Part shown: piece by piece, positions 1 through 51,399 of the stretch
Numbering within the stretch: position 1 is the first letter of the stretch
Layout of the letters: every line of letters begins with the position of its first letter
Assembly (NCBI GenBank): GCA_020059045.1
Contig: JAGVCW010000004.1
Span: 1-51,399 of the forward strand
Direction: 5' to 3'
DNA from: Minisyncoccota bacterium
Lineage (GTDB): Bacteria > Patescibacteriota > Minisyncoccia > Phycocordibacterales > Zambryskibacteraceae
DNA: 51,399 bases
Notes under the pieces: generated by a model
The model's input: the letters and a program-made list of their open reading frames with translations, nothing else
Databases searched by the model: none
What the model was told of the DNA's origin: nothing
Position numbers and translations under genes: made by a program

Positions 1-99
1 GACAGCCGCTTAAGTGGGAGAAGGGTTTCGGCTAAAAATAGAACCCTTTGCCTGACACTGTACAATTAACGAGGCGTTCAAGTCACGCCTACAACCGAA
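1..99. repeat. Direct repeat closing the circle, copy 1
   Basis: These 99 bases are identical to 51301-51399. Exact identity only at the two contig ends is the usual mark of a circular molecule assembled with a 99-base overlap, so the unique genome would be 51,300 bp. A true short terminal redundancy cannot be excluded from the sequence alone. Confidence 0.9.
4..48 (+). promoter_or_regulatory. H-type pseudoknot candidate in the leader before 154
   Basis: AGCCG at 4-8 can pair with CGGCT at 29-33, and AAGGGTT at 21-27 can pair with AACCCTT at 42-48. The strands interleave as in an H-type pseudoknot, with an A-rich connecting loop (34-41). A separate perfect hairpin, AGGCGT/ACGCCT (72-77 with 85-90), follows, and then a purine-rich AGGAGAGG. 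The element lies between the HAD gene that ends at 51295 and the small membrane ORF at 154. It does not match a riboswitch class I recognise. There is no U-tract, so it is not an ordinary terminator. Confidence 0.4.
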
Positions 100-153
100 A
101 GGAGAGGTACAGGGACAATTGAAAAGAAGGAACTTTAAACAGGGGAAAACAAG

Positions 154-255
154 ATGACTATAACTAAAATTGCCGAGTTACTAATTCTGTTCTCAGTGTC
201 AGCATTACTGTTAACATTATCAATTGCCATTTGGAAGCACATATTTGAGGATTAA
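154..255 (+). CDS. 33-aa single-span membrane peptide
   Basis: A short ORF starting at ATG 154. It encodes a nine-residue polar N terminus, one hydrophobic segment of about 20 residues rich in Leu, Ser and Ile, and a charged tail ending HIFED. It follows a structured leader (4-90) and a purine-rich stretch, AGGGGAAAACAAG. It may be one of several tiny membrane peptides in this early plus-strand block. The function is unknown and the call rests on ORF position and hydrophobic character only. Confidence 0.4.
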   Translation: MTITKIAELLILFSVSALLLTLSIAIWKHIFED

Positions 256-288
256 AATGAACCTCAAAGACGACATAATAGACTGGCT

Positions 289-345
289 ATGGTCCTGTCC
301 ATTGCCGGTGTAATTGTTGCGATGTTTATACTTTTGATAAAATAG
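289..345 (+). CDS. 18-aa hydrophobic peptide (doubtful)
   Basis: A tiny ORF of which almost every residue is hydrophobic (MVLSIAGVIVAMFILLIK). An alternative 18-aa ORF in another frame (257-313, MNLKDDIIDWLWSCPLPV) starts 2 bases after the stop at 255. Only one, or neither, is likely to be translated. If real, this would be a membrane micropeptide. Confidence 0.2.
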   Translation: MVLSIAGVIVAMFILLIK

Positions 346-347
346 TA

Positions 348-518
348 TCAATAATCCTCATCTATCTTTTTCTTCTTTTTAACACTTGGATTATGTGCCT
401 CAGCTAATTCTCTGAGCTTATCCTGGATGAAGTTCTTCAGGTCTTTGGCATTCTCATCAATTACCATGTGTTCCAGTATGGGTTTGATGTCGTCCGGTAT
501 GTCAATAATCTTCTTCAT
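348..518 (-). CDS. Small basic-tailed phage protein
   Basis: 56 aa when started at the ATG at 518, where the sequence begins MKKIIDIPDDIKPILEHM. An upstream ATG at 575 would add 19 aa but would overlap the divergent gene and the promoter. The protein is a short predicted helical pair with a C-terminal run of lysines (VKKKKK) and an acidic end. It is transcribed opposite to its neighbours. A TACTTTTG -7 box on the minus strand (541-548) sits at the right distance for a short leader. It resembles small regulatory or ribbon-helix-helix-like phage proteins, but I cannot assign a family. Confidence 0.6.
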   Translation of the reverse strand: MKKIIDIPDDIKPILEHMVIDENAKDLKNFIQDKLRELAEAHNPSVKKKKKIDEDY

Positions 519-540
519 AATAGCTATATTTAACGCATGA

Positions 541-548
541 CAAAAGTA
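541..548 (-). promoter_or_regulatory. Bacteroidetes-type -7 box (TACTTTTG)
   Basis: Read on the minus strand the bases are TACTTTTG, an exact match to the TAnnTTTG -7 consensus of Bacteroidetes. A TTTG lies upstream at 573-576, but its spacing of 24 is longer than usual, so the -33 element is uncertain. It would serve the minus-strand gene starting at 518. Confidence 0.5.
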
Positions 549-565
549 TGCGATATATACTAGGT

Positions 566-979
566 ATGCAATCAAACAAGAAAATAAAGTTACCGGAAGC
601 CCTAGCGATATGCCAGAAGGTATTCAATGAGTTCATAAGGCTCAGGGATCAGAAGGATGGATTCTTTACCTGCATAAGCTGCCAGGTTTCCAAGCCAATA
701 GCACAGATGAACGCCGGTCACTACTGGTCTGTAGGGGGCCACACAGCGGTCAGGTTTGACGAAGACAACTGTCATGGTCAATGTATCGCCTGTAACAAAT
801 TCAAGCATGGAAACCTGATAAACTATACCTTAAACCTGATCAAGAAGATAGGCCAGGCCCGTTACGACAAATTAGAGCAGAAGAGATTCAACAAAAGCAA
901 GATGATGGTATTCGAAGTTCAACTACTTACGGACCTGTACCGAGAGAAAGTGAAAACACTAAAAAATAATTTTGGGTAA
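566..979 (+). CDS. ninG: NinG/Rap-like recombination nuclease
   Basis: 137 aa from ATG 566; an in-frame ATG at 548 would add six residues. The protein shows the NinG family layout: a helical N terminus ending RLRDQKDGFF, then CISC, then AGHYWSVGGH, RFDEDNCHGQC and ACN. The two CxxC pairs and the histidines form the zinc and HNH-like core of lambda NinG (Rap), which cuts branched recombination intermediates. The last codons lie inside copy 1 of the A-tract repeat that follows. It probably works with the YqaJ-family exonuclease at 46045-46662 in phage recombination. The family call is confident; the activity is inferred from the family. Confidence 0.85.
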   Translation: MQSNKKIKLPEALAICQKVFNEFIRLRDQKDGFFTCISCQVSKPIAQMNAGHYWSVGGHTAVRFDEDNCHGQCIACNKFKHGNLINYTLNLIKKIGQARYDKLEQKRFNKSKMMVFEVQLLTDLYREKVKTLKNNFG

Positions 980-1270
980 GCCTTTTTCCTGAATACAGAA
1001 GCCTCAGGTAATTTCCAAATTCCTCCGCTCAAGCCAGTTTCAAATCTGATTCTCAAAATCCTATTTCGCTCCTATGGACTGGGGGATCTCCAAAAAGACA
1101 AAAAAAAATTTTGGAATAGGCATTTTCCTGGTTTTTGGCCGGTCCTGAAAATCTCAAATCTCACCTGACTGCAGACATTCCAAACTAAAGTCTGAAAATC
1201 CTATTTTCTTTTCTCCGGATCCGGCCAGCGAGTTTCAGCAAAAAAAAAAAATTTAAAAAACGATTTTCCT
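961..1270. repeat. Three A-tract repeats with ~140-bp period
   Basis: Three related blocks lie at 961-990, 1100-1129 and 1240-1270. Each is a run of A, then TTTT or TTT, a short purine-rich link, and finally TTTTCCT. Their ends are 139 and 141 bases apart. The intervening units share an exact AAAATCCTATTT (1055-1066 and 1195-1206, also 140 apart). The repeats are degenerate and carry A-tracts of up to 12 bases, so the DNA is probably curved. The stretch 980-1420 is otherwise gene-free and ends in a strong promoter. An origin or partition-type site is possible. Confidence 0.65.
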
Positions 1271-1360
1271 CACGCGTTGCATGTTATAACACGTAATTTC
1301 TAATGATTTACGTATCAATTACTTACGACAAACTTTCAGGTAAAATTTTTAGTCTTGCTA

Positions 1361-1392
1361 TTGACTTGTGGCATACATAGTATATACATTTG
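1361..1392 (+). promoter_or_regulatory. Bacteroidetes-type promoter
   Basis: TTGACTTG at 1361-1368 and an exact TACATTTG at 1385-1392 match the -33 and -7 elements of Bacteroidetes sigma-ABfr promoters. It lies 28 bases upstream of the first ATG (1421) and would drive the run of small genes 1421-2525, which ends at the terminator at 2533. Confidence 0.75.
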
Positions 1393-1420
1393 TACATGTT
1401 TAACCCAAAACAAAAAATTT

Positions 1421-1516
1421 ATGAAAGCTATTAAAATCATTAACGCGGTTATCACTTTAAGTTTAACCGGCCTATTTGTGTACATGTTGGTTACTTCTTA
1501 TCTCTTAATTTTTTAA
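1421..1516 (+). CDS. 31-aa membrane peptide
   Basis: First ORF after the 1361 promoter. It has a basic N terminus (MKAIKIINAV) followed by about 20 hydrophobic residues ending SYLLIF. It is followed three bases later by another tiny membrane ORF, which suggests a pair of small inner-membrane peptides. The function is unknown; an early host-interaction role is only a guess. Confidence 0.5.
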   Translation: MKAIKIINAVITLSLTGLFVYMLVTSYLLIF

Positions 1517-1519
1517 GTT

Positions 1520-1609
1520 ATGAGAAAACTAGCTGCAAAATTTCAATTGGTAGACCTGGTTTTGGTTCTGCCAGCAATTATTGGTCTTATTGTTTCACTT
1601 CTTAATTAA
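1520..1609 (+). CDS. 29-aa membrane peptide
   Basis: A short ORF three bases after the preceding one. Its polar N terminus, MRKLAAKFQLVD, leads into a hydrophobic segment, LVLVLPAIIGLIVSLL. It is the same size and type as its neighbour and is probably co-transcribed from 1361-1392. No family recognised. Confidence 0.45.
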   Translation: MRKLAAKFQLVDLVLVLPAIIGLIVSLLN

Positions 1610-1618
1610 TCTGTTAAA

Positions 1619-2011
1619 ATGAGAACAACAAGTTACAAGGGTTCTGACTTATCACAAGGTTTTAAGTCTTACTCGCGCAAGGTATGCAAGCTTATTGCAG
1701 CCCAACTTTCAAAAGTTAACGGTCAAATTACTGACTTTAATATAGGTTTTTACTATTTCAGCGGTTTTTTCACGGTCAAAGGTAAAATATTTTATTTCTG
1801 TAGCTATAAGGCAGCAAGGGAACGTAGAAAGGTAGCAATAAGGTTAAACGGGACAAGCGATATTGATTTTGTCAAACTGATCCAATCAAAGCTTAAAACC
1901 AATATTTTAGAGCTGCCAGGCCTGTTTTATGATTATACCGCCATCCCTAACAAAGAGGTTAAAAACTACGTGATCACTCGTTATTTTGGGATTAAAGGCA
2001 ATCCATTATGA
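1619..2011 (+). CDS. Hypothetical early protein, 130 aa
   Basis: A basic, mixed alpha/beta protein with no motif I recognise. Residues 1-40 are polar and basic. A Tyr/Phe-rich beta segment (GFYYFSGFFTVKGKIFYF) follows, then a basic helix (KAARERRKVAIRLNG). The gene starts nine bases after the previous stop and overlaps the next tiny ORF by four bases (ATGA). Its position directly behind a strong early promoter suggests an early, possibly host-directed role; this is inferred from position only. Confidence 0.7.
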   Translation: MRTTSYKGSDLSQGFKSYSRKVCKLIAAQLSKVNGQITDFNIGFYYFSGFFTVKGKIFYFCSYKAARERRKVAIRLNGTSDIDFVKLIQSKLKTNILELPGLFYDYTAIPNKEVKNYVITRYFGIKGNPL

Positions 2012-2079
2012 GAACCAAGGTTATGACAACTAAACAACTAACACAACGGCAAGGTAATTTACGGAAAACGGTAAACTAG
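2008..2079 (+). CDS. 23-aa basic peptide (tentative)
   Basis: Starts at an ATGA overlap with the stop of the 1619 gene and ends seven bases before the ATG at 2087. The peptide is polar and basic (Lys, Arg, Thr, Gln). The overlap is the main support. It may be a coupling ORF rather than a functional protein. Confidence 0.25.
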   Translation: MRTKVMTTKQLTQRQGNLRKTVN

Positions 2080-2086
2080 AAAACTG

Positions 2087-2314
2087 ATGAAAATCACATT
2101 AACAGGCAAAGTAAATGAGGTTCTTATTATTTTAACTGAAAGCAAACTAACAATTGATTTCGTCACCTCCTTAAAGGAATACCGCCTAAAACCGGAAACA
2201 ACCTTAAAAGAAGTAACAAGTATAATTGATAAGGACCTCCAGGAATACGCACTAATACCGAAACGGCAAATAAACAAAGTACATAGACAGGTAAAACAAT
2301 TTAACTTTAGGTAA
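2087..2314 (+). CDS. Hypothetical early protein, 75 aa
   Basis: A small protein beginning MKITLTGKVNEVLIILTE, with a predicted beta-strand start and helical remainder. The C terminus is basic (PKRQINKVHRQVKQFNFR), which would suit nucleic-acid binding, but no family is recognisable. It lies in the promoter-to-terminator unit 1361-2560, one base before the next gene. Confidence 0.6.
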   Translation: MKITLTGKVNEVLIILTESKLTIDFVTSLKEYRLKPETTLKEVTSIIDKDLQEYALIPKRQINKVHRQVKQFNFR

Positions 2315-2315
2315 G

Positions 2316-2525
2316 ATGGACATAATTCACGCAAAATTGGTATTTGAAGACACTTTCAGTTATGCAAAAACCACAAAATACACCACGGTATCAAAGCAGC
2401 ATACCTTTGATAAAATGAAGGAATCTATTGGAGAGGTTGTTATTGACCGATTCAATAAGTCCAGTCAGATACACGAAACAATAAGGCTGTTATCAGTTGA
2501 ACACGACACAACTAATGGAATTTAA
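2316..2525 (+). CDS. Hypothetical early protein, 69 aa
   Basis: The last gene of the early plus unit; its stop lies seven bases before an intrinsic terminator. The sequence is mixed, with a probable beta-hairpin at the N terminus (HAKLVFEDTFSYAKTTKY) and an amphipathic helix (FDKMKESIGEVVIDRFNK). No family recognised. Confidence 0.6.
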   Translation: MDIIHAKLVFEDTFSYAKTTKYTTVSKQHTFDKMKESIGEVVIDRFNKSSQIHETIRLLSVEHDTTNGI

Positions 2526-2532
2526 AGTAACT

Positions 2533-2560
2533 AAGGGACCTTAAACAAGTCCCTTTTTTA
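2533..2560 (+). terminator. Intrinsic terminator
   Basis: AAGGGAC (2533-2539) pairs with GTCCCTT (2549-2555) around a nine-base loop and is followed by a T-tract. It closes the early unit 1421-2525 and isolates it from the terminase operon. Confidence 0.85.
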
Positions 2561-2612
2561 ATACCCTATTTCCACATGCAACATCGTTGCAAATACCCAC
2601 ATCTGTCTACAT

Positions 2613-2696
2613 TACGTAGAACCACCTAACAATACGGCCATATTACGTAGAAATACTACGTAGATTTACGTAGATTCTAACCTGAAAACTACGTAA
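2613..2696. repeat. Cluster of five TACGTA sites
   Basis: TACGTAG occurs at 2613-2619, 2644-2650, 2657-2663 and 2667-2673, and TACGTAA at 2690-2696. A further TACGTAG lies at 2940-2946. TACGTA also appears singly elsewhere, but five in 84 bases is a clear cluster. It lies in a 590-base non-coding region between the early terminator and the late promoter. The sites look like iterons or protein-binding boxes. Confidence 0.6.
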
Positions 2697-2770
2697 CCCC
2701 TTGTTACCTAATTACAGCTCATTAGAGACACCATCTATTTAACCCTATCGCACTATGCATTTAACCAATA

Positions 2771-2788
2771 CCTTCATTAGAATGAAGG
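2771..2788. promoter_or_regulatory. Perfect 8-bp dyad (operator-like)
   Basis: CCTTCATT-AG-AATGAAGG is a perfect inverted repeat with a two-base centre. It is in the non-coding region between the TACGTA cluster and the late promoter. There is no U-tract, so a dimeric regulator site is more likely than a terminator. Confidence 0.4.
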
Positions 2789-3146
2789 AGAACAAGCGAA
2801 GCGGGGGAATTGTGAGGTATCGTATTGCCTGAATTAACAGGGCACCGTTTAACGCAGTAACGCACGAATCTTGCCGGCCAGTCACAACCTGGCCAATAAT
2901 CCTATGCCCTATGTATATGCATGTCATTACGTCAGACATTACGTAGTTCTAACGTCAAGCCTACTGCACTACACTGCATCCTATTGTATGTCAGTTAGTT
3001 AGTCTCTTATGTCCTGTCCTATAATTTATATTATGTTAAGTAGACTACTCCATTGAAGCGATGGGGGGTACCCTCAATCGGAGCCCGTTTCAGCGTTGCG
3101 GAACCACGTTCAGACCAGATTATGCCCTTTTGATATATACGAAAAG

Positions 3147-3177
3147 TTTGACCCTAGATTTTTTTAGACTACTTTTG
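3147..3177 (+). promoter_or_regulatory. Bacteroidetes-type promoter for the terminase/late operon
   Basis: TTTG at 3147-3150 and TACTTTTG at 3170-3177, separated by 19 bases, match the Bacteroidetes -33/-7 consensus exactly. It lies 37 bases upstream of the small terminase ATG. No plus-strand promoter of similar quality was seen between here and the tail genes, so it may serve a long late transcript. Confidence 0.8.
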
Positions 3178-3214
3178 TTGTATATGCGAGATATGGCAAT
3201 GACGGTAAGGTACG

Positions 3215-3544
3215 ATGGCTAGACGGGTCCCTGGGAAGAATGGAGGTTCGATAGTTCTTCGTGAGAAGGGTGATCCTGTGTTGCCTGGTGCTGGGCGGCC
3301 TAAGAAGTTGCCGGACAGTGCGGAGAAGTTGTTTGAGGAGTTCATGCTTGATGTTAAGGAGGGAGAGTCGAGGACGGCTATAGAGAGGATGGTTATGATG
3401 CTGAGGAAAAAGGCTGTTGCGGGTGACTTGAAGGCTATGGAGATGATTTTGGACCGGATTTACGGTAAGCCGAAGCAGGATGTGAACGTGACCAAGACGG
3501 AGAGGCAGATCATTATCATTGGGGGGCAGCGGATAGAGTTTTGA
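3215..3544 (+). CDS. terS: Terminase small subunit-like protein (DUF5681 type)
   Basis: 109 aa. The N terminus is basic (MARRVPGKNGGS...) and is followed by GRPKKLP, a helical region, and RMVMMLRKKAVAGDLKAMEM then ILDRIYGKPKQ. This helical arrangement is typical of DUF5681-type phage proteins found immediately before TerL and treated as small terminases, which recognise phage DNA and start packaging. The position supports the call: first gene after the late promoter and before the large subunit, with a tRNA between. Direct DNA binding is not visible beyond the basic N terminus. Confidence 0.7.
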   Translation: MARRVPGKNGGSIVLREKGDPVLPGAGRPKKLPDSAEKLFEEFMLDVKEGESRTAIERMVMMLRKKAVAGDLKAMEMILDRIYGKPKQDVNVTKTERQIIIIGGQRIEF

Positions 3545-3651
3545 CACTAATCCTCCTTATTAAGAAATCTGATGGCTGGCTTCAGTACGTAGAAGTACGT
3601 ATTCGCCTGTTGTTGGAGAGTAAGGTGTGGGAGCCGGAGGTACCCAATATT

Positions 3652-3722
3652 GGCTATGTGCCCGAGTGGCCAGGGGGTGCTCTGCAAAAGCATTTACACC
3701 GGTTCGACTCCGGTTATAGCCT
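3652..3722 (+). tRNA. tRNA-Cys (anticodon GCA)
   Basis: A full cloverleaf can be drawn. The acceptor is GGCTATG/TATAGCC with one G-T pair. The D arm is CCC/GGG. The anticodon stem is GTGCT/AGCAT with loop CTGCAAA, giving anticodon GCA at 3684-3686. A four-base variable loop follows, and the T arm is ACCGG-TTCGACT-CCGGT. The discriminator is T3722, the expected identity base of tRNA-Cys. CCA is not encoded. The gene sits between the two terminase genes and is the only tRNA I found. Confidence 0.93.
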
Positions 3723-3835
3723 CATTTGGGTAGTGTGGATACCTATATTGTGCAGAATTTAATGTGGCGTGGTCCCGATGTGAGACTGAGGAGTGTGTTG
3801 TAAAACCAATGTTTCGTAGAATTTTATACTGAGTT

Positions 3836-5170
3836 TTGACGGATATACCAAATTTTGACAAAGAGCCACTAAAGGAAAGGGTCATTTTCGAACCTTACCC
3901 GAAGCAACAGGAGTATATCGAGGCTGTTTTTTCCGGATTATATTCTTTTCTGTGTTACGGAGGGGCGATGGGTGGGGGAAAGTCGTTCGTCTGCCTTACT
4001 ACCTTGATTTTACTCGCCAGGGCCTATCCAGGGTCGAAATGGTGCGTCATCCGTGAGTCTTTGCCTACGATTAAGAAAACGACCTTAGAAACCTTTCAGA
4101 GGATCGTGCCATCAAATTTTATAAAGAGTTTCAACCAACAGGAGTTGATTTACAACTTCGTCAATGGCTCTCAGATATTTTTTATGGCTGAGGACTTTCG
4201 GAATGATAAGGAATTCGACCGATTTAAGGGATTGGAGGTAAACGGGTTCCTTTTAGAACAGGTGGAGGAGCTTCAGGAGAAGTTGTTAAGTATTTGCTTT
4301 ATCCGGGCCGGAAGACATAAGATTCCAAATATGCCACCACGACCTTTGGTGATGGCTAACGTAAACCCGACCTTAACTTGGGCCAAGCAGAAAATCTACG
4401 ATCGGTTTGTAAATAAAACTTTGCCGCCAGACTGGTTCTATGAACCCGCTAAAATTTCGGATAACCCAGTTCTTTTCGAGGATGAGTTCTACATGCACAA
4501 CTTGACCTCGCATTTGGACGATTTAACCTACCGGAGGTTGATTGATGGAGACTGGAACGCCTTTGCCATTGATAAACCATTTCTGTACAAATTCTCGATG
4601 GAGAGGCACGTTAAAGAAGCCTACACACCAAATCAGTACGTACCCATTACGATTTCATTCGACTTCAACGTTGAGCCCATGACCTGCCTTATCGGGCAGA
4701 AGCTGGATATGATGACCGGGTTTATTTTTGACGAGATCGAGATTAAAACCGGATCCACCGAGGAGATGTGCGACCAAATTATTTCCAAGTACCGGGATTT
4801 TATGGGCAATATGCAGGTGACCGGAGATGCGACAGGCCGAAATCGTCAAGCAGTGATGCAGGGTAACTTAAACCACTATCGGGTTATTAAAGAAAAATTA
4901 TTTTTGAAGGACGAGGAGTTGATAGTGCCCAAACAGAACCCGAGCCATAAGGATTCAAGAGTTTTGGGTAACTCCGTGTTGCAACATGCAAATTTTTTTA
5001 TTACTAGAAACTGCGAAAAAGCGGTTACCGATGCGATATATGCTGAGGTAGATGAATTCGGTGAATTAATCAAGACAAAAGGCGAGGGTAGACATTTTTT
5101 CGACAACTACCGCTATATATATCATGCATGGTATCCGGAATTTATCACTCGGCCAGAAAAATATTTTTAA
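3836..5170 (+). CDS. terL: Terminase large subunit
   Basis: 444 aa ATPase-nuclease motor that packages DNA into the prohead. The Walker A motif is YGGAMGGGKS (residues 41-50). The Walker B region is NGFLLEQVEEL (136-146), with Glu141 as likely catalytic carboxylate. The nuclease domain has FDFN (Asp276) and GDATGRNR (Asp331). Length and motif order fit the PBSX/Terminase_3-6 group. The start is the TTG at 3836, because an in-frame stop lies at 3830-3832 and the next Met is too far in. A hairpin terminator candidate follows the stop. Confidence 0.95.
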   Translation: MTDIPNFDKEPLKERVIFEPYPKQQEYIEAVFSGLYSFLCYGGAMGGGKSFVCLTTLILLARAYPGSKWCVIRESLPTIKKTTLETFQRIVPSNFIKSFNQQELIYNFVNGSQIFFMAEDFRNDKEFDRFKGLEVNGFLLEQVEELQEKLLSICFIRAGRHKIPNMPPRPLVMANVNPTLTWAKQKIYDRFVNKTLPPDWFYEPAKISDNPVLFEDEFYMHNLTSHLDDLTYRRLIDGDWNAFAIDKPFLYKFSMERHVKEAYTPNQYVPITISFDFNVEPMTCLIGQKLDMMTGFIFDEIEIKTGSTEEMCDQIISKYRDFMGNMQVTGDATGRNRQAVMQGNLNHYRVIKEKLFLKDEELIVPKQNPSHKDSRVLGNSVLQHANFFITRNCEKAVTDAIYAEVDEFGELIKTKGEGRHFFDNYRYIYHAWYPEFITRPEKYF

Positions 5171-5262
5171 ATACGCTTGCATCTTAACTCAGGCATCACT
5201 ACAATTGTACTACAAAGTCGGTAGCGTTCATAATTTGGGTTAGATTTAGGTTTAAGTACACG

Positions 5263-5291
5263 GGGGTTTCCGGCTTACCCCTTTCTTTTAA
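5263..5291 (+). terminator. Hairpin with T-rich tail after terL
   Basis: GGGGT (5263-5267) pairs with ACCCC (5277-5281) around a nine-base loop, followed by TTTCTTTT. The five-pair stem is short, so termination may be partial. It separates the packaging genes from the following cluster. Confidence 0.5.
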
Positions 5292-5298
5292 ATTTTTT

Positions 5299-5487
5299 AT
5301 GGAAGAACAATCAGGTAGTGGTATTGTGCCGAAAGAGGTGATGCAGAAAGTCTACAAACGGAGAAATCTTTTCCAGTTCCGTGTCAGAGATTCAGAGTTG
5401 GAGTGTATCCAGAAGAGGGCAAAGAAGAACAAACTCTCTGCTTCGGAGTACGTAAGGAATTTAGTCATGCTGGATTGCTGTAAGTGA
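5299..5487 (+). CDS. Ribbon-helix-helix protein
   Basis: 62 aa. The core FQFRVRDSELECIQKRAKKN followed by KLSASEYVRNLVML has the beta strand, helix, turn, helix pattern of MetJ/Arc/CopG (MobC-like) DNA-binding proteins, which dimerise through the strand. It lies right after the terL hairpin and before the glycan cluster, so it is a candidate regulator of that cluster. The fold call comes from sequence pattern; the target is unknown. Confidence 0.65.
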   Translation: MEEQSGSGIVPKEVMQKVYKRRNLFQFRVRDSELECIQKRAKKNKLSASEYVRNLVMLDCCK

Positions 5488-5497
5488 AACACTTAAA

Positions 5498-5704
5498 ATG
5501 AGAATCTACAAGAACGTATACAAAGCCCCGAACGGCACTTTACTTACCTACCCATCGCTTTACCTCAGCGAAGAAGAGGCCAGAGAGAAGGGCCGCGATC
5601 AGTTTTTGCAGACCACGACAGATGGCGTAGATCAATACGACATTTATCAGTTTACATTTTGGGTTGATGTCGCACAGCTTCCAAACACTTTGAATATCGT
5701 ATGA
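5498..5704 (+). CDS. Hypothetical protein, 68 aa
   Basis: A small protein with a beta-rich start (MRIYKNVYKAPNGTLLTYPS) and an acidic helix (SEEEAREKGRDQF). It overlaps the following GT42/DUF115-like gene by four bases, so it is probably translated with it. No family recognised. Confidence 0.6.
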   Translation: MRIYKNVYKAPNGTLLTYPSLYLSEEEAREKGRDQFLQTTTDGVDQYDIYQFTFWVDVAQLPNTLNIV

Positions 5705-6249
5705 TTTTTACCGTAGTAGCGTGTGGTGACTCAGCAAAGAATTGGATTCCAAGAGGAACTTCAATAGGGTCAAATGACTGCGAGAAATTTGGGAAACCTG
5801 TAGATTATTTAATTGTGGCAAACAGCCCGGTAAGATTTTCAAAGGAGCGAATGGAGATAATAAAAAAATCCAAGGCTAAATTTTTCTCTCACGACATGAA
5901 ACGCTGGCGCACGATGTTCCCAAACGGGGAACAGCTTACAAAGATTACCTTTTTCAACACAAGGATACTCCCAGGATATGTTTATACCTCAGTTACCACT
6001 CCCATCATGTGTGTGTCAATGGCTATCCGGATGGGCGCGAAGGAAGTTGTGATTTGGGGAATGGACATGAAGTCACACCACACTTACTCGGAAGGAACGA
6101 AGAAAGGCGATCATGAGATCATGGTTTACAAGAAGTTCTTCACTGAGTGTAAGAGATTAGGGATTAAGATTTGGATCGGATCGTTAGGAACCGCGTTTGA
6201 TGGATTCCTTCCGGTTTATCCAGCAAATGGTTATGCTTGGGATTTATGA
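5701..6249 (+). CDS. GT42/DUF115-like Rossmann protein (putative sialyl- or Maf-type transferase)
   Basis: 182 aa. The N terminus, FTVVACGDSAKNW, followed by VDYLIVANSP resembles the nucleotide-binding start of DUF115/MptE and CstII-type proteins. The segment SVTTPIMCVSMAIRMGAKEV then VIWGMDM matches the 'T-x-x-C-x-x-A-I-x-x-G-x-K-E-x-x-x-x-G-x-D' pattern of GT42 sialyltransferases and the DUF115 region of the flagellin glycosyltransferase Maf. This suggests transfer of a nonulosonic or related sugar. It heads a run of glycan enzymes coupled by ATGA overlaps. A non-transferase role (6-hydroxymethylpterin pyrophosphokinase-like) is possible. Confidence 0.5.
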   Translation: MIFTVVACGDSAKNWIPRGTSIGSNDCEKFGKPVDYLIVANSPVRFSKERMEIIKKSKAKFFSHDMKRWRTMFPNGEQLTKITFFNTRILPGYVYTSVTTPIMCVSMAIRMGAKEVVIWGMDMKSHHTYSEGTKKGDHEIMVYKKFFTECKRLGIKIWIGSLGTAFDGFLPVYPANGYAWDL

Positions 6250-6878
6250 ACTACTGTACGATAACTCCAACGCGAGGAGACAGACCTGAACTTTTAAAAC
6301 ATTGCCTTGAGCAACTTAGAAGAATGAACGGTGGATTCCATGTGACCAACGCTTATCTGATGAACGACAAACCCAGATCAGAAAAACCCGATATTATTGA
6401 TCGCGTTCGAAAAGGTATCGAGATGGCCAAGAAAGATGGGTTTGAATTCGCATTCGTGATCGAGGATGACGACCACTACCCAGAGAATTATCTGACATCA
6501 ATTGACATGGACTTTGATTTCTTTGGGTATGAAGATACAGTTTATTACAATCTAAAGAATCGGACCTACGAGAAGTATAACCATCCAAGGAGAAGTTCTC
6601 TGTTCACTACAGGATTTAGAATTTCAGCAATGGACAAGTTCAACTGGCCATCGGATGACACTGTATTTTTGGATACTCGTATTTGGGACTTTGCGCTTCG
6701 TAAAAAAATGAAGACGGTTCTGTTGAAAAACAATCCCTGTACCGGAATCAAACACGGAATCGGAAAGACCGGAGGAAAAGGGCACAGACTTAAAATGAAA
6801 AACATGGACTCAGATTATAACTTTCTCAGGTCCAGGGTTGGTGACGATTTTGAGTTCTATAAAAATTTAACGCTATGA
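6246..6878 (+). CDS. GT-A glycosyltransferase
   Basis: 210 aa from the ATG in the ATGA overlap at 6246; an alternative ATG lies at 6237. The N terminus, NYCTITPTRGDRPELLKHCL, is a typical GT-A opening, and VIEDDDHY (residues 71-78) provides the metal and nucleotide-sugar binding acidic cluster. The C-terminal half carries FTTGFRISAMDKF and DTRIWDFALRKK, where an acceptor-side acidic residue is expected. It is cytoplasmic, with no membrane segment. The donor and acceptor are unknown. Confidence 0.65.
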   Translation: MNYCTITPTRGDRPELLKHCLEQLRRMNGGFHVTNAYLMNDKPRSEKPDIIDRVRKGIEMAKKDGFEFAFVIEDDDHYPENYLTSIDMDFDFFGYEDTVYYNLKNRTYEKYNHPRRSSLFTTGFRISAMDKFNWPSDDTVFLDTRIWDFALRKKMKTVLLKNNPCTGIKHGIGKTGGKGHRLKMKNMDSDYNFLRSRVGDDFEFYKNLTL

Positions 6879-7036
6879 GCCACGAAATTAGAAAAATGTA
6901 TTGGGTAATTGAAAGATGTGGGTGGAATTTCCTTAGAGTAATACAAGTATTTGCTACGGAAGCCGAGGCAATGGATTTTATTAAGGTGGATAGCATTGGG
7001 GTTCGTTTTGTTTTGGAAGTTAAAACACCACTATGA
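6875..7036 (+). CDS. Small hypothetical protein, 53 aa
   Basis: An ORF bridging two glycosyltransferases, with a four-base ATGA overlap on both sides, which is good evidence of translation. The protein begins MSHEIRKMYWVIERCGWNFL and has a short helix, TEAEAMDFIK. It is not a recognisable enzyme and may be a partner of a neighbouring transferase or a coupling ORF. Confidence 0.55.
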   Translation: MSHEIRKMYWVIERCGWNFLRVIQVFATEAEAMDFIKVDSIGVRFVLEVKTPL

Positions 7037-7650
7037 TAACTTTGATCCATCCATCCCGTTCCCGTCCTCAGCAAAGCCACGACACATTATACAAGTGGAG
7101 GTCGAGAGCCGGAGTTGATGTTGAAGTGGTTGTGAGTTTGGACCAAGATGACCCAATGCTGGAAGATTATTATATAACACCAGGTGATACGACATTGGTC
7201 AATCATAACAGAAAGGCAATAGATGCGATAAACCGTGCTGCCAGAGTAGCGAAAGGAAACATAATGATCGTTGTTTCGGACGATACTGACTGCCCAGTAA
7301 ATTGGGCAAAGAAGATTCTAAACGCGACAGCCGGGAAAGAAGATTTTGTTGTGAAGGTTGATGACGGCATCCAGCGCAAGATGATAACCATGCCGATACT
7401 AGATAAGAAATATCATAACCGTTTTGGATACATCTACAATCCAGCTTACGATCATTTATTTGTTGACGCTGAGTTTTCTGAGGTTGCATACAGGCTGAAG
7501 AAAGTTATTCACGTTAAGGCTAAGTTTCCACATCTTCACTATTCCAGAACAGGACAGAAGCCAGATGCGGTTCATTTGAAGAACGAGGCAACGTATCCTC
7601 AAGGCAAGGAATTATTTACACAGAGAAAAAAAATACACTTTGGGTTATGA
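7033..7650 (+). CDS. GT-A glycosyltransferase, paralogue of 8166-8873
   Basis: 205 aa. The opening, MITLIHPSRSRPQQS, is followed by LDQDD, an NHNRKAIDAINRAARV helix, and VVSDDTD (residues 80-86) as the donor-site acidic motif. The later VDDG and GYIYNPAYDHLFVDAEFSEV are shared with 8166-8873 in the same order. The enzyme probably moves a sugar from a host nucleotide donor. Overlaps on both sides couple it to its neighbours. Confidence 0.65.
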   Translation: MITLIHPSRSRPQQSHDTLYKWRSRAGVDVEVVVSLDQDDPMLEDYYITPGDTTLVNHNRKAIDAINRAARVAKGNIMIVVSDDTDCPVNWAKKILNATAGKEDFVVKVDDGIQRKMITMPILDKKYHNRFGYIYNPAYDHLFVDAEFSEVAYRLKKVIHVKAKFPHLHYSRTGQKPDAVHLKNEATYPQGKELFTQRKKIHFGL

Positions 7651-7712
7651 GACTTTTAATCATTTTACTAATCATGGTCATAAGCATTTTTGTGGCCGTA
7701 TATTATTTTTGA
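7647..7712 (+). CDS. 21-aa membrane peptide
   Basis: MRLLIILLIMVISIFVAVYYF is almost entirely hydrophobic. It starts in an ATGA overlap with the preceding glycosyltransferase and ends three bases before the next ATG. The tight spacing supports translation. It could tether partners to the membrane or be a coupling ORF. Confidence 0.4.
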   Translation: MRLLIILLIMVISIFVAVYYF

Positions 7713-7715
7713 ATT

Positions 7716-7934
7716 ATGGACAACACTAAATTCCCACAAGGTATCAGAGCCTACAAGCCTCACGAAAAGGCACCGAGTTTTGTTAAAGCAAACATCTCGA
7801 TAAAACGTGAAGAGTTGCAGGAGTGGATGGACCAACATGGTTCAGACATCAAACTTCAGCTTAAAGAAGCAAAGACCGGAAACTTCTATCTGGAAATAGA
7901 CACCTATCAGAAACCCTCTGGCCCAAACGATTGA
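7716..7934 (+). CDS. Conserved small phage protein, 72 aa
   Basis: The protein reads FPQGIRAYKPHEKAPSFVKA, then an ISIKREELQEWMDQHG segment, then a beta end (GNFYLEIDTYQ). This 'FP.GI....PHEKAP.FV...ISI' pattern occurs in small proteins of many phages and archaea, usually of unknown function. It is not a glycan enzyme, so it is a foreign member of the cluster. Confidence 0.6.
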   Translation: MDNTKFPQGIRAYKPHEKAPSFVKANISIKREELQEWMDQHGSDIKLQLKEAKTGNFYLEIDTYQKPSGPND

Positions 7935-8179
7935 TGACCTGCAATGACTGTAAATATCTGAGGCAAGGACCGGGGTGTATGCTCTGCGGTCACGACAATC
8001 CGCCAAAGGAAAGGATAGATTACATAAATGCTGGTTTTGATGCCTGTGAGAAGTTTGAAGACGTACATTGGAATACACTAACCGACGAGCAAAGAATTGC
8101 TATGGGATGCAAAAAGAAAGGTGACTACTGGAGTGCGCCAGATTCTAAATTTGGAGGGTTCAGGTATGATACTAATTAA
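7934..8179 (+). CDS. Cysteine-rich small protein (zinc-ribbon-like)
   Basis: 81 aa starting at the ATG of a TGATG overlap. The N-terminal half has CNDC, then CMLCGHDNPP and a later DACEKFED, giving five Cys and a His that could bind zinc. The C-terminal half, TDEQRIAMGCKKKGDYW, is polar. It overlaps the next glycosyltransferase by 14 bases. Unknown role. Confidence 0.55.
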   Translation: MTCNDCKYLRQGPGCMLCGHDNPPKERIDYINAGFDACEKFEDVHWNTLTDEQRIAMGCKKKGDYWSAPDSKFGGFRYDTN

Positions 8180-8873
8180 ATTCGCCACTCGATCTCGTCC
8201 AACTCAGTTCGTCCGAGCGATGAACAACATCCGGACGACAACGGAGACACCTTACAAGATACTGATTACTTGTGACAAGAGTGATATTACAATGAATACC
8301 CAACAGATCAGGGATTTTATAACAAACAGGCATAGAAATGCGCAAATATTTTACGGTCCAGATCAAGGAAAGATTGGAGCGATAAATAGAGACATGGAGA
8401 AGGCGGGGGATTGGCAGATATTGGTGAACTTCTCAGATGACATGGTTTTTAAGGTCAGTGGATGGGATAAGATACTGCGGCAAAAAGTATCTTCAGTGTG
8501 GGGAGATTCCACGGACTTTTTTGCGCATTTTAACGATGGTTACATAGGCGATGCGTTGGCCACAATGTCTATCATTGGTCGTGAGTACTATGAACGTGAT
8601 GGTTATATTTATCATCCGAGTTATAAAAGTTTCTCATGTGATGCTGAGGCATATTATGTGGCTATTGCAAGAGGTAGGCATCATTATTTTGATGATGTCA
8701 TTTTCAAACATGAGCATCCCTCTAACAACAAATCAACAAGGAACGATTCGTTGTATAAACAAAACGCCAAAGTAGCCGGTGGGGACACACAGAACTACTT
8801 CAGGAGATTAAACAACAACTTTGATTTAGAAATACCCGGGCCGCATGTTTGGGACAAATATAAGACCGCATGA
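8166..8873 (+). CDS. GT-A glycosyltransferase, paralogue of 7033-7650
   Basis: 235 aa from ATG 8166; the ORF is open further upstream, but that part overlaps 7934-8179. It shares with 7033-7650 the RSRP start, the KIGAINRDMEK helix, VNFSDDM (residues 87-93), FNDG and RDGYIYHPSYKSFSCDAEAY. It is therefore a diverged duplicate and probably adds a related sugar. HYFDDVIFKHEHP may form the metal-binding C-terminal histidine site of GT-A enzymes. Confidence 0.65.
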   Translation: MILIKFATRSRPTQFVRAMNNIRTTTETPYKILITCDKSDITMNTQQIRDFITNRHRNAQIFYGPDQGKIGAINRDMEKAGDWQILVNFSDDMVFKVSGWDKILRQKVSSVWGDSTDFFAHFNDGYIGDALATMSIIGREYYERDGYIYHPSYKSFSCDAEAYYVAIARGRHHYFDDVIFKHEHPSNNKSTRNDSLYKQNAKVAGGDTQNYFRRLNNNFDLEIPGPHVWDKYKTA

Positions 8874-9481
8874 AACCACTATTAGCCATACTAATTTGCC
8901 ATCTTCCGGAGAGGAAACAACTACTCGATAGGGTTATAGGTCAACTTAACGAGCAGCGCAAGGGAGAGGATTGTATTGTTCTGATTAACTCAGACAATAG
9001 AGAAAAGACAACTGGTGAGAAAAGAAACGAACTACTCGATCAGGCCAGAGAGTTAAACGCATCACATATTGCTTTTGTTGACGATGACGACCTGATAGGG
9101 CCGAACTACGTCAAACATCAAATGGCCGTCACTAACGGAGACTACGACTGTGGAGAACTATGGGGGCAGTATTGGGAGAACAATCAAAAACTAAATCCAT
9201 TTCACCACTCAATTGTTCATGACCATTGGTGGCAAGATTCAAAATTTTATTACCGCAACCCAAACCACTTGAATTGTATCAAATTGGAATTACTGAAAGA
9301 CATCAGGTTCCAAGATAAGACCGTTGGAGAGGATGGTCACTACTCCATCGACATTCAGAAAGCCGGACTTTTAAAGAATGAATATCCAATAAAGGAAATC
9401 ATTTACTACTATTTTGCCGGTGGTAAACGTGACCACAAAAAAGAAATGTCATGGGCTTTATCAAGAGGGACTAAGTTATGA
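8870..9481 (+). CDS. GT2-family glycosyltransferase
   Basis: 203 aa. It opens MKPLLAILICHLPERKQLLD and has the clearest GT2 signature in the cluster: KRNELLDQARELNASHIAF then VDDDDLI (residues 70-76), the metal/UDP-sugar-binding acidic motif. The C-terminal VGEDGHYSIDIQKAG supplies the expected catalytic-base 'ED' region. A soluble inverting transferase with unknown acceptor. ATGA overlaps on both sides. Confidence 0.8.
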   Translation: MKPLLAILICHLPERKQLLDRVIGQLNEQRKGEDCIVLINSDNREKTTGEKRNELLDQARELNASHIAFVDDDDLIGPNYVKHQMAVTNGDYDCGELWGQYWENNQKLNPFHHSIVHDHWWQDSKFYYRNPNHLNCIKLELLKDIRFQDKTVGEDGHYSIDIQKAGLLKNEYPIKEIIYYYFAGGKRDHKKEMSWALSRGTKL

Positions 9482-10251
9482 CACTCTCCTACTCACTATT
9501 CGGCGATCCTAACTCATTTGAGTTTCCATTCTACCTCAGAGGCTTATACTTTAACTTGAGGATGAATCGAATCTTGTATCCTGAGTTCAATTCAATGGTT
9601 ATGCTTCAAAGAGGAGTTCTTCAGGAGCCAATGATAGAAGATTTGCAAGCATTGTTTCCGGAATTGACAGTAGTCAGGATGGGCACCGCTCCGAGATGTG
9701 AATCAATGCTCTGGCGTATGAGTCCTTTATTTGAAGGGACCGATGTAATTTGCAGGGACACAGACAGCGTTTCAACCTATAGAGAAGCGTGTTGTGTTTA
9801 CAAATGGTTGGATTCCGGATTTCCATTCCATGCGATCAACGACAACAACGCTCATGCTGGATTGATGGGTGGTATGGTTGCCTTTAAGAGCAAAGAATTT
9901 CCTTCAGCAACAGGATTCAAGTCATTTCCGGATATGGTCAAAGGACTCAATCTTAACAATCACGGATCTGACCAGAACTTCATGAACAAATCAATACTTC
10001 CCAAGATTGTAAAAAAATTACTCGTCCATAAAGATCGAGGTGCCGGATGTACCGGAGCCGAAACTAAAGACATACCAACATATCATCCCAAACTCAACAC
10101 AAATCTTTGGGTTGCCGATTTGATTTCAAGATACATTGGATCGGCTGGTGTGATTGATTTTGAACTGTTAAGATTTTTAAAGTCGGTCCAGAAAGATGTT
10201 GTTTATGATAATTTTGAGAAACGCTTCCCTAAAACATTCTACTGGGTATGA
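9478..10251 (+). CDS. Glycosyltransferase-like protein with DTD motif
   Basis: 257 aa. Residues 91-99, ICRDTDSVS, give a DxD motif following a conserved RMGTAPRCESMLWRM segment. The later HAINDNNAHAGLMGGMVAF and NHGSDQNFMN resemble the acceptor and second metal sites of GT8-type retaining enzymes. The sequence is not a standard GT2. I infer a nucleotide-sugar transferase; the sugar is unknown. Confidence 0.55.
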   Translation: MTLSYSLFGDPNSFEFPFYLRGLYFNLRMNRILYPEFNSMVMLQRGVLQEPMIEDLQALFPELTVVRMGTAPRCESMLWRMSPLFEGTDVICRDTDSVSTYREACCVYKWLDSGFPFHAINDNNAHAGLMGGMVAFKSKEFPSATGFKSFPDMVKGLNLNNHGSDQNFMNKSILPKIVKKLLVHKDRGAGCTGAETKDIPTYHPKLNTNLWVADLISRYIGSAGVIDFELLRFLKSVQKDVVYDNFEKRFPKTFYWV

Positions 10252-10739
10252 AATCAGAAAAACTAGATGGAGGCAGACGTATAGATGATTTTGGTGTCAT
10301 CATGCCTTGGTATACTCAACCATGCCTTCAGTGGTTGGAGACACAAGAACTATCCGGTAAGATGATTTTTGAATATGGTGGTGGTGACTCAACTAGTTGG
10401 TATCGCAGTCGTGGGTGCACTGTGTACGGTGTTGACTCAAATGAGCAATGGATAACTGACGGGTTCGAATGTTTCACTGAGAAGAAAGACTACGTCATGG
10501 CCATTCAGAAATACGGGGAGTTTGATATAATCATTAATGATGGACTGTGGAGGGATAGTTGTACCTCTTATGCTCTTGATCATCTCAAAAAAGGTGGTTT
10601 ATTAATAATTGATAACTACCACCAGCCGAGCGTTGAACCATCTTGGCCAAAAACAGATGAACTAATAAAGCATCTTAAAAAAACGATTTATAAAGAACCG
10701 GCTCACGCAGATTGGAAAACGGCAGTGATAATAAAATGA
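10248..10739 (+). CDS. SAM-dependent methyltransferase-like protein
   Basis: 163 aa. FEYGGGDST (residues 41-49) is a class I motif I glycine loop; VYGVDSNEQW follows as the acidic end of strand 2. FDIIINDG and LKKGGLLIIDNY match motifs IV and VI of Rossmann methyltransferases. In a glycan cluster it would most likely O-methylate a sugar. The family is clear at fold level only. Confidence 0.65.
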   Translation: MKSEKLDGGRRIDDFGVIMPWYTQPCLQWLETQELSGKMIFEYGGGDSTSWYRSRGCTVYGVDSNEQWITDGFECFTEKKDYVMAIQKYGEFDIIINDGLWRDSCTSYALDHLKKGGLLIIDNYHQPSVEPSWPKTDELIKHLKKTIYKEPAHADWKTAVIIK

Positions 10740-11476
10740 AGTACGTAGTAATATCCACAAACGAAGTACCAAAGTATCGGTTCTATCAGCCACTAGTTGA
10801 ATGGGCGTGGCGTAAATTGGACTGGGGAGTTATCACGTTCAATGTTGGTATTGAGTGTGGTGATAACAGATGGCCAGTTGAGTGTTCAGGGTATAAGTCA
10901 GAAACTGTTGCTCAGGTATCCAGACTTTACGGAGCCTGCGTGACTAAACCGGGGGACTACCTGATGACCTCAGACGTTGACATGCTTCCATTGTCGGATT
11001 ATTGGAAGCCTAAGTTTGATGACATAACCTGTTATGGCAGAGACTTGACAGATTACCACTACCCCATCTGCTATATCGGGATGAATCACGACAACTGGTC
11101 TTTGGTCATGGACCTCGATGGGCCAGACTACGACAAGTACATTTCACAGGACTTGATCTTTTCCAGGCAAAGTAAAAACGTTTGGTGTTTCGATCAGGAT
11201 TTAATAACAAAGAATATAAACAAGACATGGCACAGGGATAAATTGACGTTGGTGGATCGTGGGACGGATAAGAGAACGGGGTATCCAATCGGGCGTGTAG
11301 ACCGAAGTAATTGGAGATTGGATCACTCTGTTCTTATTGACGCACACCTTCCGCACGACATCCTGACGAGTGAGGATAGCTTCAAGAAAGTAATAAATTT
11401 ATTACATACAGTTTGGCCATCTGAGGACTTCAAATGGTTTATCCAATACTACAAAGACTTTAAAAAAACACTATGA
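10736..11476 (+). CDS. Glycosyltransferase-like protein with DVD motif
   Basis: 246 aa from the ATGA-overlap start at 10736. The N-terminal Rossmann region ends in GDYLMTSDVDMLPLSDYW, whose SDVDM (residues 79-83) is a DxD-type donor site. The following region, CYGRDLTDYHYPICYIGM, resembles GT-A enzymes that act on glycans or proteins. No membrane segment. Substrates unknown. Confidence 0.6.
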   Translation: MKYVVISTNEVPKYRFYQPLVEWAWRKLDWGVITFNVGIECGDNRWPVECSGYKSETVAQVSRLYGACVTKPGDYLMTSDVDMLPLSDYWKPKFDDITCYGRDLTDYHYPICYIGMNHDNWSLVMDLDGPDYDKYISQDLIFSRQSKNVWCFDQDLITKNINKTWHRDKLTLVDRGTDKRTGYPIGRVDRSNWRLDHSVLIDAHLPHDILTSEDSFKKVINLLHTVWPSEDFKWFIQYYKDFKKTL

Positions 11477-12108
11477 TAATCTGCTCACTTGCTTTCGGAG
11501 AAAAATACGTTTGGAGACTTGGTCGCCTTAAAGAAATGTTGGCAACAACAAATCCAGGCGTTCCATTTATGCACTGGATTGATACCATGCCACCGGGTGC
11601 CCAGTCGTTCAACGATTCAATGTATGGTTTTAAACCACATTGCATTCAGGCATGCTTAGACGCAGGACATAAGCAGATAGTCTTTATCGACTGCACTTGT
11701 GTGGTTCATGGCGACCTGAGTTATTACCAACAATTCGTGGAGGAGTATGGAGTCTTAGCAGTTCAGGACGACAACAAGTTAACCGGATTCTGCTCCAATA
11801 AGGTTTTGAAATACATCGGACAAAAGAGGGAGTTCCTTCACGACAAACATTTGGTTGGTGGATCATTTTATTACTTTGACTTTAACAATGATCTTTGTCG
11901 AAGAATTTTTGATTGGTGGATGACTACAGAGAGACTAGGACTGTACGGGAGTCAGCGGGAGCAAGCCAGTGAGGGGTTGCAAGGCCATCGGAGTGATGAA
12001 ACAATGATGGCATTGGCTCTTTATTTGAACGGTTCAAAGCCGTATACGAAAGACACAAGATACAATTGGGCTGAGGGTGGATTAATTAATAAAGCACATT
12101 TCAAATGA
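11473..12108 (+). CDS. Divergent glycosyltransferase-like protein (DxD replaced by DCT)
   Basis: 211 aa. The layout is that of a GT-A enzyme: an N-terminal Rossmann start (MIICSLAFGEKYVWRL), a strand ending FIDCTCVVHGD (residues 71-81) where DxD is expected, GGSFYYFDF, and a C-terminal QGHRSDETMMALALY. The usual second Asp is Thr, so the metal site is incomplete and the protein may be metal-independent or inactive. It still sits in the unbroken ATGA-linked run. Confidence 0.5.
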   Translation: MIICSLAFGEKYVWRLGRLKEMLATTNPGVPFMHWIDTMPPGAQSFNDSMYGFKPHCIQACLDAGHKQIVFIDCTCVVHGDLSYYQQFVEEYGVLAVQDDNKLTGFCSNKVLKYIGQKREFLHDKHLVGGSFYYFDFNNDLCRRIFDWWMTTERLGLYGSQREQASEGLQGHRSDETMMALALYLNGSKPYTKDTRYNWAEGGLINKAHFK

Positions 12109-12947
12109 CACACGACCAAATTCACTCTCCGGCATTCCAAAAGATTTCAGATTATATCTGGTCGCCTAACTTAGGTGATGCCTATGTTCAATCTGTAATT
12201 CAGGAACACAATCCCAAATTGATTCCATGCAACAAAAAAAGTCCTCCTAGTAATGGGGTTATCTTTGTTGGCATGACTCAGATTATTGAGGATGTGTATG
12301 CCGAATTACCAAAGACTGGTAGCTTTATAATTATACACCGTCCAAGCGATAGGTCATATACAGATTCAATTGACGACAAAAAACCAGCCAGTGTTAAGTT
12401 TGTTTACTCAGTAGATTGTGCTGTTCGCAGGGAAAATGTAATGGCAATACCGTTTGGGACAAACTCAATAAATGGTGATGATCTGTGGCTTCGTAACATT
12501 CATGCGGAGACTGTACCAAAAGCCACCACAAGGGTTTTCTGTAGGTATAACGTTAATAACAGCGGGTACACGAAAGAGAGAATAGCCTCGTTGCCGATAT
12601 TGAAAAGCAAGCCATTTGTAAAAGTTGTGGAAAGCCAGATTCCAGCAGATGAGTTCTTCCGTGAACTTTCAGCACATCAATTCACAATGAGTCTTCAGGG
12701 ATGTGGGAAGGATTGCGCAAGGACTTACTCATCAATGACATTGGGGTCAATACCAATTGTAACAGACTGTGTTGAGATGAGGCATTTTGAGGATATGCCA
12801 ATGTCCTTCTGTCCTCCGTGGGAAAGTTTTACGGAGGAATGGCTGGACCAACAAGCTGAATTAATGAAGGGCAAGAGCACCGAGAGGGCGCATATGTCTT
12901 ATTGGGTTAATCACATAAAAATGATTAGGGAGAAATGCGGAATCTAG
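12105..12947 (+). CDS. Exostosin/GT47-like glycosyltransferase
   Basis: 280 aa, probably GT-B fold. The C-terminal half has TMSLQGCGKDCARTYSSMTL and GSIPIVTDC (residues 194-222), the 'G.G.D..R.....LGSIPIV' pattern of exostosin-like and related transferases, where the donor nucleotide binds. The N-terminal half carries GVIFVGMTQIIEDVYAELP and an IPFGTNSING segment. It is the only GT-B-type enzyme in the cluster. Its 3' end overlaps the next gene by 13 bases. Confidence 0.6.
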   Translation: MTHDQIHSPAFQKISDYIWSPNLGDAYVQSVIQEHNPKLIPCNKKSPPSNGVIFVGMTQIIEDVYAELPKTGSFIIIHRPSDRSYTDSIDDKKPASVKFVYSVDCAVRRENVMAIPFGTNSINGDDLWLRNIHAETVPKATTRVFCRYNVNNSGYTKERIASLPILKSKPFVKVVESQIPADEFFRELSAHQFTMSLQGCGKDCARTYSSMTLGSIPIVTDCVEMRHFEDMPMSFCPPWESFTEEWLDQQAELMKGKSTERAHMSYWVNHIKMIREKCGI

Positions 12948-13489
12948 TCACCATATCTGGACACACATTTGACCAATCAATTTTGAATGGATGGGTTGTA
13001 ATTGACGTTGGATGTCGTGATTTTGAGTTTGCCAGTAACTTTCGTAAGTGCGAGGTATTCTGCATAGACCCTGATCCAGATGTATTTGTTGGTGCACCAA
13101 GAAACGTTACCTGCCTTAATGTAGCCATATCGGATAAGAATGGAAAATCAACATACTACCGTAATGGTGAAATGTCAGTGCTAACTGATATTTACAAACC
13201 CTATGCACATCTTTACACGGAGTGCAAGACAATAACAATGGATCACCTGTATGAAATGACTGGTCCATATGTTGATCTTTTAAAACTTGATTGTGAGGGC
13301 GCTGAATATATAATTCTTGGGGATGGGTTTAAACCGATACCAAAACAGATTTCGGTAGAATTCCACAAACACACCGTTCCTGAATATCACGAGTTGCACT
13401 ACCAGAAATGCCTTGATAACTTGTTAAAGTATTATGACAAGGTTTATGAACACAAAACTTTAATGGACACATTATTTGTACGTAAATGA
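12935..13489 (+). CDS. FkbM-family methyltransferase
   Basis: 184 aa. VVIDVGCRDF (residues 21-30) is the SAM-binding motif I. VDLLKLDCEGAEYIILGD (113-130) is the hallmark 'D-x-E-G-A-E' segment of FkbM enzymes, followed by QISVEFHKHT. FkbM enzymes O-methylate sugars or polyketides, and in glycan loci they usually cap or modify a sugar. A second copy follows directly. Confidence 0.85.
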   Translation: MRNLVTISGHTFDQSILNGWVVIDVGCRDFEFASNFRKCEVFCIDPDPDVFVGAPRNVTCLNVAISDKNGKSTYYRNGEMSVLTDIYKPYAHLYTECKTITMDHLYEMTGPYVDLLKLDCEGAEYIILGDGFKPIPKQISVEFHKHTVPEYHELHYQKCLDNLLKYYDKVYEHKTLMDTLFVRK

Positions 13490-14058
13490 AACTAGAAACT
13501 ATCGCTGAACACACGCTTGCAATGGACATTCTTCCTGAGAGAGCGCAAATCCTAGACATAGGTGCAAGAGGACTTCTATTTGCCAATGAGTTAATTTCCA
13601 GGGGCCACGAAGTCTGGACTATTGATGCCGATGACCTTGAAGGAATGACTCATCCAAATCTGGCAATCAGTGATTATGACGGATATTGTTACCTGAGAAG
13701 GACCAATGACCCACAGGCTACAATGATCAACGAAAGGATTCCGGAAGAAAACCATGACTCTGTTTTAGTAATGACGCTGAAGTCATATTCTAAAATGGTA
13801 AACGTTGACTTTTGGGATGCAATCAAGATTGATTGTGAGGGTGCTGAGTACGAAATTATTATGTCGATGGATGCCCCAATGGCTACGCAACTAAGCATCG
13901 AGTTCCATTTACATACCGGAATTTATGGTCAGAAAGAGGTCCATCAAATGGAGAAGAAACTTTTGAGTTTGGGTTACTTTGCTGTTTCTCATCTGAAGTA
14001 TCCGGCACATGGATGCTCTGCTAACTATTGGGATTCGTTATGGGTATATGAGGAATGA
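13486..14058 (+). CDS. FkbM-family methyltransferase (second copy)
   Basis: 190 aa. ILDIGARGLLFA (residues 22-33) and AIKIDCEGAEYEIIMS (112-127) place it in the same family as the previous gene, and SIEFHLHTG matches its SVEFHKHT. The pair is a tandem duplication that has diverged, perhaps to methylate different positions. Four-base overlaps on both sides. Confidence 0.85.
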   Translation: MKLETIAEHTLAMDILPERAQILDIGARGLLFANELISRGHEVWTIDADDLEGMTHPNLAISDYDGYCYLRRTNDPQATMINERIPEENHDSVLVMTLKSYSKMVNVDFWDAIKIDCEGAEYEIIMSMDAPMATQLSIEFHLHTGIYGQKEVHQMEKKLLSLGYFAVSHLKYPAHGCSANYWDSLWVYEE

Positions 14059-14558
14059 AAATCGGTAATGGTGATATTGCCCAAGCACTGATAGACAGAG
14101 ATGACGTAATCTTTTTTGCGTCAGGAGTCAGTGATAGCCGATGTGAGGATATTGGCGAATACTTACGCGAGGAGTTACTACTGGTTGATATTTACAACAG
14201 GTACTACGTGAGGGGGACGCAGATAAAAAGTCTCTTCTATTTCAGTTCAATTGCGATCAACATGTACGATTCTAAGTATTTCATACACAAGCGAAGTATG
14301 GAGAGAATGGTGAGAGAACTGTTTATGGATTGTGTAATTCTGAGGATAGGAAATATCACCTGGGGTAACAATCCAAACACTTTTCTGAACTACCTTAGAG
14401 GCAGAAAAGAATTAGGGCTTCCGATTAACGTAAGGGATGAGTACAAATACATGATCAGCAAGGATCAGTTTCAGATGATTACGTCTTGTTTACCTTCGAT
14501 AGGGCAACATACAATTTCGGTATTTGGTGAGATGAAAAAAGTCAAGGATTTGATATGA
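14055..14558 (+). CDS. Short SDR/epimerase-like NAD(P) protein
   Basis: 167 aa. GNGDIA (residues 4-9) is a Rossmann glycine motif, FFASGVSDS resembles the second strand region of atypical SDRs, and YFSSIAINMYDSKYFIHK contains Ser64/Ser65 and a YxxxK pair (Tyr75, Lys79), the SDR catalytic signature. VILRIGNITWG parallels 'LRxxNvyG' of extended SDR epimerases. It is about half the usual length of such epimerases. It is the only visible nucleotide-sugar-type enzyme here. Confidence 0.65.
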   Translation: MKIGNGDIAQALIDRDDVIFFASGVSDSRCEDIGEYLREELLLVDIYNRYYVRGTQIKSLFYFSSIAINMYDSKYFIHKRSMERMVRELFMDCVILRIGNITWGNNPNTFLNYLRGRKELGLPINVRDEYKYMISKDQFQMITSCLPSIGQHTISVFGEMKKVKDLI

Positions 14559-15055
14559 AAAAAGAAGAGTTCGTTAAAGATGTGGGAAACTGGGATAACC
14601 ACCGATTATTGTTATGGCCAGCATTGGAAGCAACAAAAAAGTTGCTACTGCCAGTCTTAGAGTTGGGTTGTGGGGAAGGTTCCACGCCATTCCTAAAGAA
14701 GTATTGCCATGATGAAGGATTGGAACTGTTCTCATACGACTACAACGAGAAGTGGGCTGCTTTGTATGGGGCCACGCATACCGATTGGTCTATGTTTGGG
14801 GCTATTTGTGCTGTTAAGTATGGGGTGTGTCTGATTGATGAGTCTCCCGGTGAGCACCGTAAAGAGTCTCTTCAAAAAGTAAATGCTGAGATCATTGTTA
14901 TCCACGACTCGGAGCCGAAAGGATGGAATTCTTCTGACTATCAAGTGAGGCCGTTGTTCAAGAATTTCAAGTACGTGCGAGATCTTGAATCTGTTGTGCG
15001 CGGCGGGGCGTGGGCCACAATGTTATCAAATACAATTAACGTGAATAAGATATGA
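14555..15055 (+). CDS. SAM-dependent methyltransferase-like protein
   Basis: 166 aa. VLELGCGEGSTPFL (residues 34-47) is a clear motif I. LFSYDYNEKWA gives the acidic residue after strand 2, and CLIDESPGEHRKESL plus IIVIHDSEPKGW follow, as in methyltransferases of sugar and cephalosporin-hydroxylase type. It probably modifies a sugar in the cluster pathway. Confidence 0.65.
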   Translation: MKKEEFVKDVGNWDNHRLLLWPALEATKKLLLPVLELGCGEGSTPFLKKYCHDEGLELFSYDYNEKWAALYGATHTDWSMFGAICAVKYGVCLIDESPGEHRKESLQKVNAEIIVIHDSEPKGWNSSDYQVRPLFKNFKYVRDLESVVRGGAWATMLSNTINVNKI

Positions 15056-15816
15056 AGCTGTGCACAATTATAAATGCATGGACAGACACACTTTGTCTTC
15101 TGCCGTTCTGTGTGGAGAACCACCTGACGTTTTCGGATGGAGTTATTGTTGTTTGGAGCGAGACTTCCAACAAGGGTCAAAAGGATGACAGGATAAAAGA
15201 GTTTGTTTACGGACACACTTTCAGCGATGTGATATTCCACCAGCTTGAGCCAATACAAGGAATTTTACCGCTGATGAACGAAACCCGAAAGCGAAATTCC
15301 GGCTTGGACGTTGCAAGACAGCATGGATTCACCCATTTTATAATTGCTGACGCTGACGAGTTTTACGTTACGAAAGAAGTGGAATGGGAGAAGAAGCGAT
15401 TTGAGGCAAAAGACCTTAATGGGCTAGTTTGTGGACTAAATGTGTATATAAAAAGCCCCACATTGATGACTGACGACCACACGCTGGTGCCGTTTATCCA
15501 CAAATTGACCCCGAAGATAAAGTGCGGCGAGTTCCGCGGGTACCCGTTTGCCTATGACGATAAGAAACAGGCCCACATTGACCCATCAAGGCGATTAAAT
15601 GTCGATGTCGGAATCCGGTGGAGCGAGATCAAGATGAGGCACATGAGTTACGTCAGGGACAATATAATGATGAAAATCATGAACAGTTCTGCTAAGTTGG
15701 AGAATTCGAAAGATGTAATTGCAAGGGATCTTGAAAACGCTAGGCCGGGGTATATTTCGGAACTTTACCACCAGCCACTACAGGAGGTTGACAACATTTT
15801 TAACATAACGATATGA
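15052..15816 (+). CDS. GT2/GT92-like glycosyltransferase
   Basis: 254 aa. The opening, MKLCTIINAWTDTLCLLPFC, then VENHLTFSDGVIVVWSETS is typical of GT92/DUF23-type enzymes. FTHFIIADADEFYV (residues 93-106) contains the DxD. A conserved HMSYVR motif lies near the C terminus. It is the last transferase of the run and overlaps a membrane protein by four bases. Confidence 0.75.
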   Translation: MKLCTIINAWTDTLCLLPFCVENHLTFSDGVIVVWSETSNKGQKDDRIKEFVYGHTFSDVIFHQLEPIQGILPLMNETRKRNSGLDVARQHGFTHFIIADADEFYVTKEVEWEKKRFEAKDLNGLVCGLNVYIKSPTLMTDDHTLVPFIHKLTPKIKCGEFRGYPFAYDDKKQAHIDPSRRLNVDVGIRWSEIKMRHMSYVRDNIMMKIMNSSAKLENSKDVIARDLENARPGYISELYHQPLQEVDNIFNITI

Positions 15817-16082
15817 TTTCTTACATCGTGATTACCAGTTTGTGGATTTGGGGTGTGAATTGCCTGTTTGAGGACGGGATGATTTTCGGGAAAATTGGCA
15901 ATTGGATGTACGAAAAAGCCCCTGGATGGATATACAAACCAACAATTGGATGTACGGCCTGTATGGCATCAATTCACGGGACATTAGCCTATTTCCTGCT
16001 ATTTAACCACGGATTGGCACTTTGGCCGGTGTTCTGTGTGTGTGTTTGTGGACTAAACTTCATAATAATCAAATTTCTGTAA
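15813..16082 (+). CDS. Two-span membrane protein, DUF1360-like
   Basis: 89 aa. A hydrophobic N-terminal helix is followed by a soluble loop, EKAPGWIYKPTIGCTACMAS, with a CxxC, and a C-terminal hydrophobic pair of segments rich in Cys. The 'GC..CM.SI.G' pattern resembles small phage membrane proteins of the DUF1360 group. As the only membrane protein at the end of the glycan run it could anchor the enzymes or be unrelated. Confidence 0.55.
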   Translation: MISYIVITSLWIWGVNCLFEDGMIFGKIGNWMYEKAPGWIYKPTIGCTACMASIHGTLAYFLLFNHGLALWPVFCVCVCGLNFIIIKFL

Positions 16083-16115
16083 AATGCGGAGATTAACTCC
16101 GCTATTCACCGCATT
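16083..16115 (+). promoter_or_regulatory. Bistable hairpin between glycan and tail modules
   Basis: AATGCGG (16083-16089) can pair with CCGCATT (16109-16115), or GCGGAG (16086-16091) can pair with CTCCGC (16097-16102). The two stems share bases and exclude each other. The outer stem ends directly at the ATG of 16116. There is no T-tract, so translational control is more likely than termination. Confidence 0.4.
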
Positions 16116-16358
16116 ATGAGCATAATAGAGAAACTTTCGGATCGAAACGGCCTAATCTATGAGGCCATCACGATGATTATGGTCCACACTGGGCCTGCAA
16201 GCCCACCAAAACTCCAATGGGAGTTGTTTAAGTGTGGAATTTATATAAAACAGCCGCTTTTGCTTCAGGCAATGTCGGTAATGAAGGAAAAAGGAATGAT
16301 TGGAAGACCAGATGAGAAAGAAACGAGTAGCGAAACGCCGGCCAGTAAAGCCGATTAA
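16116..16358 (+). CDS. Hypothetical protein before the tail chaperone
   Basis: 80 aa, with a helical start (MSIIEKLSDRNGLIYEAITM) and a Ser/Thr-rich tail. Its 3' part overlaps the tail chaperone ORF by up to 59 bases. The first 60 residues could form a small winged-helix-like domain (LQWELFKCGIYIKQPLLLQAM), but this is not convincing. The position suggests a small head-tail or tail accessory protein. Confidence 0.55.
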   Translation: MSIIEKLSDRNGLIYEAITMIMVHTGPASPPKLQWELFKCGIYIKQPLLLQAMSVMKEKGMIGRPDEKETSSETPASKAD

Positions 16359-16947
16359 CCCGGTTTACAACCTAAAACATCCCGACATTGCCCATAAGGT
16401 CGAAGTGGCTTTCGAGGCCGGTGGGAGGTCATTCTATCGCTTTATAGACGACCACCAGATTCCTGCAGGAAGATACAAGTACATCTATGCGGCCCTCAGG
16501 GAGGTCGATTTACGCATGAATCTGGACACCTTGAAAGGGTATGTGGCTGAGATCAAGAAAGTCCTGAATGGGGGCGATAAAAAGAACAACATTTCGCTTG
16601 AAAACCTGTGGAGGGTTACATTGAACCTTGAATCCCGTCTTGCTTTGGCGTTTGAGCCGGCAAGTGTCGCCAGGTTGGCAGCAGTTCTATTTTTCGATGA
16701 GACAGAGGATTTAATGACCTACGACAAAATGAAGGGTGCCCAAAAGGTTGAATTTTGGGAAAAGCATAACGTTCGTGATTTTTTTTTGACGATGCCTATA
16801 GTAGAATTGCTCGGACTGAGAAATATTTCAGCAACATCTTTGGAGGCATTTATTCAGGAAAGTCAACTTCTCCTACAGGATTTGACGTTCGATCTTCAGA
16901 ATCAATCATCGGAGAGTTTATCCGAGAGTGGGAAGAGTCCTTTGTGA
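16300..16947 (+). CDS. Tail assembly chaperone, short form (gpG analogue)
   Basis: 215 aa; an alternative ATG is at 16312. It has a basic N terminus (KKRVAKRRPVKP) and a helical body (LRMNLDTLKGYVAEIKKVLN, LENLWRVTLNLESRLALAF). The position directly before the tape measure gene, and the -1 frameshift site in its last third (T9 at 16779-16787), match the G/GT arrangement of lambda-like tails, in which a short and a frameshifted long chaperone coat the tape measure protein. The sequence itself does not match a named chaperone family by eye. Confidence 0.7.
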   Translation: MEDQMRKKRVAKRRPVKPINPVYNLKHPDIAHKVEVAFEAGGRSFYRFIDDHQIPAGRYKYIYAALREVDLRMNLDTLKGYVAEIKKVLNGGDKKNNISLENLWRVTLNLESRLALAFEPASVARLAAVLFFDETEDLMTYDKMKGAQKVEFWEKHNVRDFFLTMPIVELLGLRNISATSLEAFIQESQLLLQDLTFDLQNQSSESLSESGKSPL

Positions 16948-17090
16948 TTTTGTCGGACGGTGACCCTATTTTGGAGCGTGAATTGCGCTGGATGCCAATT
17001 TATGATTTTAATTTTCGTATTTTAGCGTTGAAGAAGAATCAGGCCAAGCAAACAAACAGCTTGGAAATGGAGCCATACGGCTTGAAGTAA
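16779..17090 (+). CDS. Tail chaperone -1 frameshift extension (gpGT analogue)
   Basis: This frame has no start codon. It opens right after a TGA at 16776-16778, at a run of nine T (16779-16787), and stays open to TAA at 17088-17090. A -1 slip on T-TTT-TTT would join residue 162 of the 16300 ORF to 101 more residues, giving a 263-aa fusion. The extension reads like a real protein, with FIREWEESFVILSDGDP then ELRWMPIYDFNFRILALKK. It overlaps the unshifted end by 169 bases. A homopolymer sequencing error is the main alternative. Confidence 0.75.
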   Translation, partial: FFFDDAYSRIARTEKYFSNIFGGIYSGKSTSPTGFDVRSSESIIGEFIREWEESFVILSDGDPILERELRWMPIYDFNFRILALKKNQAKQTNSLEMEPYGLK

Positions 17091-17138
17091 TGTTCGCTTA
17101 CGCGAAGTCAAACAATAAATTCCTCGATTTATGCGTAG

Positions 17139-19706
17139 ATGGCTGATAAAGTCCAGAACATTACCATTAACTATAAAGTTAACACATCAGAGGTAGAAAA
17201 AGCCAACGCCACTCTAAATCGGGCAAATCAGGCAACAAATCAACTTCAGGCGGCAGCGGAGAAATCTGGACAGAATATGTCCAAATCGTTCAAGCAAGTT
17301 GAGGTCACAGTTGGTGACCTCAGGGGAGAACTTAACGCGCTAAGGGCGAGAATTGACCGTACAGCAGCCAACTCACCACAACTCGCGGCCCTAACAAAGC
17401 AATATGCTGATTTAAACAAGCAAATACAGGCAACTACAAAGACTGCTGGTGACGCAGCCAAGTCATCCGGATCATTAGCCACTCAGTTCGGTAATTTATA
17501 TCGTGCAGCACAGTTATTTGTGACTGCTGGGATAGCAAAAGAAATTGTTGATGTTACGTTATCAATGGCCACTCTCCAAGGTCAGGTTGAGGGAGTATCA
17601 AGGGGATTTGAGAGGGCATTCCCAAATTCAGTTAAGGTTCTCGGTGATCTAAGACAGGCGACAAAGGGGACAATCAACGATTTTGAGTTGATGAAGAGGA
17701 CCTTACAGGCTACTAACTTAGGTGTATCTGTCGAAAAACTTCCCATACTTTTTGAATTTGCCGCAGCAAGGGCACAACAAACAGGAGAGTCAGTTGACTA
17801 TCTTGTCGATTCAATTGTACGTGGTATAGGGCGTAAGTCTCCATTAGTTCTGGACAACTTGGGTATTTCGGTAACTGCCCTGAAAGAGAAATTCGATGGA
17901 GCCTCCATTGCATCAAAAACAGTTGCTGAAGCCACTGAAGGGGTTGCTGAAATAGCTAAGGAGCAACTTGAAAAGATGGGTGGCTACGTAGCAACCGCAG
18001 AGACAGATGTTAAAAATTTAAAAGCGGCTTGGCAGGAATTAAGGATTGAGATTTCAAAAAAAATAGAAAGCGGTGGTATTATTGGGTTCTTAAATGAGCA
18101 GATAGATAATATCACTACAGTTGTAAAAGGACAAAGAACACTTCAAATAGAGTATATAAAATCAGCGGCGTCAGCAGATGCAGCGAGAGTTACAGAATCT
18201 GAATCATTTAAGCAACTCAAAGGAAACCAACAAGCAAGAATAGATTTTATACAGCAGGAAGTTAATTCAAGAGTTCAACTGGTTGGAAGATATAATGACC
18301 AGATGAAGGCAATGAGAGAGCAAAGAGATTTGCTTAAAGACAAAAATCCATACGATAAGCAAATTGAGTCTATAAATAATACAATAAAAGCACTTGAGGC
18401 AAATAAGTTTGTAATACTTGAAACAAAAAGAATACTAAAAGAATACCTTGACGACTTAAGTCAACCAGTAGATGTTAAGATAACCAACCTTGCGAAATTA
18501 AGAGAGGATCTTGCTGAACTTAAGCGGATACGTGAAGAGGATATTGCGATAACAAACACAAAAGCATTTGAGGCAAACGCAAGAGAAATTAACCAATTAG
18601 AACAACGCATTCTCCGTATTGATGATAACATCAAATACATGAAACAGTTCGACATGGCTAAGGAGCAATCAGCACTAGCCACAGCAAACGAAACTGCTCA
18701 GTTGAAATTATTTAACGATGAGATTGATAAGTTCAGGGAAAAAACACTTAATGGAGGAACAGTTAAGTTTTCTACAGGAGAGATAACTGGTGATAATTCG
18801 GCTACAGAATCATTTGGTGATTTATCCGCACCACCTGATTTGTTTGATCCTGAAGAGATTGTTGGTGACAGCGGTGAAACGGCGGCTGAACTTCTAGCTA
18901 ATAAATTCTGGACAAGACTCAGGCTTGCATTCAAACAGGAAGGTGGAGATACCTCAGAGTTACAGGATGAGCTAAATCAAGCAATGGAAACATTATTTCT
19001 TGGTTCCGTTGATATTGTAGCGGACCAACTAATGTCATTAGCAGATGTTGAAGTTCAAACACTTCAAAGGAGACTTGGCGCGTTGAAAGAGTTTTATGAT
19101 ATGCAACTCTTAATGGCCGGTGATAATGAGAAAGCCAAAGAAAGACTGCGCATTAAAGAGGAGAATGAAACAAACAGGTTAAGAAGAAGAATTTTCGAAG
19201 CCGATAAGAAAGCAGCAAAAACTCAGGCATTGATAAACGGTGCGGCAGCAATAGTTAAGACTTTGGCCACAGTTGGTTATCCGGCTGGTATTGTTCTAAG
19301 TGCACTCGTTGCTGCACAAACCGCATCACAAATAGCTATCATCGACCGTCAACAGGCCCGTTTTGCAAAAGGTGTTATTGATTTGAAGGGTCCAGGAACC
19401 GGAACATCAGACTCCATACCTGCAAAACTTTCAAAAGGCGAGTCCGTTATGACCGCATGGGAAACTAAAAATGCCGGTGGTATCCTGAGGGACATACGCG
19501 CAAGGAAACTTGACGACAGCATTATAAAAAGTTTAAAGGTTGGCAGACAGCCGATAGCGCAAAACAACTTTAATGATGAGCGAATCATAAAGGCGATCAG
19601 AGATAACAAGGCACCCGACATCATTGAACAGTCCGGAATCGTTTACAAAGTCACACAGAAGTCGGATGAGTATAGAAACAGGATACGTGCAAAGACCATA
19701 AGATAA
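17139..19706 (+). CDS. Tail tape measure protein
   Basis: 855 aa. The first 150 residues are Ala/Gln/Lys-rich coiled coil (KANATLNRANQATNQLQAAA). A globular region follows (AQLFVTAGIAKEIVDVTLSM, then VEGVSRGFERAF), with long helical repeats (350-680) and a C-terminal part containing alanine-rich hydrophobic stretches (NGAAAIVKTLATVGYPAGIV). The C terminus GPGTGTSDSIPAKLSKGESV then MTAWETKNAGG is a hallmark of phage tape measure proteins. It sets tail length and is probably ejected with the DNA. It follows the frameshifted chaperone, as expected. Confidence 0.9.
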   Translation: MADKVQNITINYKVNTSEVEKANATLNRANQATNQLQAAAEKSGQNMSKSFKQVEVTVGDLRGELNALRARIDRTAANSPQLAALTKQYADLNKQIQATTKTAGDAAKSSGSLATQFGNLYRAAQLFVTAGIAKEIVDVTLSMATLQGQVEGVSRGFERAFPNSVKVLGDLRQATKGTINDFELMKRTLQATNLGVSVEKLPILFEFAAARAQQTGESVDYLVDSIVRGIGRKSPLVLDNLGISVTALKEKFDGASIASKTVAEATEGVAEIAKEQLEKMGGYVATAETDVKNLKAAWQELRIEISKKIESGGIIGFLNEQIDNITTVVKGQRTLQIEYIKSAASADAARVTESESFKQLKGNQQARIDFIQQEVNSRVQLVGRYNDQMKAMREQRDLLKDKNPYDKQIESINNTIKALEANKFVILETKRILKEYLDDLSQPVDVKITNLAKLREDLAELKRIREEDIAITNTKAFEANAREINQLEQRILRIDDNIKYMKQFDMAKEQSALATANETAQLKLFNDEIDKFREKTLNGGTVKFSTGEITGDNSATESFGDLSAPPDLFDPEEIVGDSGETAAELLANKFWTRLRLAFKQEGGDTSELQDELNQAMETLFLGSVDIVADQLMSLADVEVQTLQRRLGALKEFYDMQLLMAGDNEKAKERLRIKEENETNRLRRRIFEADKKAAKTQALINGAAAIVKTLATVGYPAGIVLSALVAAQTASQIAIIDRQQARFAKGVIDLKGPGTGTSDSIPAKLSKGESVMTAWETKNAGGILRDIRARKLDDSIIKSLKVGRQPIAQNNFNDERIIKAIRDNKAPDIIEQSGIVYKVTQKSDEYRNRIRAKTIR

Positions 19707-19707
19707 T

Positions 19708-22700
19708 ATGAGTAAGTTCAGGTTTACATTAACTCATCGCGGGTCTGAAACACAACCGTTTGGAATGCCGGCTTTTTCATTATGGAGTACACAAACTGGC
19801 GCAGATGTAGAGTGGGGAACTGGTGCGATTCCAACAGTCACACTTCCCGGCACAACACCATTCGGAGACTTCTCTGAATATCTTTATGTTGACTATGGTT
19901 TCCTATCAGGAGTTGACTACTCGATCACACTAAGTTATACTAAGACTTATCTTGCCGGAACATCAAATCCAAGAACGATAAAACTCCACGTTCTTGATAA
20001 TTCGTATGTTTCTCAGTTTTCGGAAGTGGTGGCAACACCTGCAAGCCCCGGTGGTTCTGGATCTGTAACACTAAGTTTTACCGCCACATCGTCCTGTACA
20101 AAGATAGCCGTTAAAGTTGCCGATGGAAGCAACGTTGTTTTCACTTTGGACGCAATTTCAGGTACGTCAAAAGACCCAACCGACCTGACAACAACGCAGG
20201 AAATTTCAGAACCTGACGGATGGATGGAGGCAGTTTTGAAACTTGAAAGACACCCTGAGTACAGATCACTGTTGGAGTATTTTGACGGTGGTTTTATATT
20301 CTACGGAGACAATGGAGTTGTTAACGGTGGGATTGATTTCATTAAGGCATTGGAGCAAATTTACGGTCCTGATGTCTCAATTGAAATATTGATCGAGTTC
20401 TCCGATGACGACTATACATACGAGGATATTTTTGAAGGCCAACTTGATCTTTCAATGGCCGAGGAGATGGTTGACAATAAAATGAAAATCCCAATCATAC
20501 GGGATAACTTTTGGGCCATATTCAACAGTAGGAAAGACACACCAGTTAGCTTGACTGCATCCACTGACCTTGACGGTAATGCTGTTGAAGAACCTGTTGA
20601 TCCGGTACATCTAAATCTAGTACCACAGTTTATACAAGAAGATCTTGACTTTGAAAATATTGTTGGTATAGACTATTGGGACACACTTGCTGTCGGCAAT
20701 GTTGGCGCTGGGGAATACATACAATTCGATTGGGACACAGAGAACACAAATGAAATAAAAACAAAGTATAATTATCCTGGTGGAAATTCTGTTGAGTTGG
20801 TCCCGGAGATGTTTTTAGTTGAGTTTGGTGGGTCTTACTACTTTGATATAAAGGTGTGTTTCACGTGTAAAAATTATCCTAGCGGCGGTCCCGAAGTAAT
20901 ATTTACTTCGATGGACACAAGAATGTCAGTTAATATACAGGTGAACGGAGGATCACCAATATTATTCACAGCAACAGATGTAACAGAAACGTATCTTGGC
21001 GACACAATCACATGGACTGAATATACATATCAAGGCACATTAAATCTTAATAGGAGTGACCTTGTTTATATATATGGATTAGCCCTATTGCCATTCACTA
21101 GGACAATATTTGAGTATGCTAATATTGTTATGCTGGGAAACACCAGAAATTCAGCACCAGAGATTGACATGAGCGGATTTCCATACTCATCATTCCCATT
21201 TACATCCAGAATAGAGAGTTATCTAAATGTCACGGCACAGACCGCATATATAGATACAACCTCGGAAGGATTCCTTATACACGATGCAGCAGCGGCTATT
21301 TTAAAATCTTACGGACTCGGTGAAACAAACCCATTCTATTCAGAAATTCTAGGATCGACATTAACAAACGCAAGAGAATATGATTCTGATGGATGCGCGT
21401 GGAAATACGGATTAGTAAAAGGCCTTCAGTTAAGACAATACAGTCTTGCAGAAAAGCCATTTTCAATCTCATTCGATCAGTGGTGGAAAGGGGCAAATCC
21501 AATATTAAACCTCGGATTGACATACGAACTTATTCCAGGCTCAACAACAGATCCAACATCTGTTACGGTTGAATCATTAGCAACGTGGGATGATGCAGGA
21601 GGCTTATACCCCGGAGCTTGGAACTATGGATTATTTGGTTACCCATTTACAAGCGTTAACGGAAATGGTGGTGTTGAGGGATACACACGCGGGACGGCAG
21701 CAACAATAGCAGGACAGACTTACGTATTCAGCGTAGCAATTGAAATTCTTGAGTCAGGGTCAAGCGATCCAACGATGACATTTGTTTTTGCTATTCTTGA
21801 CGGGTCAGACACTGAGATAGCCACAGAAGAATTTACATATCTGACAGCCGGGTTGAAGATTGAGACATTCACCATGACACCGATCTCAAACGGTACGTAT
21901 TTTGGTGTTAGGGTTATAAATGACACTCCATTTGACACCAAGAGTCTTATCGTAAGACTGGCAGAAGGAGACACGGCAGAACAACTTCTTTTAAATGAGG
22001 AATTTGAAGACAGTTCTTTTTGGACAAACGAAGGTGCCGGAACAAGCTGGTCAATTGGAAGTCAATTAGCATCACTTACACTCGCATCTGGATCGAGTAA
22101 AGCATTAACACAGGAATTTACAGGCGGCTCAATTGGACGTTACCATTTCATTTCTGAATACACTACAACGAACATCGGAGGTGGTGAGTCGATAGATATT
22201 GTCCTTAACTTTTACGACTCAGGAAACAACCTGGTAAGCACAAAGACTGAATCAGTCACATCAAGCATAAATAATCCACTTGATTGGTTCTTCACATCTG
22301 TTGTAGTTGTAACCAAAGTGGAAATAACAGTGACAATTACAGCGGGGACAAACATAGACATTGAACTTCCGTTTGCAACACTTTTTGCAATTGTTGTTAG
22401 TGAAAACATAGTAGTTCCAGATATGCAAGTTATCCGTGTAGAGGAGGTTGAGCATTTCTATGACCCGATACCAGAACTAAACATATCAAACATCCGTCAA
22501 ATTTCAAGGAAGTACGACAACGACAAGATTTACAACAAAATAAACATCGGGTATAACGTATGGAAGTCAGAGGGGGCCAACAGTATTGATGACCCGCAGA
22601 CACAACATATCTACTCGACAATATTTCAGAAGATTGGTCAGACAATAACGCTTTGGAGCGAGTGGATTGCCGCGGCCATTGCTGTTGAGTTGGCCCGAAG

Positions 22701-23412
22701 AAGCGCGACAGAGAGATCGACTGACTACAAACACGATGAGAGCGTTTTCATAATAGCGCTGAATCCGGATGACGTTAGTCCAGACGCGTACATGCCAGAA
22801 CTTGATGAGAACTTTTCGTCAATAGAAAATCTGAACAACTCAGACAGCCGATACAACATAAGACTTTCGCCAGCCAGGAATTTCTTACGGTGGAGAAAGT
22901 GGTTTAACGGTTGCCTTCAAAATGCCACGAACTCATTCTTCAAGTTTGTCCGTGGAGAGGGTAATTTCGACATGGTTACGGATATGATTTCAACATCTCC
23001 TGATTGTTTGGATGAGTCATATAGTGACATGCCGTTATCCGAAAAGCAGGATATTGAGGTAACTGACGAGTACATTCACTTGCCGAATTACTACGAAATG
23101 ACCGTTCCGCTGGAATGGACCGACTATAAAACAATCAGAGATAACCGGAAAAAGGCCATCGGAATAAGCCTTTCTGACACGGGTCATGTTCCATTGTTCA
23201 TTGACAAACTGGAATACTCGATAATGGTTGGTTCGGCTAAGATCAGCGGTTGGACTACTGAGTATTTTGACATTGCAGTAATTGAAGACACAGCAGCGAC
23301 ACAAAACTGCAACACGGACGTTTATCCGGATACAACAGAGGTTAATTACAGGCTTTTGGAGGACGGGTATTATAGACTTACTGAGGCCGGAGACATTAGA
23401 ATTTTAGAATAG
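19708..23412 (+). CDS. Large tail/tail-tip structural protein
   Basis: 1234 aa, starting one base after the tape measure stop. It is beta-rich with many Thr, Ser, Asp and aromatic residues, typical of virion surface proteins. An early EPDGWMEAVLKLERHPEYRS segment and a jelly-roll-like middle are visible, but no catalytic motif. By position it is the distal tail or tail-tip protein. The last 21 residues, beginning YRLLEDGYYRLTEAGDIR and ending ILE, form a short repeated tag found again in two connector-region proteins (32109-32723 and 32720-32899). Confidence 0.7.
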   Translation: MSKFRFTLTHRGSETQPFGMPAFSLWSTQTGADVEWGTGAIPTVTLPGTTPFGDFSEYLYVDYGFLSGVDYSITLSYTKTYLAGTSNPRTIKLHVLDNSYVSQFSEVVATPASPGGSGSVTLSFTATSSCTKIAVKVADGSNVVFTLDAISGTSKDPTDLTTTQEISEPDGWMEAVLKLERHPEYRSLLEYFDGGFIFYGDNGVVNGGIDFIKALEQIYGPDVSIEILIEFSDDDYTYEDIFEGQLDLSMAEEMVDNKMKIPIIRDNFWAIFNSRKDTPVSLTASTDLDGNAVEEPVDPVHLNLVPQFIQEDLDFENIVGIDYWDTLAVGNVGAGEYIQFDWDTENTNEIKTKYNYPGGNSVELVPEMFLVEFGGSYYFDIKVCFTCKNYPSGGPEVIFTSMDTRMSVNIQVNGGSPILFTATDVTETYLGDTITWTEYTYQGTLNLNRSDLVYIYGLALLPFTRTIFEYANIVMLGNTRNSAPEIDMSGFPYSSFPFTSRIESYLNVTAQTAYIDTTSEGFLIHDAAAAILKSYGLGETNPFYSEILGSTLTNAREYDSDGCAWKYGLVKGLQLRQYSLAEKPFSISFDQWWKGANPILNLGLTYELIPGSTTDPTSVTVESLATWDDAGGLYPGAWNYGLFGYPFTSVNGNGGVEGYTRGTAATIAGQTYVFSVAIEILESGSSDPTMTFVFAILDGSDTEIATEEFTYLTAGLKIETFTMTPISNGTYFGVRVINDTPFDTKSLIVRLAEGDTAEQLLLNEEFEDSSFWTNEGAGTSWSIGSQLASLTLASGSSKALTQEFTGGSIGRYHFISEYTTTNIGGGESIDIVLNFYDSGNNLVSTKTESVTSSINNPLDWFFTSVVVVTKVEITVTITAGTNIDIELPFATLFAIVVSENIVVPDMQVIRVEEVEHFYDPIPELNISNIRQISRKYDNDKIYNKINIGYNVWKSEGANSIDDPQTQHIYSTIFQKIGQTITLWSEWIAAAIAVELARRSATERSTDYKHDESVFIIALNPDDVSPDAYMPELDENFSSIENLNNSDSRYNIRLSPARNFLRWRKWFNGCLQNATNSFFKFVRGEGNFDMVTDMISTSPDCLDESYSDMPLSEKQDIEVTDEYIHLPNYYEMTVPLEWTDYKTIRDNRKKAIGISLSDTGHVPLFIDKLEYSIMVGSAKISGWTTEYFDIAVIEDTAATQNCNTDVYPDTTEVNYRLLEDGYYRLTEAGDIRILE

Positions 23413-23413
23413 C

Positions 23414-23512
23414 ATGGCAAGCGTAAAACAAAATGTTGATTATTTTTGCTTATATTGCAACATTGTTCCTTTCCGGGGAAGACAACATAAAAAATCAATT
23501 TATGTGATTTAA
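23414..23512 (+). CDS. 32-aa CxxC peptide (tentative)
   Basis: A small ORF that starts one base after the previous stop and overlaps the next ATG (TAATG). It contains YFCLYCNIVPFRGRQHKK, a CxxC with a basic tail. The tight overlaps favour translation. It may bind metal or simply couple the genes. Confidence 0.35.
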   Translation: MASVKQNVDYFCLYCNIVPFRGRQHKKSIYVI

Positions 23513-24300
23513 TGACCATTTCGGACGCTCAGCCTGTTCAATTCTGGCTTGTAGAATGCAACACCTATAACGAGCAGGAGTCTGACGGGGTACATTATAA
23601 ATGCTTTTCGGCCCCTTGGAATTGTGATGACGAGATAACCATTCAATTCATAGCCAATCCGGATACATCACCAGAATTACCCGATGAATATAGCCTGATA
23701 GTCATTGATGAGGACAATAACGAATTAATGTCAATCCCGTTCGATTATCAGTTTGACGGCACAAATTATGTTTTTTACCTTACATTAATCCCATCCGATC
23801 AGACTCCGGACCTATGTAATAGGCTGATTAAATTGGAGATTTTCAATGAGACAACAGCCACGACAGAGGCTAAATCGGATGCTTTAGACATCCAGGATTC
23901 ACATTCAGACACGGTTTTAATAAACTACTACAACCATCGTAATTTTGCAGGCTTAATTTACCAAAGTACCTCTCCGGACTTTGAATTTAATATCCGGATA
24001 CCGGCCATTTTCTACCATCAGAGATTCCCTGAAGAGGATGAAACTATGGTTTTAAGCAGTTCTTTGGTATCTTTAAATGGTGAAATCAAGAAACAGAAGC
24101 TGTTAGACATAGCTTATGTGCCTTATTATTTTCACGAAAAGATAAAATTGGTGTTGAAACATCAGTTTGTCACTATTGAGAATAAGCAATGGGTTAAGCA
24201 GGAGCCTTACGAAATTTCCGAGGGAGATCGCAGATGGCCGGTAAAAAAGGCTAAGTGCTGGATAAATCAGAAGGATTTCGTACATAGAAACGTACTTTAA
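23512..24300 (+). CDS. Tail-associated structural protein, 262 aa
   Basis: A beta-rich protein with several Cys and acidic loops (PDTSPELPDEYSLIVIDEDN). It lies between the tail-tip protein and the probable tube protein, so a tail or baseplate role is likely. Residues 150-200 (FEFNIRIPAIFYHQRFPEED) resemble virion beta-sandwich proteins of Bacteroidetes phages. No defined family. Confidence 0.55.
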   Translation: MTISDAQPVQFWLVECNTYNEQESDGVHYKCFSAPWNCDDEITIQFIANPDTSPELPDEYSLIVIDEDNNELMSIPFDYQFDGTNYVFYLTLIPSDQTPDLCNRLIKLEIFNETTATTEAKSDALDIQDSHSDTVLINYYNHRNFAGLIYQSTSPDFEFNIRIPAIFYHQRFPEEDETMVLSSSLVSLNGEIKKQKLLDIAYVPYYFHEKIKLVLKHQFVTIENKQWVKQEPYEISEGDRRWPVKKAKCWINQKDFVHRNVL

Positions 24301-24363
24301 AATTTTGTAATACCTAATGTCCGCAAGGAGAGATAAACTCGAAATACTTAAAATTCAACCACA

Positions 24364-24936
24364 ATGGCTGATATTTTTTGTGACCAAACGCAACCCGATT
24401 GGGTGCAGCAGGAATGCGGTAGTGAATTAGGTGGGATCATTGCTATCGGATTAATTAAGAAGGGAACCCATGTAGGAACCAACGACACAGAAAGAGTCGC
24501 AAACCTTGAGGATGACACGTATTGGGCCAATGGCCAGACGGACTCACCTCCAACGATGTTTGTAATTCAGGACACTCGCGGAAGCCTTGCCGCAGGAACA
24601 CCTACTGAAGAAGAAGGTTTTGGACTTGTACCTACAGAGCGTACAGGAGATGACAGAGAGGCTATTTTCGAAGCCTTGAATGTGATGGACAACAGAGATT
24701 TCGTTGCCGCTGTTAACAAGCAGAGAGAATGGGGATTTGTTTATGTGACAGCCGGGTACGATTCTGCAACAGGTGGCTATGAGGCTTTCTACGTTGATAA
24801 CGTGTCCATTTACATGAGCGACATGATTGAGCAATCAATTAAGACCCGCAAGCGTTGGTCTGGTTCGGCCAAGTGGTCAACCGACATGACTCCCGGTCTT
24901 CCTTTTATTGCCCCTGCTTCAATCTTTACAACTTAA
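24364..24936 (+). CDS. Probable major tail (tube) protein
   Basis: 190 aa. It begins MADIFCDQTQPDWVQQECGS and has beta-strand-like segments (WGFVYVTAGYDSATGGYEAF and YVDNVSIYM). The size, the well-ordered beta character and the strong terminator just after it fit a highly expressed tube subunit. Gene order is unusual, because the tube lies after the tape measure. The call is by size and context only. It could also be a head or tail decoration protein. Confidence 0.45.
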   Translation: MADIFCDQTQPDWVQQECGSELGGIIAIGLIKKGTHVGTNDTERVANLEDDTYWANGQTDSPPTMFVIQDTRGSLAAGTPTEEEGFGLVPTERTGDDREAIFEALNVMDNRDFVAAVNKQREWGFVYVTAGYDSATGGYEAFYVDNVSIYMSDMIEQSIKTRKRWSGSAKWSTDMTPGLPFIAPASIFTT

Positions 24937-24959
24937 GGGGATAACTTCCCCTTATTTTT
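24935..24959 (+). terminator. Intrinsic terminator after the tail module
   Basis: AAGGGGA (24935-24941) pairs with TCCCCTT (24947-24953) with a five-base loop, followed by ATTTTT. It lies directly after the stop at 24936 and separates tail genes from the portal. Confidence 0.85.
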
Positions 24960-24966
24960 AACGCTT

Positions 24967-26766
24967 ATGATCTACGGCTCAACAGAGTTTAATACCCTTT
25001 TGGTTGAAGTAATCCGAAGGGAATACAGGCACCCTCACTACAAGGAAGCTGTAAGGCTTGCTGAGGAAATGTCTGTCCATGTCTACGGAAATAGACCTGA
25101 TTCTTTGTTGAAGCGTGTTCGTCCTGGCGAGGATGAAGAGATCATGAGGTATCGACTTGAAAACTTTGAGGCGACTACCAAGGCACCATGCGGGAAGGCG
25201 TTGAAGATCGTTTCCAAGATGTTCAACCCGAATTTGTCTTCCATTATTTTCCCTAAAGACAATAAGACTGCCGAAGCCCTGAAGGAGTACACCATGTATT
25301 ATTACCCGGTGTATAACTCATTGACGGTGTTTAATAAGGATGTCACTTTGAAGAAAATGACAGCCGATGCCAACGCATTGATGGCCGTAAAACCTCAGAG
25401 AATCCCGCGTAATGATGCTGAGAAGGTCAAACCAATAGTGACGATCTACGACTCAAAAGATGTCTGGTATTGGGATTTGGACCATTTTTTAGTCAATACC
25501 GAGATCAAAAGGATTGATTCACGGATAGTTTATACCTTCGAGTATTACGACATTGAGCGTTATGCCAAATTCCAGGCTGAGGCACCGAAAGACAATGAGC
25601 CGGCAATTATCAATCTGATTGAGGAGTATCCACACAATTTCACCGATCAACACGGAGAAAAGGAGATCCCGGCTTGGAAACTCAGGGGTAATTCGTTGTC
25701 GTTGAATAACGGTGATGTCCTTTATGAGTCATTTTTTGCTGATGCCAAGGCGCACTGGAACCTGTCAATAATCCACGAAAGTGACGTTTTAGGGGCATTT
25801 GTGAAGCACATGAACCCTCAGCGTGTGGTAATTGGTGAGGAGTGTTCAAACTCCAAAGTTGTTGATGGAATTACTCTTAAATGCCGTGGCGGCTGGTTAC
25901 AGGGTGGTGATGCTACCGGGAAAGGATTCAGGACAAAGTGTGATAAGTGTGACGGCACCGGGCGTGTAGCAAGTTCTCCTTACGAGGACCACATTATTAA
26001 CAGACAGAAACTTGATGAGATGACCAACATGTCAATGGACGCTGTTGGGTACGTCAAAGTCCCTGTAGAGGCCACTAAATTACTTGCTGATCGGGCTAAA
26101 GAAATGGTCCACGAAGGAAATGCGGCCATTAATATGCTCATTGAGGACTACGTAGGCGCAAATCAATCCGGAATAGCCAAACTTTACGACCGTTCAGCCC
26201 AAAGCGACACGATTTACGACATCGGCTGCATAATGTATGATGTCCACTTCCAAAACCAGTTCTACTTTATCAATAAGTACATGAATGGGGTTTCCGATTC
26301 CGCTTCCGGCAAGGTGACTGATCAGAATTTGCCACAAATCAATAAACCAACCAAGTTCAATATTGAGACTACTGGTGAGTTAGTTTTAGCCTTTAAGGAT
26401 GCCGCAGCTTCAGGTGTTGACCGATACTTCCTGCAAGCAAAGCAAATTGAGATTATTTCAAGGGACATGGACACCAATCCGGACCTGAAGAAGTACTACA
26501 TCATGTTAATAAATCTCGATCCGTTGTTCGGATTGACACAAGATGTCATTGATTTGAATATGATGAGGGGATTGGTCTATAAGACAGATGCTGTCATTCA
26601 CAGCAATTTGAAACCGTTCATTGACCGCGCATTGGCTGAAAACAGGGAATTCATGAACCTGGATAAAGAGGCTAAAATGGCTATACTAAAAGCATATGCT
26701 GAGGAGTTAATTACAGCCGAAAAGCCACAGATTGACATGAGCCAAATTCCTGATCAAAATGTATGA
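24967..26766 (+). CDS. Portal protein
   Basis: 599 aa. The length, the position before a MuF-like protein, and segments such as DSLLKRVRPGEDEEIMRYRL, KIVSKMFNPN and the C-terminal helical region (LQAKQIEIISRDMDTNPDLK) fit a portal subunit, the dodecameric ring through which DNA enters. An insertion at residues 293-330 holds four Cys (C293, C306, C325, C328) ending CDKCDGTGRV, like a DnaJ-type zinc knuckle. It overlaps the next gene by four bases. Confidence 0.75.
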   Translation: MIYGSTEFNTLLVEVIRREYRHPHYKEAVRLAEEMSVHVYGNRPDSLLKRVRPGEDEEIMRYRLENFEATTKAPCGKALKIVSKMFNPNLSSIIFPKDNKTAEALKEYTMYYYPVYNSLTVFNKDVTLKKMTADANALMAVKPQRIPRNDAEKVKPIVTIYDSKDVWYWDLDHFLVNTEIKRIDSRIVYTFEYYDIERYAKFQAEAPKDNEPAIINLIEEYPHNFTDQHGEKEIPAWKLRGNSLSLNNGDVLYESFFADAKAHWNLSIIHESDVLGAFVKHMNPQRVVIGEECSNSKVVDGITLKCRGGWLQGGDATGKGFRTKCDKCDGTGRVASSPYEDHIINRQKLDEMTNMSMDAVGYVKVPVEATKLLADRAKEMVHEGNAAINMLIEDYVGANQSGIAKLYDRSAQSDTIYDIGCIMYDVHFQNQFYFINKYMNGVSDSASGKVTDQNLPQINKPTKFNIETTGELVLAFKDAAASGVDRYFLQAKQIEIISRDMDTNPDLKKYYIMLINLDPLFGLTQDVIDLNMMRGLVYKTDAVIHSNLKPFIDRALAENREFMNLDKEAKMAILKAYAEELITAEKPQIDMSQIPDQNV

Positions 26767-27620
26767 CTCCGGAAGAACTCGCCTTCCTGATTGAAGACCT
26801 AATTTTAGGTGCGGACAAGCGATTTGCGGCATCCATTTCCAGGGTACAGAAAGACCTACATGCACAGTTAGTATCGGTCCTGAAGGACTTGGAATTAGAT
26901 TCTGACGGGTATATTAAGCAAACCGCACAGAACAGACGAGTATTGACTATTGCTGATCGGAAAATAAACGAAGTTTTTGGAGAGCCAAATTACGTAGGAG
27001 CAGTGACATCTTATGTCGCAGTCGTTCCTAAATTGGACGCGGCCAATATCAAGTATTTTAAAGGCATTGACGAATTATTCGAACCAAATAAACAATACCT
27101 AAAGTCTCTTCAAAAGGAAACAATTTCCACAGTCGAGAAATACGTCTTACAGGACGGACTCCAAAGTCAGATAATTCAGCCACTTTCGCAGATTTTAAAC
27201 CAAAACGTTAACTCAGGAGGACGTTTTGACGGGTTTTTGGAACAAATAAGGACTTATGTAGTCGGGAATCCTGATGTTGAGGGTAGAGCTTTGAGTTATT
27301 CAAGGACGTTTCTAAAAAATGCAATGTTTCAGTATTCCAGAACTTTCCAGGAGAGTATTACTTCAGGCTTGGGGCTAGATTGGTATCTGTATAGCGGCGG
27401 TTTAATGGATACAAGTAGAGAGTTTTGTATTGAAAGGGCCGGTAAATATTATCATCGAAAAGAGATCGAGGCATGGGCTGACCTTGATTGGCATGGCAAA
27501 ATTCCTGGCACAACAGCAAGTTCAATATTCGTTTTTGTTGCTGGATATGGGTGCTTACACAGTTTAATTGCTGTGAGTGATTTTATTGTGCCTGAAGAAG
27601 ATAAAAAAAGGATAATCTGA
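26763..27620 (+). CDS. MuF-like head morphogenesis protein
   Basis: 285 aa. The C-terminal half has DTSREFCIERAGKYYHRKEI, EAWADLDWHGK, IPGTTASSIFV and FVAGYGCLHSLIAV. These Cys/His-bearing conserved blocks are those of Phage_Mu_F/SPP1 gp7-type minor head proteins, which bind the portal and enter the capsid. The N-terminal half is helical. Directly after the portal, as is usual. Confidence 0.8.
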   Translation: MTPEELAFLIEDLILGADKRFAASISRVQKDLHAQLVSVLKDLELDSDGYIKQTAQNRRVLTIADRKINEVFGEPNYVGAVTSYVAVVPKLDAANIKYFKGIDELFEPNKQYLKSLQKETISTVEKYVLQDGLQSQIIQPLSQILNQNVNSGGRFDGFLEQIRTYVVGNPDVEGRALSYSRTFLKNAMFQYSRTFQESITSGLGLDWYLYSGGLMDTSREFCIERAGKYYHRKEIEAWADLDWHGKIPGTTASSIFVFVAGYGCLHSLIAVSDFIVPEEDKKRII

Positions 27621-27630
27621 AAGATTGTCT

Positions 27631-27966
27631 TTACCGCCTTTTATCAAAATGCTTAAAATAGGCCCACCTAAGCTCACTTACCTCCTCTATATCAAAAGCA
27701 ACGTCTGTCATCCAATAGTTACCTTCATCATCGTCATCATCTGGAAAACAAAACCAGCCAAATGTATAAGCATCCTCACCATTAGCAAGTGGATAGCATA
27801 TTAAAACTTCTATACTTTCAAATTCCGCAGCATCATCAGTGACCGGAACAGTGTCCATTTTGTTCCACCTAAAATGATTGCACCGAATAGGAATTTGTAT
27901 TTTTATTGGGGCTTGGTCAAGCTCAATTCGTTGAACACGACCATAATTTTTAATAGTTACCTCCAT
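27631..27966 (-). CDS. Minus-strand accessory gene in the head module
   Basis: 111 aa, acidic C-terminal half with DDDDDEG at about 77-83. It is read against all neighbours from 3215 to 40308. A perfect -7 box, TACATTTG, lies 22 bases upstream of the start on its strand (27988-27995), so it has its own promoter, as a 'moron' would. No family recognised; the many aromatic residues suggest a folded domain. It may act on the host or on superinfecting phage, as many such insertions do. Confidence 0.7.
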   Translation of the reverse strand: MEVTIKNYGRVQRIELDQAPIKIQIPIRCNHFRWNKMDTVPVTDDAAEFESIEVLICYPLANGEDAYTFGWFCFPDDDDDEGNYWMTDVAFDIEEVSELRWAYFKHFDKRR

Positions 27967-27987
27967 AAGGAATTATTTATTACATGA

Positions 27988-27995
27988 CAAATGTA
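27988..27995 (-). promoter_or_regulatory. Minus-strand -7 box (TACATTTG)
   Basis: Read on the minus strand the sequence is TACATTTG, an exact Bacteroidetes -7 element. A TTG lies 22 bases further upstream (28018-28020). It would express 27631-27966. Confidence 0.65.
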
Positions 27996-28031
27996 ATACT
28001 TAACTACCAATTCCCATCAATTATTTTAAAT

Positions 28032-28137
28032 AAAAAAATCCCGCCTTTCTACCAGCGGGATTCAAAAATCATAATGGGCGATTACACCAAAACGGTGCGG
28101 GAGCAATTCGCCTTCGTGTGTGTTATTGCCCATATTA
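28032..28137 (-). ncRNA. Candidate minus-strand small RNA with terminator
   Basis: On the minus strand, a -7 box TACATTTG (28144-28151) is followed by a long imperfect stem (28074-28087 with 28120-28133; core ATGGGC/GCCCAT). A strong terminator hairpin, AATCCCGC/GCGGGATT (28037-28044 with 28055-28062), with an A-tract that becomes U on the RNA, completes it. The result would be an RNA of about 105 nt. A G-T pair in the first stem is better on the plus strand, so strand assignment is not certain. The plus-strand ORF covering it (27984-28208) looks spurious. Confidence 0.45.
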
Positions 28138-28143
28138 TATATT

Positions 28144-28151
28144 CAAATGTA
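28144..28151 (-). promoter_or_regulatory. Minus-strand -7 box for the candidate sRNA
   Basis: TACATTTG on the minus strand, identical to the box at 27988-27995. No good -33 TTTG is seen at the expected distance, so promoter strength is uncertain. Confidence 0.4.
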
Positions 28152-28192
28152 AGTATTTTTTTTGACTATACCATATATATCCTATTAATTAT

Positions 28193-28204
28193 GTGTTTAA
28201 ACAC
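28193..28204. promoter_or_regulatory. 12-bp perfect palindrome upstream of 28236
   Basis: GTGTTTAAACAC is a perfect palindrome, followed at once by CTAATTTGG, a near match to a -7 box with one base missing. It may control re-initiation of plus-strand transcription after the minus-strand island. Confidence 0.35.
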
Positions 28205-28235
28205 CTAATTTGGGTCAAAATAAACAATTTTAAAC

Positions 28236-28586
28236 ATGGCAGTATTTGCGAAAGTATTTCACAAGAGGTCTGAAACGGAGAGGATTATTACCGTTAAGTC
28301 CTATGAATTTATCAAGGAGAGTTATAAACTACTCGGTTATGTTGATGAGAAAGGGAATGCGGTAGATGGCCCAAACTCACAACAGCCACGGTCGCAACCA
28401 GCACAAAGAAGTGCAGAACCTGTGGCTCACGTTAAGCCAACGGCAGAAGAAATTACCGCAAGACGTGCTGAATTGGAGGAAATGAACAAAAAAGCATTGG
28501 AAAAGGCCAGTGAAAAGGAAGAATTGGTGGAGGATGATGTGACGATTGAAAAGAAAAAGAGAGGGAGGCCAAAAGTAAATGCCTAA
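28236..28586 (+). CDS. Charged head-region protein with AT-hook-like end
   Basis: 116 aa. The N-terminal 45 residues form a small domain (FAKVFHKRSETERIITVKSY). The rest is low complexity (SQQPRSQPAQRSAEPVAHVK) and coiled (EEITARRAELEEMNKKALEK), ending with KKKRGRPKVNA. KRGRPK is an AT-hook core that binds the minor groove of AT-rich DNA. It overlaps the scaffold gene by eight bases. It could be a small head protein touching packaged DNA, or part of the scaffold. Confidence 0.6.
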   Translation: MAVFAKVFHKRSETERIITVKSYEFIKESYKLLGYVDEKGNAVDGPNSQQPRSQPAQRSAEPVAHVKPTAEEITARRAELEEMNKKALEKASEKEELVEDDVTIEKKKRGRPKVNA

Positions 28587-29460
28587 GTTAAAGGACTTTT
28601 TTACCACGCTCAAGGAGCAGGGTAAAATAAATAATGCAGATTATGACAAATGGGTCGAAAGTATTCCGGATGGTGAAATTCCGGATCATGTAGTAAAATC
28701 TTTTGAGGACAGCTTTCTAACCATCGACAGGGCCATTTCACACCCTAAAGTACATGGCAGGATCAGATCAGATGTCCTCTCCCCAATTGATGTCTACATG
28801 GCCTCAGTCATTGAGGCAGTAAATGGAGTCGATAAAATGTCCGCAGTTGAATTGGAAGGAATTATCCGTGAATCGGGTGACGGCAAGAAAATCCCTGACA
28901 CATACAAACAATTCGACTCATTCACGAAAAAACTTCCAGGAATATTTAATAAAATCAAAGCAGCGCCAGCAATGGATGAGGATGCTAAGAAAAAACTCGC
29001 TGAGTACGAGAAGAATATCCAGGATATGACGGACAAATTCACAAAGGCCGAAAAAGACTATAACGATAAGCTAAAACAACAACAGGAAGCATCAGAAAAA
29101 GAATTCCATGACTTTAGATTGGATTCTGAGTTGCAAAATCTTGGAAATAAGTTTACCTTAGCGGAGGCTTACGAAACTACGAGGCCAAGTATTACAAAAT
29201 TCATCATGTCCGAAATCAAGGCTGGAAACGCTTTGAAACTAGGGGAAAACAATGGGCAACCAGTCATCCACGTTTTGGATGAAACAGGTAAGCCGAAATT
29301 TAACGGTAACAGTCCTGTTACTATCGACAATTTGTTGGCAGAGAAATACCAACCGTTTTTAAAACAATCGGAAGGTGGAAGGAGCCAAGAGATACCCAAA
29401 AATCAACAACAGTCTCAGAAGCCTACTGTGAGAGCAGGGGCCAGAACAACTGTCGTTTAG
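28579..29460 (+). CDS. Scaffolding protein
   Basis: 293 aa, mostly helical. Residues 135-185 form a coiled coil with many Lys, Glu and Gln (YEKNIQDMTDKFTKAEKDYN and KLKQQQEASEK). The C terminus is Gln-rich and basic (GGRSQEIPKNQQQSQ, then RAGARTTVV). This helical, charged character and the location directly before the major capsid gene are typical of internal scaffolds, which guide prohead assembly and are then removed. No protease domain is seen. Confidence 0.7.
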   Translation: MPKLKDFFTTLKEQGKINNADYDKWVESIPDGEIPDHVVKSFEDSFLTIDRAISHPKVHGRIRSDVLSPIDVYMASVIEAVNGVDKMSAVELEGIIRESGDGKKIPDTYKQFDSFTKKLPGIFNKIKAAPAMDEDAKKKLAEYEKNIQDMTDKFTKAEKDYNDKLKQQQEASEKEFHDFRLDSELQNLGNKFTLAEAYETTRPSITKFIMSEIKAGNALKLGENNGQPVIHVLDETGKPKFNGNSPVTIDNLLAEKYQPFLKQSEGGRSQEIPKNQQQSQKPTVRAGARTTVV

Positions 29461-29476
29461 TTAAATTTCAAACAAA

Positions 29477-30604
29477 ATGGCCTACGATGGATCTCCGGAT
29501 TTCAACTTAGATATTGTCGGTGCGTGTTATAACATCCGCAAAGAAGCGGAAACACTTGCTGGACAGAATTATGCCTACAACCTGAAAAGGAAGACTGGCG
29601 CATTGGATTTCATTACATCACCTGAAAATGGTAGCGTTGACGCAAAATTGATTTCGTCCGATGATGCTCGGAAAATCCATAAACTGGAGGTTTTCTACGA
29701 TCAGAGAACCAAGCCTTGCCAGATTTCAACGAACTGTGATCAGAATGTGTGCGATACTGGAACAACTCCGGTAAGAAAGTCTTTCACGGCTCAGATCAGC
29801 TATTGCGTAAAGACACCTGTTCGTTCTTATTCAAACAACGACATGGTGGCCCTTTGCATGGACCCTGGTAAATTCATGAGAGAGCGCGGTTTCTCTGACC
29901 TCAGAGCAGCTAATGAGCATCTTTCTGAGCGTACCCTTGCCTATCTGAACTCCGAAATCGGAACTAACGATGAGTGGGACGGAACAACTACCGCGGCTGG
30001 TGTTTACAAAGACATTCAGTTGATCAACTCGGCTCTGGATGAGCAGCGTGTACCTCTCCCTGGAAACTGGGCAGAAGTGATTCTGGATTACCAAAACAAC
30101 CAATTAACCGGAATGCCGGCTGTTATTGGACAGGGTAACCTTCAGATGTTCTACAAGCTCCACAATATGTCTTGCTGTAACTCAGCAACCCCTTACGGAA
30201 CTGCCGAAGTTGACGGAGATGCGAGATTCTACCTTGATCAAGCCGCAAACACGGTTCTCGGTACAGATAAGTTCATTTTGGCTGCTTACAACGCCGTTCA
30301 CCTGTTGACTTTCAATGAGAACAGAAACATTGAGGCTTCCGGTGTGAACGTTGCTGACCGGATGAACATTACCGTTCCGGATCCTTTCGGATACCCTTAT
30401 GACTGGAACTTTGACTTCTACTTCGACAAATGTACGAAGACATGGAAGTCTATGTGGTCACTGACTTACGGGTTCTTCAACGTATTCCAAGCTGACTCAT
30501 TTGCTGCATCTGGTGAAGACACTTCGCCAAATACATCTCCTGACTGCTCGGATGAACTGGACGGAATGACTGGTATCTTCGGTTATCGCGCAACAGCGGC
30601 TTAA
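29477..30604 (+). CDS. Major capsid protein
   Basis: 375 aa. Directly after the scaffold; the size fits an HK97-fold subunit. The N-terminal arm (MAYDGSPDFNLDIVGACYNI), a long helix (NEHLSERTLAYLNSEIG, the spine-helix position) and C-terminal beta segments can be seen. Cysteine is unusually common for a capsid protein: CQISTNCDQNVCDTG, SYCVKT, MSCCNSA, DKCTKT and DCSDE. The overlap with the next gene is TAATG. Codon usage looks more regular than in neighbours, which suits high expression. Confidence 0.75.
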   Translation: MAYDGSPDFNLDIVGACYNIRKEAETLAGQNYAYNLKRKTGALDFITSPENGSVDAKLISSDDARKIHKLEVFYDQRTKPCQISTNCDQNVCDTGTTPVRKSFTAQISYCVKTPVRSYSNNDMVALCMDPGKFMRERGFSDLRAANEHLSERTLAYLNSEIGTNDEWDGTTTAAGVYKDIQLINSALDEQRVPLPGNWAEVILDYQNNQLTGMPAVIGQGNLQMFYKLHNMSCCNSATPYGTAEVDGDARFYLDQAANTVLGTDKFILAAYNAVHLLTFNENRNIEASGVNVADRMNITVPDPFGYPYDWNFDFYFDKCTKTWKSMWSLTYGFFNVFQADSFAASGEDTSPNTSPDCSDELDGMTGIFGYRATAA

Positions 30605-31551
30605 TGCCTTGCTACAGTGATTACATCACGATTGATTCAACAACACCAAGCAGATCAGGACTATACATAGTCAATCTGCCTGGTGTTGAAATCAGTCAGC
30701 TTGAACTTCTCACAAAGGAGGATCAGGCAGACTATGAGGAATTTTGGGCGATGATTTACAAAAGGGCTTGGGATAATTTGATCTCAGACCTTAGTCATTC
30801 ATTGCAAGAGAAGTTCTTTGTAGACTCCAAGTTGGTTTCACGTGAAACATCTGAGTTTGAATCAGGTGCGAACGTGTCTACTGATTTAGCCGGTGTGACC
30901 ATTGAATTTAACCTTCCAAGATACGCCAGACTGCACATTATATCGGTTGACGTTATAAGCGAGGCCAATTATTCAAGTCCTGAAGTGACAATAGATGTCT
31001 ACCAGGACGATGAAAACGGGGATTTGCTCTCCACAACCTCACAAGAGGTAACCACGGGTCGGAATACGATTTTTATAGACCAGGATTATGAAGTTAATAA
31101 AGTTTTTGTTGCTTACGATCCGTCACTTTACTCATTTCGATCTACGGAAAACAAACGATATACTACTCCTTATATTTCTTGGGATTGTGATAGCTGTCGT
31201 TTCGATTGTGGTGGTTATGAAGGCACTGTAGAACAAATTAACTCCGGTGGACTGAATGTAAAATATAATGTCTACTGCTCGGTTGAGAAGTTTGCCTGTG
31301 AGAACATAAACTTGTTTAAACAAGCATTCTACTATCGCTTAGGGCTTGAGCTGATCATTGAGAGAAGGTTCGGAAACAAGCTAAATCGGTATATGACGAT
31401 GACTCTGGAAAGGGCTGAGGAGTTGACAAACTGGTATAATACCCAGTTTTTAGAGAATCTTAATAGGGCCGTCAGGAGTCAGAATATGTCCGAAGACCCG
31501 TATTGCTTTAAGTGTAAAGAGTTAGTTAGCGCAAGATCGCAGACACCATGA
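30604..31551 (+). CDS. Virion/connector structural protein, Cys-rich
   Basis: 315 aa. An N-terminal region (DYITIDSTTPSRSGLYIVNL) leads to helices and a beta domain. There are many Cys: WDCDSCRFDCGG, VYCSVEKFACENIN and PYCFKCKEL. The position after the major capsid gene suggests a head completion or adaptor protein. The CxxC pairs could bind metal or form bonds in the mature virion. The exact family is unknown. Confidence 0.6.
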   Translation: MPCYSDYITIDSTTPSRSGLYIVNLPGVEISQLELLTKEDQADYEEFWAMIYKRAWDNLISDLSHSLQEKFFVDSKLVSRETSEFESGANVSTDLAGVTIEFNLPRYARLHIISVDVISEANYSSPEVTIDVYQDDENGDLLSTTSQEVTTGRNTIFIDQDYEVNKVFVAYDPSLYSFRSTENKRYTTPYISWDCDSCRFDCGGYEGTVEQINSGGLNVKYNVYCSVEKFACENINLFKQAFYYRLGLELIIERRFGNKLNRYMTMTLERAEELTNWYNTQFLENLNRAVRSQNMSEDPYCFKCKELVSARSQTP

Positions 31552-31640
31552 GTATAGTTAAACAAATGACGAGCATAAAAATGAAGCCTAAGCCGGCACC
31601 GAAGCCGAAGTCTTCAGGCAAAAAATGCTGTGGCAAATGA
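31548..31640 (+). CDS. 30-aa basic peptide with KP repeats and CC
   Basis: Starts in an ATGA overlap. MKPKPAPKPKSSGKKCCGK gives a Lys/Pro repeat followed by a Cys pair. It ends inside the next gene (GTG at 31630). It is small but has strong compositional character and could bind DNA or a capsid protein. Confidence 0.5.
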   Translation: MSIVKQMTSIKMKPKPAPKPKSSGKKCCGK

Positions 31641-32109
31641 GATATTAAATATCGTCAGCAAAGTCAATAATGCGATCTTATCCAACCGGATTATGAAGAT
31701 CGCAGTCAATACCGTTTTCTCTGTCCATAAGGCGAGAATTTTTGAGAAAGGACTTGATGGAAACGATTCTAAAATAGGAGATTACTCCACGAAGCCAATC
31801 AGCATTTCACCCTCCAAACAGGCCAGAAACACCGGCAAAACTCGATTTGAGGGCGGTTACGCAGAGTACAAGACAGCCATTGGTAAGAACCCTGGATACG
31901 TGAATTTGAGAAACTTCGACCAGATGTCTTCCGACTACGGAGTTATCCAGGATGGGTCCAATCTGGCATTGGGATTTCAGAATGATGTGAACGGTGAGAA
32001 GGCGGGTCATTTAGTTGATAAGTACGATAAGCCGATTTTCCACCATACTCAGAAGGAGATTGATTTATTGGGTGAGGTTATAAGTTTTGAACTAAACAAG
32101 GCAATCTGA
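31630..32109 (+). CDS. Head-tail joining protein
   Basis: 159 aa from GTG 31630. The body (GKNPGYVNLRNFDQMSSDYG, then LALGFQNDVNGEKAGHL) and the C-terminal FHHTQKEIDLLGEVISFELN resemble phage virion morphogenesis and HK97 gp10-like connector proteins, whose last helix has a similar E..LL....S.EL pattern. Between the capsid-associated genes and the probable tail terminator. Confidence 0.55.
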   Translation: MANEILNIVSKVNNAILSNRIMKIAVNTVFSVHKARIFEKGLDGNDSKIGDYSTKPISISPSKQARNTGKTRFEGGYAEYKTAIGKNPGYVNLRNFDQMSSDYGVIQDGSNLALGFQNDVNGEKAGHLVDKYDKPIFHHTQKEIDLLGEVISFELNKAI

Positions 32110-32723
32110 TGGAAGAGATTATTCAAGAGATTGCCGATTACATAGAGGACTGGACAGTGGACTATTTAGCCAGCTCTCCCGGAGCCAATGTTAAGAATTG
32201 GGGATTTGCTGAGTTGGTCAATAGAGAGGCTAAAGGTAAAAAAATAAGTTCCCAACCAATTCCAATGACAATAAATGGTACTGGCGACCGTGATCAGATT
32301 TCATTGGATGACAGGTATGATTTTATAGAGTGGATCAGGTGGATTAGTCCACTTCAGAGTGTAGCAAATGATGAGGATTCGTGGGGTCTTAGAGAAGGTA
32401 AAAGGGTGAGATTGCCACTCAGAATTGTAATAGCACATAAGGTAACGCTTGGTGAGAATTTGATATTTGATCTGGTTGCCGGACTTCCGGAGAATTTAGT
32501 TATCAGCGGTTTTGATATTGTTTTTCTGAACTCAGATTATTCAATTGACCCGGACCATGAGGCTATCTATAAAGAAGAACTTGGTGAGACAGTTTATGAA
32601 CTTCATAGGTTCGATTGGAATGTGTATGTGATTAACCTGAATGTTGAGTTTGTAAAGGGGAATGAATGTATCCCTGATTTCTATAGGTTAACCGAGACAG
32701 GTAGTTTTAGAACACTTGAATGA
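32109..32723 (+). CDS. Tail terminator/completion-like protein with C-terminal LE tag
   Basis: 204 aa. It starts MEEIIQEIADYIEDWTVDYL and has a beta region (RVRLPLRIVIAHKVTLGENL). In position and size it resembles head-tail completion or tail terminator proteins. The last 14 residues, FYRLTETGSFRTLE, repeat the tag seen at the end of the 19708-23412 protein and in the next small gene. One-base overlap upstream; four-base overlap downstream. Confidence 0.5.
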   Translation: MEEIIQEIADYIEDWTVDYLASSPGANVKNWGFAELVNREAKGKKISSQPIPMTINGTGDRDQISLDDRYDFIEWIRWISPLQSVANDEDSWGLREGKRVRLPLRIVIAHKVTLGENLIFDLVAGLPENLVISGFDIVFLNSDYSIDPDHEAIYKEELGETVYELHRFDWNVYVINLNVEFVKGNECIPDFYRLTETGSFRTLE

Positions 32724-32899
32724 AATATGATAAGTCCGTCAATAAGATGATACCAAGAGTTCATAAGAGCAAATCTTCTATGATGGAGAAGAGTACAATG
32801 AAGTACACTTTTTTTTCTACAAGAAGAGGTGATTTTAGGGAGCTTGAAAACGGACTCGTAAGATTGACTGAGAATAACAACAGTAGAATTTTAGAGTAA
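32720..32899 (+). CDS. 59-aa protein carrying the LE tag
   Basis: ATGA start at 32720 and TAATG junction at its end. The N-terminal half is basic (HKSKSSMMEKSTMKY). The last 22 residues read GDFRELENGLVRLTENNNSR then ILE, a version of the tag of the two larger virion proteins. It may be a free form or module of that tag. Confidence 0.55.
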   Translation: MKYDKSVNKMIPRVHKSKSSMMEKSTMKYTFFSTRRGDFRELENGLVRLTENNNSRILE

Positions 32900-32967
32900 T
32901 GGGAAGAAATAACAAATTGCCATTTGAACAGTGTTTACTAGGATATAAAAACAAACGGTATGCCTAA
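32899..32967 (+). CDS. 22-aa coupling peptide (tentative)
   Basis: MGRNNKLPFEQCLLGYKNKR then YA. It overlaps both neighbours (TAATG upstream, eight bases downstream). The overlaps are the only support. Confidence 0.25.
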   Translation: MGRNNKLPFEQCLLGYKNKRYA

Positions 32968-33661
32968 CGAGAAAATTTCACAGATGGGAGTGGCCAGTGC
33001 CCTTACCGGAACTGAGTCGGTTGAAGTTGTTCAGGGTGGTGACAACAAGAAAACAACTACTGCCGATATAGCTGCACTTGGTGGAGGCGGAGGCACCTGG
33101 GGATCAATAACCGGAACGATAACAGCCCAAACTGACCTTGTTGCATACGTTACAGGTGTTCAAGACTTATTCATTCCAGCTTCAGCAATGTGGCCGAGAA
33201 TAACAGGTGGATGTTCGTCATTAACACAATCGGAAATGTCAACATCAATATTTAATATACAAACATTAGATTTTGACCAGACGACTCAGGAGTTTGCACA
33301 GATGCAAATCGTGTTGCCTAGAAAGTGGAACAATGGAACGATTACAGCTACGGTGTATTGGACAGCTTCAACAGGATCGGGTACAGTTCAGTGGGGAATT
33401 AGTGGTGGAGCGTATTCAAACGATGATGCTCTAACTGTTGCGTTGGGTACAGCACAAACATCAGACGATACGCTGATAGCAACAAACGATTTACATATAA
33501 GCCCTGCAACATCGGCCATAACGTTAGCCGGAACCCCTGCGGATTCTGATTTTTTAGCGATTCAGATTTCACGAAATCCAGCCAGCGATACACTTTCCGG
33601 AGATGCAAAATTATTAGGGATTTCTATACGGATAACAACAGACGCGGCGGTAGATGCTTAG
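32960..33661 (+). CDS. Virion fibre/base protein, 233 aa
   Basis: It begins MPNEKISQMGVASALTGTES, like N termini of virion fibre proteins. A Gly stretch (ALGGGGGTWGS) links to a beta-sandwich domain rich in Thr and Ser (WTASTGSGTVQWGISGGAYS). It is followed by a hydrolase fibre, so it may be the anchor or spacer for it. No enzymatic motif. Confidence 0.55.
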   Translation: MPNEKISQMGVASALTGTESVEVVQGGDNKKTTTADIAALGGGGGTWGSITGTITAQTDLVAYVTGVQDLFIPASAMWPRITGGCSSLTQSEMSTSIFNIQTLDFDQTTQEFAQMQIVLPRKWNNGTITATVYWTASTGSGTVQWGISGGAYSNDDALTVALGTAQTSDDTLIATNDLHISPATSAITLAGTPADSDFLAIQISRNPASDTLSGDAKLLGISIRITTDAAVDA

Positions 33662-35264
33662 ACGTACATTTTTAGGATTACTTAGTTTAATTGGATGTAA
33701 AGACGAAGATATGTTATTAGCTCAGCATGGTATTTTAGGCGTTCCTCACGGCGGTGACACAACCCCTGATGGAAAACAAGTTTTTGTCTTAATGGGTGAT
33801 TCTATAGGTAGGGGTAATTCAACTGCGGCTGGAACAACACCAACAGCCGGAACGGTATACCAATGGAATGCCAGCGGAAGCAGTGTTGATCAGGTTGGGG
33901 CTAGTGATTTATTAGAAGTTCAAGCAGCAGGAACAACTGGTTCTCCGTGGCCTAGATTTGGTATTGATTACTATAACGCAACACAGAAAAAAGCAACGTT
34001 TGTATGCACTGCAATAGGCGGTTCAGCATGGTATAGCAATAGCGCTGGTGATTCATGGTACACCAATGGATCATTATACAGTAACGCAGTAACCAAAACA
34101 AACAATGCGTTGGCCGCAATGAAACTAACTCGTGTAAAGGGAGTTATTATTGTTTTAGGGATTAACGATGCAATGGGTGCGTTAGGTTTAGATTTAACCT
34201 ATTTAACATCACTTATAACGAGAATAAATTCTGATTTCTTCAGCCCGCGTATTTTTGTTAGTATCCCTGATAAGGATGCTGCAACTAGTGCTGTTCAACA
34301 AAGACTTTTTACGCTCCGGGTAATGATAAAATCATTATCCGTAACCTACAATAATGTTGAGGTCGGAGGTAATATACATTCGATTCGTACGTGGGATTCA
34401 GCAACTTATTTTCAGGGCGATGATGTTCATTTAACTTTTGATGGGAATGAGTTACTTGGAACTATGTTGGCAAGACAGGCCGACTTAGCAAATACAAATA
34501 CTTATGATAAGTTAGCAAGGTCTATAGTTTGTAACATGTTCACAACACTAAGCAGCGCAAGAGAAAGTCTTATAAATAATTTTATAGTTGCTCAACGTGC
34601 AAAGGGAAACATACCTTTGCTTGACAATTTTTATCTGTTCAAAAACAGTTCTGTGCAGAATGCGTCGGTGAATTGGGGATTTACAGCTGATACAGGTACG
34701 GCAACAGGAGCCACTTTCAATACCAACGCATCATTAGAAACGGATGGATCAACTAATAGTATTGCGCTTCATGCGCTTACTCTAAATACAAATGATACGG
34801 CGAATTATGACTCAGATCATTTTGAGATGGTTAGAATTGCTGATAATAATGCGGGGGCAGGTGTGGATGGTACGATGTATGGAATAAGATGTACGGCAAC
34901 CGGTGGATTAATAGACATTGCACAAACATCATCAAATACTATTTATTATAGGGTGTCTTCACTAACCACAAAAACATGGAGCGGGGGAGATACACACTTT
35001 AACAGCAACACACTTTACGGAACGGCTAGAAAATCAGGCGTAAATGACCTAATAAAGAACGGGGTTGTCGTTGACCAACAGACAATAGCAAACCTTGCTT
35101 TAGGAGCTAGTTTAGGTGGAATAAGGGCAGGTGGTCGAAATAACAACGGGACCATTGATAGCCGTCTTGCCATTGAGTTTCAAGCATACGCTTCTGGAAA
35201 ATATACCGGGTTTGATATTCTCGGATTCTATAATGATTTGGAAATCTTACTTGCTGGATGGTAA
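33654..35264 (+). CDS. SGNH hydrolase with lipobox-type N terminus
   Basis: 536 aa. Catalytic blocks are MGDSIGRGN (Ser50), IGGSAWYSN (oxyanion Gly), LGIND (169-172 region) and GDDVHLTF (Asp256, His259), as in SGNH/sialate-O-acetylesterase-type enzymes that remove acyl groups from glycans. The N terminus LRRTFLGLLSLIGC has a basic start, a hydrophobic run and a LIGC lipobox (12-15), followed by KDED, the sort of signal that directs lipoproteins to the cell surface in Bacteroidetes. Residues 320-536 form a beta-rich lectin-like domain. As a tail enzyme it would unmask the receptor; as a lipoprotein it would modify the host surface. Confidence 0.7.
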   Translation: MLRRTFLGLLSLIGCKDEDMLLAQHGILGVPHGGDTTPDGKQVFVLMGDSIGRGNSTAAGTTPTAGTVYQWNASGSSVDQVGASDLLEVQAAGTTGSPWPRFGIDYYNATQKKATFVCTAIGGSAWYSNSAGDSWYTNGSLYSNAVTKTNNALAAMKLTRVKGVIIVLGINDAMGALGLDLTYLTSLITRINSDFFSPRIFVSIPDKDAATSAVQQRLFTLRVMIKSLSVTYNNVEVGGNIHSIRTWDSATYFQGDDVHLTFDGNELLGTMLARQADLANTNTYDKLARSIVCNMFTTLSSARESLINNFIVAQRAKGNIPLLDNFYLFKNSSVQNASVNWGFTADTGTATGATFNTNASLETDGSTNSIALHALTLNTNDTANYDSDHFEMVRIADNNAGAGVDGTMYGIRCTATGGLIDIAQTSSNTIYYRVSSLTTKTWSGGDTHFNSNTLYGTARKSGVNDLIKNGVVVDQQTIANLALGASLGGIRAGGRNNNGTIDSRLAIEFQAYASGKYTGFDILGFYNDLEILLAGW

Positions 35265-35280
35265 AACAAAAAAAACAAAT

Positions 35281-36723
35281 ATGAAACGACTCCTATTCTT
35301 ACTTCTAATCATCCCGGCACTTGCTACGTGTCAGACAATACAGAAAAAACCAGGCGTTGACATTATCATTGTCGATGGGCCTACGGTTCCGCCTGATTCT
35401 ATTCCTTGCGCGTGTAAAGATGGTGTTGATGGTAAAGACGGCGCTCAGGGTCCGATTGGATTGACGGGGCCGAAAGGTGACAAAGGCGATCCCGGTATTC
35501 AGGGCATACAAGGAATAGCAGGGCCGGTCGGGCCGATGGGTCCACAAGGGTTACCGGGCGTTTGTCCTTCTTGTCCCACAGGCGGCACAGGAACAGCAGC
35601 AAGGGCGCAATTTGACGTGTATAGCTTTGGCGCAAAGGGTGACGGGGTAAACGATGACTCCCCGGCCTTCAACGCTGCTTTCATTGCCGCAAGAAACGCT
35701 AAGGGTACATTGGTAATCCCTCCAGCTTCAAACTTCTTCAGGCTCAATAGCACTATTAATATCGTTCCAGACGCTTCTAATCAGGTGTGGGTTGATATTA
35801 AGGCAAAGGGCCGAGCCGGTGAAATTAGGTATTTTGGTCCATCTAATACACCTGTTTTCAAGATCATTGGTTTAAAGGGGTCTTTTTGGGAAGGGCTGAA
35901 TGTGGCTATCGAAAGCGGCAGGTCGGGGGTTCAGATATTTGATATTGACACTACCGTACCGGCAAATTCAAGTTCCTTCAATACCTTCAAGACTTTTTAT
36001 CTAAACTTAGGTAACGGGCAAAACAACATCGGTATAAGGACCGGGGCGATTTCAGCAGGAGGCGCGGATATAAGCAACTACAACTTCGAAAACATGACCG
36101 TATTTGGTGGTGCTTCGGCCGGAAATCCGAACGTATCAATCCCCGGTCAATACGCTTTCCAGAACCTGGGTGAGAATACTCTATCCATGGTTTGGTACGG
36201 CGGATTTGTAGCTTTCTGTGATAGAGCTTATTCTAACAGGACACCTGACGGAAGCAATCGCGGTAACGGGTCGGCCATGTTCTACGGGCTTGGTGGATCT
36301 CAAAACAACATAGATTTTGAATTTGCATGGGAACAAGCCTACATAATTTCCGGAGGACGTTGGGAAGGTGGTAATAAGTTTCTAAGGGTAAGCGATGGAG
36401 CCTATTCATCAATCGTACTTCAGGGATTAGTAATTCACGACTACAAAACAGACAACCAGATTGAGGCTAATATGGCCACCAGTTTGACATTGCAAGGCGT
36501 TCAAATCAGTAAGACATACGGAGGCTTGTATAACAATTGCATCTCTCTAAACTCAAACGGAAGAAACGCGGTATTCAACATGCAGAACTGTGCGCTCAGT
36601 TGTAACACTCCCTACACGAAAACAGGAAATACACTTTGGGATATAACAGTTTTGGGGGTTTCAAAGCTTGACGGAGTTTGGAGTAACGGTTTTTTCAATA
36701 ACGAAATCGGAATACGAAAATGA
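35281..36723 (+). CDS. Collagen-like, beta-helix tail spike with lipobox
   Basis: 480 aa from ATG 35281; the ORF is open upstream, but that part overlaps the previous gene. A signal-like N terminus has LATC at 14-17. Residues 46-93 are 16 Gly-X-Y triplets (for example GPIGLTGPKGDKGDPG), a trimeric collagen-like stalk. From residue 114, YSFGAKGDGVNDDSPAF opens a pectate-lyase-3-type right-handed beta-helix, as in depolymerase spikes. A virion spike is likely. The lipobox is unusual and is considered in the findings. Confidence 0.75.
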   Translation: MKRLLFLLLIIPALATCQTIQKKPGVDIIIVDGPTVPPDSIPCACKDGVDGKDGAQGPIGLTGPKGDKGDPGIQGIQGIAGPVGPMGPQGLPGVCPSCPTGGTGTAARAQFDVYSFGAKGDGVNDDSPAFNAAFIAARNAKGTLVIPPASNFFRLNSTINIVPDASNQVWVDIKAKGRAGEIRYFGPSNTPVFKIIGLKGSFWEGLNVAIESGRSGVQIFDIDTTVPANSSSFNTFKTFYLNLGNGQNNIGIRTGAISAGGADISNYNFENMTVFGGASAGNPNVSIPGQYAFQNLGENTLSMVWYGGFVAFCDRAYSNRTPDGSNRGNGSAMFYGLGGSQNNIDFEFAWEQAYIISGGRWEGGNKFLRVSDGAYSSIVLQGLVIHDYKTDNQIEANMATSLTLQGVQISKTYGGLYNNCISLNSNGRNAVFNMQNCALSCNTPYTKTGNTLWDITVLGVSKLDGVWSNGFFNNEIGIRK

Positions 36724-36995
36724 ATATAGATGACATCCAGCTACGTGATCTGGTAGTAGCCTTGATAGTTTCATGGTCGCTAGGTATAGGGTTTTCAAGC
36801 CTATTAATCTGGGTTATTAACCGACACTTCAGACAGCAGGATGTTAAGGAGAGTAAGATGGATAAGTTCATTGAGATTGCAAACGAGAACCTAACAGAAT
36901 TACGGGTTATCACTCAGGTTCACGATGCAGAAATCTCAAACATAAAAGAACAGGCAAGGGCGGATTTTATGATCAAGTATAATAAACATAAATGA
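36720..36995 (+). CDS. Membrane protein with coiled-coil tail (lysis/holin-like)
   Basis: 91 aa. One hydrophobic segment at about residues 10-32 is followed by a basic boundary (NRHFRQQ) and a helical, charged tail (VKESKMDKFIEIANENLTEL). It overlaps the endolysin by four bases. It could be a holin partner, an inner-membrane spanin, or a lysis regulator. Confidence 0.55.
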   Translation: MNIDDIQLRDLVVALIVSWSLGIGFSSLLIWVINRHFRQQDVKESKMDKFIEIANENLTELRVITQVHDAEISNIKEQARADFMIKYNKHK

Positions 36996-37483
36996 CACCT
37001 TCAGAAGTAGCTCTGCAATATATTGGAAAGACTGAGAAACCTGGTAATTCAGGATTCACAGATGAAGACTTTGAAAAAAGAATGCGGGCTGTAGGGTTCC
37101 AAAAGGGTCATGCGTGGTGTGCTTATTTTGCTGAGTTGGTTTTTAAGGAGGCATTTCCGGCAAAATTCTTTGAATTAGATAGGCTATTTTCCGCGTCAAC
37201 GGTGCAAACATTTAAAAACTTTCGTGATGCCGCATACTTAATTGGATATGCGCCTCAGCCGAACACGCTTGTAATATGGCAATCCTACAAAGAAGGAAAG
37301 CCACTAACAACCGGACACGCTGGAATAGTTTCAAAAGTAACAAGCAGTTGGGAGTTTGAAAGTGTAGAGGGTAACACTAATTCAGAAGGAGGGCGCGAGG
37401 GTTTTGAAGTGGCTGTAATGCATCGTAAGGTTTTGGCAGAAGTAAAGAACGGTTTGAAAATACTAGGATTTATACAGATATGA
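36992..37483 (+). CDS. CHAP-domain endolysin
   Basis: 163 aa. A CHAP amidase/peptidase fold is indicated by GHAWCAYFAELV (Cys43), LTTGHAGIVSKV (His109) and FESVEGNTN (Glu126, Asn128), which give the catalytic Cys-His-acid set. No signal peptide, so a holin is needed for release. It cleaves peptidoglycan at lysis. Four-base overlaps on both sides link it to the membrane genes. Confidence 0.85.
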   Translation: MTPSEVALQYIGKTEKPGNSGFTDEDFEKRMRAVGFQKGHAWCAYFAELVFKEAFPAKFFELDRLFSASTVQTFKNFRDAAYLIGYAPQPNTLVIWQSYKEGKPLTTGHAGIVSKVTSSWEFESVEGNTNSEGGREGFEVAVMHRKVLAEVKNGLKILGFIQI

Positions 37484-37704
37484 AAACACTTTTTAAAAAG
37501 TCGAAGTTCTGGACGCGTGTTAAGGACACATTTGCGATAGGCGGTGTATTAGGTCAACTTGGAATGGAGCGATACCAGACAAACCACGAGGTGCAATTCT
37601 GGATCGGTATAGGTTCACTTGGGGCATACCTAATAGGTTTGTGGATGGAAGATAAAAATAACGATGGTATTGTCGATTTATTTGAAGATGAACAAACAAA
37701 ATAA
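37480..37704 (+). CDS. Holin-like protein with EF-hand-like loop
   Basis: 74 aa. A basic amphipathic start (KTLFKKSKFWTRVKDTFA) and a hydrophobic segment at 39-55 precede DKNNDGIVDLFE (58-69), an excellent EF-hand loop with Asp/Asn at positions 1, 3, 5, Gly6, Ile8-type hydrophobic, Asp9 and Glu12. The position after the endolysin suggests a holin or lysis regulator, perhaps sensitive to calcium. Confidence 0.6.
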   Translation: MKTLFKKSKFWTRVKDTFAIGGVLGQLGMERYQTNHEVQFWIGIGSLGAYLIGLWMEDKNNDGIVDLFEDEQTK

Positions 37705-37707
37705 ACT

Positions 37708-37890
37708 ATGAAAACAAAAAAATGGTATCAGTCGGCTACGTTTTGGGTTAACGCTATTGATATAGCTGTTATCCTGGCAGACAAGTTTTTCCAATTGAAC
37801 GTGTTAAGCCTAGAGGCGCACGGTATTATCCTGGCGGTGTTAAACATTGCCTTGCGTCTATTCAAGACTGACAGCGCAGTAACCCTTTAG
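37708..37890 (+). CDS. Holin-like membrane protein, 60 aa
   Basis: A protein starting MKTKKWYQSATFWVNAIDIA and containing two hydrophobic stretches separated by a short turn (LADKFFQLNVLSLEAHG). Its start resembles the preceding gene (MKT..KKS.FW), so the two may be related by duplication. Likely the holin or antiholin of the cassette. Confidence 0.6.
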   Translation: MKTKKWYQSATFWVNAIDIAVILADKFFQLNVLSLEAHGIILAVLNIALRLFKTDSAVTL

Positions 37891-37915
37891 CCTGAGCCAA
37901 AGGCAGGCTTTAGAG

Positions 37916-37952
37916 AAGGCCGGGCAGGTTACAGCGTTCGGCCTTGCTTTAT
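37916..37952 (+). terminator. Hairpin after the lysis genes
   Basis: AAGGCCG (37916-37922) pairs with CGGCCTT (37939-37945) around a 16-base loop, followed by GCTTTAT. The T-tract is weak, so partial termination or RNA processing is possible. Confidence 0.45.
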
Positions 37953-37966
37953 ACCCGATTGGGTAT
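37951..37966. promoter_or_regulatory. Inverted repeat ATACCC-GATT-GGGTAT
   Basis: A perfect six-base dyad. The sequence TTTATACCCGA occurs again about 43 bases later, just before the ATG at 38006, but without the second arm. An operator or a small RNA stem is possible. Confidence 0.3.
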
Positions 37967-38005
37967 GAAACTATTAGTTAGTACCAACTTTATACCCGAA
38001 CTGAT

Positions 38006-38203
38006 ATGAATTACTGGCAATATCTTAAAAAAAATAGATTGTGGATGATTAGCGCTATCGTTATTCTATTTGCATTAATCTACGGGGCTGGATACTTTAT
38101 GAATGTTGATTCGATTACAGAAGCAAAATATCTGGCTTTTATCGTTGGTATTCCCGTTCTGGTTTTCATTATTGGGAACTACATAAAGTTTAAACAGAGA
38201 TGA
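38006..38203 (+). CDS. Two-span membrane protein, 65 aa
   Basis: Two hydrophobic helices (MISAIVILFALIYGAGYFM and AFIVGIPVLVFIIGNYI) are joined by a short charged loop, with Lys-rich ends. It overlaps the next membrane gene by four bases. It probably belongs to the lysis or membrane-remodelling group, but no family is assigned. Confidence 0.55.
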   Translation: MNYWQYLKKNRLWMISAIVILFALIYGAGYFMNVDSITEAKYLAFIVGIPVLVFIIGNYIKFKQR

Positions 38204-38580
38204 GCCTACTACTATTCTCCATCGCTGTTATTTTTTACACGATCTCACAGGCGTGTCAGCATGGAAAATTAGGATGGGGTTTATTTTGGTCTAAGGATTC
38301 ATGGAAAAATAAATACAAATTAAATCATGTCGGTTTTGTTAAGGCTCCGAACACCTGGTACTACCGAACATTCGAGATAAGATACAAAGAGAAGTTTCCT
38401 TTTTCGGCAACTTTACTGGTAAGCCTTACGGACGGATATCATCTAACGCAGTTCTTTTTCAAAGCATTTTTAAGTACGTCTTTTGTGACTTACTCAACAC
38501 TTTTCGGCCTGTATGATGCGGGCCTTTATTTTGTCTTGTTCGGAATTATATTCTCGATCACTTACAAAATAATAACCTGA
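38200..38580 (+). CDS. Membrane protein, 126 aa
   Basis: Hydrophobic N terminus (MSLLLFSIAVIFYTISQACQ), a soluble middle (SKDSWKNKYKLNHVGFVKAP) and two or three hydrophobic segments near the end. TAATG-type junction with the metallophosphoesterase. Function unknown. Confidence 0.55.
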   Translation: MSLLLFSIAVIFYTISQACQHGKLGWGLFWSKDSWKNKYKLNHVGFVKAPNTWYYRTFEIRYKEKFPFSATLLVSLTDGYHLTQFFFKAFLSTSFVTYSTLFGLYDAGLYFVLFGIIFSITYKIIT

Positions 38581-39620
38581 TGAGCAAAGATACTAATGCT
38601 GATTTAATCAGACAGTTCATTGTAGCAAATCCGACTATTACGGCTAATAAGACATTAGCGCGTGAGCTTATTAAGGCTTACCCAGATAAATTTAGTGATC
38701 TTGAAAAAACAAGATTCTTAGTAAGGCGTGTTACCGGATCAGCAGGTCGTGTTTTCAAAAATCCCGAACTTAGGCGATACAAAATAACATCAGATAAAAA
38801 GGTGTCTTCATTCAATTGGCGCGATCCTATAAAACCGTTACAGGAACTTAAAAAAGTTTTCGACAAAGGCAAAGGTAGCCAGGATAAGGCTAAGTGGAAA
38901 GTGAAAACCGATGGAGAGATTTGTGTTATCGTTGTCGGAGACTTGCACGCCGGATCGTGGGCTACAGACTATGACCAACTCGTAGCAATCACGGAGGAGA
39001 TCATAAACATACCGAATCTTTATGTAATTCTTTGCGGTGATCTTTTACAGATGTCGATAAAACTTCGTGGTGTATTGGAGGTTTCTGATAACGCTTTACC
39101 CCCAAAGTGGCAGTTCTATTGGCTAGAATCTTGGTTAAAAGATATTAAGCACAAAGTAATTTGCTCCACATGGGATAACCACTCGGTAATGAGGGAGGAG
39201 GTTGCTACAGGATTCTCAAATTATGCCGACATTTTCCAAAGACACACAATTTACCACGACAACATCGGACATATAGATGTATGCGTAAATGACCAGATTT
39301 ACAAGATTGCTGTTGCTCACTTCTTCAGGGGCCGGACAATGTATAACCCGTGTCATGGTCAAATGAGATACATGAGAATGACCTCCAATGATCGGGAGAT
39401 TTGCATAGCCGGAGACAGCCACGAACCGGGGATAATGGTTTACAATGAGGGTGGATCGAGCAAGAGAATAGCTTTAAATTGCGGATCAATACAGAATGGT
39501 GGATACGGTAAAAGGTTCTTTAGCCTAGTGAATAGCCCCGTTTTCCCTTGTTTTACGCTCTCTGAGAAAACTCACGAAGTTACTCCGTATTGGTCTGTTA
39601 AGGAATGGTTAAATAAATGA
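38580..39620 (+). CDS. Metallophosphoesterase (calcineurin-like)
   Basis: 346 aa. Metal-binding motifs are VGDLHAGS (119-126), CGDLLQ (152-157), STWDNHS (196-202), AHFFRG (246-251) and AGDSHEPG (277-284), which match GDxH, GDxx, a modified GNHD, H and GHxH of this superfamily; the two Gly-to-Trp/Asp changes are noteworthy. The N-terminal 60 residues (IVANPTITANKTLAREL then IKAYP) look like a DNA-binding helical domain. The enzyme probably acts on DNA ends or nucleotides. Such HTH-plus-phosphoesterase proteins are common in phages. Confidence 0.75.
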   Translation: MSKDTNADLIRQFIVANPTITANKTLARELIKAYPDKFSDLEKTRFLVRRVTGSAGRVFKNPELRRYKITSDKKVSSFNWRDPIKPLQELKKVFDKGKGSQDKAKWKVKTDGEICVIVVGDLHAGSWATDYDQLVAITEEIINIPNLYVILCGDLLQMSIKLRGVLEVSDNALPPKWQFYWLESWLKDIKHKVICSTWDNHSVMREEVATGFSNYADIFQRHTIYHDNIGHIDVCVNDQIYKIAVAHFFRGRTMYNPCHGQMRYMRMTSNDREICIAGDSHEPGIMVYNEGGSSKRIALNCGSIQNGGYGKRFFSLVNSPVFPCFTLSEKTHEVTPYWSVKEWLNK

Positions 39621-39880
39621 AATACCCACTAGTATATTGCATTTGGGAAGACATTCAGGGGTCCGATAGTTCCTGGAAGTCTGTAGATGATGCGATACAC
39701 TGGAACGACACGGAAAGCTCCCTTGTTCATCAGGTAGGATTTCAATTAGATAAGTCGGATGAATACGTCATTTTGATTGATAGCTTCTTTCCTGAGCAAG
39801 ATTTAGTGGGAACGGTTATAAGAATACCAATAGGGGCTATCCGAAAGATGAAGGTGATCGAGTATAAAGATTATGTATGA
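39617..39880 (+). CDS. Small conserved phage protein, 87 aa
   Basis: Acidic protein starting MKYPLVYCIWEDIQGSDSSW. Four-base overlaps with both neighbours. The pattern 'VYWEDI..SD.SW' followed by VGFQLDKSDEYVILIDSFFP occurs in small phage proteins of unknown function. Confidence 0.6.
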   Translation: MKYPLVYCIWEDIQGSDSSWKSVDDAIHWNDTESSLVHQVGFQLDKSDEYVILIDSFFPEQDLVGTVIRIPIGAIRKMKVIEYKDYV

Positions 39881-40308
39881 GAACGCTATTAGGTATATTT
39901 TTATGTGCTTTTCTATACATGACTAGTCAGGCTCAAACCTTACGCGCTGGCAGGTCGTTGGGTGAATTGTGGATGCATAACATGAACGTAAGGGAGATAA
40001 CCGTTAATAAAGAAATAATCTGCAACACGCAGCAGGTAATTTGGGGTAACTCAGCCGATACGATAGGATTCTATTTCAACAATAAAGAAATATACTTTTG
40101 GCCAGCATATGACCGGAATCTTACCGAATGGATTAGAACGCACTCAAAGCCTGAAGATCAGTATTTTTTAATGCAGGACAAAACAGGATTGAGGTACACC
40201 GTTAGAAGATACTCGACAGATCAGTCATTTTGTTTTATTATCGTCAGTCATGCGCCAAGTACCTTACCGTCTTATATGTTTGGGTTCGGTTTCAAAGTGT
40301 GTGATTAA
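39877..40308 (+). CDS. Secreted/periplasmic protein with signal peptide
   Basis: 143 aa. A type I signal peptide (MRTLLGIFLCAFLYMTSQAQ) is likely cut after SQA or AQA. The mature part is beta-rich with three Cys (CNTQQ, FCFIIV and a near-terminal VCD). It is the last plus-strand gene of the late arm. It may act in the periplasm during lysis or alter the envelope. Confidence 0.6.
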   Translation: MRTLLGIFLCAFLYMTSQAQTLRAGRSLGELWMHNMNVREITVNKEIICNTQQVIWGNSADTIGFYFNNKEIYFWPAYDRNLTEWIRTHSKPEDQYFLMQDKTGLRYTVRRYSTDQSFCFIIVSHAPSTLPSYMFGFGFKVCD

Positions 40309-40310
40309 TT

Positions 40311-40955
40311 TCAGAATCTCACAATAGAATAATGCACCCCGACCCCAACCTGAACCGGCCCGGGCCAACCTACTCCAATATAAGGCCCAATTGAAACACG
40401 CTTTTTGGCTTGCTTGTCTGCTTTACGGTATAGCTTTTCAAAGTTCGATGCCTGACCCTGCCACATATCGCATGTCGCGATTTGCGAAACCATTGCCGTA
40501 TCCTTTTGCGCTAAGATTTTACGGAAAGACCCCACAAGTTCCGTGGCCCGATCTTCCAACTTATGGATTAAGGTGTCTTGAACAGCGATAATAGTATCTT
40601 TTTGGATTGTGGAGGCTATAAAACGGGCACAGATCGTGTCTTCATGTGGGGTGATAGGCTCTAAAACGGGCAATTTAGCGGTAAGTATTGCCAGACGCGT
40701 TTTAAGGCGATTTACGACACTTTCGTGAATAGCCTTGTCTACGCTCATTTGGTCCTCTAATCGTTTAACCACGCTATCAGCCTTAAGAATTTCAGCCCGT
40801 TTCACTTCAATGACTGCCTGAAAGCGTAGATTCTCCCTGAGTCGGTTGTTTTCCTGATTCTTTGCTGACCTCCACTGAACACAATTCAGCACGAATGACA
40901 CCCCGAAAAGGAGAATCAGGATGGTTATTAGTCGGTTACTGGTTTTTGTTGTCAT
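40311..40955 (-). CDS. Membrane-anchored coiled-coil protein (spanin candidate)
   Basis: 214 aa. An N-terminal membrane anchor (ITILILLFGVSFVLNCVQW) precedes a long coiled coil (roughly 30-170). The C terminus, IGPYIGVGWPGPVQVGVGVH then YSIVRF, is beta-hairpin-like and resembles an outer-membrane-facing segment. A single protein reaching from inner to outer membrane would fit a spanin-type lysis function, but the gene is convergent with the lysis operon. It abuts the plus-strand gene with two bases between stops. Confidence 0.45.
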   Translation of the reverse strand: MTTKTSNRLITILILLFGVSFVLNCVQWRSAKNQENNRLRENLRFQAVIEVKRAEILKADSVVKRLEDQMSVDKAIHESVVNRLKTRLAILTAKLPVLEPITPHEDTICARFIASTIQKDTIIAVQDTLIHKLEDRATELVGSFRKILAQKDTAMVSQIATCDMWQGQASNFEKLYRKADKQAKKRVSIGPYIGVGWPGPVQVGVGVHYSIVRF

Positions 40956-40957
40956 GG

Positions 40958-41116
40958 CTAGTTTGTTTTGTATCCGATGCAGTGAATAAATAATCCATCA
41001 GGATCTATCATAACTCTATCATCAAAAAATGAAATAGGCCAGTGAGTACATACATAATCAAGTGCCGCTCCTTGGACATTATCAGGTACAATAGTTATTC
41101 TATAACGTGGTTTCAT
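40958..41116 (-). CDS. Small minus-strand protein, 52 aa
   Basis: MKPRYRITIVPDNVQGAALD then YVCTHWPISFFDDRV. Its start overlaps the upstream stop (ATGA) and it ends two bases before the 40955 start, so it is a normal member of the operon. It is beta-rich with two Cys; no family recognised. Confidence 0.6.
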   Translation of the reverse strand: MKPRYRITIVPDNVQGAALDYVCTHWPISFFDDRVMIDPDGLFIHCIGYKTN

Positions 41117-41316
41117 TTGTCGGTTATTTTAAGGGATTCAAGATATCGGTGATAATATTTGTCATTGGGGCAATTCTTTTGAAGCAATTCCAATAGTTTG
41201 TTATTCTGTGAGATTGCACCGGCTTTAAAGTCAACTATGGCAAACCTGTCATTGTCGAGATTACGTGCATACCCTTCCGCGTCCTTCTCAATCTGAGCTT
41301 TAAGTTCGTTGTTCAT
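41113..41316 (-). CDS. Small conserved-type phage protein, 67 aa
   Basis: Helical, charged; DAEGYARNLDNDRFAIVDFK then AGA is like the 'YA......F..GA.W' pattern of many small phage proteins. Four-base overlap on both sides. Function unknown. Confidence 0.6.
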   Translation of the reverse strand: MNNELKAQIEKDAEGYARNLDNDRFAIVDFKAGAISQNNKLLELLQKNCPNDKYYHRYLESLKITDK

Positions 41317-41579
41317 GGTTGATTAATTTTATTGATGCGGTCAAGATATGCTAATGTTTCCGCCATCGTTAGGTCAATATCACTACTGCCAAACGAATAC
41401 AAATCAACATTATCTTTTTCAACGTAGATGGTATATTGATCGGGCCACATCTGAAAGTTGATTTGGTACTTATCGGAGTATGCTATAATCCGATTTAAAA
41501 GTGCTGTTCTTATTTTCATTTTTCCTGATACTCTAAGTTTCCAATCTGTCATCAAATCCGGTGTATGTTCTTTACTCAT
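41313..41579 (-). CDS. Hypothetical early protein, 88 aa
   Basis: The ATG at 41579 (MSKEHTPDLMTDWKLRVSGK) is preferred over upstream starts, giving an eight-base overlap with the previous gene. Mixed alpha/beta; PDQYTIYVEKDNVDLYSFGS is a likely beta-hairpin region. No family. Confidence 0.55.
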   Translation of the reverse strand: MSKEHTPDLMTDWKLRVSGKMKIRTALLNRIIAYSDKYQINFQMWPDQYTIYVEKDNVDLYSFGSSDIDLTMAETLAYLDRINKINQP

Positions 41580-41859
41580 GGCTCTCATAATTAAGTCTAT
41601 CCAATTCGGCGGCAATCAGTGCCCCTGCTATTATTAACCTCTCGGAGTAAGATTTATCGCATATCTTATTCCAAATGGTTTTGTTCCAATCTTGAGGGCA
41701 TTGATGATACCTAATTTTTGGAACGTCGATTAACCTCATAGCTGCGTTTCTTAATTGGTGGTTGTGATTTTCCCTAACATCACGTTCAGGTGTACGTCCG
41801 TGCTTCTTTATTTGCTCGTTGCGCTCTTCTTCGATTAATTCAATTCCTGTTTTACTCAT
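41572..41859 (-). CDS. Conserved phage protein of the 'ER-x-EQI' type
   Basis: 95 aa. GIELIEEERNEQIKKHGRTP followed by RNAAMRLIDVP and SERLIIAGALIAAELDRL is the layout of a widespread phage/bacterial family (often annotated as dATP/dGTP diphosphohydrolase-like or hypothetical). The all-helical pattern with acidic residues is compatible with a MazG-type nucleotide hydrolase. The enzymatic function is not proven by visible metal ligands. Confidence 0.6.
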   Translation of the reverse strand: MSKTGIELIEEERNEQIKKHGRTPERDVRENHNHQLRNAAMRLIDVPKIRYHQCPQDWNKTIWNKICDKSYSERLIIAGALIAAELDRLNYESHE

Positions 41860-42223
41860 GGCTTTTTGATTTAGAGGTTAAAACTTCCTTTAGTCCTTCT
41901 AATCCTGGAGGCTGCCCAACTTTTGGCGAACTGAAAAACAATTCCAAGTGGTGGACATACTTTTGAATGGCTTCCCGCAACTCCGCTATCTCTTTGTCCT
42001 TTTCAATAGCTATTTGATGAAGCGATTCTGCAAGATCTGATTCATGCTTTATCTCCTCATCTTTCTCTTTCCTTATTGCGTCCGCCATTATGAAAGCGGC
42101 TTCTTTAGCATATTCTTGTGGAAGGTTACCCCGCCAAAAACCTATCATTAATTCGGCGCTGTGATGCCCGTGATTCTTAGCAACCTGCTCTTTCGCTTGC
42201 GTCCAGTGTTCTTCGTTTGTCAT
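41852..42223 (-). CDS. Coiled-coil early protein, 123 aa
   Basis: A helical protein with a charged coiled coil (IRKEKDEEIKHESDLAESLH and IEKDKEIAELREAIQKYV). N-terminal TNEEHWTQAKEQVAKNHGHH is polar. Eight-base overlap with the following gene. No domain recognised. Confidence 0.6.
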   Translation of the reverse strand: MTNEEHWTQAKEQVAKNHGHHSAELMIGFWRGNLPQEYAKEAAFIMADAIRKEKDEEIKHESDLAESLHQIAIEKDKEIAELREAIQKYVHHLELFFSSPKVGQPPGLEGLKEVLTSKSKSHE

Positions 42224-42233
42224 AGGTTAAAAA

Positions 42234-42404
42234 TTAAACGTCCATTAATCGTAAAATATCACCCTCAACATTCTGTAGAATAACACCAAGTGAATAGCAA
42301 TGGTCATGCTTTGCTTTGTTCTTTATGGCGGCTATTTTATTCCAAAATGCTTTGGAGTGTTTTCCTCCGTACATTGGTTCAAAATTCAGTTTCTTTGTTT
42401 TCAT
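42234..42404 (-). CDS. Small early protein, 56 aa
   Basis: MKTKKLNFEPMYGGKHSKAF then WNKIAAIKNKAKHDHC. A four-base overlap with the upstream gene supports the start. The pattern YGGKHSKAFWNKIA suggests a conserved phage motif. Basic and helical; possibly nucleic-acid binding. Confidence 0.55.
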   Translation of the reverse strand: MKTKKLNFEPMYGGKHSKAFWNKIAAIKNKAKHDHCYSLGVILQNVEGDILRLMDV

Positions 42405-42970
42405 ATTTTCTCAAACGATTTAATGTAGGCTAAAATCTCTTCTTCAGGTGCCTCCGGGTATGCATCCAAAAACAGTTTTCTCCGGGCCGCGTTAATCTTT
42501 TCAATGTGGGCATTTAGGGCGGCAGCCTTTTCAAGTTCGCTGGGTTCTCTTACCTCTACAGGTTTGGGCCTCCATCCTCCGTTCTCCTGAATCTCTTTGC
42601 GGCTCATTGGAGGTATAGCGTTTACTGTTGATGCCTTTTGTACTGCTTCATACCATTCGTTAAGCCTCATTTTGCGCTCTTCTCCGGTTAATACTGGTTC
42701 CTGTTTTACAGGTTCAACTGTCTTACCTTCCTGCGCTTTTTCCCACCAGTTTTTCTTTACCTTGTCAGGAGTTATCTTTAAGATCTTATTGTAAACGTGT
42801 TTCCGGTGCTCTGACATTGGGATACGTTCAAAGGTTGGTTCTGTTATCCCTAGAACAAAAACCTTTCTTGCTGTTTCTTCAAACGTCTTTGGAGAATGAT
42901 GCATACTCGCTTGCTCGTGCCAGCGTTCATCTTCTATTAATTCAATGTACCAATCGGTGAAGGATTTCAT
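42401..42970 (-). CDS. Hypothetical early protein, 189 aa
   Basis: The start at 42970 forms an ATGA overlap; four more residues would be added from 42982. It is charged and mainly helical, with Pro-rich spacers (EGKTVEPVKQEPVLTGEERK, PKPVEVREPSELEK) and a C-terminal EAPEEEILAYIKSFEKI. No catalytic motif seen. Confidence 0.6.
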   Translation of the reverse strand: MKSFTDWYIELIEDERWHEQASMHHSPKTFEETARKVFVLGITEPTFERIPMSEHRKHVYNKILKITPDKVKKNWWEKAQEGKTVEPVKQEPVLTGEERKMRLNEWYEAVQKASTVNAIPPMSRKEIQENGGWRPKPVEVREPSELEKAAALNAHIEKINAARRKLFLDAYPEAPEEEILAYIKSFEKI

Positions 42971-43185
42971 TTTATTCTCCAAATTCTGGTAACCCCGTCA
43001 ACTGTACGTTTTGAAAATTTCATCCCGTGATTGCGAGCGTAATTAATTGCTGAGTTGTAAACATTCATAGCGTTTAACCCTTCAAGGCTAAAACTGTCTC
43101 CAACTTGCATTTCTCCAAATGGGTATTTTGCTATACCACTCCCAGAACCTTTAGGATGTGGAATGTCTTTTTGTATCTTTATCAT
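42967..43185 (-). CDS. Conserved small phage protein (DUF7303-like)
   Basis: 72 aa from ATG 43185. The pattern KYPFGEMQVGDSF then AINYARNHGMKFSKR and RIWRIK is typical of a family of small phage proteins with a 'KYPF..M.VGDSF' start and 'G..R.WR' end. A near-consensus -7 (TGTATTTG, 43198-43205 minus strand) sits just upstream. First gene of the minus operon that runs to 40311. Confidence 0.65.
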   Translation of the reverse strand: MIKIQKDIPHPKGSGSGIAKYPFGEMQVGDSFSLEGLNAMNVYNSAINYARNHGMKFSKRTVDGVTRIWRIK

Positions 43186-43713
43186 GGTATAAATATACAA
43201 ATACAACAAACTAACAATCAACAATAATATTATATTTATTTTTAACCCTTGAAATTACCCTAAAAACAGTGATTCAAGAGCCTAAGAAACGGAAGGAAAG
43301 GAGGCAGGAAACAAGTTTATCCCCTCCCCTCAAAGGAATAAACTCATTACCCTAACCATTCAATCACCTGAAGTTTCCGTATAGTCTTTAGTATGGCTCA
43401 TGGGGCATCAAGTTGCCAACGCTACCCATGATTTTGTAGGATCACAAATGCCGCCTATCAGTACGCTTTTAATCGTTGGTTGTCGATAAGGGGCATAACA
43501 GAGCAGAACCCCGTCAAAAGCCCTTGTTTCGGTCATGCAAGCTGTCAGAGCAACAGACGGCCCTGTAGTGCGAAAGGCCGTTAACGAGAAAAGCCTCAAT
43601 TCATTGGGGCACTACTCCCGCCGAATTAAGGCTTTTAAATGTCTTTGTAGAGACTGATACAAAGGTAGTGCAAATCAGTAATATTTCAAACTTACAACAT
43701 ATCAATCAAAGAA
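43186..43713. other. Non-coding, structured region of the minus arm
   Basis: About 530 bases with no convincing gene. It includes a 14-bp stem with one mismatch (43589-43602 with 43623-43636; core AAAAGCCT/AGGCTTTT) followed by TTTTCTCG on the minus strand, probably the terminator of the upstream operon. GTAGTGC occurs at 43565-43571 and 43665-43671, and its complement at 43609-43615 in the loop, so alternative pairing is possible. Other stems are TCATGGG/CCCATGA near 43400 and GGGG/CCCC near 43500. A small RNA or leader for 43185-40311 may be here. Confidence 0.45.
43589..43636 (-). terminator. Hairpin ending the minus operon
   Basis: AAAAGCCT-C-AATTC pairs with GAATT-A-AGGCTTTT (one mismatch) around a 20-base loop. 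On the minus strand it follows the gene ending at 43714 by about 80 bases and is followed by TTTTCTCG. It could act on both strands. Confidence 0.5.
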
Positions 43714-43983
43714 TCAACTCTCAAGTATCGAATAAATATCGTCCCTTATTTTTCGAAGTTTTTTAACCTCCTGAAGGATCTTATACCCTTCGAAGTAAAA
43801 CCCATACCAGGTAAAAGAATGGTCAGTATGCCACATAAACGACCTTGTAGGGTAAGCAATCATATCCAGATACCAATACCGGCGCTGCCTGAGTCTATTG
43901 TCCCTTAGGTTAATCTCTCGCGTGATGCCGTGGATAGATCGCTGCAATACTGTTCTGTCCTTATTTTCGCTGTATTGTGTCAT
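43714..43983 (-). CDS. Hypothetical early protein, 89 aa
   Basis: Very basic and aromatic: REINLRDNRLRQRRYWYLDM and PTRSFMWHTDHSFTWYGFYF. C-terminal helix (YKILQEVKKLRKIRDDIYSI). It may bind nucleic acid. No family. Confidence 0.55.
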   Translation of the reverse strand: MTQYSENKDRTVLQRSIHGITREINLRDNRLRQRRYWYLDMIAYPTRSFMWHTDHSFTWYGFYFEGYKILQEVKKLRKIRDDIYSILES

Positions 43984-44008
43984 ACCCGGTCTAGTTTATC
44001 GGTCTGCA

Positions 44009-44239
44009 TTAACGGATTTCTCCAAGATTCAATACTTCGAATATTTTAAGCACGTATTCAGGATCGGTTCCCGGATCATCAAACCATTTGGCATCCTGGT
44101 CGTTCTCAGGTAGGGCGAAATGAGCGCGCATAACAGTCTCCCGGAGTAGATTCCTAAGGTTGTCAACGTCCTCCGTGGTGTCCAAAAGCGGTATGTATGA
44201 CTGCCCTACCTTACCGAATAATTTACCTTTGTATTCCAT
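44009..44239 (-). CDS. Hypothetical early protein, 76 aa
   Basis: Acidic helical protein: EDVDNLRNLLRETVMRAHFA, then NDQDAKWFDDPGTDPEYVLK. Preceded by a GC-rich hairpin (GGGGC/GCCCC, 44282-44296) between it and the upstream gene. Similar 'DDPGTDPEYV' strings occur in small phage proteins. Confidence 0.55.
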   Translation of the reverse strand: MEYKGKLFGKVGQSYIPLLDTTEDVDNLRNLLRETVMRAHFALPENDQDAKWFDDPGTDPEYVLKIFEVLNLGEIR

Positions 44240-44312
44240 ATCAAAACAAATTTTTATCTTTTAAATTAAAGCCTCCGTGGTGGGGCCGACTGCCCCTGCT
44301 ACCTGCTACTTT

Positions 44313-44507
44313 TTAAGCTATGTTCCCTATGTCAGGTGCTTTTCCACGGTGGCTGTTTTGTCTATCCTTTTTGACTAAGAAGATAATCAGGTTCACAAAT
44401 GCCCATTCAGTATCGTTCCGGTATGTCAGTTGGGCGTCATAGTCGTTCAATGTACCTTGGATGTATTCCAAAATATCTTCTTCTGATTGTATGTCTTCAA
44501 GTTTCAT
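44313..44507 (-). CDS. Hypothetical early protein, 64 aa
   Basis: Acidic start (MKLEDIQSEEDILEYIQGTL) and a hydrophobic helix (EWAFVNLIIFLVKK). Four-base overlap with the upstream gene. No family. Confidence 0.5.
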   Translation of the reverse strand: MKLEDIQSEEDILEYIQGTLNDYDAQLTYRNDTEWAFVNLIIFLVKKDRQNSHRGKAPDIGNIA

Positions 44508-45031
44508 TTCTTTACTGAATCAGAAAGAACATCTTTCATAAACTCATACATACCAACCTGTTTATAGTTTTTCCAGTCTTCACGCTCGTTCTGTTCGTAC
44601 ATTTCTGTTAATTTATCCCAATGTAATGATAGGCGATGCCACTCAACTGAAAGCGATTTTAACTCACTAACTCGCTCCCTCCATTCCGGTACGGCCTTAA
44701 ATAATTTATAGCACCTGCCGAAGTCATCAGGGTCATAAGGATGGTTAGGACTTGGTTCTTTTTGCCCCATAAAATAAGCCCATATTGATTTAGAACTCAT
44801 CCCAACGTGTCCGTGAGTTATCCACCAATTAGCCCTTTGTTGTTCTGATAGTTCAGGAACTTCAGGTTCCTTCCATGTTGGAGGGCAGTTCTTATGAATT
44901 TTATTAAAAGCTGTCATCATTGCCGTCATCATATCAATTTCAATCGGATATGTCATAACCTGACTTCTACCGCAATGCGTACAAAATAGGTTTTGATTCC
45001 TAATGGTGGTGTGTTCTATTTTCTTTTTCAT
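44504..45031 (-). CDS. Zinc-ribbon-containing phage protein, 175 aa
   Basis: N-terminal CTHCGRSQ (residues 17-24) with a downstream IHKNCPPTW gives possible zinc ligands. The central QRANWWITHGHVGMSSKSIW and HPYDPDDFGRCYKLFKAVPE are conserved in many phage hypothetical proteins; the 'HPYDPDDFGRC' string is characteristic. Function unknown, perhaps nucleic-acid binding. Confidence 0.65.
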   Translation of the reverse strand: MKKKIEHTTIRNQNLFCTHCGRSQVMTYPIEIDMMTAMMTAFNKIHKNCPPTWKEPEVPELSEQQRANWWITHGHVGMSSKSIWAYFMGQKEPSPNHPYDPDDFGRCYKLFKAVPEWRERVSELKSLSVEWHRLSLHWDKLTEMYEQNEREDWKNYKQVGMYEFMKDVLSDSVKK

Positions 45032-45201
45032 ACTTTCAGATTTTCAATTAAACAAACCCTTACAGGATAGACCAATTCACCCATTACATTACGTCTTTTG
45101 GGCTTTAGGAACTCCTCACAAGTCACTACGTCAATGCCTACTTTCTTAACCCTTAGCACTTCATCATCTAATTTATGCCGAACTACATCACCGACTTTCA
45201 T
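45028..45201 (-). CDS. Small SH3-like phage protein, 57 aa
   Basis: MKVGDVVRHKLDDEVLRVKK then RRNVMGELVYPVRVCLIENL. The 'GDVV.......L.V..V' and 'GE.VYPV.V....NL' pattern suggests a small beta-barrel. The start forms a TGATG junction with the upstream stop; ATG 45207 is an alternative. Confidence 0.55.
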   Translation of the reverse strand: MKVGDVVRHKLDDEVLRVKKVGIDVVTCEEFLKPKRRNVMGELVYPVRVCLIENLKV

Positions 45202-45452
45202 CACCATTTTTTAGCAGCCAAGAAAAAACATACACTGAAGGAAGGAAGGAAGATTAAAATTAGTACGATCCCGGTTTTCATTTGATCCGACTTGTCAAAC
45301 GTTTTGTCTAGCCATCCCTGAAAGTCGGGCCAGAAAGCAAGCGACCATATTCCAAGGATAAAAGCTATCACTATTTTGATAGGAGGGCCGATTATGGACC
45401 ATAGAGTTACAGTGTCTTTCCCGTAATTCTTTTCGAAATCTATATGCTTCAT
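45201..45452 (-). CDS. Two-span membrane protein, 83 aa
   Basis: From ATG 45452 (MKHIDFEKNYGKDTVTLWSI). Hydrophobic segments lie near IKIVIAFILGIWSLAFW and TGIVLILIFLPSFSVCFFLA. The ATG further upstream (45497) would overlap the preceding small ORF and is less likely. Function unknown. Confidence 0.55.
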   Translation of the reverse strand: MKHIDFEKNYGKDTVTLWSIIGPPIKIVIAFILGIWSLAFWPDFQGWLDKTFDKSDQMKTGIVLILIFLPSFSVCFFLAAKKW

Positions 45453-45463
45453 AGTTTTAAAGT

Positions 45464-45580
45464 TTAGGTAAACCAGTGCCCCGCAAGTCCCAAACAAATC
45501 GTTATGTGCAATGTTCCTCCTCCGAATACAAGCCGAGGCCGGAGGCCAAATACATCGGCTGGTTTTGGTTTTTTTGCCAT
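45464..45580 (-). CDS. 38-aa membrane peptide with a strong Shine-Dalgarno
   Basis: MAKKPKPADVFGLRPRLVFG, then GGTLHITICLGLAG. The start is preceded on the minus strand by AAAGGAGGTG about nine bases upstream, a near-perfect anti-16S match and unusual in this genome. This makes translation likely despite the small size. Confidence 0.55.
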   Translation of the reverse strand: MAKKPKPADVFGLRPRLVFGGGTLHITICLGLAGHWFT

Positions 45581-45598
45581 AATTAACACCTCCTTTCT

Positions 45599-45991
45599 TT
45601 ATTTTAATTTTACTTCGTCATTTGTGAGCCACTTATGGCTGTTCATTTTCATTCCATCTTTCATTGTTATATCTGAAAGCATTGCCGGAATAGAATATGA
45701 TTTAACAATTGCCTTGCTTCCTTTCATTCCATCCATATGGTCAACCAAAACCTCAACCTCTGAACCCTCTTTTATTATTGATTTTTTAGCGGTGTCAGAG
45801 GTAAAGTCAATGCTAAAAAACTCTTTCAGCTTTTCATTGGTTTCAGTAAAATTACCTTCAGCTTCAAGGCTTTTTTGCACTGCCCAATCTTTTAAATCAG
45901 GGTCATTGTAAACTCTCCTTGCAAGTTCTATGATTTGATTGTAGCCGTGCATTAAGTTGGCTAAATTTTGTTTTGATGATGATTGTGCCAT
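45599..45991 (-). CDS. Hypothetical early protein, 130 aa
   Basis: Helical N terminus (MAQSSSKQNLANLMHGYNQI), acidic middle, and beta-type end (EGSEVEVLVDHMDGMKGSKA, then IVKSYSIPAMLSD) that looks like a KOW/SH3-like segment. It precedes the exonuclease block and may belong to DNA metabolism. No family assigned. Confidence 0.55.
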   Translation of the reverse strand: MAQSSSKQNLANLMHGYNQIIELARRVYNDPDLKDWAVQKSLEAEGNFTETNEKLKEFFSIDFTSDTAKKSIIKEGSEVEVLVDHMDGMKGSKAIVKSYSIPAMLSDITMKDGMKMNSHKWLTNDEVKLK

Positions 45992-46044
45992 AATTATTTA
46001 GTGTTAGGTAAGCCCCTCCCTGCTTTTTAGTTTTAATAATGTAC

Positions 46045-46662
46045 TCATCCGAATTGCTGTTTAAATTTAGCTAAATATTCATCACGAAGCCTTACAACTA
46101 TTTCAGTCTGTTCCAAAAGCTCCTCCTCCCACTCAGAATCTTTCTCAATCTTAATCCTGATCATCCTTTTTTCTTCTGGAACCGGGTAAACTAATCCATT
46201 ATCAGACATCCGTTGTGTCTCAACCAGGTAAGCAGCTATTTCCCAATAAGGAAGCCCTGTAAGGTAGCAGTACATCTTAGCCTGACATTCCTCATCTCGG
46301 CTAACGCCTTTCGTAAGGTAGTTAATCCAGCCCTCCAAAGTGACGGGGCATTTGAAGTCTACCCCATTAACACCAGGAACTTTCGCGTCTGTCGTACCAC
46401 CACAGTCACCCTTTCGGAGCCACTCGCCACGTTCAATATGTCCCGTAACGTAAGTCTCGTAATGGTTGAAAGCATGGTACTCTCCCATCTTACCGTGTTC
46501 TGTCTGCCAGCTTCCGGTATCGTCCGAGAATCGGAAGTACATTGCTATGGCGAGTTGCTTTGCATAGGTAGAGATTCCAACCATGCCATCGCCCTTTAGT
46601 GGAAACATAACCCCACATTTGGAGCCTGTTATAAGTCCGTGTCGTTCTTCGCTGAAGCTCAT
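46045..46662 (-). CDS. YqaJ-family exonuclease (PD-(D/E)xK)
   Basis: 205 aa. SEERHGLITGSKCG (4-17) is the family start. KMGEYHAFNHYE has Glu61, CGGTTDA (88-93) has Asp92, and GVNGVDFKCPVTLEGW has Asp102 and Lys104 (VDFK); CQAKMYCYLTGLPYW follows. This is the YqaJ/lambda-exo catalytic set, which resects double-strand ends to give 3' single strands for recombination. The gene's partner (46659-47015) overlaps by four bases. No annealing protein is recognised. Confidence 0.85.
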   Translation of the reverse strand: MSFSEERHGLITGSKCGVMFPLKGDGMVGISTYAKQLAIAMYFRFSDDTGSWQTEHGKMGEYHAFNHYETYVTGHIERGEWLRKGDCGGTTDAKVPGVNGVDFKCPVTLEGWINYLTKGVSRDEECQAKMYCYLTGLPYWEIAAYLVETQRMSDNGLVYPVPEEKRMIRIKIEKDSEWEEELLEQTEIVVRLRDEYLAKFKQQFG

Positions 46663-47015
46663 TTCGTAGACTTTATGCGTAGGGCCTCAGTTGACTCACC
46701 AAATGCTCTGACCTTTGCCACATAGATAGTGACTGGCTTACCCACCCAATCTTCAATATAGGGTGAGTCCAAGTTACGAGAAATAATCTTGCAGTTTGTC
46801 TTATTCAGGATCATTGGTTTCTTTGCGCCCTTGATTTTTGCCACAATACACGTTTCTTCCTTGACACTCTTGCCATCGAAGCATTTCACGACTTCATTAG
46901 CAACAGATTCTATCATTACGGAGAGTTCTTGACCTGGTTGGAGGTCGTGTGCCCCGATGTAGTTTGGATTAGTTAGTTTTTTCCAGTGCGTAACCGAAGT
47001 TTTTTGTTCGTTCAT
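46659..47015 (-). CDS. Recombination-module partner protein
   Basis: 118 aa. It begins MNEQKTSVTHWKKLTNPNYI, then GAHDL; KKPMILNKTNCKIISRNLDS and PYIEDWVGKPVTIYVAKVRA then FGE follow. These blocks recur next to YqaJ-type exonucleases in many phages, often in combination with ERF or RecT. An OB-like, ssDNA-related role is plausible but not proven. It is the upstream half of a two-gene exonuclease unit. Confidence 0.6.
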   Translation of the reverse strand: MNEQKTSVTHWKKLTNPNYIGAHDLQPGQELSVMIESVANEVVKCFDGKSVKEETCIVAKIKGAKKPMILNKTNCKIISRNLDSPYIEDWVGKPVTIYVAKVRAFGESTEALRIKSTK

Positions 47016-47104
47016 AGTAGTGAGAATAAAATAGTTAAAGCCATTATTAAAACCGTCCAGTTAACCCACTTTTCGGTTGTAGCTTCGGAGGTGGTGTCTT
47101 TCAT
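47012..47104 (-). CDS. 30-aa membrane peptide
   Basis: MKDTTSEATTEKWVNWTVLI then MALTILFSLL: a polar half and a hydrophobic half. Four-base overlap with the 47015 start. Probable but unverified membrane micropeptide. Confidence 0.45.
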   Translation of the reverse strand: MKDTTSEATTEKWVNWTVLIMALTILFSLL

Positions 47105-47105
47105 G

Positions 47106-47336
47106 TTAAAATAGTTTCGGTTTGTTTTTCAAGTCATTAATTTCCAGTTCCAGAGCTACACACCGGGCAAGATACCAGATGAAAGTATTCTCAGGCTCTT
47201 TGTTGTCTAGTTCCAGGATGTTGTAAGCAAACATTTCCTCGTTGTTCTCCATCGTGTAGACTTCACATTTGAGGTCATGGAGGGCGCACTGTCTTTCGAT
47301 AGCGTCACGGTCTGATTTCCCAGCTTTTACAATCAT
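47106..47336 (-). CDS. Hypothetical early protein, 76 aa
   Basis: Begins MIVKAGKSDRDAIERQCALH; a charged, helical protein ending LELEINDLKNKPKLF. Four-base overlap with the upstream gene. No domain recognised. Confidence 0.55.
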   Translation of the reverse strand: MIVKAGKSDRDAIERQCALHDLKCEVYTMENNEEMFAYNILELDNKEPENTFIWYLARCVALELEINDLKNKPKLF

Positions 47337-47611
47337 AGTTCGTTGTTCATTGCGGCCATTAATAGTATAACATTCTCTCTTATTGGAGTAAGGTCAGTTT
47401 CAAAATCACCGCTATAAGTATATCTTTCATTTTGATTGTCAGATATTCCCCAGTAAACTACTTCCATACCATAACTAAAAAGTTGGAAAAATTTATCCTT
47501 CTCAAAAATTGAACATAACCCACCTGCGACTGTTTCAGTCTCTCTGTATGGAATATGACCAGTCTCAAGGCACTTGAAATAAAAATCCAGATAAGGCGTT
47601 TTCTTTTTCAT
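47333..47611 (-). CDS. Hypothetical early protein, 92 aa
   Basis: MKKKTPYLDFYFKCLETGHI then PYRETETVAGGLCSIF; two Cys, several aromatics. Four-base overlaps on both sides. Phage proteins with a similar 'YL.FY..C...G..P' opening exist, of unknown function. Confidence 0.55.
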   Translation of the reverse strand: MKKKTPYLDFYFKCLETGHIPYRETETVAGGLCSIFEKDKFFQLFSYGMEVVYWGISDNQNERYTYSGDFETDLTPIRENVILLMAAMNNEL

Positions 47612-47823
47612 AACAATTCAGGGGCTAAGGTGTAATTAACTGATTCGTTCCATGTCCAGTAAAGGTTAAGCATTTCACCGGTAAACTCATGCTTTGTGCC
47701 GTTCTCACAGTTGTAATAACTCACTCCATTACGGAGGTCTTTCCATCGCTGTTCAGGATCGCTTGCGCAGTCAAAGTCTGCCATAACCTGGAATAATGAT
47801 TTGTTTGGATCGGGTATAAACAT
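47608..47823 (-). CDS. Hypothetical early protein, 71 aa
   Basis: MFIPDPNKSLFQVMADFDCA, then WKDLRNGVSYYNCENGTKHE. Acidic and aromatic; predicted mixed fold. No family. Confidence 0.5.
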   Translation of the reverse strand: MFIPDPNKSLFQVMADFDCASDPEQRWKDLRNGVSYYNCENGTKHEFTGEMLNLYWTWNESVNYTLAPELL

Positions 47824-47834
47824 TGCTATAGGTT

Positions 47835-48068
47835 TTAAAATTCCGCTGGCCTTGCTTCGAATTTTTTAGGATCTTGTTCTCCCTTAATTGGTCCTACGCT
47901 ATCCCACACAAATCCATATTTTGCAGCAAGCTCCTTCCAAAATTCATTTGCTCGTTCTTGTTTATCCAAGCCGCTCCAATAACTTCCAAACTTCATAACA
48001 GGAGTATTATCCTGAGAAATAGATCTCATTTTATCAAACTCCTCATTTGTCATTTCGTAATTTTTCAT
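47835..48068 (-). CDS. Conserved phage protein, 77 aa
   Basis: From ATG 48068 (MKNYEMTNEEFDKMRSISQD). ANEFWKELAAKYGFVWDSVG, then KKFEARPAEF matches the 'N..W..L..KYGFVWD.V.P' pattern found in small proteins of many phages. Function unknown. Two bases separate it from the upstream stop. Confidence 0.65.
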   Translation of the reverse strand: MKNYEMTNEEFDKMRSISQDNTPVMKFGSYWSGLDKQERANEFWKELAAKYGFVWDSVGPIKGEQDPKKFEARPAEF

Positions 48069-48069
48069 A

Positions 48070-48305
48070 TTAATCGTTGTTTTCGTATTTTTCACGTTCG
48101 TAATGTGCATTTAATTCAAGTTGTTCTATGAACTCACAGCGTTCCCGCCATTCGTCTGAAGATACTTTTACGGTCCCCTCTTCAACATCTTTAAGAAGTG
48201 CGTTCTCTTCCGTTTCTTTTAGTCGGGTGTAAAAGCGTTCTGGTTCGTGAAGTTGATGGCCTACTCCGTGGTAAACAGGGTCTAGGTTGTTTGTGTATGA
48301 TTGGC

Positions 48306-48309
<4 letters not shown>
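48070..48309 (-). CDS. Hypothetical early protein, 79 aa
   Basis: ATG 48309 gives an ATGA overlap with the upstream gene. Charged and helical: SYTNNLDPVYHGVGHQLHEP, then KDVEEGTVKVSSDEWRERCE. No family. Confidence 0.55.
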
Positions 48310-48839
<530 letters not shown>

Positions 48840-48850
48840 AGTGTTTCTGA

Positions 48851-49069
48851 TTAAGCGATAGCCCTTAAAGTTCTTTTAGTTGGAGTTCCTACCCTATTGT
48901 ATGAAACTAAAGTAACCGAATTACCAGTATGTAGTTTTTCAATATCCTCAGGGGTAATTTTATGACCACCGGAAACCATTTCTTCAATAGTGGATTCAAA
49001 GGTTGAACTTGTGAATGTCGCTCCGCTGATTTCAGTTACTCTGATTTTGATATTTGTGATTGGTTGCAT
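48851..49069 (-). CDS. First gene of the minus arm, 72 aa
   Basis: MQPITNIKIRVTEISGATFT, then PEDIEKLHTGNSVTLVSYNR. Mixed alpha/beta. It is the first gene downstream of the divergent control region, so it should be expressed very early. Its leader and first four codons are copied at the next gene. Confidence 0.6.
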   Translation of the reverse strand: MQPITNIKIRVTEISGATFTSSTFESTIEEMVSGGHKITPEDIEKLHTGNSVTLVSYNRVGTPTKRTLRAIA

Positions 49070-49082
49070 AGTGTTTCTGATT
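49057..49082 (-). repeat. 26-bp leader repeat, copy 2
   Basis: The second copy of the repeat at 48827-48852; it contains the ATG of the 49069 gene and the AATCAGAAACACT leader. Confidence 0.85.
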
Positions 49083-49092
49083 GATTACGTAA

Positions 49093-49172
49093 CAAAGGAA
49101 AAGAAAGGTTTTCAATTATGCAAACTTTTGTTTGAAATATTTAATATATTTATTTTCAACGTTTGTTTGCAT
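49093..49172. promoter_or_regulatory. Divergent control region with ATGCAAAC/GTTTGCAT inverted repeat
   Basis: ATGCAAAC (49118-49125) and GTTTGCAT (49165-49172) are inverted copies. On the minus strand, TTTG (49121-49124) and TTCCTTTG (49093-49100) are 20 bases apart, a good promoter (one mismatch in the -7) for the minus arm; its -33 lies inside the first arm of the repeat. The plus arm has a weaker candidate. A regulator bound at both arms could control both directions. Confidence 0.5.
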
Positions 49173-49201
49173 TTCTAAATTATTATTACGTGCTTTGGTC
49201 T

Positions 49202-49402
49202 ATGGAAATGATAAAGAGTTCAGAAATAGCCAAAATGAAGTACGTAGTCCAGTGCTATGTATCTGATAAAAAGGGCATTGTCATGAGTATAGCTGACTTT
49301 ACTCAGGATCAACTTGAATCAGCCTTTCAGAAAGCCTGTGAGTTTTACAATGATGTTCTGCCGGTGCCTGATAATGGACGTTATCAAGATTACGTATTAT
49401 GA
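49202..49402 (+). CDS. First gene of the plus early arm, 66 aa
   Basis: From ATG 49202; a TTG-led extension upstream runs into the inverted repeat and is rejected. MEMIKSSEIAKMKYVVQCYV, then DFTQDQLESAFQKACEFYND. A small alpha/beta protein. Four-base overlap with the methyltransferase gene. Confidence 0.55.
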   Translation: MEMIKSSEIAKMKYVVQCYVSDKKGIVMSIADFTQDQLESAFQKACEFYNDVLPVPDNGRYQDYVL

Positions 49403-50001
49403 GGGTTTTAGTAGCTTGTGAGGAGAGCCAAGTAGTCTGTAAGGCGTTTCGTGAGCGTGGTCATGAGGCGTATTCGTGCGACTTGCAAGCGTGTTCTGGA
49501 GGACATCCTGAGTGGCATTTGGGTGAGGGTAGTGAGTGGGATTTAATTATTGCACATCCGCCATGTGACTACTTGACAGTGACCGGAAATAAATGGTTGA
49601 AAGATCAGCCAGCTAGAAAGTCAGGCGCACTTGTTGGTGCTGAGAGAAGAAAGGCAAGAGAGTTTGCAATAGCCTTCTTTATGATGATTGCTAATAAGAA
49701 ATGTAAGAAGATATGTATTGAGAATCCAGTTGGTATAATGTCCACTGAATGGAGAAAGCCGGATCAGATTATACAGCCTTTTCAATTTGGACATCCAGAA
49801 CCAAAGAAAACGTGTTTATGGTTACAGGGGTTGCCAAAGTTACAGGCTACCAATATAGTCGAACCGGAGTATACTATTAGTAAATCTGGTAAGCGCCATG
49901 CAGCATGGTATTACTCGCCATCACCAACTCCAGAGAGAAAGAAGAATAGAAGTAAAACGTTTAGGGGTATTGCAAAAGCAATGGCAGAACAATGGGGATA
50001 A
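49399..50001 (+). CDS. DNA cytosine methyltransferase-like protein
   Basis: 200 aa. MRVLVACEESQVVCKAFRER, then GHEAYSCDLQACSGGHPEWH; IIAHPPCDYLTVTG (50-63) provides the PC of motif IV, and ICIENPVG (105-112) is the ENV-like motif VI. FGHPEPKKTCLWLQGLP follows. This is the compact phage version of C5-cytosine methylase-like proteins and would modify phage DNA or block host restriction. Some members may use cytosine derivatives, so the exact product is uncertain. Confidence 0.7.
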   Translation: MRVLVACEESQVVCKAFRERGHEAYSCDLQACSGGHPEWHLGEGSEWDLIIAHPPCDYLTVTGNKWLKDQPARKSGALVGAERRKAREFAIAFFMMIANKKCKKICIENPVGIMSTEWRKPDQIIQPFQFGHPEPKKTCLWLQGLPKLQATNIVEPEYTISKSGKRHAAWYYSPSPTPERKKNRSKTFRGIAKAMAEQWG

Positions 50002-50006
50002 AAAAT

Positions 50007-50192
50007 ATGACTATAACAGTAACAGACTTTGAAAGAATCACCGGGATCAGCCGCCACACGGTTTACTCCTGGATTTACCGGCAGAAGATGCCAGCCGGAA
50101 TAGAGCTTGCGCCCTCATTAGGCAGCAGTAAAATGCTAGTCGTAAAGAAAGCAAGCCCGCATTTTGAGAAGATTCAAAAGGAACTTGTATGA
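50007..50192 (+). CDS. HTH protein (AlpA/MerR-like)
   Basis: 61 aa from ATG 50007; an ATG at 49992 would add five residues and overlap the previous gene. TVTDFERITGISRHTVYSWI, then YRQKMPAGIEL has the helix-turn-helix and wing-like pattern of AlpA/excisionase and MerR N termini. It may regulate the early arm or the inverted repeat at 49118/49165. Confidence 0.65.
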   Translation: MTITVTDFERITGISRHTVYSWIYRQKMPAGIELAPSLGSSKMLVVKKASPHFEKIQKELV

Positions 50193-50221
50193 TCACCATT
50201 TCAAAAAATCTAAAGCCATGA
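50189..50221 (+). CDS. 10-codon coupling mini-ORF
   Basis: MITISKNLKP. Its ATG overlaps the stop of the HTH gene and its stop overlaps the ATG at 50218, both in ATGA form. The arrangement suggests a translational relay between the two genes rather than a functional peptide. Confidence 0.4.
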   Translation: MITISKNLKP

Positions 50222-50643
50222 CACAAAAAGAGAAGTTTAACGACACTGTTTCTATTCTGGTTAAGGCGTATTTGAATGAAACACTAGTCCATGGTAGTTG
50301 TGTTGCCTGTGCTGTAGGTAATATAATTGCTGATAAGTGTGGGTACAAATATGTTTCAGTAGGCTCATTATACTCACCTCAACTGAGATGGAAAGATAAC
50401 GTACCTCAACGATGGATCGATGGTTTGAGTAATGTAGTTCAAAGTGACCAAACCATAGCAACTGGATACACCGTCAAAGAACTATCTGTAATAGAGAGAG
50501 CTTTTGAATGTAGCAGTTTTGGTGAAAACGATGATGAGTGGATGTTTAATGGGTTGATGAATGTTGTTGACGTTCTTGCCGAAATCCACGGAATAGATCT
50601 AACCGAAAAAGAAGAGGCTAAAACCCTTTTTGTAAAAGCATGA
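50218..50643 (+). CDS. Conserved phage protein, 141 aa
   Basis: Starts MTQKEKFNDTVSILVKAYLN. HGSCVACAVGNIIADKCGYK is characteristic of a family of small phage proteins with CxxCAVGN. The C-terminal half is helical and acidic (EWMFNGLMNVVDVLAEIHGI). Function unknown. Confidence 0.65.
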   Translation: MTQKEKFNDTVSILVKAYLNETLVHGSCVACAVGNIIADKCGYKYVSVGSLYSPQLRWKDNVPQRWIDGLSNVVQSDQTIATGYTVKELSVIERAFECSSFGENDDEWMFNGLMNVVDVLAEIHGIDLTEKEEAKTLFVKA

Positions 50644-50888
50644 AAGACTCCCGCCTATACATCATCCTTTTTATAATTGTTCTGGTAATCACTATCCAGG
50701 TAACCGCACAAGGACAATCATTCTACGGGAACCGCTACGACAAAGGCCGTACAACCCAACTGAACACTAAAACCGTAGCACAGAAGAAGTTAACGGTTTA
50801 TCAGAAGCACTCATTACTCTACAAAATACGCAGGGATGCAAATCATAATCGGAAAAGAAGGAACTTCGCTAAATCTAAGACAAGATGA
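50640..50888 (+). CDS. Small secreted or membrane-anchored basic protein
   Basis: 82 aa. A hydrophobic segment (LYIILFIIVLVITIQVTAQG) resembles a signal peptide or anchor. The remainder is very basic (RRDANHNRKRRNFAKSKTR). Four-base overlap on both sides. It may act at the envelope or bind nucleic acid after export; function unknown. Confidence 0.6.
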   Translation: MKDSRLYIILFIIVLVITIQVTAQGQSFYGNRYDKGRTTQLNTKTVAQKKLTVYQKHSLLYKIRRDANHNRKRRNFAKSKTR

Positions 50889-51295
50889 AGAAAGCGATTA
50901 TAGTTGATGTTGACGGTACATTAGCCAAAATGAACGGCAGAGGCCCGTTTGAATGGTCCAGAGTCGGAGAGGACAAGGTTAACGAGCCTATAAAGAATAT
51001 TGTTAACGGGCTTAAAAAGATGTATGATGTCATCATTTTCTCTGGCCGTGACGGATGTTGCAGGACTGAAACAATCAATTGGCTTTATGAGAATGGCATC
51101 AAATACGATAAGATTTTCATGCGCGAGGCTGGAAACAACGAAAAGGATTCAGTAATAAAACGCAGGCTTTACGATACTTACATCAATGGCCAGTACGACA
51201 TACAATTTGTTTTGGATGACAGAAATCAGGTGGTTGATATGTGGCGCAAGGATTTAGGATTGACTTGTTTACAAGTAGACTACGGAGATTTTTAA
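50885..51295 (+). CDS. HAD-family polynucleotide 3'-phosphatase-like protein
   Basis: 136 aa. VDVDGTLAKMNGRGPFEW (7-24) has the HAD nucleophile Asp8 and Asp10. IFSGRDGCCRTETINWL (51-67) gives Ser53, and KDSVIK with LDDRNQVVDMWR supplies Lys and Asp111/Asp112. This matches the C-terminal 3'-phosphatase domain of T4 polynucleotide kinase and related phage phosphatases, used to repair RNA or DNA ends. No kinase domain is fused. The gene ends five bases before the genome junction. Confidence 0.8.
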   Translation: MKKAIIVDVDGTLAKMNGRGPFEWSRVGEDKVNEPIKNIVNGLKKMYDVIIFSGRDGCCRTETINWLYENGIKYDKIFMREAGNNEKDSVIKRRLYDTYINGQYDIQFVLDDRNQVVDMWRKDLGLTCLQVDYGDF

Positions 51296-51300
51296 AGAAA

Positions 51301-51399
51301 GACAGCCGCTTAAGTGGGAGAAGGGTTTCGGCTAAAAATAGAACCCTTTGCCTGACACTGTACAATTAACGAGGCGTTCAAGTCACGCCTACAACCGAA
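51301..51399. repeat. Direct repeat closing the circle, copy 2
   Basis: Exact second copy of 1-99. It represents the overlap used to close the circle rather than an additional genome segment; it also duplicates the pseudoknot candidate at 4-48. Confidence 0.9.

Follow-up and report, generated by a model that had tools for sequence, protein, structure and literature searches.

Gene content and setting of the cassette

The window, i.e., the whole 51.4-kb stretch of DNA analysed here (IMG/VR record IMGVR_UViG_2830710863_000002), carries 15 glycan-type genes on the plus strand at 5701-15816, flanked by terminase and tail genes. A direct repeat of 99 bases at both ends of the window indicates a complete, circularised phage genome. 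The first part of the plus-strand late operon comprises the terminase large subunit gene (3836-5170; PHROG terminase match 1.3e-19, relatives L002-L015), the glycan cassette, a gene for a small membrane protein, a probable tail assembly chaperone (16300-16947) that precedes the tape measure gene and is kept in relatives, and the tape measure gene itself (17139-19706; PHROG tape measure matches 5e-7 to 1e-6), after which follow genes for a distal tail protein, portal, scaffold, probable capsid protein and tail fibres. A lone tRNA-Cys (3652-3723) lies immediately 5' of the terminase gene. Elsewhere, the genome encodes a NinG-like protein (548-979, 2.9e-35), a PNKP-type phosphatase domain without the kinase domain (50885-51295, 5.9e-50) and an AYAAD-type alanine-rich repeat protein on the minus strand (48306-48839), which is overlapped by a leucine-rich open reading frame (ORF; 48191-48556) that is probably a mechanical artefact. 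The contig was binned with a 0.9-Mb, 30-contig genome of patescibacterial look, whose 16S match is interrupted by an insertion. None of the 20 starts tested has a Shine-Dalgarno motif, as in Bacteroidota, and the phage has the look of a Bacteroidota phage, so that its contig was likely mis-binned.

The 15 cassette genes, named here by their start positions, comprise ten proven or likely glycosyltransferases (GTs; 5701, 6246, 7033, 8166, 8870, 9478, 10736, 11473, 12105 and 15052), four methyltransferases (10248, 12935, 13486 and 14555) and one short SDR (14055). The initial annotation had described about 15 such genes, mostly joined by ATGA overlaps, and this count holds: 4-base overlaps occur at 13 of the 17 junctions within 5701-16082 (12 ATGA and one TTGA), next to two overlaps of 13-14 bases and two gaps (154 and 65 b). 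Its outer boundary of 16,082 has to be drawn in to 15,816, as the last gene (15813-16082) encodes a small membrane protein of non-glycan type (CxxCMxS motif, hydropathy 2.42). Whether or not a phage has the cassette, this protein is kept beside the tail chaperone, and it was dropped as a cassette member because it still follows the terminase directly at empty sites. Two small ORFs at 7716-8179 are likewise of non-glycan type.

The assignments are firm for the FkbM proteins, the GT2-type PHROG families and the homologue of A075L, are based on fold for 6246 and 15052, and derive from motifs, conservation and context for 9478, 10736, 11473, 10248, 14555 and 14055. The conserved first gene (5701-6249, family alignment A1) encodes a DUF115/MptE-like protein and is a candidate for a GT42/Maf-type enzyme. 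The similarity proposed in the initial annotation was recovered in weak form, with PF01973 matching seven of the ten family members below the cut-off (best 0.0011) and a PHROG alpha-2,3-sialyltransferase family matching at 5e-4. The second conserved gene (6246-6878), whose start is likely at 6246 given the ATGA overlap, encodes a GT with an invariant E73/D75/D76 motif (alignment A2) and an AlphaFold2 model (pLDDT 88) that matches the WrtF fucosyltransferase, SpsA and B4GALT1 in Foldseek (3e-6 to 2e-5). The GT at the conserved 3' end of the cassette (15052-15816; DxDEF motif, alignment A3) gave a weak model (pLDDT 66) with Foldseek matches to GT2-type enzymes at 2e-6. Several GT-A enzymes had been proposed together with structure searches of each protein; the searches run on 6246 and 15052 back this fold for both, the latter on a weak model, and 10736 (10736-11476) is a probable third on its invariant D80/D82 motif (alignment A7; no Pfam or PDB match).

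Two paralogous GT2-type enzymes, 7033 (7033-7650; PHROG 14945 3.6e-20, GT2 0.0013, invariant S82/D83/D84) and 8166 (8166-8873; PHROG 14945 6.5e-19), share 28% identity (9e-13), and a third GT2-type enzyme, 8870 (8870-9481; PHROG 14775 2e-24), is a homologue of Che8 gp108 and LittleE gp15. Probable GTs are also encoded at 9478-10251 (RDxxS motif, alignment A6), which has no Pfam or PDB match and weakly resembles a jumbo-phage protein annotated as a SPINDLY-family O-GlcNAc transferase, and at 11473-12108 (motif and context, with homologues within the same cassette). The protein encoded at 12105-12947 was initially called an exostosin-like GT-B; it is a GT-B enzyme, but nearer to the GT114/RXYLT1 type than to exostosin (PDB 8q8i/8avq/8asa; RXYLT1_C 1.7e-5), with a 55% homologue in locus L038. 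Both FkbM methyltransferases of the initial annotation, which are paralogues (32%), exceed the curated cut-off for PF05050 (12935-13489, 1.4e-9; 13486-14058, 1.7e-5). The two other methyltransferases and the SDR stand as motif-based calls with homologues in other cassettes: a class-I SAM methyltransferase-like protein at 10248-10739, which recurs at the corresponding position in L008, L029, L038, L040 and L048, a second one at 14555-15055 with an E-x-G-x-G-x-GST motif (alignment A8; no informative Pfam match), and a short SDR-like protein with YxxxK at 14055-14558 (no Pfam match; homologues in L038, L039, L040 and L048). PDB sequence searches with 5701, 6246, 15052, 9478, 10736 and the FkbM proteins returned no informative match. 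A hydropathy check found no clear membrane segment in any of the 15 enzymes, and neither the ORF list nor profile searches yielded a lipid-carrier transferase, flippase or polymerase among the cassette ORFs, so that the soluble nature of the set and the lack of these three functions were both borne out.

Conservation and exchange in related phages

The position between terminase and tail genes recurs in a group of uncultured relatives. In a terminase-seeded search that was unbiased towards GTs (15 loci, the window itself included), every relative with sequence downstream of the terminase has cassette genes there. A broader search with a terminase profile yielded 80 loci that were mapped with profiles, a sample with many incomplete contigs and some near-copies, in which cassette genes follow the terminase in 38 related viral contigs (16 of which also show the tail-side flank) and 27 loci are empty sites, which lack a cassette and have the membrane protein, the chaperone or both within ~2 kb after the terminase. 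In a phylogeny based on the nuclease domain of the terminase, all 39 carriers (window included) fall on one side of a single branch (SH-aLRT 91), and cassette presence requires one change compared to a mean of 23.4 after shuffling. The empty-site phages are more distant relatives in which the terminase leads straight into the tail genes. Several of them carry a smaller homologous set (GT7033, GT8870 and FkbM-like) just upstream of the terminase, which indicates that GT sets are mobile but remain associated with the late genes. For several relatives, the similarity to the window terminase is confined to the C-terminal nuclease part (residues from ~209 onwards; alignment A9), which suggests an exchange of the ATPase domain. 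In an unrelated phage (L061, 6588-12723), a distant 6246-like GT is accompanied by an epimerase and a sulfotransferase, and head-tail connector-like genes come next; this is possibly another virion-glycan set, with sulfation.

Whether relatives conserve the whole set had been posed as a check by the initial annotation, and the answer is divided: the ends and the position are kept, but the middle is exchanged. Carriers have in common 5701 and 6246 and, in most cases, the final GT, 15052, with a middle that differs and is replaced by other glycan genes in L046, L049, L052, L057 and L068. Among the replacement genes scanned in L046, L057 and L068 are those for GT11, GT2, GT2_4, GT25, GT47, FkbM and epimerase proteins. 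Two carriers with terminase proteins 99.5% identical (L077 and L081) have intervening GTs of only 44-87% identity, with dN/dS values in this comparison mostly 0.06-0.26 where computable. Overall, dN/dS is mostly about 0.04-0.26, and the cassette is under purifying selection. Such fast exchange combined with preserved protein function fits a surface antigen.

Relation to known glycosylation systems

Two cassette enzymes have informative characterised relatives, and on sequence similarity both point to virion glycosylation. The GT 8870 is a homologue of the N-terminal domain of Che8 gp108 (hhalign 99.8%; tblastn 1e-16 against the Che8 locus and 1e-18 against LittleE gp15), and genes of its family lie directly after the LittleE capsid gene and a few genes before the Yvonnetastic terminase gene. 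Two studies describe the Che8 capsid protein as bearing glycans (PMC11256854, PMC12363180). No counterpart was found for Che8 gp110, which has been named as the GT that capsid glycosylation requires: profiles A2, A3 and A5 align to it with a probability under 1%, tblastn with all cluster genes gave no match to it, and the core GT profiles gave nothing against gp109 or gp110. The starter enzyme could be of another kind, and gp110 is a feature of the Che8/Corndog type rather than of every such system. The second enzyme, 12105, matches A075L of the PDB at 3e-14 over residues 137-271 (phmmer), i.e., in the donor-binding half only, so its acceptor may differ; phmmer left the N-terminal half unaligned, the acceptor half in which A075L has its catalytic base, Asp73. 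The phosphate-binding Arg158 and Arg208 of A075L align to Arg in 12105, and Asn148 is not clearly conserved. A075L is the beta-xylosyltransferase of the glycan on the VP54 capsid protein of PBCV-1 and the founder of GT114 (PMC11571054), and PBCV-1 methylates the terminal sugar of its glycan with its own methyltransferases (PMC9614988). By analogy, the four cassette methyltransferases would allow a comparable sugar methylation. Glycoproteins have also been detected in the proteome of a Xanthomonas jumbo phage, which has two GTs (PMC5852040).

The cassette shares parts of its design with several systems. Like the chlorovirus PBCV-1 capsid glycan pathway (A075L/GT114, A064R and A061L), in which virus-encoded soluble GTs and sugar methyltransferases decorate a capsid protein, it combines these two enzyme types; PBCV-1, in contrast, is a giant virus of eukaryotes with some sugar-nucleotide pathways of its own, whereas the window has a single cassette in a tailed phage with one homologous enzyme found (12105). 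Virion glycosylation in the actinobacteriophages Che8, Corndog and Myrna, which according to PMC12363180 and PMC11256854 was described by Freeman et al. in 2023, similarly involves phage-encoded soluble GTs, including the 8870 homologue gp108, with GTs grouped with virion genes in LittleE and Yvonnetastic. In Che8, however, three GT genes lie side by side close to the end of the genome, while the window phage, from an unrelated phage group, has ten GTs, four methyltransferases and an SDR at a terminase-tail site with swapped middles. DUF115/MptE is a domain of cytoplasmic Ser/Thr glycosyltransferases of flagellin (Maf/GT42), which 5701 weakly resembles; it differs in being a short single domain with a similarity below the Pfam cut-off, and no nonulosonic acid synthesis genes were recognised with it. 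O-antigen and capsule loci have the same pattern of conserved ends and swapped GT middles, but the cassette differs from them by its site in a phage late operon and by having no flippase, polymerase or lipid-carrier transferase.

Proposed function and alternatives

We consider it probable that the cassette enzymes act in soluble form to build a methylated glycan, variable between phages, on a virion protein. This reading, which in its main lines was already that of the initial annotation, draws on the late-operon position kept across the clade, the homology of 8870 and 12105 to Che8 gp108 and A075L, the antigen-like diversification and the lack of membrane GTs and lipid-linked machinery in the cassette. 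In the proposed pathway, the soluble GTs would build an oligosaccharide stepwise in the cytoplasm late in infection, on a phage structural protein and with nucleotide sugars of the host as donors. The conserved first enzymes (the Maf/GT42-like 5701 and the GT-A enzyme 6246) would probably attach or start the chain, which the variable middle GTs would extend, the GT114-type enzyme 12105 may add a branch (a pentose, if the donor of A075L is retained), and up to four methyltransferases would cap the chain. With an exchangeable middle, the surface glycans would then differ from phage to phage. Scanning for possible acceptor stretches rich in Ser/Thr returned weak candidates only, namely SGEDTSPNTSPDCS close to the C-terminal end of the probable capsid protein and the tail protein encoded at 19708-23412.

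Against a virion target it may be held that 8870 resembles gp108 of Che8 and not gp110 and that several GT and methyltransferase calls are motif-based; a cassette that is expressed late could instead act on host surface glycans. Remodelling of host LPS, capsule or another envelope glycan for receptor masking or superinfection exclusion would fit the GT2, FkbM and exostosin enzymes, which are frequent in envelope glycan loci, and the cassette swapping that recalls O-antigen loci, and alteration of the host serotype by phage GTs is among the work cited in PMC12619734. We nevertheless regard it as unlikely, since the cassette is embedded among the virion genes of the late operon, contains no membrane GT, flippase, polymerase or lipid carrier enzyme, and has its informative characterised homologues in enzymes that act on virions. 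Alternatively, the glycan might reside on a virion protein not to vary a shield but to keep the particle stable or to promote adsorption, by acting as a ligand for a lectin or receptor of the host. The evidence from position and homology applies equally to this purpose, tail proteins with carbohydrate-active domains (SASA esterase and pectate-lyase-like) speak for it, and nothing specific speaks against it, as it differs in purpose and not in chemistry; we rate its chances as slim. The carbohydrate-active domains belong to a pair of tail fibre-like genes (33654-35264 and 35131-36723), one with a SASA-type acetylesterase domain and the other combining collagen repeats with a weak match of pectate-lyase-like type.

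More improbable still is that the GTs glycosylate hydroxymethylated bases of the phage DNA as a protection against restriction. Hypermodification of DNA by phage GTs is covered by work cited in PMC12619734 as well, and 8870 weakly touches a TET-associated GT profile (E 0.046). Among the ORFs scanned, which took in part of the small ones, there was however no gene for a thymidylate-synthase-like hydroxymethylase, TET/JBP protein or base kinase, ten GTs and four methyltransferases go beyond the known base modifications, and the cassette is placed with morphogenesis genes.

Returning to the assembly of a glycan on the virion, we give an even chance to the more specific proposal that the cassette is a self-contained virion "serotype" locus, in which conserved starters and exchanged middles would produce different methylated oligosaccharides in a manner convergent with the chlorovirus capsid glycans, as a generally applicable means of varying how phage surfaces are recognised. 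To our knowledge, phage virion glycosylation has been proven in only a few actinobacteriophages with few GTs each. As glycosylation of virions by phage GTs is known, the label of an undescribed system that the locus had initially been given is too strong; what is new here is the scale, the methylation, the cassette exchange and the phage lineage. In the open-licence literature, we found no description of a cassette of this size, its fixed late-operon place in a clade, the exchange of its middle or a GT114 relative shared with an algal giant virus. If the proposed function is true, about a fifth of the genome is given to virion glycosylation, which would make it a core trait of this phage group and would lead one to ask which selective forces, outside animals, favour glycans on phage surfaces.
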